This document shows positions 1-64,000 of a DNA stretch of 64,000 nt, in pieces. The DNA comes from Hyaloperonospora brassicae (Eukaryota; Oomycota; Peronosporomycetes; Peronosporales; Peronosporaceae): the NCBI GenBank assembly GCA_947650285.1, contig CANTFL010000106.1, forward strand, positions 434,001 to 498,000, written 5' to 3'. Position 1 is the stretch's first letter. Every line of letters starts with the position of its first letter. Both the position numbers and the translations under genes were made by a program. Under the pieces are notes generated by a model. That model made no database searches, was not told where the DNA came from, and saw nothing but the letters and a program-made list of their open reading frames with translations.

Positions 1-2126
1 AGAGAGCACAGTGGGAAGAAGTCAAGAACCAAGACTTTACCTATTCCATTACTATCACTCATTCATCATTTTTATCCCACTATTCAAGTTTTTTACTACG
101 AGTTCTGATGCTTCAGTCAGTGTAAAGCACTACTTCAGCGGCCTGTTCATATTGTGATAAGATGATCTATCAGTTTTTTTCGGTAACGTCTCGAGTCTTC
201 TTCCAAGCGGTCAAGCAAAACGTAGGTATCGACGACACTGCAGCCGATGATTGGCTTGTATGCTGCAGGAACACCCCAACGAGACAACGGCTTTATGGCG
301 CAAGACGAATGGGTTCACGCTTGCCATGGGTTTTGCTGTCGCTCTGCCGTCGCGCCATGAGCTGTGGGATCCAAACGTTGGTAGGGATACAACTACTATG
401 GCCTCGAAGCTTATTCGAAGTCACCCGGTCGTCTCATTCAATACGTTTATCTTCCCCGTCAAAGAAAAGCTGCTTTGTCACACCGCCACTAGTACCTTTT
501 ACGCTGCGTTATGATTGTACCGCACCATTCTCCTAATCGATATGCGTTCCTTCTTGCAGAAACCTACCACCTTCTCCCAGAAATGGCCAATGCTTCTGTT
601 TCTGACCTTGACGAGAGACAACATGAGCCCTGGAGTATCGTAAGCTTCTTGCGAATGACTGACACGCGACAGACTACGTCGCTTGTCTTCTGAGACCCGG
701 TATTGCATGGACTGTCCGCTGTTGCATCCGCCGGAGCTAAATGCCCGCCGACGTGATCGCTTGATGGCGTCCTTGTAGTTCTGCCAGAATAGTGTGCGTA
801 AGCATCCCGTGAATGTATCAGTGGTCACCTTTCGGAATGCATAGTTTTGTAACTTATAAGGCCGAATGATTTGGCCGCAGTGGACGAGTGTCGAGTAATG
901 GCGTACCATTGCTAAGCCGGAGCGTCGACAACTTACGTCAATCAATCTCAGCTGCGGCGTCGACCCCTTGTCTAGAACCGACGCAGGATAATCGGCAGCA
1001 GTCTAGACAATTTCGCGACGGTGTTCAGCTGTAGTCGGGCGGAATGACTGTCAGCACCATGCACGCTTGGTTGGATGCAGCCGCCTCAGCACACGAAGCG
1101 CTCTTCTTGACATCTGCCGAACGCTCCTCATTGTCGCAGCCCCCCCCGCAGCCCGTTTTCACTGTGGCCACCGATCTGAGGAGCTGTTCGCGTACTTTTC
1201 TGAATCCTTGACTTCGTTGTGAATACAATGACCATCCATGTTGTGACGTTGGCGAGTGACTTGGCTCGATGGTCTTGTGCTAGTTGGTCGTTAGGGTGCT
1301 AAAGACCAGATTATCCTATACAAAGCAAAACGATCTCCATGAGGTCCTTGAGCATCTCTGCTAGACCGTCGAATGCTCACTACCATCGGCCGCCTGAAAG
1401 ATCGCCATAGTCAAGCCATTCTTAGTGGCTAGAGTGGCAACTGCATGAACGCCAACTTGTTACTCCAGCTCCGCCATATTGGTTGGCGTAGTCGTTGAGT
1501 AAGCAGCGACAGGCAGTGGGATTTAGTGTCAGATCATCGCGTGTGGCTGACTCAATGGGCTGAGACTATTTTGCTCTTGACGTAGATGTGGCATGCAAAT
1601 GGGCCTCGAAGCATATAACGCCGGGCCGTGCTATCAAACGAGATGATTGTGACAACTACCGCATTGAGGAGTGTGCAAGATGCTGGACGTTTGTCCTCTG
1701 TAAAGGCGTCCGTGTCGAATCACCTCATTGTGCTCATTCAGTTCGGCCTTGGATTCGTTCGCTTGCTCCTCTGTGAAATACGTGCGATCGTTCTTTCCTG
1801 CCAGAATCTGGTACATTGACAGATGCGTCGGACGTTTGTTCGGGTGTATACAACCATGCAGTTCGCCCAAATGGGATATGTTCTGCTTGTCAAGGCTGCT
1901 TAGTCACCGGTATCGGTCCTATTAAATAATGTCATACTTTACCTCCTGTCCGGTCGGCGGCACGCTACTAACTACCGGGCCCCGCAACTGATCGTGCATG
2001 AACATGCAACGTGGTAGTGTGTGCATGAGGCAGATATTACAGACGGTAGCCAACTTGGATTCGTTGACAAGAGTTGTTCAAAGAAGAGTAGTATCAATCC
2101 CATGATCCCGGGGGTGGCCCGGGAGC
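1..2126. other. Left flank, no confident gene
   Basis: Only short ORFs are present (for example 251-514 on + and 499-945 on -) and none shows a recognisable domain or a long open frame. A stretch near 1821-1876 resembles 27730-27785 in both DNA and one reading frame, so part of this region is probably decayed repeat. I see no RNA gene. Confidence 0.5.
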
Positions 2127-4896
2127 ATGAAAGTTGTCTTTCAGGCAGCACGAGCCCTACAGTATGGAGGATATACGAATCTGTGTCGATCAGTTCGAAC
2201 ACTTTCGGAATCCGTGTTTTGGGAGAGCCCCTATATCACATATTGGGTGAACCGTGTGGTGCTGTGCCCTCTACACTCCGACCTTGCCCCGTTTACGTGT
2301 GCCGTGCCGTCTTTGCCAAATCGACCATCGTTGCGGCGGGTTGTGAGCTTCGCTGAGTCAATCAAACCCACCGTCAGAATGCACGCGCACATTTTACTGT
2401 CGTTCGTTGTTTCGCGGGTGGCTAAGGAAGGTGATAGACTTCGTCCATTGACCGTAGTTGACGAGCACGGCTCGATGCAGCATTTTCATACAATATCGTA
2501 GGTTGATACGCTCTCTCCGCTGATTCGGAGAATAGTCTTCTTTGTTGCCTTAGTTGTCTATCTTGTCACCTTGACGAAGCAAATCGATTCGAGAGCAAAT
2601 CCATTCACTTCTAACTTTTGCATCTCCATGGAACTTTGCAGACGGAGTCGCTCTTCTCGATATTGTAGTAAACAATGCAGGTATGTGTGTCTTGTCTGCC
2701 TGCGACCGCGCCTTCTACAATTCCGACGATCACTGCCCATTAGTCTGTCAAAGGTGCGCTTGATACTCGGTCGTAAAGGTTTCTGCCACTGCACAAAGCT
2801 ATGTGGATGACCATTGAAAACAGACCGGTCAAGTCTGAACGGTTCGCACGACATCTCGTCTTGGGTTGCGGTCTTTCGAGATACTTGGCTGCGGTGAACG
2901 AAAACCAATATTTTCAGCTGTCTCGGACGTGGGACCTTACCCTCTGCTCTGTCGTCCGCTCCTTGACCTGACCTTCAGCTGATGAAGCAAAACTACGCCA
3001 GTGCTATGTTTGCTTTCCTAGAAGAGATAGGTGGACGGCATCGTCACGCTAGCGGTCAGCGTGCTGTAAGACAGTTGCATCTGTTGACCTCCGCCTGATC
3101 AACTGTTATATCGTAGACTGTAGATTGGAGAGTGTTTCGAAAACGCATTGACGTGAGCTCAATTCCATGTATGATTCTGCTATCAACGGATTGTGCGTAC
3201 ATGTTCGCGTCTCGAGCGAAGCGGTGGCGGCTGATTAGTTTATGCAAGAATTTACAACTGTCTGGCTGGTAGAACGGATGAGACCCTGCCCTTGGGCCAA
3301 GGCCAATGGGACAATGTAAGTGTGAGTCTATGTGACGTACGCGCGACGCCGCAAAAGCAAGCGGTACATTCTCGTTGAGTCGCGGACACATCAGTGCACG
3401 TTTGCGGCGTAGACTGCGCAAGACCGCTTAAGCTCGCTTCTCGCGGTCTCACCTCTTCAGTGCAGCCTCTTTGACTTTTCGCGGTGGGTTGATACATAGA
3501 CGGAAGGACCGAAGTACTGTCCATGTATGCGTGGATAATCACATCGCACGAGCGAACCAGAGCATTGACACACATCGATGGTTTGCCACCACTTGTCCAA
3601 GCAGCTACCGTGTGTTTGTGTCGTCAGCGACAAGTACCCTTTCCTGTCACTCCGCGCCCGTTGGACACCTCTCTCTATTAATCACGTACGTGCAAGCCGG
3701 ACAATAAACCAAGAATCTGGCGTATAAGCTTCATTGATTGTGGCCATGATGAGCTAGCAAAAAGACTTCATACGTACGGAGCAACAGGACATGTACTTGT
3801 TGTCGACGATTTCAACCGTCGACCATCGAACTAGGTGGGCACCTCGCCGTCGTGTTTATGGCATCGTCTTTGATTCTGAGTGGTCGACACGTTTTGTCTC
3901 ACAAGCAGCTGTTTTTGACCCAGCGATAAGAAGTCGACGAAAGAACCTTCGCGATTGCTTCTTCCAACTGGATTTGGGGAGCTGGTGGGGGGTTTCTAAG
4001 CTCTTATGTTTACTTTTGCGGTTGCTTCCTCGCGTGAGCTCTTACCTCATCGCTCATGGGCTTTCCATAATCGATAGCCCTATCCAAATTCAAGGCCGTC
4101 TTCGTGACCAGTCATTGTAGATCGTAGCCGGATCAGTCATCGCTACAAATGTCGAACACACGCAAGGGACTATGAGTGGTCGATAAACTACGGCTGTGAC
4201 GGAGCAAGGGCTATGTAATACGTGTTTCAGCATCGCTGACTGGTTTCGAGAATCGAATAGGTCGTATCGTGTGTTGGAAAGACTCGACAGCCTGAGTTTA
4301 CGCTTACCTCCATCACCTTGTGTGTAGCCGGTAGTCGATCCATTCTACAATGGGGCGATGCAATTATTGGCTTTGGTTATGCTTCAGGTAGTTTACACCA
4401 AAGAACAGTAGTGTCGTTCCTGTGCGTTCTCTCAACACGACTTCACGAAAGCAAAAAATGCATTGTTTGCTTGACAAATGTCACAGAGGCTCGCTCATCC
4501 ATTCCACGACTGACTTTAATATTGGCAAAACTCTGATCGTGCGAGGGGAATTGGCACTCTACAAGGACGTAACTTCCAATGTAAACCTGCAGTTTGGCAA
4601 GACGCCTTCTTCATAGCAGATGCGTGTCGCGAACGCATCCTTCAGCAAAGCCGTAGCAAAGCGGTCGTCACTGATCATACAGACGAGTCGTTCTCGCAAA
4701 AAGAGGACAGGATGCTGCTTTCTTTGTTACCCACCAACTTACTGCAACTCGACGCATGTGATTGTGATGGGCTATCTGCTGATCGTCGCCAGCTCATTCG
4801 ACCGGTCCGCACAATGTCCACCGTGCAAGAAAGCGACGGTCGCTTTGGTCACGCTTCGGGTCGGTCGTAGCGTCAGATCGATCACTGCTGACTAGT
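2127..4896. other. Region upstream of the transporter, no gene seen
   Basis: About 2.8 kb of the left arm before the transporter. The ORFs here are short and resemble no family I know. The part from about 3580 onward is almost unchanged in the other arm, but that follows from the recent homogenisation of the arms and does not show that it codes. It probably holds the transporter promoter. Confidence 0.5.
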
Positions 4897-4913
4897 ACAT
4901 TCGACCACTTTCC
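4897..4913 (+). promoter_or_regulatory. Possible oomycete initiator (Inr-FPR-like)
   Basis: The sequence ACATTCGACCACTTTCC lies about 32 bases before the transporter ATG. It resembles the oomycete core promoter, a CATTY initiator followed by a CA..TTT flanking element. The same sequence is present in the right arm at 39639-39655. A second initiator-like GCTCATTC occurs near 4790. This is a pattern match only. Confidence 0.4.
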
Positions 4914-4944
4914 AATTCGCCTTCACTAGCGCAAGTAACTCGTG

Positions 4945-7900
4945 ATGGGTGCTAAAGATCACAAAGGCGCAGGCGTCATATCCATCGAATACGATGATGC
5001 CAAGACACTGCTCGCTCAAGGATCATCGGCACTCCATGAGCACGTGGCTTCCCGATTGAAGGCGTCCCGTGGCAAAGCACTTCCCCAGATTGAGGTGCGC
5101 TTCAAAGACGTGTCCGTTTCCGCAGATATCGCGGTCCAAGACGCGACAAACACGGAGACGCAGCTACCAACGCTGTCGAGCGAGTTGAGGAAGACCGTCA
5201 ACGGCTTGGTCGCCAAGAAGCACACGGCAACGAAGTGCATTTTGAAGGGGGTTACCGGAGTCTTCAAGCCAGGTACCATGACCCTCGTGCTCGGTCAGCC
5301 TGAATCGGGCAAGTCGTCCTTGATGAAGCTGCTGAGCAGCCGGTTTCCGCTCGACAAGGACATCAGGATCGAGGGCGACATCACATACAACGGCACACCT
5401 GCAAAAGAGCTGCGCCGCCTGTTGCCACAGCTCGTGTCGTACGTCCCGCAACGTGACAAACACTACCCTGAGCTGACAGTGAAGGAGACACTCGAGTTTG
5501 CACACGCTGCGTGTGGCGGCAAGTTGTCCGAACGCGACGCGAGTCAGTTAGTAAACGGCACTGCTGCGGAGAATGCAGAGGCTTTGGAAGCTGCTCGGGC
5601 GATGGCAAAGCATTACCCGAACGTCGTAATCCAGCAACTTGGTTTGGAAAATTGCCAGCACACCATCGTCGGTGACGCGATGATTCGAGGTGTGTCGGGA
5701 GGTGAGCGCAAGCGCGTGACAACGGGTGAGATGGCGTTTGGAAACAAGCACGTGATGATGATGGACGAGATCAGCACGGGTCTAGACAGTGCCGCGACGT
5801 TCGACATCATCACGATGTACCGCAGCCTCACGAAAAGTTTCTGCAAGACAATGGTGATCTCGCTTCAGCAGCCATCGCCCGAAGTGTTTGCGCTGTTCGA
5901 CAATGTGATGCTATTGAATGCAGGACACCTCATTTATCATGGGCCATGTACGGAGGTTCAGGACTACTTCAACAGTCTCGGTTTCAGGTGTCCTCCCACT
6001 CGTGATATCGCGGACTTTTTGCTGGACCTTGGCACGAGTGAACAGTACCAATACGAGGCAAAGCTCGATCGAGAACGTGCACCGATCCGCGCCCCGAGTG
6101 AGTTCGCTCGAGCGTTCGAGCAGTCATCAATATATGCGCAGACTCTTCAAGAGGTGGACGAGCCTGTACGTACGAATCTCGTCGAAGACATGGAAGACGC
6201 CATCGAGAATCAACCAGAGTTCTCTCAAAGCTTCTGGGAGAGTACGTCGCTGCTTGTAAACCGACAGCTCATCAACACGCGACGAAATACTTCATCCCTC
6301 TTTGGACGTCTGCTCGTGAACACCATGATCGCCCTGTTGTGCTCGATTGTCTACTTCCAATCCGACCTAGCTGATGTACAAGTGGCAATGGGTATCATGT
6401 TTGAGTCGGTGCTGAATTTGTCTGTCGGTCAGACTGCACAAGTTCCAACATATATGGCAGCAAGAGAAGTGTTTTACAAACAACGACGAGCCAACTTTTA
6501 CCGGACTGCATCGTACGTAGTTGCCCATGCTGTGGATCAGGCGTTTCCCGTTGTCCTCGAGACGGTCATCTATGGAACAATCATCTACTGGATATGTGGT
6601 TTCGTGAGCAGTTTCGATGGCTTCTTGGTATATCTGGTGGTGCTGTGCTTGACGAACCTCGCACTCGCTGCTTTCTTCTTCTTCTTGGCGTCTGCGTCAC
6701 CGAATCTCAACATAGCAGGCCCCTTGTCCAGTGTAGCGGTGGTATACGTGTGTGTGTTTGCGGGCTACACGATCACGAAAGACCATATTCCGAGCTACCT
6801 CATCTGGCTGTACTGGCTAAACCCCCTTGCGTGGGGAATACGCGCGCTGGCAGGCAGTCGATACAACGACTCCCGCTTTGACACGTGCGTGTACGATGGC
6901 ATCGACTACTGTGCAGACTACGGGACGAAGATGGGGAAGTTCTTGTTGAGTAATTACGAAGTTCCGTCGGGAGCGTTCTGGTTGTGGGGCGGAATGGCCT
7001 TTATGATCGGTACCTACGCTTTCTTCTTGGTCCTGTCTTGTTTCGCACTTGAGTACCATCGCTTCGAGCGGCCTGAGGTTGCTGTGCTGGCCACTGATAC
7101 GAAACCAAAGACTACGGACAACTACGTTGCTATTGACACACCACGCGGGTCCAATCGATGCAACGAGTTGACGGTTTCGGTGAGCCACGTAAGGGACAAC
7201 TACTTTGTCCCGGTTACCGTGGCGTTCAAAGACCTGTGGTACAGCGTTCCGGATCCGACGGATTCCAAGAAGACCCTCGACTTGCTCAAAGGCATCAGCG
7301 GATATGCCTTACCTGGCACCATCACAGCACTTATGGGGTCTTCGGGGGCTGGCAAGACGACACTCATGAACGTGATCGCTGGACGTATGACTGGTGGCAA
7401 GATCCGCGGACAGGTATTTGTGAATGGGCATCCTGCTTCGGATCTGACAATCCGTCGCTGTACGGGCTTCTGTGAGCAAATGGATATCCACGCGGAGTCC
7501 GCAACATTCCGCGAGGCGCTGACATTCGGTGCGTTTCTGCGCCAGAGTGCCGACGTCCCCGACGATCGCAAGTACGACTCGGTGACTGAGTGTCTCAGCC
7601 TTTTGGATCTCAATTCGATTGCAGACAAAATCATACGCGGCAGCTCTGTGGAGCAGATGAAGCGACTTACGATCGGCGTGGAGTTGGCAGCACAGCCAAG
7701 TGTGCTGTTCCTGGACGAGCCTACAAGTGGTTTGGATGCTCGCTCGGCAAAGCTGATCATGGACGGTGTGCGCAAAGTCGCCGATACTGGGCGGACTGTT
7801 GTGTGTACAATTCATCAGCCGTCGGCAGAGGTCTTCGGTCTTTTCGACAGTTTGCTACTACTGAAACGTGGTGGCAAGACTGTCTTTGCGGGTGACTTGG

Positions 7901-9027
7901 GCGAGAACGCTCATGAAATGGTCGCGTACTTCGAGTCGATCGATGGCGTAGCGAAGTCGGAGGAAGAGTCGAATCCGGCGTCATGGATGCTTGAAGTGAT
8001 CGGTGCTGGTGTCGGCAACAACAATGGGAGCAAGACTGACTTTGCGGGGAGCTTCCGAGCCAGTCGGCACTACGAGCTTCTGCAGTCAACTTTGGAATCC
8101 GAAGGTATCTGTCGTCCATCCGCGTCTGTGCCTGTGCTCCACTTCGAGACGAAGCGCGCTGCGTCCAACCTTACGCAGCTGAAGTTCCTGTTCCAGCGCT
8201 TCAGCAACCTCTACTGGCGCACGCCTTCATTCAATTTGACACGATTTGCTGTATCACTGGTGCTGGGTCTAGGCTACGGGATCACATACGCTGGAAGTGA
8301 GTACAAATCGTACTCCAGCGTGAACTCTGGACTCGGAATGATGTACTTGGTTGTCCTTTTCATTGGGTCCACCTCCTTCAACAGTGTGATTCCAATAGCG
8401 GCGGAAGAGCGTGCCGCCTATTACCGTGAGAGAGCGTCGCAAACGTACAGTACGTTTTGGTACTTTGTCGGCCTGGGTGTAACGGAGATCCCGTATGCCG
8501 CCGCCTCTGTGCTGCTGTTCTTGGCCCCGCTTTTTCCCATGGTAGGGTTTTCTGGACTCGGCCTCTTCTTTACCTGTTGGCTCGTTTTGCTGCTGCAAGT
8601 GCTGTACCAAGTTTTCACGGCCGTCGTGCTCGCTTTCTTGCTGCCAAACTTGGAAAGCGCAGAGATTACTGGCGTGCTCGTGAACAAGGTGGTTTACTTG
8701 TTTTCGGGCTTTAGCCCTCCCGCTTCCCGTTTGCCGTCAGCGGCTGTGTGGGTGTACCGTATCACACCGATGCGGTTCAGTGTTACAGCCTTCACAAGCG
8801 CCGTGTTTGGTGCGTGCAGTGGTGAGGGCGATCTCGGATGCACGCAAATGACCGACACACCCCCATCAATAGCTGCGAATCTCACCGTCGAAGGATACTT
8901 GGAAACCAACTTCTTGATCAAACACAGCGAAGTGTGGCAAAGCATCGGCGGGTTGACACTTTCCGTGCTTGTCATTGGACTGCTGGCGCTTGTAGCGATG
9001 CGCTTCTGTAACTACCAGAAGAAGTAG
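4945..9027 (+). CDS. Full-size ABCG/PDR-type ABC transporter
   Basis: A 1360-residue membrane exporter with two nucleotide-binding domains and two membrane domains in the reverse order (NBD-TMD-NBD-TMD) typical of PDR transporters, which expel lipids and toxic small molecules across the plasma membrane using ATP. NBD1 has Walker A at residues 117-124 (GQPESGKS), the signature VSGGERKRV at 250-258 and Walker B MMMDE at 271-275. NBD2 has Walker A at 798-805 (GSSGAGKT), a PDR-type signature around 899-911 (SSVEQMKRLTIG) and Walker B LFLDE at 921-925. The hydrophobic domains lie at about 440-690 and 1045-1350. I chose the ATG at 4945; an in-frame GTG directly before it is not a likely eukaryotic start. 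Length and motifs are complete and there is no intron, so the gene looks functional. It converges with the GH17 gene and has a near-identical broken copy at 35524-39607. Substrate is unknown. Confidence 0.96.
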   Translation: MGAKDHKGAGVISIEYDDAKTLLAQGSSALHEHVASRLKASRGKALPQIEVRFKDVSVSADIAVQDATNTETQLPTLSSELRKTVNGLVAKKHTATKCILKGVTGVFKPGTMTLVLGQPESGKSSLMKLLSSRFPLDKDIRIEGDITYNGTPAKELRRLLPQLVSYVPQRDKHYPELTVKETLEFAHAACGGKLSERDASQLVNGTAAENAEALEAARAMAKHYPNVVIQQLGLENCQHTIVGDAMIRGVSGGERKRVTTGEMAFGNKHVMMMDEISTGLDSAATFDIITMYRSLTKSFCKTMVISLQQPSPEVFALFDNVMLLNAGHLIYHGPCTEVQDYFNSLGFRCPPTRDIADFLLDLGTSEQYQYEAKLDRERAPIRAPSEFARAFEQSSIYAQTLQEVDEPVRTNLVEDMEDAIENQPEFSQSFWESTSLLVNRQLINTRRNTSSLFGRLLVNTMIALLCSIVYFQSDLADVQVAMGIMFESVLNLSVGQTAQVPTYMAAREVFYKQRRANFYRTASYVVAHAVDQAFPVVLETVIYGTIIYWICGFVSSFDGFLVYLVVLCLTNLALAAFFFFLASASPNLNIAGPLSSVAVVYVCVFAGYTITKDHIPSYLIWLYWLNPLAWGIRALAGSRYNDSRFDTCVYDGIDYCADYGTKMGKFLLSNYEVPSGAFWLWGGMAFMIGTYAFFLVLSCFALEYHRFERPEVAVLATDTKPKTTDNYVAIDTPRGSNRCNELTVSVSHVRDNYFVPVTVAFKDLWYSVPDPTDSKKTLDLLKGISGYALPGTITALMGSSGAGKTTLMNVIAGRMTGGKIRGQVFVNGHPASDLTIRRCTGFCEQMDIHAESATFREALTFGAFLRQSADVPDDRKYDSVTECLSLLDLNSIADKIIRGSSVEQMKRLTIGVELAAQPSVLFLDEPTSGLDARSAKLIMDGVRKVADTGRTVVCTIHQPSAEVFGLFDSLLLLKRGGKTVFAGDLGENAHEMVAYFESIDGVAKSEEESNPASWMLEVIGAGVGNNNGSKTDFAGSFRASRHYELLQSTLESEGICRPSASVPVLHFETKRAASNLTQLKFLFQRFSNLYWRTPSFNLTRFAVSLVLGLGYGITYAGSEYKSYSSVNSGLGMMYLVVLFIGSTSFNSVIPIAAEERAAYYRERASQTYSTFWYFVGLGVTEIPYAAASVLLFLAPLFPMVGFSGLGLFFTCWLVLLLQVLYQVFTAVVLAFLLPNLESAEITGVLVNKVVYLFSGFSPPASRLPSAAVWVYRITPMRFSVTAFTSAVFGACSGEGDLGCTQMTDTPPSIAANLTVEGYLETNFLIKHSEVWQSIGGLTLSVLVIGLLALVAMRFCNYQKK

Positions 9028-9370
9028 AGTCTAGACAATCAAATACTACAACTACAGTAGCTTCGGATCACATGGACGTTCTTGGTTCTCTTACGTTCTA
9101 GGTCCTCTCACAAGTGCCTACAATTTCTGCTTGTGATACAGTGTGGAGATGATGCATACCACTCAGACACTCTCTGCGTCTGTCTGAAACAAACATGTTT
9201 CACGGCTCAGTCTCATAGAGCAGACGCTGACATTCTCGGATCGATCAGTCAGTGGTATATGAGAAATACACGTGCGCAGGACAACGCACGCCTTATCTCA
9301 CTACTACTGTCTACCGTCATGGATATGGAACGACGCAGGCACTGTATGATCGGTCGATGGGTCGCTTCAG
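9028..9370. other. Convergent intergenic region
   Basis: This is the shared 3' region between the transporter (+) and the GH17 gene (-). It is still arm sequence up to about 9343, where divergence from the other arm rises sharply. I see no gene in it. Confidence 0.6.
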
Positions 9371-10234
9371 CTAAAGTGTCGGGATGTTCACGTTGGGCGA
9401 CATGTCATTGTCAAAGAGCCCAAAGTGCTTCTCGTGCTGCGCCCCCGTGTAGCTCACCGTCGTGTCGTACATCATGAACCAGTACGACCGGCCCTTGTCG
9501 CGCGACCACGCGACGTAGTCGTTCAGGTACTGCTGCGTGCCTTCGCGCGACGGCTGATTGCCGGCGTAGCTCTCGCCCGCGTACGGCCAGCCCGTCTCGG
9601 TCAGGTGCAGTTTGTCCGGACCAAACTTGCCCGTCATCTGGTCCCATTGCGCCTGCAGCTTCTGTACCGACGGCTGCCTGCCGGGCGTGAAGAACGGGTA
9701 GATGGTGACGCCGATGTTGTCCACTGCGTTCGCGAGTTTCGACGCACCGTCGGCGCTCAGCCACTCGTTGATGCGCTGCACGGATCCAACAGGCGCGTTG
9801 CCCACACACTGCTTGACGCGGTTGATAAAGCCCACGAGCTCGTCCGCCGAGTACTTGCCAAAACCGTTGTTCCGGAGGTTCTCGTTGCCAACGTAGACGG
9901 CCTCGACCGCCCAGGGGTTCCGGGCATAGCCGTCGCACACTGCCTGAATCTCGCCATCGATCAACGCGGGATTGCTGAGCTGCACGCCAACCGCGACACG
10001 GATACCGGCCGCAGCCGCCATGTCGACCACGTTCACCCCGTTCATTCGTGCCTCGTACGTGCGGACGCTCGAGAAGTACTGGGCCACGTGCCGCATGTCC
10101 TTCTGCAGCACGTCCCAATTGACGGTCGAGTGGGCCCATGGCGAGTAGCAGACACCCAACTCGAGTCGTTTGGCGTCGACCGACGTGACGGCCACAGCGC
10201 TTGCGACGACAAAAGTGGTGGCGAGCGTCTTCAT
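9371..10234 (-). CDS. Secreted GH17 beta-1,3-glucanase-like hydrolase
   Basis: A 287-residue protein of glycoside hydrolase family 17, enzymes that cut beta-1,3-glucans. These are the main wall polymer of oomycetes, so a role in own-wall remodelling is the simplest guess. The ATG at 10234 starts a good signal peptide (residues 1-21, ending ..TSVDA), so the product should be secreted. The mature part begins [10 protein letters not shown], followed by a TIM-barrel-like chain. The expected catalytic pair is visible: acid/base Glu118 in VGNEN and nucleophile Glu213 in the family signature LTETGWP. The frame stays open for 65 codons upstream, but that stretch is proline-rich and unlike the family, so I exclude it. 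No C-terminal binding module or GPI signal is seen. The gene is much richer in G/C-ending codons than its surroundings. It ends 28 bases from the arm boundary and is not part of the duplication. Confidence 0.93.
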
Positions 10235-12294
10235 TGCTGATGGTGGTGGTGGTGGCGCTTTTTTCGTCACTCCTGAGAGGCTCAAGAGGTGTTTAGTTGT
10301 CCGGACGGCCTTGCGCTGGACGCGGATGGTTGAGGAATAGGTACAATGTCGCGCGTGGCATTTCGCACGAGAGGAAAGCGTCTGAACGCGATGGCTTGAC
10401 GTCACGTGCGACTGACATGTTGCAACCACCAGTTGTGGCGTTGAGACGTGTCACGGAGGATGCAGGCGCCTCCTTTGAGATTTGCGCTCAGTGTGTGCGA
10501 GACTCGCTACCGCCGATGGGCAACGAACGCTACGGGACGAAAGCTGAAGCTCGAGCGTCTGTTTGGTACGTTCGCGGCGCCGACTCTCTCTTCGGTGCAT
10601 TTTCACGTACAGACCACGTCCGTCCGTCTGTTCGTCCGTCTGTTCGTCCGTCCGTCCGTCCGTTCGCCTACCCCATTACACCACCTAACGCTGTCTTATG
10701 CGATGTGGCCCTACCTCAATACACTGAAGGACAGCGAGCACATCCTATCGGTGAGGTCGATTTCGTGCATAGTAGCGAAGTCGATCGCTGCTTCGTCGAC
10801 GACTGCGTCGCAGCACGTCACTTTCGTGTCACGCGAGTGGGCGCTATGCTCCGCCACGTGCGTCAAAAATCAACCAAACGTCCGGTTGTCCGCGGTCGGT
10901 AGAATCCACTCGCTCGCTTCTGTTTTGCGGTCTTTCGAGTCGGAAACTGCAGTCGGAAGCGACGAGCTGGGGTCGATCGAGTGGTCGGGAGCCAGCGCAC
11001 GACCCTGTCGCAATGACGAAAGCAGACCCTCGTCAGGATTTGCCGTGGCTGGGATCATGTCCCAGACCATTGACGTGCTCGTTCATAGTCGTGCTCGTCG
11101 ATCGCATCGGGACATCCGCCTTGACATTGGACTGGAAGTCTCCGACTCTGGTGCGGTTGCTCTACACACCACTAGTTTCGAATTCGTGCGACTGCGCTGC
11201 TGATCATTTTGGTCTCTGTTTCCACGTGCTAGCGGACGGGAAGTGCCATTGTATGGAGCAGTACTTGCCGTCATACGTGTAATAATGTCTTGGCGACCAG
11301 ATTGATGTATACTCTTAGGAGCTGCCGACAGCAGATAGGACGTAACCTAGCACACACATTGCAGGTGAATATCTTTTTGCGTAATGCATTGGCTACGTAT
11401 ACAAAGCGAGGAGCTTTGCATAAATGGAGAACACATGCGATTGTGTGGTTTGGTGATACTTAAGCAAAAAACAGAGTAAGCTACATGCGCACCTGGCAGC
11501 GTGGTCACCTGCGCATCGACTATCCGAACCATCCTTATACGCGGTATATTTTCGCTTTCGGTAAAGAATAAAAAAATGATCCATTAAGTACATACGAATT
11601 GCCCTTCTTTTGACTTTGTGACGATCTAACTGAATTTCCACCCAATTAATTGCGTAAGTAAAATACACAACAGGATGAGAAGAAACAATAGCTGAACGAA
11701 TGTAAGTATTGCTTTACCAGATGACGCCATACGACAATTGCACCAGGGACTAGTGAACCATTGGACATGATGATTGCATCACGCTATGACAGGATAAAAC
11801 ATACTACGAACTGAAGCTACATGCCGCACCCACTATAAAAAAGGCGGTACTAGATTAAACAGAGACCAAGAATGTGTACTTCATATGCAAACGTCTGACG
11901 AACAGACACAGCGTGGGATTGCAAGAAAGTTTTGCAGTATTTGCATTATCATGCAAAACGTCGCAGCCATTTTTATGCAGAGCTTTCTCGATCGACTGAT
12001 GGGGTCCGACCGATCGTTATACCCGTTGTTCTCTTCATTTTTACCGTGAGATCGTTCACAACAAGTGAAACCGCCTTGATTATCCTTCGATGAAGAGGCC
12101 GTACATGTCCTTTGTCCACACGCATTCACCGATTGTATCAAGAATGCAGCATGAGACGTGTCGGATATTGTGCAGCAAGTTTATGTGGAACGAGGGACCG
12201 AGACCTCTACGCTTGTGTGCACTATATCCTCAATTGCAAAAGTCAATACTGCATCCATCTATATAGCTTCCATGTGACATTGTTTAGACAACTA
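10235..12294. other. Intergenic region upstream of GH17
   Basis: The region begins with a short GGT run directly upstream of the GH17 start. The longest ORF (10448-11203, +) has no domain, low-complexity stretches and no start context of note, so I do not call it. No RNA gene is seen. Confidence 0.5.
10617..10666. repeat. Tetranucleotide microsatellite (CGTC/TGTT)
   Basis: About 50 bases of CGTC units, some changed to TGTT. It lies about 380 bases upstream of the GH17 start, in intergenic DNA. Confidence 0.85.
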
Positions 12295-12372
12295 CCACCA
12301 TCACAACCACCGTCACAACTACCATCAGAGCGCCCATCACAATCACCATCAGAACATCCATCACAACCTCCA
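12295..12372 (+). repeat. 12-bp minisatellite, six and a half units
   Basis: Six imperfect 12-base units of the form cNNccatcacaa plus a half unit. The exact period is visible at 12295, 12307, 12319, 12331, 12343 and 12355. Read on +, the units give a Pro-Ser-x-x repeat, and most changes fall at the two variable residues. Proline/serine repeats of this type occur as linkers in secreted oomycete proteins, but here the surrounding 91-codon ORF shows no domain, so I leave it as a repeat. Confidence 0.8.
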
Positions 12373-14945
12373 AGAACAGCAACGTAGTTTTGTACAACAC
12401 AACGCTCCATCAGACTTGCGCGCTTTGCCAGTGTGCGATCCATTTAATGTGTCCGCAGGTATCTGCAAAAGTATGGACATGACCACTTGCGATCGCATCG
12501 TGCACATCGAGTAATCGATCTGGTCTACTATCTGCTCATGTTGCCTCAGTTTTCGCATCGTCTTGGATCGCCCCGAGTTGCTCCATAAAATCCTCCTAGA
12601 GTTGCAAAGCTGCACATTGGCACCGCGCTGTATGGTCCCATCGAAATTCAACGACACCGCCAAAACGACAACCACACATTTTTTCAGTGTCGATTCAATT
12701 GAATTCGAATGCGAGAGACAGGCGCATGGTGGATTGCACAGCAATGGTAGACGCCATTGTCGGGCTACGCTGGATCGTCAGCGCATCACTTCCCTTTCGC
12801 AGAATGGATGTTGTGGCAAGACGCATCAAAAGATTTCAAATTGAGAAGTAAAATAGGAAAAGATACGCGGACACGTACAAATGGACTGGTGTATGCGTAT
12901 ATGTTGGTACCGAAGACGGTGGATCCGCCTCCAACCATTATTTGAAAGATACTATTTTTACTTCGGATCAAATTAGCCAGGATTGTATGTATGGACTCTT
13001 GATCAGGTTAATTATAGAGAGGATACATAGCAGATATACGTGGATGTGTAGGAAGAATCGTAGGCATGTATAAATTCGGTAGTATAGTCACATCCGTCAT
13101 ATGTATACTACTTCTTGATTGATTGGAGGTTTTTTCTATACCTTAGGGTGTGCAGTTTTTTCTTGATTCATTTATTCGGTGTATAAGTTTGACTGACTGA
13201 CGTCTCAAATTATATTTTTATATAGACGCATTATGATTGAATATTGCTGTTATTGAGCTCTCTTATTTCTCACTTATATATATGTATATATATAGTAAAT
13301 GGTGTTATTGTCATGTTGCTCTCATATGGCTAAGTTTTCAAAGCTTATCTTTTGCATGTTTTTTTATATTAAATAATGTGTATATGTTTCTGGATCTGGA
13401 TCTTCGCCGAATCTTGTTTGCATAATTGATTATATTGATATTAAATCGCCACGTCGGGAAAACATAAAAAATCATTATATAGCACAGAAATGCCTCACGA
13501 CATGGAAGAAAGAGAGATAAAAACGAGAGCTTCATTGCAGAGAAAATTAAAATTGCACTGATTTCGGAGTAGAAATCGATGAAGAATGCATCCTCTCCAT
13601 ACGAGATACGCAGCACACTTGATGATCGGTGAAATGAATTTGATTATTATACATTGGTGTCTAATATTTGATGCCAAGTTCTGGCAATGCCTCATTGTGA
13701 TAATGGACACATTTGATTGTTTCATCGATAGATCAAGGAGAAGAATTCGGTCCTACGCGGGAAGCGCGGCTAATCCGCGATGCTTCGACTGCTCATAAGC
13801 GTTGCGCCTGTGAATGTGTAAATCGGTGATGCATTTTTACTGATTTATTAGCACGTATACTCGGTTGATATATAGTTGTAGTATCTGGTGCATCATTTAT
13901 TGCACGATGCGACAAAACGTGTTGCTTTTCGTGATTTTCGGGGCATCTCTTAATGACCTACATAAAAAAGCACCATTGATGTATACCGTATACATGAAAA
14001 TATGTTATATAGATCACAAAAACAAATGTCGACAGATTTGATCACATACACAAAAGGTGTCCTTCATAATTACATTGAAGTGGCATTTACAGAAATTCGT
14101 AAATACTGGATGAGCCTTTTGTATCCATTAATCGTTTATTACCATACAAGTTGTTGACACGAGAGCACCTTTGCCGCATGATACATAAAATTTACGATAC
14201 GAGCACCTTCGTCCAACGTCCTCAGAGCTAGATTTTTCTCTGTTAAGAATGTAACTAAACCAAGTCCTGGTATATAGTGCGACGTGCTCCAAGTGGACCA
14301 ACATGGCCGAGCTGCTACGCTTGTGTGCATTATGTTTTGCACTATAGTATAGCTTGAGGTGTGATGACAGCCAAAGTTAGTGGTAAGCTGTCGGAGCTAG
14401 AAGGTACAATAGAAGTGAATTTATGTTAGTTAAAGGTGATTGGTTCAACGGGGATACCTTTAAGCCTTTTAATGTCTATACTACGATATCTCTATCCACA
14501 ACGAGGCCAATTTATGGGGTGTGTGCATTGCTTGCAAAATACGCACCGGTATGATCGACGGTCTATGTAGTAACGACAGAATGGATAGGAGGATCGTAAA
14601 AAGGACGCCATGTGGAGTACGTTGTGCATCTTCACATCCTTTATCATTTTAGCGATATTGTACGCATTGCGTCTTTTCTTAAGGTCAATATTATGTAAAA
14701 ATTTGAATCGGAGGAGATGGATACGCATACCCCCGAAATAAAAAAACTACGGTATGCTAGGTCAACTTTGAGGATGCAGGTTGGTCCACTAGCCGACAAG
14801 AGGTGGTTCGGCTTTTGTGAATTGGAACGCTGATTGTAACAAACTTTCGAAAGCTGAACACCGTTTACAATGCCTTCAGTGTGGCAATTTGGCCATCCCC
14901 TGGCACAGTGAATTTTTACGTGCTATCAGCTAAAAGGGCAGGGGG
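12373..14945. other. AT-rich intergenic region, no gene seen
   Basis: Base composition turns clearly AT-rich, especially 13000-14100, with short TATATA runs near 13275. Only ORFs of 60-90 codons are present and none is recognisable. Confidence 0.5.
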
Positions 14946-15513
14946 ATTGTTGTCACGAAGGACGAAATCAAGGATTCGTCGACATATCTACACCTTTTTT
15001 GTATCGTGGAAATTAAAGCAATGGAGGCAAGAACGCTTCAAATTAATAAAGAGCTATAGGTAGCGGCTCAGGCGGTCGTCACTCTCGACGGAATCAGTAT
15101 CAGTCTACCACATACCCCGGCTATTTCCTAACGAAAGCAATTAGTAGAGCAGCGCACAACGAACAAGGCGCAAAATTTTCCCTATCTAACCGCAACCGAA
15201 GCCACCGACCAAGCAACCTTGGTTGACCTAATTAATAAAGGCGTACTGTTTACAAATGATCTCTATATGTAAAATGATCTCCCAATAGTCAAGTCGGACG
15301 CTTACCGGGCAATAATTGATGACGAAGACGAGAAGGAAGCCGGCGATCTGCTGTTATAACGAAAAGGATAAGTCTGGGACGTATTCCACGGTTAATTTAA
15401 TACTCCCTGGTTAAAATCCCGTGTCTTTGCTGCAGGTCCCGCAGCAAAGACACGGGCATCCATCCAGGAAGACTCTCACTGAGACGGAATCGTTTCGGCA
15501 AGATGCTGGGATA
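14946..15513 (+). pseudogene. Possible decayed coding frame, 5' part (split by el.1)
   Basis: One reading frame (codons starting at positions divisible by 3) reads as protein-like stretches interrupted by seven stops. The longest clean parts include IVVTKDEIK near 14946 and DAYRAIIDDEDEKEAGD near 15300. The frame continues in register at 23235 once el.1 and one copy of its target duplication are removed. I recognise no family. The number of stops is not far below the random expectation, so this may not be a former gene at all. Confidence 0.25.
15418..15456. other. Perfect 16-bp inverted repeat with 7-base loop
   Basis: CCCGTGTCTTTGCTGC at 15418-15433 pairs exactly with its complement at 15441-15456 around the loop AGGTCCC. 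It sits about 60 bases from the el.1 insertion site. It is not followed by a T-run on either strand, and no function is assigned. Confidence 0.9.
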
Positions 15514-16047
15514 TGTAGCGGAGCTACACAGCTCCTTAAGTCAGTGGAAGACTTTAACGCTCAATGAGCAACTTAAGGTTTAGAGAACCCGACTCAAAGC
15601 GTCAACAGCTCAGAGAGCTAAGGTTTGGTTCAAAGATCCCGACTCAAAGAGACACCAAGCACATAGAGCTTACGGTCACTTTTCCAGGGGGACCAAACGA
15701 TTCAAAGAATCAAACGCACAGAGTGCACAAGGTATAGCTGCCTTAGCAAGGCGTTGCTACCTCCTTAACGATCGCAAGACGCATCAGAAAGGCACGTGTC
15801 TATCGTATCAAAATGGGAACTGAATTTTATTTCTTCTTTTAACCTAAATGAACACCTTAGAACAAAGTAATTAACCTACTCGCTAATGTCCTAAATAGAC
15901 CTATCAAAAGATCTCGTAACCAATGGTTGACAGACATCAGTCTTGAACAATCGATACTATGTTCTGATATTACTTTAAAAGGGGATCTCATCCCTTGTGT
16001 GAACCACACCTATTGTCGACTACCAGTCGACGTGTAACCCCTTTACA
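15514..16047 (-). repeat. 3' LTR of el.1
   Basis: The 534-base LTR starts TGTAGCGG and ends TTACA as read on +. It contains an internal imperfect duplication of about 50 bases around the motif CCCGACTCAAAG (about 15570-15670). It matches 22702-23234. Confidence 0.95.
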
Positions 16048-16060
16048 CCCTCCCCCACCA
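16048..16060 (-). other. Polypurine tract of el.1
   Basis: On the coding strand this reads TGGTGGGGGAGGG and ends exactly at the 3' LTR. It is the expected primer for plus-strand DNA synthesis and supports the - orientation. Confidence 0.8.
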
Positions 16061-16260
16061 GACTGACGTTACCACAAAATGTGAACCGAATTTTTCGCTC
16101 GAAGAGGACGGTGTGTGTGCGCTTCAACCTTCACGGTTGGCAAAACACAAAACACCAAGGGAAGCCACCCCATAGTTCCTCGACTCTCTCTTCCTACCTC
16201 AGCATTGATGTGGGGGTGGATAATGGTAGCGATACCGATATCCATGGTGACGAGAAGACA

Positions 16261-17268
16261 ATGTCCGACTTACCAGTACAAGAGGAACCGCCTCATACTG
16301 CACCAAACTCGTTTGCCGAGCGTGGCGAAGCCAACGCGCCATCGGCGCCGCATCAAACACTTATAGTGGGCGATGCCATCATCACCAATCCGCTCGATGA
16401 GCAACAAAAGTTACCTATCCAACGAGAGGAGAGCGCTCAGCGCCGTATGCAGCTTGCTGCAACTCTTGAGGGTCGTCGTTGCTATCTGTTCACCCCACTC
16501 AGTGTGGAAGAGCGTATACGCCAAACGACAGGTCGTTCTTTGGCAACGTGGGCCATTGGCGCTGAGCCAACATCTTCTGATGAGGTGGCGAGGCGACAGG
16601 TACTTCGCGAGAGGTACCTGCAACCTTACTTGACGACTGAGTGTCAATACAAGTTGCGACTTGACACGCAAGCACGGGGTGCACCGGTTCTACCGATGAC
16701 GGGTATACCCATTAACCTGTTCGCAGAAAAATCTCAGGAGGAAGAAGACAACGCTTTTGTTCTCTGGGTGCATCGGAAAAGACACCTCAGCAGCGTTTTG
16801 GCTCTCAGAGCAAGTGCCGATGTGGCAGATGTTCGTCTAGAACGAAAGCTTCGATATGATTACGCCAAGCTAAAGGCCAGAGGCCAGTTGCGAAGTCGCA
16901 CACGCTATGCTCCGGCTTTTCCTGTTGATGTGGGTGTTGGTCAAGCGATGCCCAACTACCCACCTGCCTCCACCACTATTGGTGATAAGCGCTCTCGGTC
17001 GAGGGATGACCCCTGCCACGATGTTCAAAAACATCAACGGCGTATGGGCGATCCTACCGAAGGGGTATCTCAGACTCCCATGAGTTCTCCGACTCCGGGT
17101 ACCCTCGCCACTTCACTAGATACTGGTATTGACCCTGACGACGACGTCGTTTCAGGAGTCACTTCAAATGGAACTGGCGGCCCTTGCTCATCGAGCGGCG
17201 TCAAGGGTGGTCGGTTTACAGAAGGAGGAGCATACAAAGGTGCTCCTCGAGTTGAGTGGTCTCCGTGA
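16261..17268 (+). CDS. Opposite-strand ORF in el.1 (aORF), unknown function
   Basis: An intact 335-codon ORF from the ATG at 16261, running opposite to gag-pol, between the integrase end and the 3' LTR. The frame stays open upstream through 16081 and into the LTR, so the true start is uncertain. I recognise no domain. Visible features are an acidic N-terminal part, a charged central block (residues about 110-210) with motifs ATWAIG, ERYLQPYLTTE, RLDTQARGAPVLP and KLKARGQLRSRTRYAP, a basic KRSRSRDD stretch, and a Ser/Thr/Pro-rich tail. The same block is found, decayed but ungapped over about 110 residues, on the opposite strand of el.2 (33200-33570). It is the longest undamaged frame in an element whose gag-pol is broken. 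Some plant Ty3/gypsy elements carry antisense ORFs at this position; whether this one is related is unknown. Confidence 0.7.
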   Translation: MSDLPVQEEPPHTAPNSFAERGEANAPSAPHQTLIVGDAIITNPLDEQQKLPIQREESAQRRMQLAATLEGRRCYLFTPLSVEERIRQTTGRSLATWAIGAEPTSSDEVARRQVLRERYLQPYLTTECQYKLRLDTQARGAPVLPMTGIPINLFAEKSQEEEDNAFVLWVHRKRHLSSVLALRASADVADVRLERKLRYDYAKLKARGQLRSRTRYAPAFPVDVGVGQAMPNYPPASTTIGDKRSRSRDDPCHDVQKHQRRMGDPTEGVSQTPMSSPTPGTLATSLDTGIDPDDDVVSGVTSNGTGGPCSSSGVKGGRFTEGGAYKGAPRVEWSP

Positions 17269-17410
17269 GACATTGGGTAGGACCCAGATTGTGTTTGACG
17301 CGATGCAAGCCCGTGTTGAGGTGTTGATGTTGGGCCAAGCCCGTGTCCAGGCATTGGAGTTTAGCCAAGCCCGGATGGAGGCTCAGCTTGACCTCCTGAT
17401 ACGGATGTAG
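17129..17410 (+). CDS. Overlapping coiled-coil ORF downstream of aORF
   Basis: A 93-codon + strand ORF in a different frame overlaps the end of the aORF by about 140 bases and the end of integrase (opposite strand) by about 50. Its second half is helical and heptad-like. It includes three exact-length 30-base repeats at 17306, 17336 and 17366 that encode QAR(V/M)(E/Q).L-type decapeptides. The frame is conserved in el.2: H.K..L....L.ETL..TQ recurs there on the opposite strand. It may be the C-terminal part of the aORF protein, reached by a frameshift or lost through an indel in this copy. Function is unknown. Confidence 0.5.
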   Translation: MTLTTTSFQESLQMELAALAHRAASRVVGLQKEEHTKVLLELSGLRETLGRTQIVFDAMQARVEVLMLGQARVQALEFSQARMEAQLDLLIRM

Positions 17411-18641
17411 CAACCGATGGCACGATCAACCTATGCGGCGCAATATCATCCAAGTTCACGTGGGACGGATTCCGATACGGCTTAAGCAAGCCCAAGTAGA
17501 ACACAGGGTGTGTGCGCACTTTGCGCGGAAGGTTGAGCGTATACGCAAGTCCCGTCTTGACGACGACCGTAAATGGTCCAATGAAGCGCGGACTCAACTT
17601 TGTCTTGAAGGCGGCGGACACTACATTTGTAGGTAGGATTTTTTCATTTAGTAGCATTTTGTCTCCGACCTCATAATGTTCAATACAATCTCTGCCTTTA
17701 GCATCAGCTTGTTTCTTCTGCTTGTCTTGGATATAAGCCAGTGCGTGACGCACATATCGTAAGACATTTAATCGCGTTGCGAGAAACTTGCTTACCTGAT
17801 TTTGAACAGTAGCAGAGCTGAAATCAGCAATCCGATCGGCAACGCCTCCCCCACCAAGCATTGAACCACGCAGTGGTAGCGTTAACAGAACGCGAGGGTG
17901 TGTGATACCATTCACATAAAACGGTGTGTAGCCGGTGGAGGCATGCACGGCGTTATTCAACGCAAACTCAACGACAGGGAGCATCGAGCTCCTACGCTTA
18001 GGCGTTTCAGCGCAAACACTGCGCAAGATGTCACCGATGATGCGATTCACTCGCTCGATTTGACCATCTGTCTGCGGATGATCCGCTGTGGACATGTACA
18101 ATCGTGTGCCGAGCACCTTGAAGATGGACCTTCAAAAATCATCAGTGAAGCAAGGATCTCTATTAGAGACAATTGCCAACGTCAAACCGTGTTGTCGAAA
18201 CAAGCGATCGATAAACAGCGTAGCTGTACCCTCACCATCAATGGTATCCGGCACCGCCGCTAAATGATCCATCTTGCTCAAACGGTCAACAAAGATTACA
18301 GGACCCGTATTGCCGTACGAATCTTTCGGTAAACCGAACATTAAATCCATGCTGATGGACTCCCAACATCCCTTGGGTATAGGAAAACTATCCAGGGGCG
18401 CGGCAGCGTGAGGTGAGGGTTTCACCCGTTGACACGTTTCACACGTACGCACATATGTGCTCACCCATTTGTACAGTTTAGGCCACCAATAGCATTGGCT
18501 AACTGAGCCGTAGGTCTTTTCACGACCGAGATGACCAGTCAACGCAGTATCATGTGCCTCATAGAGGATCCAATACTTCGACTCTTCATCATGAGGAACA
18601 ACGATACGAGGGGTATCCTCCACATCCGTGCTATAGCACAA
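17361..18641 (-). pseudogene. el.1 integrase, one in-frame TGA
   Basis: Integrase of Ty3/gypsy type. At the N-terminal end (18641 down) is a zinc-binding HHCC region with the CETCQR motif, then the catalytic core with MDLMFGLPKDSYG and the STADHPQTDGQIERVNR block. Next is the GPY/F module (PRFIGPF near 17520), with the typical ending HPVFYLGLLKPYR. The frame is continuous from 18641 to 17361 except for one TGA near 18131. The el.2 copy has TGG (Trp) at that codon, so it is a G-to-A change. No chromodomain follows. Confidence 0.88.
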
Positions 18642-18647
18642 CAGGCC

Positions 18648-19240
18648 TTAATCGATGGAATGTCGATGTAGCCTCGCACGTAATCGTGCCGACAATTCTA
18701 TGTCTGAGTCCTTAAACTCCTCTATACCTAGAGCACATAGCAGAGCTACACAGTGTTCATCCTTGGCATATGCCGTACAGATTAAATCAGTGACCGACGA
18801 TGACAGAGTCGTCCAATGAGCAAGCTCATAGTCAGGCCTGCGTGACAACGCATCAGCCAAAGCATTCTGCTCGCCGAGCTTATACTTCACCTCGAAGTTG
18901 TACTCGGCAAATAATGAAGGCCAACGATCCATTCTTTGAGAGAGGTGAGGCAACTGGGAAGCAGTGCGTAGTGACGAATGATCTGTATAGATCAAAAACG
19001 TCTTAGAGCCAAGCAGATGAACTCTGAATTTGACGAGAGCATACTTCATTGCAAGTAGCTGTTTGTCATGAACAAGATAAATCTTTTCTGCATCCTTTAG
19101 CTGTCGAGACTCAAACGCAATGACGCGTTACCGTCCATCAGAATCTGTTTCTAACAGGGCCCTACCTATGGCAAAGTCAATGCGTCACAGACGACACTGA
19201 AAGATCGATCAGGATCAGGCAAAGCCAAGATTGGCGCATG
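18648..19240 (-). pseudogene. el.1 RNase H
   Basis: The RNase H domain of gypsy pol: FLIYTDHSSLRTAS carries the catalytic Asp region, followed by MDRW and the connection motif GEQNALADALSRRPDY. It is in frame with integrase but separated by a TAA at 18648, with another TAA upstream near 19126. Function is lost in this copy. Confidence 0.85.
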
Positions 19241-19306
19241 AAGGAGACTCTCCTTTACTGCTTGAAAATAATCATGCTCGGTGCTAGTCCAACACCATTC
19301 CACATC

Positions 19307-20065
19307 CTATTTAAGGAGATTGGATAATGGCCGAGTCATGTCTGCGTAATACGCACTGTACTTGTGTAAGTAATTGGCAAGGCCAAGCCACTTACGTAAG
19401 TATTTTTGATTCATTGGAACCGGCCAATCAACTATGGCTTTTACCTTAGCGGGATCCGCTCTAATACCTGGCTTACCAATAAAGCACCCTGAAAAGGGAA
19501 TCTCTTGTGCACCAAAGATGCACTTGGACGCGTTGGCATATAGCTTATTTGGGCGCATGAACTCGAGCACCGCTCGTAAATGGTCAATGTGATTGTCCAC
19601 ATCTGACCGGCCGTTCATAGCACGACTATGGACAAAGATGTCATCAAAGTACGTATGTGCGTATCCTCGGTGAGGTCTAAACAATTGTGTCACGAGACGA
19701 TTGAATGTAGCCGGGTCATTATATACCCTTGCGGCATAACGAGCCACTCCCAGAGCATACCGCTCGGAGTGCTGACCGCTGATAGCGGAAGATCTCGCTC
19801 TCGCATGAGCAGCTGGTAATAACCATCGACGAAGTCGAGCGCACTGTACATTGTACATCCCACCATATTGTTTTAATTAACATCCTTCCTCGGAATTGGT
19901 GTCTGGCCGGGATGGTGGCCGCATTAAGCTTATTGTAAGCATGAACAATGCGACACTTCCCATTGGGCTTTTTGACACAGAAGTTCGGTGTGGAATGGGG
20001 AGATTTGCTCTCACGTACCATTCCTGCCGCGTGCTTTGCACGAACGAAGTCGTATATGATGTCAC
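19307..20065 (-). pseudogene. el.1 reverse transcriptase
   Basis: The fingers motif (NFCVKKPNGKCRIVHAYNKLN, about 20020-19930) lies in one frame and the palm active site YFDDIFVHS (about 19650-19620) in another, so at least one frameshift separates them. The thumb side ends LSNLLK before a stop at 19307. The order agrees with Ty3/gypsy pol. Confidence 0.85.
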
Positions 20066-20300
20066 ACTATTCCTTAGGTAAAGGCCACTGCCGTGTTACC
20101 CAGTATTTAGCTCCAGGGACCAAGTCAATTTCATGACGTACACCTATATCGGGAGGTAAGACGGACGGTGGGTTGTGACACACCACGTCTTGAAATTCCT
20201 TCACAACAGGATAGAACGGATCAAGAGGATCCTTAAGGATCGAAGATACACTACGGGCATCCTATACCGCCTTTGTGTCCTCAAGGATAGACTCCTCCAA

Positions 20301-20936
20301 TTACGAGGATGAGTTCAACTCATTTTCTGGCCGAATGACCACTAACTCAAATAATTCTCCTGCCTGTAAAGCTTGGATAAATTCGCCGTCAGACATTTTG
20401 TCTAAGTCATAGAGAGTATCCAAGGATGGAAGAGTCTCAAGACTAATATTGCCATCAATCTGACCAGTCAACCCATTGACAAGTGTATATAGTGTATTGT
20501 TACTATTATCACTTCGTGATTTCTTCGACGTTGGGCGCTTAACATTTTCCACCCTACGATGAGATAGTTTCCTCAAAGAAACCTTAAGCCTCGTAGAGGC
20601 CGGGACAGTAGTGTCCCCGTAAGTGCTGTTCATCTTAGCACGCTCTATACGAGAGCTCATGTCTTGAACGACATCTGGTGAAGTGTTACGTAACTCGAAC
20701 ATTTCACCCAGTGGATTTACACGTACCACTTCACGTACAGCATCCGGGCCTAGCCCTGAACACTCTGGATTTTCGCCATCAATGTTATTACCGACATTCA
20801 GTGAGGTGCCACCTCGGCCGCTATCACTCGGTGGAATTTCACGTGCCACCCCACTCACATCAGAGGAATTACATTCTTGATGTCTCGGCCCTAGGCCAAC
20901 CAGCATGAAGTGACTCAGTATCACAACGAATATCAC
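20301..20936 (-). pseudogene. el.1 linker between protease and RT
   Basis: A 211-codon open stretch, acidic and Ser/Asn-rich, ending with an alpha-helical segment (DGEFIQALQAGELFELVVIRP). It lies between the protease and reverse transcriptase. It has no enzyme motif and is probably part of the polyprotein. Confidence 0.6.
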
Positions 20937-21555
20937 TCAACGGAGTATAAATCCTCTCACATAAGGTAAAAGAGATCCGCTCAATCTTTAGGTCATTGAC
21001 ATTGGAGTTAATTAACTCTGACATACCAATATCCAGCACATTGACATCTTCCGTCAACGGCTCGCGCCAATAGCGCTTTTGTTGCCTAGCAAAGGTGGGT
21101 TCATGACTCTCCAAATCTTCGCTAGGAACATTGCGCGTGGCGCCTAAGGTCTTAGACCTCTAATTAATCCATGGTACACGGCGTTCAAGCCAAGCCATAC
21201 CCAGGATGAGATCATACCTCGAATCCAAATCGAGGACAAGATAGCGTTCAATGCTGTCAAAGTCCAAAAAGTTCACACCTAAGTTCAACGGAACTTTAGG
21301 CACCGTGACGCAACTATCAGTCGCTAGCTGAACGGTGAACGAATCAACTTCATGCGCTTTGAGCGCTTCATCGTATCGCTGAATTCCCTCAAGAAAACGA
21401 CGTCGAGCGTGATTGCATGATGCTCCGTAGTCGATTAGAATCGACCAATGCTTCTCAAAGCCTTGAATTATCGCCTCGTCGACTAACAATCCAGGCTTGT
21501 ATCCACGCTCTGTGCTGGCTGGCACAGAGATCTGCGGGTCTAAGCCCTGTTTCAC
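20869..21555 (-). pseudogene. el.1 aspartic protease
   Basis: A retropepsin-like domain. The active-site region reads ILIDYGASCNHAR, where D-[ST]-GA is expected, so Ser/Thr is replaced by Tyr. The flap/core segment reads LDLDSRYDLILGMAWLERR. A continuation (SHEPTFARQQKRYWRE) lies in another frame at 21114-20869. Because the active-site residue after Asp is changed, this copy is probably inactive. Confidence 0.8.
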
Positions 21556-21611
21556 TCTACCTCGTAGAGAAGCAACAGAACTTAATTCTACCCCAGAAAA
21601 GAGCCCCGCAC

Positions 21612-22643
21612 CTATTGGGTGGCGACGTTTCCCCGTGCCATACCAGGTTTCTGGTTGGGGCTGGGGTTTCTACCCATAGGAATCGGTTGTTGCTTACGCA
21701 AAGGACAAGTGGGACGCAAGTGTTTAGTGCTTCCGCACATATAACAGCGTCTCACTTTCTGTCGTTGCTCTGAAACATGAAGCTCCGCTTCACCTTCATC
21801 ATCAGCATGGCTGAGATCCATCGGTTCTGGCTTACAGTAAGCCGAGGTGCTCGCAGAGGTGGCCCTCGCAAAGCTTGGGTTGTACCCATTCCAACCAAGA
21901 CTGGCCGACTTGAAATTGTGATCAGCATTTTGAGCGATGCTAACCGCTTCCTCAAAAGTATAGAGATGGCCCGAAACACCTCGGTCCTGGCAACGCCATT
22001 ACAAAGACCTTCCATGAAGACAGTCACATAGACTGTCTCAGAAAGAGGGCCCGACTGTATAGCAGCCATCAGAGTTATCAACTCTTGGACATAGTCCGTT
22101 AACTCATTCTTACCCTGATGAGTAGACAAGAAGCGTGAGCGCACGCGATAAGCCTGTTTAGGCGGCGAGGAAACTCGCAAAGAGCTAACTTGAGCGAATC
22201 CCATGTGGAAAACGCCAAGTCGACCGACATGCCACACGTCAGAGCCCACTCGATAGCTCTTCCATCGAGCTTGGAGATAGCCGGCGAGACCCTCTGGTAC
22301 TCCAGTGAGATAAGGCCAGAGCTCATGGCCATCTCAATCTCACGTATCCAGAGGGTGAGGTTACCCCCTCCTTTCCGGAGTAATGTTTGACGTCCACCCG
22401 AAGCAGACGAGGCTTAGCATCTTCATCAGGCATCGCCACGTAGCGTGTTGGCATAGCCGACGCTACTTGGTTTTAAACCTGCACCAACAGGGCCGTTTAA
22501 TACTGCATGAAGGTCTCGACTCGTGCATTGAGCACATCGGGACCTTGTGCAGCTAGAAACTTCACATATTCTGGGCCTACGGCTGCGGTCAGCTTCTCAA
22601 GCGCGGCCTTTTAGGCCTCAGAGAGGGGTATGGATTGCTCCAT
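21612..22643 (-). pseudogene. el.1 gag with CCHC zinc knuckle, broken
   Basis: Starts at the ATG at 22643 (MEQSIPLSEA). Three in-frame TAA codons at 22611-22613, 22497-22499 and 22473-22475 each stand where the local context suggests Gln. Two frame changes follow. The capsid part is recognisable (AMSSGLISLEYQ, RVSPAISKLDGRAIEWALTC, then YRVRSRFLSTHQGKNELTDY and VFMEGLCNGVARTEVFR), and the nucleocapsid knuckle CYMCGSTKHLRPTC (C-x2-C-x4-H-x4-C) lies near 21755-21710. This matches the common oomycete gypsy gag layout. Confidence 0.85.
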
Positions 22644-22682
22644 CCTCACAGACGATCAGTCGAAACTACTCAGGCGTAGATT

Positions 22683-22699
22683 GACTACGAGTGCTACCA
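22683..22699 (-). other. Primer-binding site of el.1
   Basis: Two bases inside the 5' LTR, the coding strand reads TGGTAGCACTCGTAGTC, as expected for pairing with a tRNA 3' end (..CCA). I cannot name the tRNA. Confidence 0.7.
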
Positions 22700-22701
22700 A
22701 G

Positions 22702-23234
22702 TGTAGCGGAAATACACAGCTCCTCAAGTCAGTGGAAGACTTTAACGCTCAATGAGCAACTTAAGGTTCAGAGAACCCGACTCAAAGAGTCAACAGCTCC
22801 AAGAGCTAAGGTTTGGTTCAAAGATCCCGACTCAAAGAGACACCAAGCACATAGAGCTTACGGTCCTGTTCCAGGGGGACCAAACGATTCAAAGAATCAA
22901 ACGCACAGAGTGCACAAGGAATAGCTGCCTTAACAAGGCGTTGCTACCTCCTTAACGATCGCAAGACGCATCAGAAAGGCACGTGTCTATCGTATCAAAA
23001 TGGGAACTGAATTTTATTTCTTCTTTTAACCTAAATGAACACCTTAGAACAAAGTAATTAACCTACTCGCTAATGTCCTAAACAGACCTATCAAAAGATC
23101 TCGTAACCAATGGTTGACAGACATCAGTCTTCAACAATCGATACTATGTTCTGATATTACTTTAAAAGGGGATCCCATCCCTTGTGTGAACCACACCTAT
23201 TGTCGACTACCAGTCGACGTGTAACTCCGTTACA
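22702..23234 (-). repeat. 5' LTR of el.1
   Basis: 533 bases, TG..CA ends as read on +, matching 15514-16047. The target duplication GGATA follows at 23235-23239. Confidence 0.95.
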
Positions 23235-24255
23235 GGATATCTCGGTGTTTATCCCCGACTGAAACGGAACTAGTGATTTTTACGCATAAGCGACAGGAAA
23301 GCAAATTATATCGTCAAACCGTGGATTAATTGAAACTTCCAGTGAATCCAGAACTTCCTTTATGGTAATCACCACCACTTTACAGACTACTATGCCCAAG
23401 TTGGAAAGAGAAACTTGGCGTCAGGTCAGTAGTCACACCAACTGCTGGCAAATGTCTGGTAGTGGCGATTGATCAGGAAGTGGAAGATAGCAATTAGGGT
23501 GGTCCTTATCCGACGCTTCAGCGTCCATCTATCAGCTCAAAACGTGGGGTATAGTACTCGTGGTTGTTTAACCTTAACGATTAACTCGTTCATGATGTAG
23601 CGTGCACACACTAGCCAATGTCAAGCGCGAACGGGCCACGATGGAAAGACAGGATTCCACCTCGCAGATGCGCTGGTTCCTCGAAGATTTTTCAAACGGA
23701 CCATCTATTCGGAAGGACGACGTAAGCGACGAAACCTGGGGCGGCATTGACGTCGGTTTCTTGGCGGATAATATTTTGCGCCAAACCATTTACATTGTGC
23801 ACTACTCGATGTATTCGTAACATCGTGGGGGTGCCGAAAGTGTGTCCCAACCACGATAAACCGCAATCACCGCGTCACAGATAGCGCCACATAGTATCAA
23901 ATGCACTACAAGTGCTACTTGACAAAATTATCGTGGCGAAGATCGAACGCCGGAGAAGATAACTTTCATTCTTGGTCCTCTGGCTCATTTTTAATCGTAC
24001 ATACTCCACTCTGGCTTATCCGGGCAATCTACCGACTATGCGACGGCGATGGAAGTCCGCTTTTAACGGTTTGTGGGAGAGTGCGAGCCTACGTACCATG
24101 CTGCTGCACTTGAACAAGAATGTGCACAACTTTGCCATTTGCAAACGAAGCAATACATCGTATCTTCAGCTAGTGAGGACCACGACAGGGGCAGTGAATA
24201 TTCAATAAACCTGGTCGAGGTAGTGGGGGAAAACGCTATAATTACGGTGCATTAA
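23235..24255 (+). pseudogene. Possible decayed coding frame, 3' part
   Basis: Continues the frame of 14946-15513 across the el.1 insertion. It contains about 12 stops but no obvious frame change up to a final TAA at 24253. The best open stretch (23602-23820) reads like a soluble protein, with segments QMRWFLEDFSNGPSIRKDD and ETWGGIDVGFLADNILRQT. No family is recognised. The stop density is close to that of non-coding DNA, so the call is weak. Confidence 0.25.
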
Positions 24256-25680
24256 ACTGAGCAGTAGAGTCTCGTCCTCGAGGACACTGCGCAAGAGCTT
24301 TCGTCTCCGACGTCGATACCTCCTTCCAAGGCGCGATATTCTTTCGACGTCCCTCGGAAACGCGGACAGATCTCCCGAGGTTCGTATCGCGGATGGAACC
24401 ATAGTATGGTCCAAGCACGACGAGGATCAAAGTAGAAAAGGACGCGGTATGCTTGTCACGCGACCTACCACGTTTGATGGGGATTTTGAAAGGCCGGAAA
24501 AAGGGGGGGGAACGCGCGTCGTGAGCATAAGAAGAAGAGTTCAAGTCTGGAAATTGACCAACCAAATTACTAGCCAGCCTATCTTTACACCTATTTATAA
24601 CCGTAGGTCGTTCTCTAAACCAGTATTATCCTTAAGCCTGATCGTCCCTTTGAACACATATCGAAATTTCGTGACATGTACTTCAATGATATCGCCAGTA
24701 TTATAGCTATCGTTTCTAGAACAATAAAATTGCCCAAATCCCAAATATAGTACCAATTACCAATTCTTAGCTCTAAAGTACCCAATATATGGCCAAAAAT
24801 ACCAAATGTGTCCAAAATCAATTTGCGTTTTCGATTCAACCAGCTTCCATGGGCTTTTCTGGTTTGAACTTTAGAGACATCACTCAGGGACATCTATCGA
24901 GTATATTTCTCATGATGCAGTAGTCTCATTAGCGATGCATCCATAATTAACCGGGAACATGACCGAACTGATGCTCAATTCGAGGTCGTTGAGTATCGAC
25001 ACGGTACAACTCAGCAATAAGTATTCTTCTGCTCATTTTACGTGCTCCAATACCACCCTCTAGAGTTTATCTGATGACCGAGACCATCCACATGTCTTAA
25101 AATAATTTCCTAGACTTCCATGGGTATTCACACTTCCAGATCGGGCTATATTTAACCAAAATCAGTTCTACCCATTGTCGGACCGGTAAAGAGTATCACC
25201 GATCTGCTAGATGTTGTGACTTTTTAACAGAGTCACACCGCACCACCTGGTCCCATATTCACCTTTCCCAAAGTAATCTTGCGTTAATATTCACGATCGT
25301 TTCCGATACCGGTCAATATGACATTCCACAAGTTCGTAAATCTAGAAACCTTCGCGTGTAAATTTGCGTCTAGTCTTCACTTGCTTCAACATACACATTA
25401 TTGTCCTTCACCAACCTTCAGGTGTGTTTCTTGACTTCATCCCTTCCTTTGATCCAGATTACACCGTGGAAATTATCTATATCTGCGCCTCATCTCAGAT
25501 CGTTCCATGTCCATCATTCTGGCGACAGTTGGATCGGATCGCTGATCCCCGTTGAGATCATCTTTCATCTCCTATTGGATTGATAGATCACTTTATATCC
25601 TTTCCGCCACTTAGTGACGTCTTAACTGGGTGGCAACGATCCACGTCCCAAAAATTCGATTTGTGACATTATGACAGAAG

Positions 25681-25866
25681 CTTACCCTTGGCTCGTACCT
25701 TCTGAGCCGCGCAAATGTTAAAATGGCATCCAATTGCTTATCCAGATTAACCAGGTTACATATCTCATCGTCATGCTTGTCTTCTGATGTGAGGTCAATT
25801 TTACGACGAGTTTTTTCACGTTTATCGATGAGCCGTTAGCATGGCGCACCGTCACCTCGACGAAAG
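25681..25866 (-). pseudogene. Protease remnant of element A
   Basis: Two frames give VEVTVRHANGSSINVKKLVV and LVNLDKQLDAILTFARLRRY. The second matches the usual gypsy protease segment where LDLDDRFDLILGMPWL is typical. The active-site Asp part is not visible. Confidence 0.5.
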
Positions 25867-28800
25867 AATGTCGCGATCAAGGAACTTGGTCGACATATTT
25901 CTCACGACTGGCGTCTGATAAAAAAATTTCGACACTTCACAGTAGACTAGGGCACGATTTGAGAAGTCATTCGTCACTACAAAGCTCAAGGTGATTATTA
26001 ATACCTCATTACGATTTGCAGGATCAAACAATGGTATTTATCTGGAGCAGCTTTCATCAAGAGCTTAATAAGTTCTCTTGAGGTTGCTAGATCAGTAGGG
26101 CATTGCGCCCCTACTGAGCCCGACAGTGTTTGACAATTTTTCTAGCTGTTTCAACTTCGTAACAGCGTCGGATCTACGTCCGCTGCTCTTCTTGGCGTAA
26201 GATCAATCATTGGCTCAGTGACGCGAGACACTGCGCGTGGATTTTCAAACTAATATGGGTATTGGCCTACTTTTTGACAGCGATTGCACTTTTGAAATCG
26301 TTTACATTCAAAGATAGATGTTTCTCGCTCTCAACATACATGAGGTTCACTGGTTCTGTACGTTGAACCGCATGTCGTGTTGGTGGAGTGGTCTACTCAC
26401 AATGTGTCGCATACTGATGTCTTCCTTCTCCGCAGCTGACATTGCTTATTTAAGTACATCTAGCTCCTAGTGGACCAGGTGTCTCGATGTAATTATTTGC
26501 AATCGAACGCATGAGCACATGAAATAGCGTGTGTTCAAATACTAAGCTAGCAATTATAAAAATCCTTAAAATTCTGTAAATGCTAAGCGTATGCGCGCAC
26601 ATCACGCTTTACATGCATGGATTTTAAATACACTGTTTGAGATATAGGATCGGCTAGTAAAGGCTAAGTCGTTTGTATGATCTGGCCTTAGAGACCTACG
26701 ACGACCCAAACGCACAGGGGTCGTGCAGCCCGAGCCATAAGGCCCAAGTTGCGGCACGTCTTGCCACGACAATCGGAGAAAACGCAGTTTGCATTTTCTT
26801 GTCATCGGTATGACGAGCCCTAGTGGTGTCATCTTGTTTGCACACCAATCTCAACCGAGAATCTTTTTCGATTCCTCCATACTTAGAGACATATTTTTGT
26901 GAATTAGGGCGTGCGTCGACCCGGGGCCATCAGACTGATCCTAATCATGTCTCAATAGTTAGAGACTTAAGCACCCTGTTTTCTTAACGTCCCTGCCTCT
27001 TTAGAGTCTTGAGGGTCTAGCAAGGTCATCTTTTCTCGCGACACGTAAGTACATGGTAAATGAACTTGGCGACGGAGGAATGCTGATAATCCCTGTCCAA
27101 TAAGGACAGCATGTTTTGAAGAGCATGCTCACGCATGGTCGAACTCATTTGATGGACAGTGCTTCATTCGATATCTCGCAAATAACAGGTTCTTCCACGG
27201 TGGTGTGAAATCTATTGCTGCCATAAGCGTCCAACATGTTCACATTGAGCGAAAACGCTGCGGTTCTTGCATGGATTACAAAGTGCTGCCAGGTGCGACG
27301 AGGCAATCAGAGCTACGCGCTGACAACCGTCCGTAAACAGCTCTCACTAACAACAGTTTGATCTAGCGCTATGTTAGGCAACGAACACGGTACGCTGGAA
27401 GAAGACCGTAGACCAAGCGACTACGCCTAATTGTAGAATAGCTAACCCGTATTATTATAAATAAGTCCTGAAGTGTGTCATGTCTTACTAGTCCTGTATT
27501 GACCATATCAATATGAAAACATGTATCGTGACGTCTACTTACCACCCATTGCGCGAATCTAGCATCGAGCGATGGGTTGATACAATGGTCTATATCAACC
27601 AATGAGTAGACCCTTGGGTGACTGCAACAACATCCTGAACTTAGTGATATTGTATTGGCTATATTAAACTTAACACTCTCTATAATCATCATTATGATGA
27701 CGGGCTATATTATGTGACAGGCGCACCCTGATGCATCGGGCATTTAATTGGGTGTATACATCCATGCAGTTCGCTAAACCGGGATGTGGAAGGTGGAAGG
27801 GTCAAATACAGAGAGGTTGTATGCGAAGATGGACGGCAGTACAGCAATTAGATCAAAAATTTACAACCCCTATCGCGGGAGATAAAGTAGAAAGGCATTT
27901 AAATTGCGCGGGATCAGGATCTGTGAAACTTTGATAGCAGACGATAGAGGTCTGAGGTGTATTGATCGAGGATGTATGACACGCAAATATGAATGACGAC
28001 AATTTAATAGGAAAAACGAAGCTTAAAAGAGTGAAAAAATATGATATTAAACGAGGAAAAATGGCAACTCAAGAGACATTACGGAGGAAGCTATTTGACT
28101 GAAATTCGCATGATCGACAATCCAGAATGTTTCGCTACCGCTTACCGATAGTGGTTACGCCACAGCTCGGCTAAATCAGCCAGATACAAGGCAGTAATTA
28201 GGTACGGGATTTTGGATGTTTTAGCATCCCCACCCAAGGAAACATAGCAATATTTGACGGAGCCGGAATGTGTAGAATGAGGGGGTCCAGAAGAATGTCA
28301 CAGTCGCAATTTCCGACGATCATTTCTCAAAGGATAAAGAAGAGGACGAGTTTCCACCAAGGGCCGGATGACAATCGGCGTTGCCGACTCGATTGGCAAA
28401 AAGAGCCAACCCCGGATCCGTCTGACGTTGATGGCTGAAAATGGAGAGGATGTGGGTCGATTACCACATCGCCGTTTGATGGGAATCCTCGAAGACGCGG
28501 TATAATTTCACTAAATCCTTAAATAACCCGATGACTATAAATGATATAGGCATGATCGGTCTATCGAGATTTTACCAAGCTTTCTGGCTATATAAAGAAG
28601 AGATTTGAGCCAGAAAAATTGACTGGGGAGCCCAGCGATAGACCCGGAGTGAAGACAACGTCGGAGCCTCGTATTTGGGGAGCGATAAATTCTTTAATTT
28701 GTAAAAATACATGAAAAGGAAGCCTACTTCCAGCTCAGCGACACTGGTATAACTTTTCGACGCGACGACCAAGGAACACTCGAAAGGAAGATCAGAGAAC

Positions 28801-29455
28801 GAAATAGCTATACCCGATAATCCACAGATCGCGCGGTACAAGTGTGGCTGGCAACGCGGCGTACTGGACGAGAGCCAATAGATTGTTCAATTCCTCGCGA
28901 TAAACACAAGACACGCTGATAACCCCCAAAGGAAATTATCGTTCATACGCCTAGAAGATCGACCTTTACACCTTAGATGACTTCTTGATTGAAGTCAAAA
29001 GAGTCGGAGAAGGGCATCGCGAATTTTAACTAGACTCTTTGATGCAGATCGTAGATGAGGGTGCATTGAGTCTTAATGTCTTCACCGGAGTTAACAAAGC
29101 AGAGGTATTTGGAGATGAGGAGACTCCAAAGGCCAGAAACGATTGATTAAGAGGCCAGAAACACTATCATTTCGTTGACGTTTGCTTTCTGAAGGCACTG
29201 CGGGCGAGGCCGAAACAAGAGAAGCTCCGGAAGCTAGCTGTGCAAGATGAGCCCGAAGCAAGTCGCGATCGGCGACAGCGAGATCGCGATCGGGTTCCCG
29301 GTCTTAAACCAACCAACGAAGTAGCTTACGTCCGGAGCACGGATCAAAAATCCTCCGGATCAATCGGCGGCGATCACATATTACATTCGGGGTATTCGGC
29401 GATCCGATCAGCGATCTCCGCGCTTCTATCGTATGTCGCGGGAACATGACGCGAT

Positions 29456-29997
29456 CTATTTCTCGAAATCGTCAATATTCTGTTGGTCGCAAATACTGGC
29501 AGCCTGGTATATCTTAGAGTCGACGTATCGGAAAGCTCGGATCGACTCAAGCCGCGAGACTCTGGACATTAACATTAGATGACGATTGATATTAATTAAC
29601 AGACACTTATTTTCCAGCGTAGCGCGAAAAGTTGCCATATCACGACGAACCTTCTCCGGGTCAGCGGATGTGACTTCGAACAAGAACTTCTTCAAGCGCT
29701 TGATCTCTTCTTCCAATGCCGAGGTTCTCGCCAGACAATCCTTTTGTTTACCTAGCACTTCTTCGAATTCTTCGCGACGCTCGCGCGCTCTCTGGAAAGC
29801 GGCTATGGACGATTAAAGCGCTGCTTAGCAAAGCCGCTTAGCTGGGATCTGACGTCGCGTAAAGTGTTTAGTTCCTTCGCCAGACGTTTAAAGCGATGCT
29901 TCTCTTTCCTCAGTAATTCTTCCAGAGACCCGGACCATCTCGCAACATCCTCGTAGATCATAAGAGTATAGTGAAGGGCGTTCAACATGCCGGCCAT
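29456..29997 (-). pseudogene. Coiled-coil gag-like fragment of element A
   Basis: Two blocks on -: 29997-29803 (MAGMLNALHYTLMIYEDVAR, then charged helix) and 29758-29456 (LARTSALEEEIKRLKKFLFE, later RLESIRAFRYVDSKIYQAAS). Both are strongly helical with heptads and belong together, separated by a frame change near 29800. The style is that of a coiled-coil pre-capsid protein seen in oomycete gypsy elements. No zinc knuckle is found here. Confidence 0.55.
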
Positions 29998-30892
29998 CGT
30001 CGGACGATCGACACACGAAGAGGTCGTTACTCGGGTGCTCGGAATAAGCGGGTACTATTCGATAAGGGACCTTCTGGTGCCGGGAGCGGGCGAACCTCAC
30101 CCTAATTTTAATGAAAGGGAGGTTCTAAACGGTTGTGGCGTGCACATGGAGAGGGTTAAACGGCGGGACTGATTAAGTGAAAGTACGAGTGCTCAGTTAG
30201 ACCGACACTGTATGTAGACTAACGGCGCAGGGGACGACTGTGGTAAAGCTACCAGTGAAATTTTCGATACGAGATCAGATCGCGTCCCCGTTCTATCCAA
30301 TTTGGCAAACGGTTAGCGGCGCCGGTCTCACACCTGATCGGATCACGTCCACTGGACAATTAGATAGAATCGGATATCAGATCTGAAAGGATGGAACCTG
30401 CGGCATCAGGTTAAACTATGACGAACGAAGAATAAAAATCATGGCTCTTCGATCACTGTAAACGGGACGATTACGATGGAGATCAAGGAGACGATCGTGA
30501 CCGATGATCAGGTATGGGATCGCGATTATGTTGGTGTGGGCCACTATAAGCGATAGCGATCAGAGGACCGTGTACCACAACATGTGATCCGCGATCAGCA
30601 ATGAGATCACGATCAAGGAGATGAACAAGATCAAGGAGGCGATCAGGTATGTGGTCGCGATCAAGCTAGTTTGGGTTACACTACACGATCTGCGAACAAA
30701 AAAAAGATTGCGATTAGGCAAGCATACCAGGTGTGTGCTATACAAGTACAAAGGAAGGACCTTCTCGAGAGAGCAACAACGTGGCATGCTATGTCTGAGA
30801 TATGGGGATAAGTACAGGGTTGCTAGATTCGATTTAGTAAGATAAAACAGAGTTCGATTTGCTTCTACAAATACGCGTCGTCTCTTCCAGGA

Positions 30893-31424
30893 TGAATTGT
30901 TTGGCCACCCGACGTCACAGATTACGCTACACCTGCAAAAGAATCTCACCTGTATTGTTTTGACAGGTGCGTAAAGGACTCTCACCCCCTAAAACTGCGA
31001 TCGGACGCAGGAAATCCTTTGTACGGAAAGACGTAAGATCGTGAGATGGCTCAAGTGGTCAGAAGGCTCGCGAATCAATGTCTATATTTTGGATAGACGA
31101 CCTGTTACAGATCAGGGTGACTCATACCGAGCACCCTACAAGTATACAAATGATCCCGTGACGGGCGCTACGTGATCACACTAATCCCAGATCGCGGTAT
31201 AAAGAATATCACACCCAGATCGAACCTCGGCTTTATCATAAACACGTTCAATTCATTCATCGACACGAGTCCATCAAAGAAGTTCAACCCGCCCTACCAA
31301 CGGGTACACAAGACGAGGAAGGCTATCAAGAGCATGGAAACGGATCACCCCTCCGACAATCGGTCGTCTGGGCGCCAGCGGCTATCCGGGACCACAAGGT
31401 CGTTTTGATCACTACTCCACCACA
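30893..31424 (-). repeat. LTR of element A (copy of 53339-53871)
   Basis: 532 bases. On the - strand it begins TGTGGTGGAG and ends CA. It is highly similar over its whole length to 53339-53871, and the similarity stops at both ends exactly at TG and CA. Flanking pentamers (CAGGA and CTTAC) do not match, so it is not a simple solo LTR. Confidence 0.85.
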
Positions 31425-31559
31425 CTTACGCCAAGGATGAACAATGTGTAGCTGTTGCTACGTGCTCTTTGGAGCGACGAGCTCAGGGACCCAGATATTT
31501 AAAGTCGGCATCATTATGTGCGAAGCTACATTGATATTTCGTCGAGCGCGGCCTGCTGG

Positions 31560-32869
31560 GCTTTATCACGGATGATGAGTATACTCCTCATACCGTTGTT
31601 CCTCATGATGAGAAGTTGTTGTATCGGATCCTCTATGAGGCACATGAGGTTGCGTTGAGTAGTCATTTCGATCGTGAGAAGACCTATGGATCAGTTAGCC
31701 AATGCTATTGGTGTCCTAAACGCTGAAAATAGGCAAGCACGTATGTGAGTACATGCGAAACGTGTCAATAAATCAAATCTTATTTATTTTCGGCTGCGCC
31801 GCTAGCTAGTTTGCCTGTACCTAAGGTAGGGTGGGCGTCCATCAGCATGAATTTCATGTTTGGTTTACCAAAAGTATCGTATAGCGATACGGGTATTGTG
31901 GTCTTTGCTAACCATTTAAGCAATATGACTCATTAAGCCGCTGTTTTAGATACCATTGATGTTGAAGAATCAGCTACAATGTTTATTTATCGAGTGTTTC
32001 GACAACACTTTTTGCCTGTGACAAGTGTCCTTGACCGAGACCCTCGCTTCACTTCGAAGTTTTGGAAGTCAATCTACAAGGTGATAGACACAAATCTGGA
32101 CATGTCTACAGCGGATGATCCGCAGACCGATGGCCACACCGATGGAATAATTCGCGTAATCGGTAACATATTCGAGTGCTTGCGTCAATACAGCAAAACG
32201 TTTTAGTACGATGGTCTATGTCGTTAAATTTGTGTTGTACAACGCTTTTCATGGCTCTACAGGCTTTACTCCGTTCTGTGCAAACAGTCTCACACACACC
32301 CTCGTTCCGTTAATGCTACCACTACGTGGTTCACAGCTTGATGAGGGAGGGTTTGACAATAGGCTCGCTGAATTTATCGTATAATATATCCAAAAACAAG
32401 TAATCAATCTTCTGAAATCACGATTGGATGTCTTACGACATGTGCGTGGCGCACTGGATGTTAGCCAAGACAAGCAGAAGAAACAAGCTGATGCGAGAGT
32501 TAGAGGTTGTAGTGAAGGTTATGGGTTTGGAGACCAAATGCTACTTATTGTTAAATCCTACCTACAAATGTAGTGTCCGCTGTCTTCAAGACAAAGTTAC
32601 GTCCGCGCTTCATTGAACCTTTCACGGCCGTTGCTAAGAAGCGGCCTGCGTATACGCTCAATCTTCCGCGCAAAGTGCGCACACACTCTGTGTTCTACGT
32701 TGGCTTGTTTGAGCCGTATCGGGATCCGTCCCACGTGAACTTGGAAGCTCTTGCGCCGCGACATCTGGCATGGTTCTCGGCTGCTGAATCCGAACCAAGA
32801 TGTCAATATGAGCCTACATCCGAGTCTGACTTAATTCCACCTTATGAAGATGAGCTTGCGTCGCATTGA
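31560..32869 (+). pseudogene. el.2 integrase
   Basis: Decayed integrase. The zinc region VSTCETCQ is at about 31745, the core FTSKFWKSIYKV plus STADDPQTDGHTDG at about 32050-32145, and the GPY/F-like LRPRFIEPFTAVAKK with VFYVGLFEPYRDPSHVN at 32590-32740. Several stops and frame changes are present. It keeps Trp where el.1 has TGA. Confidence 0.8.
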
Positions 32870-32879
32870 GCGCGCTCTG

Positions 32880-34060
32880 GGTATCACTTAAGGTCTCATG
32901 GAGACAAGTCATCTTGAGCATCAATTTTCTATGCTCCTTCTACGGTACACTGACCATCACCGACGCTGCTCGATGAACAAGGAACAACCAGTTTCATGTA
33001 TAGAGGCTCCTGAAACGACGTCTTCGTCATGGCCAATGTCAGTATCTGGTAAAGTGGCGAGGGTATTCGGAGGCGGGTAATGCATTGTAGTATAATATGA
33101 CCTTTCAAACGGGGGGCATATGCCGTGGATGATTTCGAATGTCGTGGTAAGGTGATCCTGCGACAGAGTGTACTTCGCACCAATAGAGGTGTGAACAGTG
33201 AGGTTCTTGGTCGCTGCTTCATCAAAAATTTACAGCTCCCGGCATAGCCGAAGCAAAGTGGAGGCTAATTTGCCATTGGCCTCTGATCTAAAGCGGAAGC
33301 CGACGCTTTCGTTCGAAACAAATATACGACACATCGGCGTTTGTTCTTTTAGCTACCACGCTGCTGAAGCGTCCAACTCGATGAACTCAGCGCATAAACG
33401 CGCTCTCCCCTTCCTGCTGAGATTTGCCTGCATAGAAGAGAATGGATATACTATAAATCGGTGGAACTGGTGCGCCTTGTGCTTGCACATTAAGTCTCGC
33501 CGTGGATTGACAATGGGTTGTTAAATACGGCTGCATGTACTTCTCGCGAAGTGCCTGTAGTCTCGCCACCTCTTAAGAAGAACTAGGTTCTAGACCGATG
33601 GCCCATATTGCTGATGAATGACCAATCGTTTGACATACACGTCATTCCACCTGCGTAGAGTCAACAGATATTCAAGACGGCCTTTACGAGTAACAGCAAG
33701 CTATGTGTAACGTAGAGAGCTTTCTCCTTGCTGAATGAACAGTTGCTGTTGCTCATCAGGCGGATATGGGATGATCGCATCGCCCGAACCGGGTGTTTGA
33801 TGCTGCACCATTGGTGCATTGACCTTGCCACATTCAGCGAAAGGATTGGGTGCCGTATGAGGCTTTCCTTAGGCACAGATGGGCTGGACAATGTCCCTGC
33901 ATCACCATGAACACTGGTGACGCAGACACATATCGCAACAATAGCCCACCTCCTAATCGAGATCGAGGTAGGGAGAAAGAGTCTGAGACTCATGGGGTGG
34001 CGATACCTAAGTGTTTAGTGCTTTAAGAAAACGTGTCATGGAACGCACACACCATCCTCT
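32880..34060 (-). pseudogene. el.2 copy of the opposite-strand ORF
   Basis: On -, this region aligns with el.1's aORF. LREKYMQPYLTTHCQS and LNVQAQGAPVPP at 33569-33387, followed by VHRVGRFSSVVAKRTNADVS, match el.1 without gaps. The coiled-coil frame near 33000-32880 (HRKLMLKMTCLHETL) is also retained. Several stops are present, so this copy is dead. Its value is that it shows the aORF belongs to the element family. Confidence 0.7.
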
Positions 34061-34118
34061 TCGAGAAAGGATTCAATTTGCGTTTTGTGGTAACGTCAGT
34101 CTGACGGGAGATGGTGTA

Positions 34119-35214
34119 ACATGATTCGAAAACATGTGTATTTTCACAAGAGACGTAGTCCCATTAGGAGGATTAGACTGCCTATTGGGTCGTTATGACT
34201 GCGCTAAGATGTCTGTATGGATCTCTCCCTACTCTTCTAACTTAATCTGTCTTTCATTTCTCACTTTCTCATTCTGCTTGCTCGAGACGTCCGGCTTCAC
34301 GGAAGCCACTCTGCAAAGGGTACGTGGAAACGGGTATCCAGTCCTGAAGGGAGACAAGGCGCGAAAAACGCAGAAAACGCCGAGTACCAAACCGATCACC
34401 ACCGATAGGCCGCTGGTGCACCTGGACGGTTCCGATCAGAATCACGTTCTAGGCGAGTTCTCTTCGTGGTACCGGGATCCGCGCTAGGCGAACGGGTCGG
34501 CGACTGAAGAAGGCGGACGGAGTATAGCAGGAAATCGCATGCGCTTTGAGTGCAGGGGTTCGACAGTCCGTCGATATGCCCCACATCGCGGGATACCGGG
34601 GGAATGCTTCCCTCTCGGGTTGCACGCTGCGGTGCCTCCCGTAGCACAAGCAGCGGAGAAAAGGCCTCCCCCCTTTTAACCTTGGTCCCACCCACTAAGG
34701 TGGACTTCCCGTCCAAGGTAAGGGGGCCAGATGACTGGCGCTTAGGTCTTCGTCTCGGTCCGTTGTTGCTCGAAGAGCCAAAATTGGGTAGTGGGAGTCC
34801 ATTATCGATGATACTAGAACACCACATCAGTTGCTGGAGCCTGACGTGTGTCAGACACCGAATTTTGAAGTATTCTAGGAGGTGTTAATTATAACATTTA
34901 TGTCGAGATTATATACGGTCGTCCGAGGTGTTCTGTCAATAATTAAATCAATATTGTTCAGCTCCCGTTTTGATCCGTAAAGACACGTCACTCACTCCCT
35001 GAAGCGTCTTGTGATCGTATCGTAGAAGAGTCTAGCAACCCCTTGCTAAGACAGCTATTCTTAGAGCACTCTGTGCTGTGATAATCTGAATCGTTTTGCC
35101 CCCTGGAACATATGGTAAGATCTCTGAGCTTATTAACCTTCTGAGTCGAGTTGTTTGAACTACAGTTGCTCGTAGAGCGTTACGGCTTCTTATAACTTTG
35201 AAGCTTCGCTACAC
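34119..35214 (+). repeat. el.2 3' LTR region, with extra sequence
   Basis: It begins TGTAAC after a purine-rich stretch and ends GCTACA at 35214. From about 34869 to 35214 it clearly matches the el.1 LTR (same CCAGGGGG and CTGTGC blocks, diverged). 34130-34860 has no counterpart in el.1 and is either an insertion or an extended LTR; I see no gene in it. Confidence 0.6.
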
Positions 35215-35523
35215 GGCGCCTGCTTCGTTCCATAATAGTTGTCGGTAGAAGTTGAATAAGGCGCGCATTGTCCAGCGCAGGTGTTTTCTCATATACCACT
35301 GACTGATCGATCCGAGAATGTCAGCGTCTGCTCTATGAGACTGAGCCGTGAAACATGTTTGTTTCGGATAGACGCAGAGAGTGTTTGAGTGGTATGTATC
35401 ATCTCCACACTGTATCACAAGCAGAAATTGTAGGCACCTGTGAGAGGACCTAGAACGGAAGAGAACCAAGAACGTCCATGTGATCCCAAGCTGCTGTAGT
35501 TGTAGTATTTGATTGTCTAGACT

Positions 35524-38500
35524 CTACTTCTTCTGGTAGTTACAGAAGCGCATCGCTACAAGCGCCAGCAGTCCAATGACAAGCACGGAAAGTGTCAACC
35601 CGCCGATGCTTTGCCACACTTCGCTGTGTTTGATCAAGAAGTTGGTTTCCAAGTATCCTTCGACGGTGAGATTCGCAGCTATTGATGGAGGGGTGTTGGT
35701 CATTTGCGTGCATCCGAGATCGCCCTCACCACTGCACGCACCAAACACGGCGCTTGTGAAGGCTGTAACACTGAACCGCATCGGTGTGATACGGTACACC
35801 CACACAGCCGCTGACGGCAAACGGGAAGCGGGAGGGCTAAAGCCCGAAAACAAGTAGCCCACCTTGTTCACGAGCACGCCAGTAATCTCTGCGCTTTCCA
35901 AGTTTGGCAGCAAGAAAGCGAGCACGACGGCCGTGAAAACTTGGTACAGCACTTGCAGCAGCAAAACGAGCCAACAGGTAAAGAAGAGGCCGAGTCCAGA
36001 AAACCCTACCATGGGAAAAAGCGGGGCCAAGAACAGCAGCACAGAGGCGGCGGCATACGGGATCTCCGTTACACCCAGGCCGACAAAGTACCAAAACGTA
36101 CTGTACGTTTGCGACGCTCTCTCACGGTAATAGGCGGCACGCTCTTCCGCCGCTATTGGAATCACACTGTTGAAGGAGGTGGACCCAATGAAAAGGACAA
36201 CCAAGTACATCATTCCGAGTCCAGAGTTCACGCTGGAGTACGATTTGTACTCACTTCCAGCGTATGTGATCCCGTAGCCTAGACCCAGCACCAGTGATAC
36301 AGCAAATCGTGTCAAATTGAATGAAGGCGTGCGCCAGTAGAGGTTGCTGAAGCGCTGGAACAGGAACTTCAGCTGCGTCAGGTTGGACGCAGCGCGCTTC
36401 GTCTCGAAGTGGAGCACAGGCACAGACGCGGATGGACGACAGATACCTTCGGATTCCAAAGTTGACTGCAGAAGCTCGTAGTGCCGACTGGCTCGGAAGC
36501 TCCCCGCAAAGTCAGTCTTGCTCCCATTGTTGTTGCCGACACCAGCACCGATCACTTCAAGCATCCATGACGCCGGATTCGACTCTTCCTCCAACTTCGC
36601 TACGCCATCGATCGACTCGAAGTACGCGACCATTTCATGAGCGTTCTCGCCCAAGTCACCCGCAAAGACAGTCTCGCCACCACGTTTCAGTAGTAGCAAA
36701 CTGTCGAAAAGACCGAAGACCTCTGCCGACGGCTGATGAATTGTACACACAACAGTCCGCCCAGTATCGGCGACTTTGCGCACACCGTCCATGATCAGCT
36801 TTGCCGAGCGAGCATCCAAACCACTTGTAGGCTCGTCCAGGAACAGCACACTTGGCTGTGCTGCCAACTCCACGCCGATCGTAAGTCGCTTCATCTGCTC
36901 CACAGAGCTGCCGCGTACGATTTTGTCTGCAATCGAGTTGAGATCCAAAAGGCTGAGACACTCAGTCACCGAGTCGTACTTGCGATCGTCGGGGACGTCG
37001 GCACTCTGGCGCAGAAACGCACTGAATGTCAGCGCCTCGCGGAATGTTGCGGACTCCGCGTGGATATCCATCTGCTCACAGAAGCCCGTACAGCGACGGA
37101 TTGTCAGATCCGAAGCAGGATGCCCATTCACAAATACCTGTCCGCGGATCTTGCCACCAGTCATACGTCCAGCGATCACGTTCATGAGTGTCGTCTTGCC
37201 AGCCCCCGAAGACCCCATAAGTGCTGTGATGGTGCCAGGTAAGGCATATCCGCTGATGCCTTTGAGCAAGTCGAGGGTCTTCTTGGAATCCGTCGGATCC
37301 GGAACGCTGTACCACAGGTCTTTGAACGCCACGGTAACCGGGACAAAGTAGTTGTCCCTTACGTGGCTCACCGAAACCGTCAACTCGTTGCATCGATTGG
37401 ACCCGCGTGGTGTGTCAATAGCAACGTAGTTGTCCGTAGTCTTTGGTTTCGTATCAGTGGCCAGCACAGCAACCTCAGGCCGCTCGAAGCGATGGTACTC
37501 AAGTGCGAAACAAGACAGGACCAAGAAGAAAGCGTAGGTACCGATCATAAAGGCCATTCCGCCCCACAACCAGAACGCTCCCGACGGAACTTCGTAATTA
37601 CTCAACAAGAACTTCCCCATCTTCGTCCCGTAGTCTGCACAGTAGTCGATGCCATCGTACACGCACGTGTCAAAGCGGGAGTCGTTGTATTGACTGCCTG
37701 CCAGCGCGCGTATTCCCCACGCAAGGGGGTTTAGCCAGTACAGCCAGATGAGGTAGCTCGGAATATGGTCTTTCGTGATCGTGTAGCCCGCAAACACACA
37801 CACGTATACCACCGCTACACTGGACAAGGGGCCTGCTATGTTGAGATTCGGTGACGCAGACGCCAAGAAGAAGAAGAAAGCAGCGAGTGCGAGGTTCGTC
37901 AAGCACAGCACCACCAGATATACCAAGAAGCCATCGAAACTGCTCACGAAACCACATATCCAGTAGATGATTGTTCCATAGATGATCGTCTCGAGGACAA
38001 CGGGAAACGCCTGGTCCACAGCATGGGCAACTACGTACGATGCAGTCCGGTAAAAGTTGGCTCGTCGTTGTTTGTAAAACACTTCTCTTGCTGCCATATA
38101 TGTTGGAACTTGTGCAGTCTGACCGACAGACAAATTCAGCACCGACTCAAACATGATACCCATTGCCACTTGTACATCAGCTAGGTCGGATTGGAAGTAG
38201 ACAATCGAGCACAACAGGGCGATCATGGTGTTCACGAGCAGACGTCCAAAGAGAGATGAAGTATTTCGTCGCGTGTTGATGAGCTGTCGGTTTACAAGCA
38301 GCGCTGTGCTCCCCCAGAAGCTTTGAGAGAACTCTGGTTGATTCTCGATGGCGTCTTCCATGTCTTCGACGAGATTCGTACGTACAGGCTCGTCCACCTC
38401 TTGAAGAGTCTGCGCATATATTGATGACTGCTCGAACGCTCGAGCGAACTCACTCGGGGCGCGGATCGGTGCACGTTCTCGATCGAGCTTTGCCTCGTAT

Positions 38501-39607
38501 TGGTACTGTTCACTCGTGCCAAGGTCCAGCAAAAAGTCCGCGATATCACGAGTGGGAGGACACCTGAAACCGAGACTGTTGAAGTATCCCTGAACCTCCG
38601 TACATGGCCCATGATAAATAAGGTGTCCTGCATTCAATAGCATCACATTGTCGAACAGCGCAAACACTTCGGGCGATGGCTGCTGAAGCGAGATCACCAT
38701 TGTCTTGCAGAAACTTTTCGTGAGGCTGCGGTACATCGTGATGATGTCGAACGTCGCGGCACTGTCTAGACCCGTGCTGATCTCGTCCATCATCATCACG
38801 TGCTTGTTTCCAAACGCCATCTCACCCGTTGTCACGCGCTTGCGCTCACCTCCCGACACACCTCGAATCATCGCGTCACCGACGATGGTGTGCTGGCAAT
38901 TTTCCAAACCAAGTTGCTGGATTACGACGTTCGGGTAATGCTTTGCCATCGCCCGAGTAGCTTCCAAAGCCTCTGCATTCTCCGCAGCAGTGCCGTTTAC
39001 TAACTGACTCGCGTCGCGTTCGGACAACTTGCCACCACACGCAGCGTGTGCAAACTCGAGTGTCTCCTTCACTGTCAGCTCAGGGTAGTGTTTGTCACGT
39101 TGCGGGACGTACGACACGAGCTGTGGCAACAGGCGGCGCAGCTCTTTTGCAGGTGTGCCGTTGTATGTGATGTCGCCCTCGATCGTGATGTCCTTGTCGG
39201 GTGGAAACCGGCCGCTCAGCAGCTTCATCAAGGACGACTTGCCCGATTCAGGCTGACCGAGCACGAGGGTCATGGTACCTGGCTTGAAGACTCCGGTAAC
39301 CCCCTTCCAAAATGCACTTCGTTGCCGTGTGCTTCTTGGCGACCAAGCCGTTGACGGTCTTCCTCAACTCGCTCGACAGCGTTGGTAGCTGCGTCTCCGT
39401 GTTTGTCGCGTCTTGGACCGCGATATCTGCGGAAACGGACACGTCTTTGAAGCGCACCTCAATCTGGGGAAGTGCTTTGCCACGGGACGCCTTCAATCGG
39501 GAAGCCACGTGCTCATGGAGTGCCGATGATCCTTGAGCGAGCAGTGTCTTGGCATCATCGTATTCGATGGATATGACGCCTGCGCCTTTGTGATCTTTAG
39601 CACCCAT
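35524..39607 (-). pseudogene. ABCG/PDR transporter, second copy, 1-base frameshift
   Basis: Same gene as 4945-9027 with about 14 amino-acid differences by eye. The start is the ATG at 39607. One extra base (an added G on the coding strand, near 39306-39307) after TKCIL shifts the frame, so the product from the normal start stops after about 119 residues. From Met112 (39273) the remaining 1249 codons are fully open with both Walker A motifs intact, so a protein lacking the first 111 residues could still be made. The total length differs from copy 1 by exactly that one base. Differences include Arg to Gln in AGSRYND and Val to Gly in NKVVYLF. It could also be a sequencing or assembly error. Confidence 0.9.
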
Positions 39608-39638
39608 CACGAGTTACTTGCGCTAGTGAAGGCGAATT

Positions 39639-39655
39639 GGAAAGTGGTCGAATGT
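39639..39655 (-). promoter_or_regulatory. Possible initiator of copy 2
   Basis: Identical to 4897-4913 of copy 1, about 32 bases before the ATG. Confidence 0.4.
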
Positions 39656-42512
39656 ACTAGTCAGCAGTGATCGATCTGACGCTACGACCGACCCGAAGCG
39701 TGACCAAAGCGACCGTCGCTTTCTTGCACGGTGGACATTGTGCGGACCGGTCGAATGAGCTGGCGACGATCAGCAGATAGCCCATCACAATCACATGCGT
39801 CGAGTTGCAGTAAGTTGTTGGGTAACAAAGAAAGCAGCATCCTGTCCTCTTTTTGCGAGAACGACTCGTCTGTATGATCAGTGACGACCGCTTTGCTACG
39901 GCTTTGCTGAAGGATGCGTTCTTGTCACGCATCTGCTATGAAGAAGGCGTCTTGCCAAACTGCAGGTTTACATTGGAAGTTACGTCCTTGTAGAGTGCCA
40001 ATTCCCCTCGCACGATCAGAGTTTTGCCAATATTAAAGTCAGTCGTGGAATGGATGAGCGAGCCTCTGTGACATTTGTCAAGCAAACAATGCATTTTTTG
40101 CTTTCGTGAAGTCGTGTTGAGAGAACGCACAGGAACGACACTACTGTTCTTTGGTGTAAACTACCTGAAGCATAACCAAAGCCAATAATTGCATCGCCCC
40201 ATTGTAGAATGGATCGACTACCGGCTACACACAAGGTGATGGAGGTAAGCGTAAACTCAGGCTGTCGAGTCTTTCCAACACACGATACGACCTATTCGAT
40301 TCTCGAAACCAGTCAGCGATGCTGAAACACGTATTACATAGCCCTTGCTCCGTCACAGCCGTAGTTTATCGACCACTCATAGTCCCTTGCGTGTGTTCGA
40401 CATTTGTAGCGATGACTGATCCGGCTACGATCTACAATGACTGGTCACGAAGACGGCCTTGAATTTGGATAGGGCTATCGATTATGGAAAGCCCATGAGC
40501 GATGAGGTAAGAGCTCACGCGAGGAAGCAACCGCAAAAGTAAACATAAGAGCTTAGAAACCCCCCACCAGCTCCCCAAATCCAGTTGGAAGAAGCAATCG
40601 CGAAGGTTCTTTCGTCGACTTCTTATCGCTGGGTCAAAAACAGCTGCTTGTGAGACAAAACGTGTCGACCACTCAGAATCAAAGACGATGCCATAAACAC
40701 GACGGCGAGGTGCCCACCTAGTTCGATGGTCGACGGTTGAAATCGTCGACAACAAGTACATGTCCTGTTGCTCCGTACGTATGAAGTCTTTTTGCTAGCT
40801 CATCATGGCCACAATCAATGAAGCTTATACGCCAGATTCTTGGTTTATTGTCCGGCTTGCACGTACGTGATTAATAGAGAGAGGTGTCCTACGGGCGCGG
40901 AGTGACAGGAAAGGGTACTTGTCGCTGACGACACAAACACACGGTAGCTGCTTGGACAAGTCGTGGCAGACCATCGAGGTGTGCTGACTCTTCTGGTTCG
41001 ATTGTGTGATGTGATTATCCACGTACACGCGGACAGCACTTCGGTGCAAAAAATGGCGTAGACTGCGTATGACCGCTTGAACTCGCTTCACGCGGTCTCA
41101 CCTTTTCGGTGCAGCCTCTACGACTTTTCGCGGTGGGTTGGTACATCGACGCAAAGACCGATTGTCCGCGACTCAACGAGAATGCATCACTTGCTTTCAC
41201 GGCGTGGCGCACACGTCACATGGGCTCACGCTTACATTGTCCCATTTTGGCCTTGGCCCAAGGGCAGGGTCTCATCCGTTCTACCAGACGGACAGTTGTA
41301 AATTCTTGCATAAACTAATTAGCCGCCACCGCTTCGCTCGAGACGCGAATACGTACGCACAATCCGTTTATAGCAGAATCATACGTGGAATTGAGCTCAC
41401 GTCAATGTGTTTTCGAAACACTCTCCAATCTACAGTCTACGATATAACATTTGGTCAGGCGGAGGTCAACAGATGCAACTGTCTTACAGCACGCTGACCG
41501 CTAGCGTGACGATGCCGTCCACCTACCTCTTCTAGGAAAGCGAACATAGCACGGGCGTAGTTTTGCTTCATCAGCTGAAGGTCAGGAGGTCAGGTCAAGG
41601 AGCGGACGACAGAGCAGAGGGTAAGGTCCCACGTCCGAGACAGCTGAAAATATTGGTTTTCGTTCACCGCAGCCAAGTAACTTGAAAGACCGCAACCCAA
41701 GACGAGATGTCGTGCGAACCGTTCAGACTTGACCGGTCTGTTTTCAATGGTCATCCACATAGCTTTGTGCAGTGGCAGAAACCTTTACGACCGAGTATCA
41801 AGCGTACTTTTAACAGACTAGTGGGCAGTGATCGTCGGACTTGTAGAAGGCGCGGTCGCAGGCAGGCAAGATAAACATACCTGCACTGTTTACTACAATA
41901 TCGAGAAGAGCGACTCCGTCTGCAAAGTTCCATGGAGATGCAAAAGTTAGAAGTGAATGGATTTGCTCTCGAATCGATTTGCTTCGTCAAGGTGACAAGA
42001 TAGACAACTAAGGCAACAAAGAAGACTATTCTCCGAATCAGCGGAGAGAGCGTATCAACCTACGATATTGTATGAAAATGCTGCATCGAGCCGTGCTCGT
42101 CAACTACGGTCAATGGACGAAGTCTATCACCTTCCTTAGCCACCCGCGAAACAACGAACGACAGTGAGATGTGCGCGTACATTCTCACGGTGGGTCCGAT
42201 TGACTCAACGAAGCTCACAACGCGCCGCCACGATGGTCAATTTGGCAAAGACGGCACGGCACACGTGAACGGGGCAAGGTCGGAGTGTGGAGGGCAATGT
42301 ACCACAGCACCACACGGTTCACCCAATATGTGATATAGGGGCTCTCCAAAAAACGGATTCCGAAAGTGTTCGAACTGAACGACAACGATCCGTATATCCT
42401 CCATACTGTAGGGCTCGTGCTGCCTGAAAGACAACTTTCACGCTGCCTGGCTACCTCATTATCTTCTATGCGAATACAATACGCTCATTGTAACGTGGTG
42501 AGCCCGTTACAT

Positions 42513-42725
42513 AAAAATTGGTACTTTCGTACCAATTTTTGAATAAATCTATTTTGATAATATTCAATCAACATCACTCGAGAAAAGTGATGTTGTCGGA
42601 ATTTTGCCTCTAGGGGTAATATCCGTGGAACGGTCCACCCCTTAATTGATGTACGGGTACATCAACCAATTTAACCACCAATCGCTGCTGGACGCGCGGC
42701 AATGGGTGGTGGATAGAAGATCCAC
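42513..42725. other. Run of five to six stem-loops
   Basis: Consecutive inverted repeats in about 215 bases. These are a 12-bp stem with 4-base loop (42513-42540), a 10-bp stem with 7-base loop (42569-42595), AGGGGT/ACCCCT enclosing CCGT/ACGG (42612-42642), a 9-bp stem TTGATGTAC with a 2-base loop (42646-42665), CCACCA/TGGTGG (42675-42712), and GTGGAT/ATCCAC (42709-42725), which overlaps the previous one. It lies between the right arm and the pogo element. No function is assigned. Confidence 0.8.
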
Positions 42726-42748
42726 ATTGGAGACAGTAGTTTTATATA

Positions 42749-44622
42749 ACGGGTTCTGCCGTATAATATACCCTGTCCGGATATAATACCCTAACTATAT
42801 TTAAATCGACACAAACAGTATTATTCCGTGCCCAATAATATACCATATATTGTTATGGTAAAAGATCGTTTTGAACCAATTAATTGCCTTGGATAAGTAG
42901 TTGGTAGCGGATACTCAGAAAAGCCCATCACCCTCCATACGATTAAATTTCTAGATACAAATCTCTCTTCGCAGTAAAGACCTTCATCCTCTAGTGCACA
43001 CCATGGCACCCAGGCGCGTTTCCAAGACCAATCTCGAGAAGCGTGAAGTGATCGAGTGGATCGGAGGTCCTGGTGGTGGGGTTCCTACGCGCGCATTGAA
43101 GAACTTTCAAGCGGAGCGAGTGTGGAAAGTGTCAGAGTCCCAGATTCGCCACTAGTGGAAGAACCGCGAAGCCATGACGAACTACCCGGCGCTGCAGCTG
43201 CGTGTGACAGGTGGCGGTAGGCACCTACGGCTTGGCGAGGTAAAGGATGTCCTGTTTGATCAGATCGTTTTCCTGAGATCCAAGAAGGAAAAGTTGTCGC
43301 GTCAGTGGATTCAAGTATCCGGACGCGAGCTCGCTATAGATGAGCTGGACGACGATGACTTCTGCGCATCGGATAAGTGGTTCGCTCGCTTCATGACTCG
43401 CTATGGCCTCTCTCTTCGACGGACGACCAACCTCACCGTATTAAGTGAAGACAAGCTCACTGCGCGTGCCGTGCGATTTCTTACGTACCTCTCATCAAAG
43501 AAGAGCGAGCTCAACCCCAGCGGCACGCTCCTGATGGATGAGACGGCAGTCATCTTTAAAGACCCGCGGTGCGACACTGTGGACTTTACCGGCGCACGTC
43601 ATGTCGTTTTGAGGTCGACAGGGTTCGCTTCAATGCGGATCACTGTTGCGCTTACCGTCACAGCCACGGGGACTACGCTGCCACCTCTTTTTATCTGTAA
43701 AGGCGCGAAAAAATCTATCCAGAAGAGTGGAGCGGTTTACGTTGCGGATCAAGAGCGTGCCTGGATGAACATTGAGCCTCTCATTAAGTGGATCAACTTG
43801 ATGTTTGTAGCGCTTCTGAAATTCTGCGGCGGCAAAAAGAATCGTGTGGGACTCGATGCGAGCTCATATAGCGAAGGACGTCAAGGCGAAGTGCATCAGC
43901 AAGAAAACCAATTTGATGGTTAATCCTGGAGGTCTAACGCCGTACCTACAGGCAGGGGACATCTTCATATTCAAGTTGTTTAAAGATGATCTATCGTGCG
44001 TGATTGACGACTGAAATAGATCTGATCGGGTGCAGTACACCAAGAACGGAAATAAGCGGCTACCGAGCATGGAGGAAGTGGTGGCGTGGGTCATCAATTC
44101 ATGGGAAACTGTCCACAACGATGTTGTCCGCAAGTCAATTGTCCCATCTAGGTTCGCTATAGACTACCGGGACTGGCACATTGCCAAGCACGACGTGTAC
44201 GGTGGACTCTTTCTAAGTAAATGGGTGAGTGCTGACGAAGAAGCCCCTGATGATGCAGAAGGTGCTGATATTGCAGATGAGTTTGACGATCTAGTTGTTG
44301 AATAGGGGCTCTTAACTTTTGTGTTTGCAGCTCTTTTCTTCTGTGCATTGCAATAAATATGAACTAAAAGGACTTACGTGGTGGTTCCAGATCCATCATA
44401 TGGGGGTCCCTTCTGTGTGATCGCTGCCGGGCTTAAACCCGGGCTATTTGTGTAAATGACAGCCTGCTACAACACTTTACCACTGCCGTCGTTTATTATC
44501 CGAGAGAAATTATTTTTTTAAAAAATGTGAATTTATAGTGTACCCTGCCTCATACAATACCCTTTTTAAAACTAGGGTATAAAAGGGGAATATAATACGG
44601 CATATTAATCGGTAAAACCCGT
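42749..44622 (+). mobile_element. pogo/Tigger-like DNA transposon
   Basis: Imperfect terminal inverted repeats starting ACGGGTT at 42749 and at 44622 (complement), flanked by TA at 42747-42748 and 44623-44624, the target choice of the Tc1/mariner/pogo superfamily. The length of 1.87 kb and the single transposase gene fit. GCCGGG/CCCGGG-type inverted repeats lie in the 3' untranslated part near 44428. Confidence 0.8.
43003..44305 (+). pseudogene. DDE transposase of pogo-like element, broken
   Basis: From the ATG at 43003 (MAPRRVSKTN) the frame has a helix-turn-helix-like N-terminus, an in-frame TAG at 43153, and then a 250-codon open stretch. A CENP-B-like HTH region (DKWFARFMTRYGLSLRRTT) is followed by the first catalytic Asp in LLMDETA. 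A one-base deletion near 43844 disrupts the second Asp region (..WDSMRAH), and the third Asp follows in GLTPYLQAGDI. A TGA at 44012 replaces Trp. The tail to 44305 (EEVVAWV, DDVVRKSI) is typical of oomycete pogo-like proteins. The protein is not functional. Confidence 0.85.
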
Positions 44623-44624
44623 TA

Positions 44625-45039
44625 GTTAGTTTAAGACTAAAGACGATTTATTATGAAAATAACTATATTAAATATCAGTTCTACTTTTCCCGTAAGACAA
44701 AGCTTTCGGGTTGTGTATTGGCTTGGTCGCGCTTCCTCACGCCACGCGTACGTGACTTCGGGCGTACGAACCCTTGTATTGTTATCAATACAAGGCTATG
44801 CTCAGTTATGTGAGCAAGAGCGTGCCCCGTTACACTCATGCAAACACGCACGTTGGCCATTTATAAACAGTCCGTTGCGGTATCAGGTAGCTAGTCTCGA
44901 GCCGCCGACCAAACATAAGGTACAACATCCTTACATTTCACGTCAATTTATTAGCATAATCATTAGTATCAAGCATTTATCTCTTCGTGTGATTGCATCA
45001 CTTTAAACCAATCCTTCCTTACGCGATCGCGGTCCCATT
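44625..45039. other. Short gap with a 10-bp stem-loop
   Basis: No gene is seen. CCTTGTATTG at 44772-44781 pairs perfectly with 44786-44795 around a TTAT loop. The 117-codon + ORF at 44653-45006 spans this stem-loop and looks spurious. Confidence 0.5.
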
Positions 45040-45113
45040 CTTGAATTAATGCGCCATAGTTTAAGTCGGCTTTTTACAACCACGACGTATATCTATATTC
45101 TTTCCAGTGGCCT

Positions 45114-45452
45114 TTAAACTGTCGATGCACCCTGCCTAACGTGACCTTCACCCTGATATCCCGTTCGTTGTTCCCCCCTCGGAATATTCTTCTGCCAGAT
45201 CGATAACACAACTGTCCTTTGGTGGTAAAGCTCGGTTACTTTAATTCGATACGATTCATTTACTCTCAATTGTTCCATCTGTTGATTCGAAAACGTCCTA
45301 ACAATTTTCAGCTTCGACACATGCACCACCGTGAAGACTTGGTAGGGAGTACCTGCTATATCCAAGCCCGCAGCGTGATCTCTGCAGTGGTCGATCAATT
45401 GAAACGGTCCGTGCCACATATGTGACAACGTGCGAGCGAACTTTTCCTTCAA
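45114..45452 (-). pseudogene. Element C integrase C-terminus
   Basis: FARTLSHMWHGPFQLIDHC followed by VHVSKLKIVRTFSN is the GPY/F-type end of gypsy integrase, which in related elements precedes a chromodomain. Upstream decayed sequence to 45700 encodes RDRYPRDGG and similar pieces. Confidence 0.8.
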
Positions 45453-45963
45453 AAGATTTCAAAACAACTAAACCTGCGATCCGCAGCTTATATCCATCAG
45501 GTCGCGATCCTCAGAATGCGGACCAGCGCGATATTCGATCGCATCCTTCACTCGATTGCTCATTACCGCTATCGCCCGTTGGTATTGCGTTGTATGCCAT
45601 ACCACCATCTCGTGGGTATCGATCTCGCGATGCGGTACTCTGTGGAAGAAATGTAGCTTCCACGGTAAATGAAAGCCCCGACCGTAAATTATACAAATAA
45701 AGTGTCCCCGTAGACCATATCGTGTGCGTTGCTGATCGAGTATGTCAATAGTTCGGCCAATTCAGCCCAATCTCTCGAAATCTCATCCGTCACATCCATC
45801 TTGATCGCTCTGATGTACTTTTGTAACATGCGCTACGCCTTGCCGTTTGCTTGTATCTATGAACCATAGTAGATCTTTTTTCTGACCCACGATCCGAATA
45901 AACGCACGAAAGAAATCGTACATAAATCACGGCCCTCGATCATGTCGGATTGCTTCACTTGCT

Positions 45964-46182
45964 CTATACCTTCTGAGCACACATATTTTGTAGTACTCCG
46001 CAATCGTTGAAGCTGTCCGATATGCACTCGCCTTCCCAACAACATATAAAAAACACGTCGAACCAGGCTAACATCATCGTATTAGCTTCTAACGATCGCA
46101 ACGAAGAAGAAATATGATCCATCGCCAGAATCTGAAATGGGTACTTTGCTGTTATGTTACCCGGTGAAGGCGCTACAATCAC
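45964..46182 (-). pseudogene. Element C integrase core fragment
   Basis: PSPGNITAKYPFQILAMDHI is the start of the catalytic core, with the first Asp in MDHI. The frame is lost soon after. Confidence 0.75.
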
Positions 46183-47756
46183 AAGGGAGGCCTATGTCTC
46201 TTTTACAATCTACACACTCTTCCGCATAACGTTGAACACATCGATACAGCCCTCTCCAGTGAAAGCTCGCCCAGATCCGCTGATAAGTTCGACCTATACC
46301 CTGATGATCGCCCTACAACCTATGTTAAGGTAATGTAAAAATATTACTGCAATAACTATGGAATCACCAATTGAACCAGCTCTACGCGATCTTTTAACTT
46401 TGTGGCTGATCTTGGACAAAGTAGGAATAGCCTGCCTTGGTCGACTTCGTATTTCGGTGTGATTAGCACACATATCATTGCATTTGCTGATGTAAACGTG
46501 ACTACGTCTCCATGTTAGATAAAGCTTCAAATTAGATATCAGAATATTTTCATCGTGCGCTTGCTTTAGAACTCGGTCTGTATCTGTTGTACGATCTACT
46601 CTTGGATAACTTGTGGTTAATGACGTCGTTGCGCATTGGCCGGATAATTGTGGCTACTTGCACCATTTAGCTCGTCTTGAGTGGTATCTGCAGCACGTCT
46701 AGTCGATCTAGGGTCACCAAATCTTGGAGATCTTTGTCATTAATTACTTTTTGACCCTTCTCTTGTGGTAGAGCTTCACTCAACAATCCTTCCGCGTTCG
46801 CGGTATAATCGAGTTTTACAGGTAGAAAATAATGCTGAGGTCAAGATTGGGGTTTCTTCATCGGTTAATGTCTCGGCCGTTCAGAGCCGGTCCCTTGGAA
46901 TATATCTCGTCACGCATTTATCTGATCACTGATTTCGAATATCCGCATATTGTCATCCGTTCCTTGGTCTGGTAAGTCATCAAATTTAAGCATAGAAGTC
47001 TTCCTCCAGACTATGCCTCGTTTCAGTAAATTTCATAGACGATTTTAGAAGTAGCGGCTACAACCTTCCATCTTAGCAATCTCTATACGATCTTGCATCA
47101 GGCTTTGCCGATCTCTTTAGTTTTGTAGACCCGTTAAAACTAGCCGCTTAGATATTATCCTCTTCTTCGACCGTAGATGAAGACACACTAATCGTTTTTC
47201 TTTGTTTTTTATGCAATCGCAATCAACATATTATCCACCTTTTCCCGAGGGGTTAAGCTAGCCTCCAGAGTTCTTGGTGTCTCATCTTCACCTTTGTCAC
47301 ATCGACGGCTCTCCAGTGTCCCGTCGGATAGAGATGCAGACCATCTGCCTTATATTTTATTAAGACTTGAAGATTAGAGCAACCATCAATGATTAAATAA
47401 CGAGTCAACTCGGTAATCTTACGAGAAACCAGCATGGTATAGCATATGTCCAGAATCCTTAACAATGCTAGTACTTCATTCTTCACCATGACATTAATAT
47501 CTTCGTTTGGCTATGGCGTGCGACTTCAAAGTTTGACCGGCCAGTATAAACCCTCGTGTTTCTTCAGCAATGCAGCCGACACGGCCCACATTCTGGCTTA
47601 AACCACAATCACCGGCGGTAGATCCGGATCAGAGAAATTTAGAATGGCTATGGCCACTATCTTATATTTTAAAAAAGTGAATGCGATCGTTGCTTTCTCC
47701 CAGCGACTACTACCTTCCGGATACTGATCACCCCCAGAAATTGAGTACAACCATTC

Positions 47757-47830
47757 AAGGCGGTACAATGGGATGGTCGCGGTGGTTCTGACCGGGAGGT
47801 TGCGGGTTCGAGTCCCGGTACATGTATAGC
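47757..47830 (+). ncRNA. tRNA-like / SINE-like fragment with A and B boxes
   Basis: TGGTCGCGGTGG at 47774-47785 resembles an A box and GGTTCGAGTCC at 47805-47815 is a good B box, 20 bases apart. A D-type stem GGTC/GACC and a T-type stem CGGG/CCCG can form, but there is no room for an anticodon arm and no acceptor stem. It is best read as a tRNA-derived repeat inserted in element C, not a tRNA gene. Confidence 0.4.
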
Positions 47831-48266
47831 TCCATCTAGGTTATCAACAAATGCAACGCCCCGCCACCGACTGGGCCCTAAAAGGGTCTCAGCCGGGAGA
47901 CAACGTAAAGCAAGCGTTTCAAAGGTACGCCATGGAGTCGCAAAATCCTGTAAGTGACTGATCGCAGGTATCTGCAAGTTAAGGACGGTAAGTGAAACTT
48001 CCTAAGAAGAAAGAATCGACGTAGAAATGAATACAGATCGCAATCTCTCTTTTTGGTTTTGCGGCAATTTTTGTCTGGCACAACAAACTCTACTGTCCTT
48101 GGGGTTTTATAGATTCGTCGAATCTATTTAAAATTGTCTTCGCGTAATTCAACAGTACTAAAGTATAAACCAAAAAGTTCTCGGTGAAAAGACTGTAATA
48201 GTTAAGTCTCCCCAGAAACAAAGGAATTGATCGTAGCGTATGAGGAAATGATACATGTAAGAATGA

Positions 48267-48521
48267 TTATAGATCATTTGAATCCGCACCCAACCCGACC
48301 ATTATTACTGGATGACCCAGGTATTTTATTTGGAGCCGTCCCCAGAAGCACTTAGCCAGAATGACAGATAAACTTGACCGATTATATACGTTCAGCAATC
48401 GTTCCACTTTGCGATAGATAGATTCCCACAATTTATCCGGTATCAGTATATCGTCGATACAGGACCTTCGACCAAGGCCCGACGCCTTCATGTCAGAAAT
48501 TGGGACCACATCTGTGAACAC
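48267..48521 (-). pseudogene. Element C reverse transcriptase palm
   Basis: RRSCIDDILIPDKLWESIY has the active-site pair DD (YxDD expected, here CIDD), followed by LLNVYNRSSLSVILAKCFWG and IKYLGHPVI, the usual gypsy RT order. Confidence 0.8.
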
Positions 48522-50277
48522 ATTGATCAGATCTGATGATCACAACGTGATGGTAGTCAGGCGTAACCAATCTTCAGAGACCTGTACGGTGCGTTGTCGA
48601 TCAGGCGTTGGTAAATGTGCGGCGCGTTTAAAAAGCCGAACGGCAGCCACAGCCATTCAAACAGGTCTGGTTTTTGTAATAAACGCAGAAAAATCTCTTG
48701 CTCGCTCCTTCATCTTCACCAACCAATATCCATTTGCCATATCCAAGGAACAATACCACACGGCCTAAATCATATCGTCGAGCAAATATCTGATCAACGG
48801 CATGGGATGCACCATCCGTCTTGTCCACTGATTCACTCGTTAATAAACAATACACAGTCAAGAATGTCTTCTCTATTCTGTATGATCACTATTATTGGTG
48901 ATTCCCACGGAAAAGTAGACAGGCGAATTATTTGCGCCGTCTATAATTCCTAGATAATACCAGGCAGCTTTTGCGAAACTTGATCCAACTGGTCAAACTC
49001 TTTGTGTGATCGGATCAGCATCTCCGACATTGGTATCACCCACTGCTCGTAGATCCGCAGGAGGCAAGGCAGTACCATATTCTAGTGGTAGATGGCGATT
49101 TGCACATACCAACTGCCGCAAGTTCTCTTAGTCATTCGAAAGTGACTCCTCTGGGTCCTTTACTTGAATGTCTTCGAGGTATATCTCGGTCGCAGGCGTT
49201 CCTACTTCCGGTAGGATCGCCAAGTCCTGATCGATATCTTCAGCGTACAACTCTTCACTTTCGTTACAATACGTCGACACGGTAGACGGTTCTGCACACG
49301 TGCTTTCCTTCACAATCGCCTTGACGTCATCCTGCTTCTTCAGTCTATCAGGCTTTATCTATAACTCATAATCTATGATCGCACTCCTATCTGTCTGACA
49401 GCTGGACTATCCTTGCAGCAAATTGTTCACACCTAGCTCGAGGCATTTACCGTTGACCGTCTTTACTTCAAAACTTGGCTCCTCATGCCGATCTCGCGAC
49501 TGATTGGACTTCATGCACCCTTGGATCGTAGATCTCGACGAAGACGCTTATGTTGATATATGTACATCTCCCTCGTGCTGCAAACACCGCTGCTCTCCGT
49601 CCTTTGCAATCATGGCAGATTTTTTTAGATTTTTTTTGTCCGTCACCATCTGTGATCGGGATCGCGTCTGATTAATTGGTAGATCATCTTTTTCCCCGAA
49701 CAAATTACTCGCAATCAATATTTCATGTCACGGTCGGCTATACCAATCTGGTAAATTTCATTGACCTGGTTTGCATGCGATCATCGATTAGCGTCTTGTC
49801 AGATTTCTGATTCGTCAGAAGTACCTTTATCTTTCGCGGGCCGTGTTTTGAAGCGGTATCATCGCTCTCATTCTTATCCACATCTTGAACCATATCCTCT
49901 TTGATATCGTTTCGGTCCGGTTGTAACTCGCCAGAGTTGCAGCCCTGTACTTTTCGTCTATCTTTTCTCTTTGTAGTCTTAAAATATTGCTCGGCGTAGG
50001 ATATGATAGCTGCTCAACTAATAGTCCTGCATACGCTTCTGGTAAAACTTCTTGCCGATCTGTTGTAGATTCGCACACTAGGGTTTGTCAATCGTTACAA
50101 CGTCGCGACTCCACACACACGTATCCTTACGATCGAGGTATCATGTTCGCTTTCATCCACAGTCCTAGCAGGGTTACCTAGCGTAAAATCATCCCGCGAT
50201 TACCTAATTTTGTAAGTTGTATAATATAATCCTGCCCGACTCGTTAATCACACTTGGTACCCACTCCACCATTCGTC

Positions 50278-50747
50278 TTACCCAAAGATTAGATCTTGGT
50301 GGAGCGACACTCTCTTCACTTCTGTTGATTTACCGACGGAGACCATCACATGCTGATCATACAGGTTGACCGCATCAATTGTTGATCTATAGAGTGGCTT
50401 AAGCCCCGCTAGACAGATGCACACTTCATCGGGTAGGCATATTTTTTCGACCGCTAGATCCAAGCGACCCCCGCCGGGACCATGAAGTACATGCCTGGAA
50501 TATCCTCTTGACCGACTTGATCACCGACTCATACGTCAAAATAATACACTTGTGAGTTGTCCAATGTTATCTCGATCTTCGTGCGCCCAATTGTCATGTA
50601 TACGTTTTCGCCTATGGCGACACATTCTTGAGTCTGGATTTCGTCGATCATGAATCCTACCTTACAAGCAGAGGTAGTATCGATGATCGACACTTCAGCA
50701 CCGAAATCAAACAGCATAGTGGCCTTCTCATTTATTGATCTTCCCAA
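50278..50747 (-). pseudogene. Element C aspartic protease
   Basis: MLFDFGAEVSIIDTT is the retropepsin active site (D-T-G expected, here D-F-G), followed by YMTIGRTKIEITLDNSQVYY. A second frame continues ICLPDEVCICLAGLKPLY. The changed active site and stops make it dead. Confidence 0.75.
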
Positions 50748-51721
50748 TTGCTTTCACCTGCTCGAACCTTTCTAATGGCATGATAATTACAATATACACG
50801 TGATTCTCCCGGTGCGAGATCAAGCTTTATCCTCACAGCTGATCGAGCGCACTAGTCAATTCTTTTCATTCTTGAGATCGTGGGAACACAAATTGAACCA
50901 TTACGTATATTAGCAATCATATCGTCCTGATCCTTTTTTATTGATATTTTAATTTTTTACCCAATGAATGCATTTATGCAGAGCCTAGAGCGCTCGAATC
51001 GTACCAGATTTCATCGTGAGGGACCCACAAGTTTAACATCTCCTCCGGCTCGGCCGGAAACATTTTTGAATGCTTGGTGAGCACAGATCACTTGCGCACT
51101 GAATTGTAGGAATTTTTACAAATAGCACTTGCCACTCTTATACAATTTACACAGCCCCCACGCGCGTTGAAATGCTTGTCCGATGTTATATTATTTGCGG
51201 CCGCACTTCTGGAATGTCAATAGCCTTTAGCATCCCCAATAATTATGCTTGATCGATCTACAGTGGGTGCACGCTTTTGGCCTTTCTCCGTGATAACGTA
51301 ACTCCACCCGATCAGCTTTCTGATGTGAAACATAATGATCGTTCTTTATCAATAATTATTGAAGGCGGTAGAAGCACAAATTTGAAGCAGGTCGACGTCA
51401 TCTTTCGATCTACTTAGATCAAACTCCGAACCACTGCGCTCGCCTTTCACCCTGAACGATCGCACAACTCGGGTTGAATTTGACGTTACCAGATCAGCGT
51501 GAGATTTTGATATAAATAAAAATATACCGGCCCCATCGGCGCCTTCGTATACCGGTTTTTCATTCGCTGACACGTCCGCAACATTTCCTCCATGTCTTCG
51601 GCCCCCGATAATTGCAGCAGTGCCAACTGAATTGCTAAATCACGATCGTCCAGAGTAGAAACTAAGCTTTTAAATGTTCACGTCGCGTAGCGTGTCTGCC
51701 ATCTCGGATCGCATCCTTAAC

Positions 51722-52448
51722 TCAAATCGCTTTCCTATTCAATCGGTGCAAATACTTAGGTGAGTTTTCGTTTGGTCGTTCGCGCTCATGATAATACTGT
51801 CTGGCACTCGACACACCATATCCTCCATATTGAGCCATGAAATCTACCAGCAGATATTTCCACGTTCGGCGGGTAGCACGACTCAGTTGGCTATGCCAAT
51901 TTAGCGCCGGTTCTGTAAGAAGATTATGAATACCAGGTATTTTTTTCATCTGGTTATGGTCCCGGAGGAACGCCGACTTAATATTACATTTCCAGTTCTA
52001 GTGCGATCTTCGTCTAAATCTCTGCCGTTAAACTCGTTCAGTTCGCCAATCACAGATAAACAAATGCGCTGAGGAGAAGGTGCTTGGTTTATTAAAAGTT
52101 GCACAGGCACTATTAATAGACATTTAAAGCCCTTCTGCTCCGACTTTTACTGGATATTACATCCGGGATCGCCGAAATAAGATCGACCTTGACGCGATCC
52201 GACCAATTAAATCTCGACATACGGACAATACGTTTCTCGTGATCTTGGCATCTTGTCCGCATGACTTTTATTGATCGCTTGACAGGCTTGAATTTGATGT
52301 CTATGCTCGAGGTTCTCCATAGTATTATCGATCTAGGATAGCAGTTGTCGTTGGATAGCTGATGCGTCATCTCCGGTGGCGCGTATAGCAGCCGGTCGGG
52401 GCCCGGCTTTGTTTCCATTAGCGTGATCAAGCAGATGAGCGATTCCAC
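51722..52448 (-). pseudogene. Element C gag
   Basis: Fragments WSDRVKVDLISAIPDVISS (about 52220-52150) and LLTEPALNWHSQLSRATRR with DFMAQYGG and ARQYYHERERPNENSP (51949-51722) match a gypsy capsid. Several frame changes are present. Decayed gag continues upstream to 53338. Confidence 0.65.
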
Positions 52449-53338
52449 TGGAGCCTAGCCACATTCGCTTCATATAGATCATGTCATATAAATCGATCTC
52501 GGATTATGCTGAGGCATACTGCGATGATCAGGTGTGGTATGCGCTCGGTATGTCCGTGATCGCGGTAATTACTTGATCTTCGGTCTTAGCTTTGTCTGTA
52601 AGAGGAATTAGCTTCTCATGTAGCGTTTGGCATGCGCAGGTGCCTGGACTTGATCGTACTCCAAGAGTTTATGTACATCGAACATCTCTGCTGCGACTCT
52701 AACTTCATGCAACATTTGCATGATCCGGTAGATAATGTCCAGTATGTTCGGTGCTGGGTCGATATTTGACCTTAAATCTCGTCGATTAGCTTTGGCTCCA
52801 GCACTTGAAGTACTGAGTCACGGTATAGTACATTATCATACATCTACCACTCGTACGCCTTGGACAGCTCTTCATATTGATATCGTTCCATCCTATTTCA
52901 TCTCCCACGAACTTAATCGATTTCGAGATTGATTTTTGAGCCTGATTGCATCGGTCGTCTTCAGTCCGTGTCTTCTCCACCCCCGTCATCCTCGATTTTT
53001 TTTCTCTAGATTACGATTGTGGCCTTAGATGAATTTTGCTTAGTTTCAATCAATGAGCTTCTTACCCCGCCAATAATAATTGTAGCAAGATCCGCGGTCG
53101 GTCCTGAAGGGACCTCAGAGGAGTTCGAAAAATTTCTTTCCAATCGAGCGATCAGATTTACCCTTGTAATCTCTCGTCACAAGAGCCTCTTTCGGAACTC
53201 CAAGGAATAAAGAATCTTTTATACTCATCCGTCGTGGTGTCTCCTTTTTTTCAATCCCAGGTTTTGTCTTCATCTCCAAATATATATTCCCGTGATCCAC
53301 GGTAAAATTGATAATTCGACTTTAAGCACGCGCACCAT

Positions 53339-53871
53339 TGTGGTAGAGTGGTGATCAAAAACGACCTTGTGATCCCGGATAGCCGCTGGCGCCCAGACGA
53401 CCGACTTTTGGAGGGGTGATCCGTTTCCATGCTCTTGATAGCCTTCCTCGTTTGTGTACCCGTTGGTAGGGCGGGTTGAACTCCTTTGATGGACTCGTGT
53501 CGATGAATGAATTGAACGTGTTTATGATAAAGCCGAGGTTCGATCTGGGTGTGATATTCTTTATACCGCGATCTGGGATTAGTGTGATCACGTAGCGCCC
53601 GTCACGGGATCATTTGTATACTTGTAGGGTGCTCGGTATGAGTCACCCTGATCTGTAACAGGTCGTCTTATACAAAATATAGACATTGGTTCGCGAGCCT
53701 TCTGACCACTTGAGCCATCTCACGATCTTACGTCGTTCCGTACAAAGGATTTCCTGCGTCCAATCGCAGTTTTAGGGGGTGAGAGTCCTTTACGCACCTG
53801 TCCAAACAATACAGGTGAGATTCTTTTGCAGGTGTAGCGTAATCTGTGACGTCGGGTGGCCAAACAATACA
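53339..53871 (+). repeat. 5' LTR of element B
   Basis: 533 bases, starting TGTGGTAGAG and ending CA. It is an inverted copy of 30893-31424. The pentamer before it is ACCAT. Confidence 0.85.
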
Positions 53872-53960
53872 GCCCGAAAAAGATATCTGTGTTGTATAGC
53901 ATTATTTTGACAATCGATATCTTTATGGGGGTGAGGGAACAAAGATACGGCAACGCAAGG

Positions 53961-56900
53961 ATGGCGACTAAAATATCGGCGACCCATGTGTCGGCGACTC
54001 AAGTGTCGACGAACTCTGTTTACAGTGCAGAATGCGACAAGGTCGAGCGACAGATTCATCACTTTATTTGTAAAAGAACTAGGGAAGGACATAGTTTCAT
54101 TCAAAATGGCACGGCGATATAGCAAAATAGACAAACTAATACAGTGCAGAATTTCTAAGTACGAGCCACGCGTACACTTGAGGTAAGTATCTGCGTGGGA
54201 TAGATTATAACTGCCGTCTAACCTCAAGAGGAAAAGCTTGTAGAGGTATCGACTGCAGCGCCAAGAGTTAAGGAACTCCCAAGTTGAGCAGCGCTCGCTA
54301 CTAGCGAAAGAAGGAGTCTCGTCGTCGACGAGCCGGTAAACCTCAGCAAAGGGACCGTTGTGAGTCTCGTCAACGACGAGCCGGAGAGCCTTAAGGGAAG
54401 ACCCCGTGTTCCAAAGACTTGTCTGAGTGACGAGCCGGTGAGCCTCAGCCGAGGGCACCGTAATTCTTCTATTGGGGTGTACACTGCGCCCGGTAACCTG
54501 TAAAAAAACGCGAAATGTGTCAGCTTCGACCCGTTGGTGTGAAGTCACAAGAAGAGGGATGTTTAGAGGCTGCTGAGCTAGGGCAGGCTTCTGGAGGATT
54601 GGTTGTACGGAAATAGTTAGTCGAAAGCCACAACTGAATCGAAAGGGGAGAACCACGTAGAAATTTATCCTAGCGTACCAGCCCGTTGCGCCATTTTAAT
54701 TCGGCAATGGATGTGTTTGTACGTTGAGAATGTTAGTGAACAGATCTGACTAAGTGCTATACCGTAACTAGTGCCACATGTCAGGATTTCAAAGTGTGAA
54801 ATTGTATAGCAGCTAAAAAGCACTAAACTACGAGTGAAATTGTCACCTATTCAAATATTATAAGTGGCGGGACTTCAGCGACTATTGGAAGATAGTCGCG
54901 CGCTGTGTTAGGCCAGGCAATAAAGAATGACACCGAATTGAAGGTGGAAGTGAAGCAAAACCCGAAAACCCGAAATCGACGGATTAGAAGGGGATAAACA
55001 TGAGAAGGAGGAACAAGATGGAAGAGATGGGTTCAACTGCGGAGGAGTCCTCGAGGAGAGTAAAGTAAAGACCGTGCCGCACTCGAGGCGTGTGAGTCAC
55101 GTGCTAATAATGAAAGGAAAACACGCACAAGCGGTATGGAAATTTGTTTACGATAAGTAAGGAAAGAGCGATAACGCCGTACTGAGGCTAGGTGTACGAG
55201 ATTTTCAACTGGCCATCTTATGGACGTTAAGAGGATCTATTCCGTTAAGAGAACACTATTGTCCATTGAATTGCTGTGAGACGAAGGAGAGCAAGTGGGT
55301 CAAGCAGTTCGACATAAGACTGTCTACTTAAGCAAAATGGTCGGACCTCAGTACCATGCTCAACATAACCTGCACCGTTTTAAGCATTAGGGCACTCTCG
55401 GCGTATACTGTCGACCTCTTGCGCGTGATAAGATACGAATGAAAGGCGTCACAGGACCTCAAGCTACCTAAGACAACTTTTGACTCATGGTAGGTTGACC
55501 AAGAGATGAAGGAATAGAAAGCCAAGCTTAGGGATGCGTTGAAACCGATGCGATCCCAAGCGCTGACATGACGATGCAACAGCTGTAAGAGGACATCTCT
55601 TTGGAGAAAGGGGAGGCGCCGACACCATAGCGTATGAGTCAAAATCAAGGGCTAGCGAGACTCAAACGTGGAAAAATAATTACAGAATTGAGCAGGATGA
55701 AAAAAATCCAATGGGATTTCACGAGTAAAGAGATCTCTTTGCGTGGAAGACGGCGACATGGAGACGCCAAGGTCTTCTCCGCCGACGAGGATGAAGAACT
55801 CTCTAATGAGAGGGAAGATGGTCGAAGGTCCTACGACGACGACCATGATGATGATGAGGGTTCTACTTGACAACATTGTGGATGCATTTCGACGAACAAA
55901 TGCAATTGTCGTTTGAGCTTTGACGGATCCTTGAGTGAACGAGGACAAAGACTCGAGAAACGGACGCACGCACGGCTGGAAAAGATCGCCAACTTTAACG
56001 GAAGAAAATGTAGGCCTGATAAAGCTCTCTCGTGGATCAAGACGTTCAGTTACGAAATGAAAGGAACGTGAAAAACCCAGAATGACTAGTGTTAGACATT
56101 AACGTTCAGCCCAGGAAGAGCGGCCAAGAGTTGGTACCGATAATTGTCGAAGGAATTAACAGACATGAAATTTGCTCAGAAGGGCGTTTTTGGAGTACTA
56201 CTGTTCACATTACGGTCGGTAGGCAAGGTCTTGATATTACTCGGCGAAACGTCAGAAATATGAACATGTGTGCGACTTCCTCCTCCGCCTTAATGGATAT
56301 GCACGAGAAGCGTAGAATCGATACGAGAAAGGTGGAGCAGAGTCTGAAGATCATGTAAATTACTTCTTACTTAGTTGTGGATACTTTTACTGAATAGATT
56401 CTATCTACTCGCAATTACTAGGGGATATACATCGAGTGGAGCAAAGTAAAATTAAACAACTAATAGGGGAGAAGAGAAAGAAGCAGCGAGATTGAAATCG
56501 AATCAGTTGATTGTCTGATCTTCATAGATACGAGCCCCGAATATATCGCCGCAGAGACAGTCAAAATGACAGCACTCGTCGGTCAGAGAGCCGACGAACA
56601 AGCATAAAAAATGATCATCGAAAAAATTGGGAAAACGTGACGAAAAACGTTCTTTAGCAGAGACAGATAACCTCGGCGCTACGGAATGAAAGTCCGATAT
56701 TATAACTATATTAGCCGCCGTATCACCATCTTGTCAGCGACTTCAACCAATTTACAGGCTGTAGTTAAACAGCTGAGACCATGACAACACGCCGACAAGT
56801 ACGATTCGCAAGATAATTAAGGCGACTATGACTTCTCGATAGACAACGAATTAGACACTAACACCGACTATAGTTAAGTAGGAAAAGAATCAAATGAGGT

Positions 56901-57180
56901 GACGTTATCTGCAGAATCGGGCGAGTCAGTAAGATCTGGTCCCGACTCTATAATTCGGGCGCGCATCCGAGCTGATCATAGTAGACGATCCGACGAAAGG
57001 GATCAAGTTAATCAGCGTCACCGACAAGACCACTCGAGAGAAAGCCGACCATGGGCTCGCTGTTGTGTGTGTGGTTCAGCAGATCACTACGCATAATTTG
57101 GTGCAGACGCCGTTGCAAGTTCTGCAAACAAAGTAATTGACGCAGGACAATGTAAATTGTTAACGGAGTTTGAAAGGATG
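53961..57180 (+). pseudogene. Element B gag with zinc knuckles
   Basis: Starts MATKISATHVSATQVSTNSV at 53961, 90 bases after the LTR. A Glu/Val/Ser-rich leader contains imperfect repeats (54302-54470). The nucleocapsid end reads CCVCGSADHYA near 57058, with a second cysteine cluster (RRCKFCKQ) in another frame, then DAGQCKLLTEFE. Many stops are present. The long - strand ORF over 53790-54656 is a shadow of this leader. Confidence 0.65.
54302..54470 (+). repeat. Imperfect tandem repeat in element B gag leader
   Basis: Three units of about 50-60 bases, each with the core GACGAGCCGG (near 54325, 54376 and 54431), encoding (N/D)DEP.(N/S)L(S/K)-type repeats. Confidence 0.65.
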
Positions 57181-57599
57181 ACAAAGTAATCGAAGTCATC
57201 GATTGATCGAATATCTGTGATTGGAAAACGCCAGCATATATATATGCAAGGCCGTTATAAAGAGAGGCTCGCGGACTTTGACTGGGTCAAGAAACAACAG
57301 TCGCCACAGTTAGTGGAACCAGCAGTCCACGCGAAGTACGTGTTGAAATTTTCTAAAGAAACAAGAAGGCTAGGCAATGAATTTTTTGAAAGGTAAATGT
57401 ATGAAGGATCAACTAGAGTCGTCTACAACCGACGATTGTGTTTATGGCGATATATCGATGGCTCGGTGAATGCATCTTTCTTAATCATGGCGATAGATGG
57501 AATTAGACAAGAAGTTTAAGTTGTTACGAAAAGGAGCGACTAGGATGGCGGTCCTCCAGGAAATTGGGTCGGATCTCGAATAGTAGAGCCTTTTCAACA

Positions 57600-57930
57600 G
57601 AAGCAGTAAATGATGAACGGACTAAGTTACTGCTTGAAACCGGCGCTAACATCTCGGCGATCAGTGTGTATTTTGCTTAAAACGTTTAGTAAAGGGATAC
57701 ATGAGCACGTACAAGCAGATTGACGTTTAAAGGAACCGGAATGTCAACGATGGTAAAGACGTCAAAGGTTTTCAGTCATAATAACTCTTGAGTGGAAGGT
57801 GGTCTATAAATTTAAAGTATGGGTCATGCCTCATCACGCGAGGGCAGATATTTTTTCCAAAACAGATTTTATAATACCGGCTGAAGTCGGTCGAGACCTC
57901 TTTAATTCAACAGCCAAGTTACGCGATAAA
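57600..57930 (+). pseudogene. Element B protease
   Basis: LLETGANISAIS (about 57628) is the retropepsin active-site region with Asp replaced by Glu. Downstream pieces VVYKFKVWVM and VGRDLFNSTAKLRDKLVV follow the expected order. Confidence 0.55.
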
Positions 57931-59839
57931 TTGGTTGTTCCACTGATCAAGTCGGTGAAATAGTTCCACAAACACGGGTGGGAATGGAGTCACAGAAGGA
58001 CCCTGTGATACAATCAGCGTCGATCAACGTGTATCTAAGGTATCATCTGCAGCTTCAGCAACCACCTTGATCCACGCATAAATCATGGGTTTGTCAATCA
58101 CCCGCACTACGACCCACATTTATATAAAATAGGAAAGAAAAAGTGACGACGATCAGATTGACCAATCTTGCACCGCGGGTAACTTCATATCCGGCACATT
58201 TCCAGATAGTCGTGTAGTTCCACACGGCTTACTACCAGGAGATGAAGAGTATATACGCGTGGATTCGTCAAGTAAAGAGATTGGTCAGTGCTGGAATACG
58301 AACAGGTCTCAGACAAAAAATTGGTTACAGAATGAAAATAGTTTACTGGAACGGATGTCCTGACAAACACAGGCTGTGAAACGACCAATTTATTCACTAC
58401 CACGTGCCATGTTTCATCGAGATATAACAACTATGGGTACACAATTTCCGATTAACAAATAAAATCGTCCCCTAGAGAGTGAAGATAATGTGAGAAGACG
58501 ACAAGCTCAATGTGTTTTTTACAGGGCTGACGGGGAGTGAATCGAAAAGATGAAATATTCAGCTCGCTGATAATCATTTAAAGCTGCCACGCATGTCAAT
58601 AATTACGACATAGGCATCTGCAAGACATCAAGCTACTCGACGAAGGCCACAACGGCGTAATCGGAGCTAGGAAAGACGCGCTACTGATCACGAAGCTACC
58701 CCACTGGTCAGATAATATCTCATGACAGCAAAGTACTAGACGAGGGCTAATCTGTGCGTCATTTGGATCAGATACATTGTCACGAAAAAGAGGATTACCC
58801 CGTCGATTAACTCGACAAACGGTTCTAGTGTTTCCTAGAAGATTCGAACGTGAAACGACGGGATTAGATTTGTCGGCTGCGTCGATGGAAGGTCCTACTT
58901 TTAGCATACATTTAGTAGATACACCATGGTGGAATACGCCCGCGAGCTCGCATTTCTGCCGGAACTTCTAAATTGACCCCAACACAGTTAAACAATGGCG
59001 GAGGGAATGTTGTATTATCGGCTCATGTTGAATGACAATAAGTCAAAAGTTTTCCTGCATTGATGAAAAATAGGCAGACCATGATTTCGAATGGAATTGC
59101 GCTACCATATCCAGAGTAAGCGGTATATTGCGACATTGATGTGTAAATACACAATATTATATATAGTAACGGGATCGACGTGTACCGCTCCGACACCTGA
59201 CAAAGCTGTATGTATTCCGAAAGGGATTGCTACCGGCACAGCCTTTATGTTCTCACATAGTCCATAGGCCACACCGATTGCAATTGTTTCTACGAATAAT
59301 GGCGTGGGCATACGTTTTTGTATTGACCACAAGATGGCCAATTCTGTAAAGGTGGGCATGGAATATGCAATGTCTTTGCTGGACGATCTACTTACGAAAC
59401 TAAAAGGTTATCAATAGACTTGCTCCTTGGATGCTAGTAGGTTTTGAGCGATAGCGAAGACGGAAATAGCGAAACATATATCAGATTTCATGTGATCTTT
59501 ATGGCATTTGAAATGGATACGGAGACCATTTCGATTACAGAAAGCTACGATGGTCTATCAGCGGTTTATTGAAAAAGCATTGTGGGGCTACGCTTATCTT
59601 AAAGAGGCTGGAGTAAGTTTTCAGAGAAGGTGCAAAACGTGGAGAAAGAAGCAGTGAATAAACAATCGATGATATTACCAGGATTGCATATGTGCGTCCG
59701 GCACACACACTTTTTCTCTACGTTCGAAGCGGATTACTAGACCAACTCGGACACTGACGCAGCTCAACGAATAGTCAACGACCCTGAGAAAAACATGTTA
59801 TTAACCGGTGAGTCCGACTAATCGACACTTGCACCGGTG

Positions 59840-60115
59840 TTTAAGCGGCGATCGTTCGTCGATGATATTTGTTTGATGAACGGAACTTCGATGACTGCTT
59901 AGTAAGCCTCGATCAATTTTCAATTTGATTCACCGAGTGTCAAAAAGGCATGAGTCTTACTTAGAGCGTATTTGTTCACCCACTATAAAATTCTCTCTTA
60001 TAAGTAAACGCGCAAGATTCGCAGGTGATCCAGTGAAGTTGGCAGCTATAACGGGCTTCCGTTTCCGACTTCGGAAAAGGCATGCAGGCATTCTTGGGAG
60101 ATCCCAAATACTATA
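59840..60115 (+). pseudogene. Element B reverse transcriptase palm/thumb
   Basis: FDDCLVSLDQF follows the decayed active-site region near 59860, then FTECQKGMSLT and GKGMQAFLGDPKYYS*FIQNL (about 60075). The second is the strongly conserved gypsy thumb segment. Confidence 0.65.
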
Positions 60116-61689
60116 GTTAATTTATCCAGAATCTAGATCGATAAGGGACAGCCTCGACCAATTGAAGGAGTTCGATTCACAGAGGTAATCATCTCTGGTG
60201 ACAGCTCGCGATTTTTTTGCGCTGCTGTGACAATCGGTTGTTTAATCGCCCATCCTTCGTCATCATAATCAGAAGTTATATAATCAGGAGATGAATTTTG
60301 CAACCGACTGGACACTGGGCAGTACCTATTTGAAAGTCCACGACCCCAAACTGCACTCAGTGCGATTCTGTGGACGAGCGTTAAAGGAGAATGAGAAGCA
60401 TTACCACCCGGCATAACGCGAGGTAATCGTATTGTTGCAACTGATCATAGTCGCACATACACTGCTTAGGGGTAAACCAATCCACGTCTACATATGGTTC
60501 TCACCATAGGAGTGAATCTTCACATGCGAATAGTTATATGCTCGAGCATTCAGCTTTGACGTACTTTTATGAGCCTATCATTCGAAAATCAACATAGTCA
60601 AAGAGCGCGATATCGATTTTTTGTAGCTACTCAAGGCGTCTATCACGCCGGCCGTCGAACTCGACGGAAAGCTGGTTCCCTTTTGCTTTATGCGCTACTC
60701 ATGGGACAGTGGTCCACCTCGATCTTGAGATTTTATACACACGAGTCTCGTCAGAATCCACTAATACCATCATGTTTTTCGATGACCGTCAAAGCCGGCA
60801 AAACATGGCGAAATTGAAATTTGTGCGTGGTTATTGTGGAGACTTCCCTATTGGGCGGTCGTAATGGATGCGAGTGATAAAATTCCGTTTACCAGTGAAT
60901 TTTGTCGTAATATGCCGGCATGAACCGAGGTGATCAATCAGCATTGATTCACCAAACTACTGATCTGGTCATAGTGGGGTATAGCGATACAGAAATCAAA
61001 GGGAGTGATCGCGTGCAAACACAGCGCTTAGCAAGTAAGACTGGAAAGTCATAAAGAGTTTGTGAAGTGATTTGGTTCCGTACGATACTTGCACTTTATC
61101 TGGTGTTGCTATGCGACCGCCGATGTTTCACCCACAAGAGCACGGACTTGAAGACTGAAAATTTGCTCCTAGGTAAGGAATGCTATAAAGACGTACTGAA
61201 ATTTATTTGGATACAGGGAACGTTAATTGGTGATATCAAATGGGTAAATACGAGCAAAGCAATACTAGTGGTGTCAGTTATTACACCGAGTTCAACTCGT
61301 CGTGTTGAAGTCTTCTACCAGCTGAGGAATGGACGACCGATGGCGAGGATTGAACAGTCGTGTGAATCTCAAGAATACGAGATGTGCGTTCGACATGCAG
61401 TGACCCGGTCGAATTTCAAGTTTTGAGCTTCATTAAATACGGAGGACATCGATCCAACAACCGTTCAAAATGAACGGAAAAACGAATATCGACTGCACAA
61501 GAAGAAGTGACAAAGTGGGCAGATCGCAAGGCGTATTTGTGAAAAGCATTCGACGAAAAAACTCATCGTCAAGCGAGCGAAGCTAGGAAGATCTCTGTTC
61601 AATTCGTGTTAAGTCAGATTGGGCCACTCTACTACGTGAGACGGCGCCGAGAATCTAGGAAGACGCAAGAGGACGACATTAAACTGTGA

Positions 61690-62160
61690 GTTGTGATTTT
61701 AACGACACTAGTCTTTGACGTTCTGCTATATTGTCATGACTATTTCCAAGGCGGTCACCAAGGAATTGGGCAAACACATCACAACGACAAGACGGATTAT
61801 TACTGGATCGGGTTGAATGCAGATGTCGGAAGACATGTACAGGCAAGCGAGTATTGCAGTACAAGCAAATGCAAGCCAACACTAAAGAGATATTCTCAAT
61901 ATAATAAGCTATACTAACGACCTTTTCAGGTGATGTTGATGGACTTCAACATTCCACTCTCGAATAATCTACGAAGCACTAGTTGTTACTATGTCTGTAT
62001 TTTTCTAATGGTTTTGTGATGGCTAATTCCATGATGAATTGGTCGGTATTGGAGTTAGCGAAAGCGTTTGAAGAGAACATCGTCCATCATTTCGATGCTC
62101 CCAATCTCATTCGTCACGTAAGAAATCCCAGGCTTATGAGTAAGGTCTTATAAACGTTTG
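61690..62160 (+). pseudogene. Element B integrase zinc domain and core
   Basis: FQGGHQGIGQTHHNDKTDYY and CSTSKCKPTLK form the HHCC zinc domain (61740-61885). PFQVMLMDFNIPL (61925) is the start of the core, and APNLIRHVRNPRLMSKVL (62098-62150) holds the second Asp region, with HD changed to HV. Confidence 0.75.
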
Positions 62161-62914
62161 CTTAAATTATACAAGCGAGGCCATGAGCCACTTTAAGTCA
62201 TCGTCCACAAGCAAACGGGTAATAAGAGCGAAGTGTGAAGACAATGATAAAGACGGTGCGAGTGTATGTGGAAGACCCACTGCAAGTAGATTAATATGAT
62301 ATTGTAGACGAATAGGAATACTCCATTAAAAAATGAAGCGACTAAACGAAAAAAGAGACGCATGTCAATTTGGTACACGGGTGGGACGCCCAAATAACAC
62401 AGAAATCAATGACAGAGTCATTGCGACTCGTCAAGCGAAAGAACAATCGGATGATGGAATCGACGAATCTAGTTCATGTGGCGTCGTGCGTCTCGTGGCT
62501 GCAAGAAGTGGCATTACTTTCTGCAAAGTAGCACCAAGAGATAGAGAAAGCAAGAAGAGCGCGTGAATATAACGAGATACTAAGTCAAGCTGAGCAACGA
62601 ACAGTGTCAACAAACGCCGTACATGTGATAAGCAAGATAATGGGACGGCTCCATGATATTAAGTATACAAACGAGTGACAATATGGTGCCTACCTCGACG
62701 GCAATAGGAAGGTCTGATGTGGCGATCAATTAATGAGAACAAATGTAACTAATATGGAATGGTTGAAGCCTGGAACTAAAACGTAGCAAACACACAGATG
62801 ACATGGTCCTTTTAAGTAAAGAAATTAATTGAGGAGTTTGCATTTGAAGTAAAGTTGCCAGATAGAAGCAAACTTCAATTAAACATGGTTGTCCACCTGT
62901 CGCTCTTAAAATAG

Positions 62915-63316
62915 GTGACAGAACAAGGACAACATCCAACCAAGAAGTTGGTGCTTGGACTTAGTGATACTAATCGTTTCGACTTTGACGAAGACTTACT
63001 GCCGGAAGATAGCTGCATGCACGACAAGTCTGATACTCGATACGTAGTCAAAGCCGTCCTCGACGATGACCCGTCAAGGTCGACGACCACTGACACAAGT
63101 CAGAGGAAATTCTTAGTCGAATTGGTAGGGTACGATGAACCCACGTTTATGCCATTCAACAAATTGTCACGTATACATTTTTCTCGACTACGTAACGCGG
63201 AAGAAAAGAGAGAATCGTCTGCAAATGGTGCAAGTCACAGACGAACAGTAAAAACAGCGGCACCACGCATACTCTCAATTTGTGAAGACCAGCAGGAAGA
63301 AGGAGAAGTAAACTGA
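62915..63316 (+). pseudogene. Element B chromodomain
   Basis: After DLLPEDSCMHDK the frame gives RYVVKAVLDDD and KFLVELVGYDEPTFMPFNKL, matching a chromodomain where WxGY and PTWEP are expected. Two Trp-like positions are changed (LVGY, PTFMP). In chromoviruses this domain directs integration to marked chromatin. Open for 133 codons, but upstream integrase is broken. Confidence 0.8.
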
Positions 63317-64000
63317 CCGTGTCAAGATGTATTGTTGCATGTAGACAAAGATAGTTTGATCCCAGCGATTTAAGCACGAAGCCAAAAAGAGGCTACTGAA
63401 TGTCAGCGACGGACGAGGTGGACCCACCAGGAGACAGCGTAGAGAGGAATTTAGAAAAGCCGACAAAAATTTGCATACCATCGCAATTTTTGGGCTCGGG
63501 AGCCGTGGGATCGACGACTGGAGAAGAATCTTCGTCTGTGTCGACATCCTCGACGATGACTGATTCCACTTCTCTCTCAGACGCAATGACTTGAGATAAG
63601 ACAGCGAACACCAAATTTCAAGGACGGGAACACGTATTGTAGGTATGATTCGATGGGCGGGTCAGCCAACTCTCACACCATAGCTTTTCAAGGTCAAGGG
63701 CTTTATAGATCGTTGATGCGGTCGACACATTCGTGCACCCACGCATAATTCATGATTAAGTATAAAAGCACTGACGGCTAAAAAAAAAGTCCGGGGTCAA
63801 GCAAGGGTGTGGGTCCACAATAAGTCTTTGGAGACGCCGCGTTTTGAAAGAAAATGTTTAAGTTCTTTGCGATCATCCGCAGAAGATCTTAACGCCGTTT
63901 TCGAGCGGCAGCATACTCAACCCAAGCTGTATAAATTTGTACCAAGTCTTCAGGCGAGTGAGAAAGGTGTTTATCGGGGTGCATGTTGATCAGACTACTC

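Follow-up and report, generated by a model that had tools for sequence, protein, structure and literature searches.

The window analysed here, a stretch of 64,000 nucleotides from the oomycete Hyaloperonospora brassicae (contig CANTFL010000106.1, positions 434,001 to 498,000), carries an LTR retrotransposon on its minus strand, el.1, bounded by LTRs that are 97.0% identical by self-comparison, together with a second element, el.2. Opposite gag-pol, at the 3' end of each, lie the remains of a further gene, here called the antisense gene. The features are as follows, in window positions, with similarities measured against copies of the family (L031, L032) found elsewhere in the genome.

15514..16047, minus strand: 3' LTR of el.1 (534 nt, matched to 22702-23234 by self-comparison; repeat families D1/D2)
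16048..16059, minus strand: polypurine tract adjoining the 3' LTR (direct reading; CCCTCCCCCACC on the plus strand)
16157..16159, plus strand: start-codon site of the family, start lost (AAG, not ATG)
16159..17181, plus strand: antisense gene, residues 2-342 of 433 (88.6% identity to the L031 protein by tblastn, free of stops)
17177..17482, plus strand: antisense gene continued one frame over, residues 342-433 (72.5% identity by tblastn, with one stop and an insertion of 10 residues)
16976..17182, minus strand: frame-shifted C-terminal end of pol with the chromodomain region, facing the antisense gene (tblastn, polC residues 699-767, 87%, 3 stops)
17181..21555, minus strand: remainder of pol (protease, RT, RNase H, integrase) in several broken frames
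21615..22643, minus strand: gag remnant in three frames, 3 stops (tblastn of L032 gag)
22702..23234, minus strand: 5' LTR of el.1 (self-comparison; repeat families)
31412..33186, plus strand: decayed C-terminal part of el.2 pol, overlapping the el.2 antisense gene on the other strand
32712..34006, minus strand: decayed el.2 antisense gene in four pieces, 12 stops

The first-pass annotation had described, between integrase and the 3' LTR of el.1, a 335-codon ORF opposite gag-pol followed by an overlapping coiled-coil ORF, both intact in an element whose gag-pol is broken. The two frames exist - one open on the plus strand over 16081-17268, with an ATG at 16261 and 335 codons, the other at 17129-17410 - and gag and pol are indeed spread over several frames with stops, but the antisense frames are neither intact nor separate. 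Beside the AAG that stands in place of the family start codon one base is missing, and the ATG at 16261 is an internal one, equivalent to methionine 36 in the family protein. At about 17177-17181 a frameshift splits the antisense gene and breaks pol at the same place (polC pieces 43-698 and 699-767), and a stop follows at 17408-17410, yet similarity extends to 17482. The 335-codon ORF is contained in the piece that matches residues 2-342, and the supposed coiled-coil ORF belongs to the same protein, being its C-terminal end past the frameshift (residues 342-433), so the two-gene reading is rejected; judged by alignment to its relatives, the antisense region of el.1 is a decayed copy of one 433-codon gene. 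Nor does the block lie wholly outside gag-pol: in intact copies 160 of its codons overlap the 3' end of pol.

El.2 shows the same arrangement of antisense gene and pol and is a relative in advanced decay. That it holds a related block in the same arrangement is thus as first described, but the block is not ungapped for about 110 residues, since residues 2-113 contain four stops and a 4-residue insertion. The antisense genes of el.1 and el.2 are both pseudogenes. The window holds other repeats as well. Two long inverted copies (2113-9266 and 35285-42455, 87-99% complementary piecewise, about 26 kb apart) each carry a long open frame, the right-hand one a PDR-type ABC transporter (Pfam). A shorter inverted pair (30881-31406 and 53358-53883, 95-100% complementary, about 22 kb apart) adjoins the pol remnant of el.2, and a frame at 43174-43923 encodes a Tc5-type HTH domain and matches DDE weakly (E 0.12).

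A six-frame search of the assembly (100.6 Mb, 898 contigs) with the 335-residue protein returned 1754 first-look candidates, and among the 120 copies scored the matched stretch was free of stops in 44 and contained a stop in 76, as counted from the rows listed. Most matches end at query residue 306-313 because the relatives continue in another frame. A second search, likewise made with the antisense ORF, gave 1443 first-look candidates, of which 95 were scored; 71 loci were fetched. Counts of copies, all from this one genome, refer to best hits. L002 and L031 have one continuous antisense ORF of 433 codons, and an ATG with an ORF of at least 420 codons is present in 37 of the 71 fetched loci (32 distinct copies), a proportion that is no family rate because the loci were picked by similarity to the antisense protein or, in a few cases, for openness. 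In 34 of 61 fetched loci the pol piece is lesioned too. The start codon lies about 109 nt from the edge of the 3' LTR in intact copies, its context is CACCATG in all 32 distinct intact copies and CACCATGG in 30 of them, and the polypurine tract is the same as that of el.1 or nearly so. From there the antisense gene fills the space up to pol and then overlaps it tail to tail, its last 160 codons lying opposite polC residues 608-767, which comprise the linker between integrase and chromodomain and the chromodomain itself.

The coding capacity of the element is best seen in two copies. L032 has an open gag with Retrotrans_gag and Ty3_capsid domains (Pfam) and an open pol with the order RVP_2, RVT_1, RT_RNaseH, H2C2, rve (Pfam), ended by a stop that removes the last 24 codons present in L031; in L031 pol is split upstream into several frames and the chromodomain is whole. 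The chromodomain (PF00385) is matched with E 3.9e-14 in L031 and with E 1.2e-12 in L032, there over the first 39 of 53 positions. With its LTR pair, gag, order of pol domains and polypurine tract, the element is a Ty3/gypsy LTR retrotransposon, and with a chromodomain at the C-terminus of pol it is a chromodomain-bearing gypsy. The oomycete element Chronos is likewise a Ty3/gypsy with a chromodomain at the end of pol, as far as its description goes (PMC5348765), but the second, archaeal-type RNase H of Chronos was not found in the one pol searched, that of L032 (Pfam, E up to 0.1), which has a single RNase H with RT_RNaseH and RT_RNaseH_2 on the same stretch; in this respect the copy differs from Chronos. 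The pol of L032 also contains a 120-nt in-frame tandem duplication (5919-6158 of that locus, 88% alike).

Intact copies fall into two lineages, G1 (L031, L032 and others) and G2 (L064-L069 and L071), the antisense proteins of G2 being 64.9-69.1% identical to that of L031. For codons 1-273, which form the part of the antisense gene free of pol, nine chosen pairs gave dN/dS values of 0.38 and 0.42 within G1, 0.30 and 0.29 within G2, and 0.17-0.22 between G1 and G2 (five pairs). Frame-wise dN/dS and position-wise differences were taken from 15 of the 32 distinct intact copies (8 G1, 7 G2), including L027, in which a broken pol frame adds noise to the pol columns of the codon-position table. Over 56 G1-G2 pairs, which share one divergence and so are not statistically independent, mean dN/dS for codons 1-273 was 0.21 in the antisense frame and 1.22, 1.35, 1.14, 0.34 and 1.65 in the five other frames. 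The frame at 0.34 is the one whose third positions mirror the true ones, and on average 18.9 of its 272 codon pairs contain a stop; the comparison with control frames proposed at the outset therefore sets 0.21 against 1.14-1.65 in four of five frames. Differences are concentrated at third positions (0.54, against 0.22-0.28 at second and first). Frequent stops together with a dN/dS near 1 had been named in advance as signs against a gene: stops are frequent among the scored copies, but dN/dS between lineages lies far below 1. Selection at the protein level, originally suspected from the window copies, is borne out by the intact relatives and their dN/dS, not by the window copies. Purifying selection acts on the 433-residue protein in the frame that encodes it, and we are nearly certain that this oomycete Ty3/gypsy family contains a real, selected antisense protein gene.

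Where the two genes overlap, constraint is divided between the strands. The register pairs the third position of each pol codon with an antisense second position, and its second position with an antisense third. Over the 250 codons of pol that precede the overlap, differences at positions 1, 2 and 3 amount to 0.103, 0.080 and 0.270; inside it they are 0.112, 0.203 and 0.188, so that pol second positions are freer and third positions more firmly held, as expected if the antisense frame matters. We compared pN/pS of both frames over 42 pairs (6 x 7 copies) from 13 copies, L027 and L054 being excluded for broken pol frames and L028, with one pol break, being kept. For the coiled coil the ratio is 0.44 in the antisense frame and 1.20 in the pol linker, and for the stretch opposite the chromodomain it is 1.15 in the antisense frame and 0.29 in pol. 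The antisense ratio is below that of pol in 99.0% of 2000 codon-bootstrap draws for the coiled coil, a result based on few changes (fixed differences 4, 3 and 6 by codon position), and in 1.3% opposite the chromodomain, while for the overlap taken in full the two frames have similar ratios (antisense 0.60, pol 0.70, bootstrap share 0.692). A second run gave a similar result. It is thus the antisense frame that preserves the coiled coil, pol having no more than a linker there, and the pol frame that is preserved where the antisense gene faces the chromodomain. A GT and an AG at antisense codons 276 and 333-334 (L031 numbering) are present in all 32 distinct intact copies and bound a stretch absent from an annotated P. 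destructor protein; the codons between them, opposite the chromodomain, may possibly be an intron.

The part free of pol has a history of its own. Compared in 100-nt windows, LTR, leader, overlap and pol of four G1-G2 pairs show 78-97% identity, apart from a single window in the LTR (73-80%) and the outermost one (67-72%), which is partly flanking DNA, and identity is 56-76% in all eight windows from +20 to +819 relative to the ATG; L031 and L032 also have one low window there (71%). Nine copies have a pol that can be aligned as a single piece. In all five G1-G2 pairs compared among them, third positions diverge by 0.57-0.60 in the domain and by 0.21-0.27 in pol, the domain exceeding pol with a bootstrap share of 1.000 in each. 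Pairs taken inside G1 or inside G2 have similar values for domain and pol in four cases out of five, the odd one being L065-L069 (0.147 in the domain, 0.077 in pol). In a wider set that includes broken pol frames, the G1 subgroups differ at third positions by 0.209 in pol and 0.125 in the cassette. The trees likewise disagree: by LTR, G2 falls inside the L032-type group (distance 0.113, against 0.159 between the two G1 subgroups); by cassette there are three separate clades, with the G1 subgroups closer to each other (0.136 against 0.337); and by pol, G2 is weakly near the L031-type copies. Over residues 91-250 the G2 domain is 65.6-66.2% identical to that of L031, for which the values in P. 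matthiolae and H. arabidopsidis are 71.2% and 68.9%. From these comparisons it looks as though the pol-free cassette was swapped between two lineages by recombination, uniting a younger backbone with a cassette that is old and diverged. The same picture would result if, instead of recombination of the cassette, the remaining parts of the element had been homogenised. The dN/dS conclusions are independent of the swap.

An AlphaFold2 model of the antisense protein, built with 70 aligned sequences, predicts a disordered acidic N-terminus (1-73), a basic domain (79-241) of seven helices, the first of them long, and two short strands, a disordered linker (249-354) and a coiled-coil helix (357-409). 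Confidence per ten residues is 87-94 at 81-100 and 121-240, 65-78 at 101-120 and 88-97 over 361-410, and is low at 16-73 and 249-354; it is because of the disordered parts that mean pLDDT for the full protein is only 65.8, and the globular domain modelled alone reaches 84.5 (pTM 0.67). In four copies the N-terminus has a net charge of -7 to -11 and the globular part a pI of 9.4-10.2. A membrane span is expected at a hydropathy of about 1.6; the highest 19-residue value is 0.78-1.08 in these four copies, and no span is seen in them. The libraries searched yielded no convincing sequence-family, PDB-sequence or fold match, among them none pointing to nucleic-acid binding, and no Pfam or NCBIfam family.

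A first database search with the antisense protein gave 99 homologues at E up to 0.001, down to 33% identity, and a 19-row profile gave 122, of which 120 are listed, each among about 8000 scored candidates; no precomputed Pfam domain occurs among the homologues listed. The 78 of 99 that bear an organism name always belong to Peronospora, Hyaloperonospora or Phytophthora: P. destructor, P. matthiolae, P. effusa, H. arabidopsidis and H. brassicae in the first two genera, and Phytophthora ramorum, P. cactorum, P. idaei and P. citrophthora in the third. Seven Phytophthora proteins of 497-608 residues align over the domain and the part facing the chromodomain, some with gaps, which suggests that the Phytophthora genes share the overlapping layout.

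The gene lies antisense to gag-pol between pol and the 3' LTR, as does an antisense accessory ORF of that slot (aORF-3R), with its 160 codons of overlap with pol, and the dN/dS results show the conservation as protein that is another mark of an aORF-3R; it belongs to the plant and fungal kind of antisense accessory ORF. The likeness to antisense ORFs of plant gypsy elements drawn in the first-pass annotation is therefore apt. In plants such ORFs are described between pol and the 3' LTR of Grande (gene23), RIRE2, Retand (ORF4) and PvRetro13, the Grande protein being nuclear with its own promoter and the PvRetro13 protein having an SMC-domain match (PMC7264820). Slot and orientation are the same; the host group is different, no shared Pfam family was found, and, unlike the plant ORFs as described, the oomycete gene runs over the 3' end of pol and has a coiled coil coded opposite the pol linker. 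A fungal counterpart is the antisense gene brtn in the Boty elements of Botrytis (as cited in PMC8365987; Boty is also named in PMC7264820), likewise carried by an LTR element whose host is a filamentous plant parasite. Retand, too, has an antisense protein with a domain that may bind DNA, TRP28, but its regions between POL and 3' LTR measure 2.9-6.6 kb (PMC11963269), against less than 1 kb of pol-free space here, and it is of a non-chromovirus lineage according to the account available, whereas the oomycete pol ends in a chromodomain. Transposase_28 (PF04195) had no match in two members of the antisense protein at E up to 10, and it is absent among the matches listed (25 of 29 families) for 69 members at E up to 1. 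By this measure the protein is no member of the TRP28 group, though it may be remotely related below the reach of HMMs.

The HBZ protein of the retrovirus HTLV-1 combines an acidic part with a coiled coil and has a regulatory role. It too is an antisense protein encoded at the 3' end, with an antisense promoter in the 3' LTR (PMC10186651). We cite it as an analogy and claim no homology; the oomycete protein has no basic-zipper family match. The available text of three papers on oomycete elements (PMC5348765, PMC6570648, PMC3522703) makes no mention of an antisense ORF - the words 'antisense' and 'opposite' are absent from the main text of the first, on Chronos - and that of papers on brown-alga and rotifer elements (PMC12477816, PMC5408684) describes none. 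The earlier remark that no described oomycete case was known agrees with the matches listed for oomycete, Phytophthora, Peronospora and downy mildew literature, and for more general searches, in the open PMC subset, among which we found none.

What might the protein do? We favour, with moderate confidence in the statement as a whole, an oligomeric accessory or regulatory protein of a multicopy chromodomain Ty3/gypsy element, coded opposite gag-pol. A second, antisense message would be made near the 3' LTR, from the LTR or the short leader; its product would oligomerise through the coiled coil, contact nucleic acid or chromatin through the basic domain, and tune expression or integration of the element, a role of the sort put forward for such proteins in plants and known for HTLV-1 HBZ. 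The consensus of the oomycete start motif has no match better than in shuffled sequence on the antisense strand of LTR and leader. On the sense strand the LTR contains TCAGTTCCCATTTT or TCAGTTCCCCTTTT, about 325-336 nt from the antisense ATG (L031, L032, L064, L066), with one to two mismatches to the oomycete Inr-FPR start motif against a shuffled best of 3.3-3.4, which makes this a likely start of the gag-pol message. The LTR also holds an inverted repeat, ATCAATTGTTGA ... TCAACAATTGAT, at about 1158-1195 in L031 and also in L064 and L066 (exact in L066, one mismatch in the other two), which is a possible binding site.

The alternative that survives best, though we think it rather unlikely, is a structural or integration partner, part of the particle or the integrase complex and needed in each transposition cycle. 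Presence in several genera and selection as for a needed part would suit it, as would the tail-to-tail overlap, which ties the gene to the integrase-chromodomain end. However, antisense orientation would require a separate transcript, the literature consulted, as far as its text extends, contains no structural antisense protein, and a cassette of about 65% identity is combined with a far more similar pol, an argument against close adaptation to one particular pol. It is improbable that the gene is a captured host gene or a passenger fragment of another mobile element: its abrupt cassette edges and lack of Pfam matches to gag or pol domains agree with capture, but both database searches, among about 8000 scored candidates each, yielded nothing but uncharacterised or unnamed proteins, from the same three genera whenever an organism is given, and there was no match to a Pfam or NCBIfam family. 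Capture may still describe the remote origin of the gene. Slightly less probable again is that an antisense RNA, pairing with gag-pol as dsRNA or acting as a non-coding regulator, is the real product and the ORF secondary. Roles for non-coding antisense transcripts are described in retroviruses (PMC10186651), and in the data presented in PMC3522703 gypsy elements of Phytophthora infestans are matched by small RNAs in both orientations, but the frame-specific constraint seen at third positions is at odds with it and dN/dS refutes it as the sole explanation; a role beside the protein is possible. A shadow of pol, or a chance frame without selection of its own, would account for the stretch opposite the chromodomain, where pol is the constrained frame, and for nothing else: the low dN/dS of residues 1-273, outside pol, and the constraint on the antisense frame in the coiled coil refute it, leaving it barely any probability. 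An env-like third gene, suggested by the slot between pol and 3' LTR, can be dismissed on strand and on a hydropathy below the membrane-span threshold of about 1.6 in four copies.

Within the favoured reading, an accessory or regulatory protein, the division of constraint and the apparent swap together raise a further idea, speculative and on present evidence unlikely, of a module with split constraint, in which the coiled coil is locked to pol by two-strand coding and the N-terminal 270 residues form a specificity cassette that is swapped whole. If true, the cassette would determine the set of elements on which the protein acts, for example in self-limitation or in the exclusion of rival elements. 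That would explain why the backbone is younger than the old, deeply diverged cassette it carries, and why the cassette edges fall near the start codon and the pol stop. The overlap itself is a natural case of two proteins dividing shared DNA, with a structured part opposite a linker on each strand. The finding also bears on annotation, because such proteins are listed as uncharacterised in public downy mildew and Phytophthora proteomes. With at least 32 distinct intact copies, a compact overlap and two diverged cassettes, the family offers a clean comparative system for the antisense accessory genes of gypsy elements.
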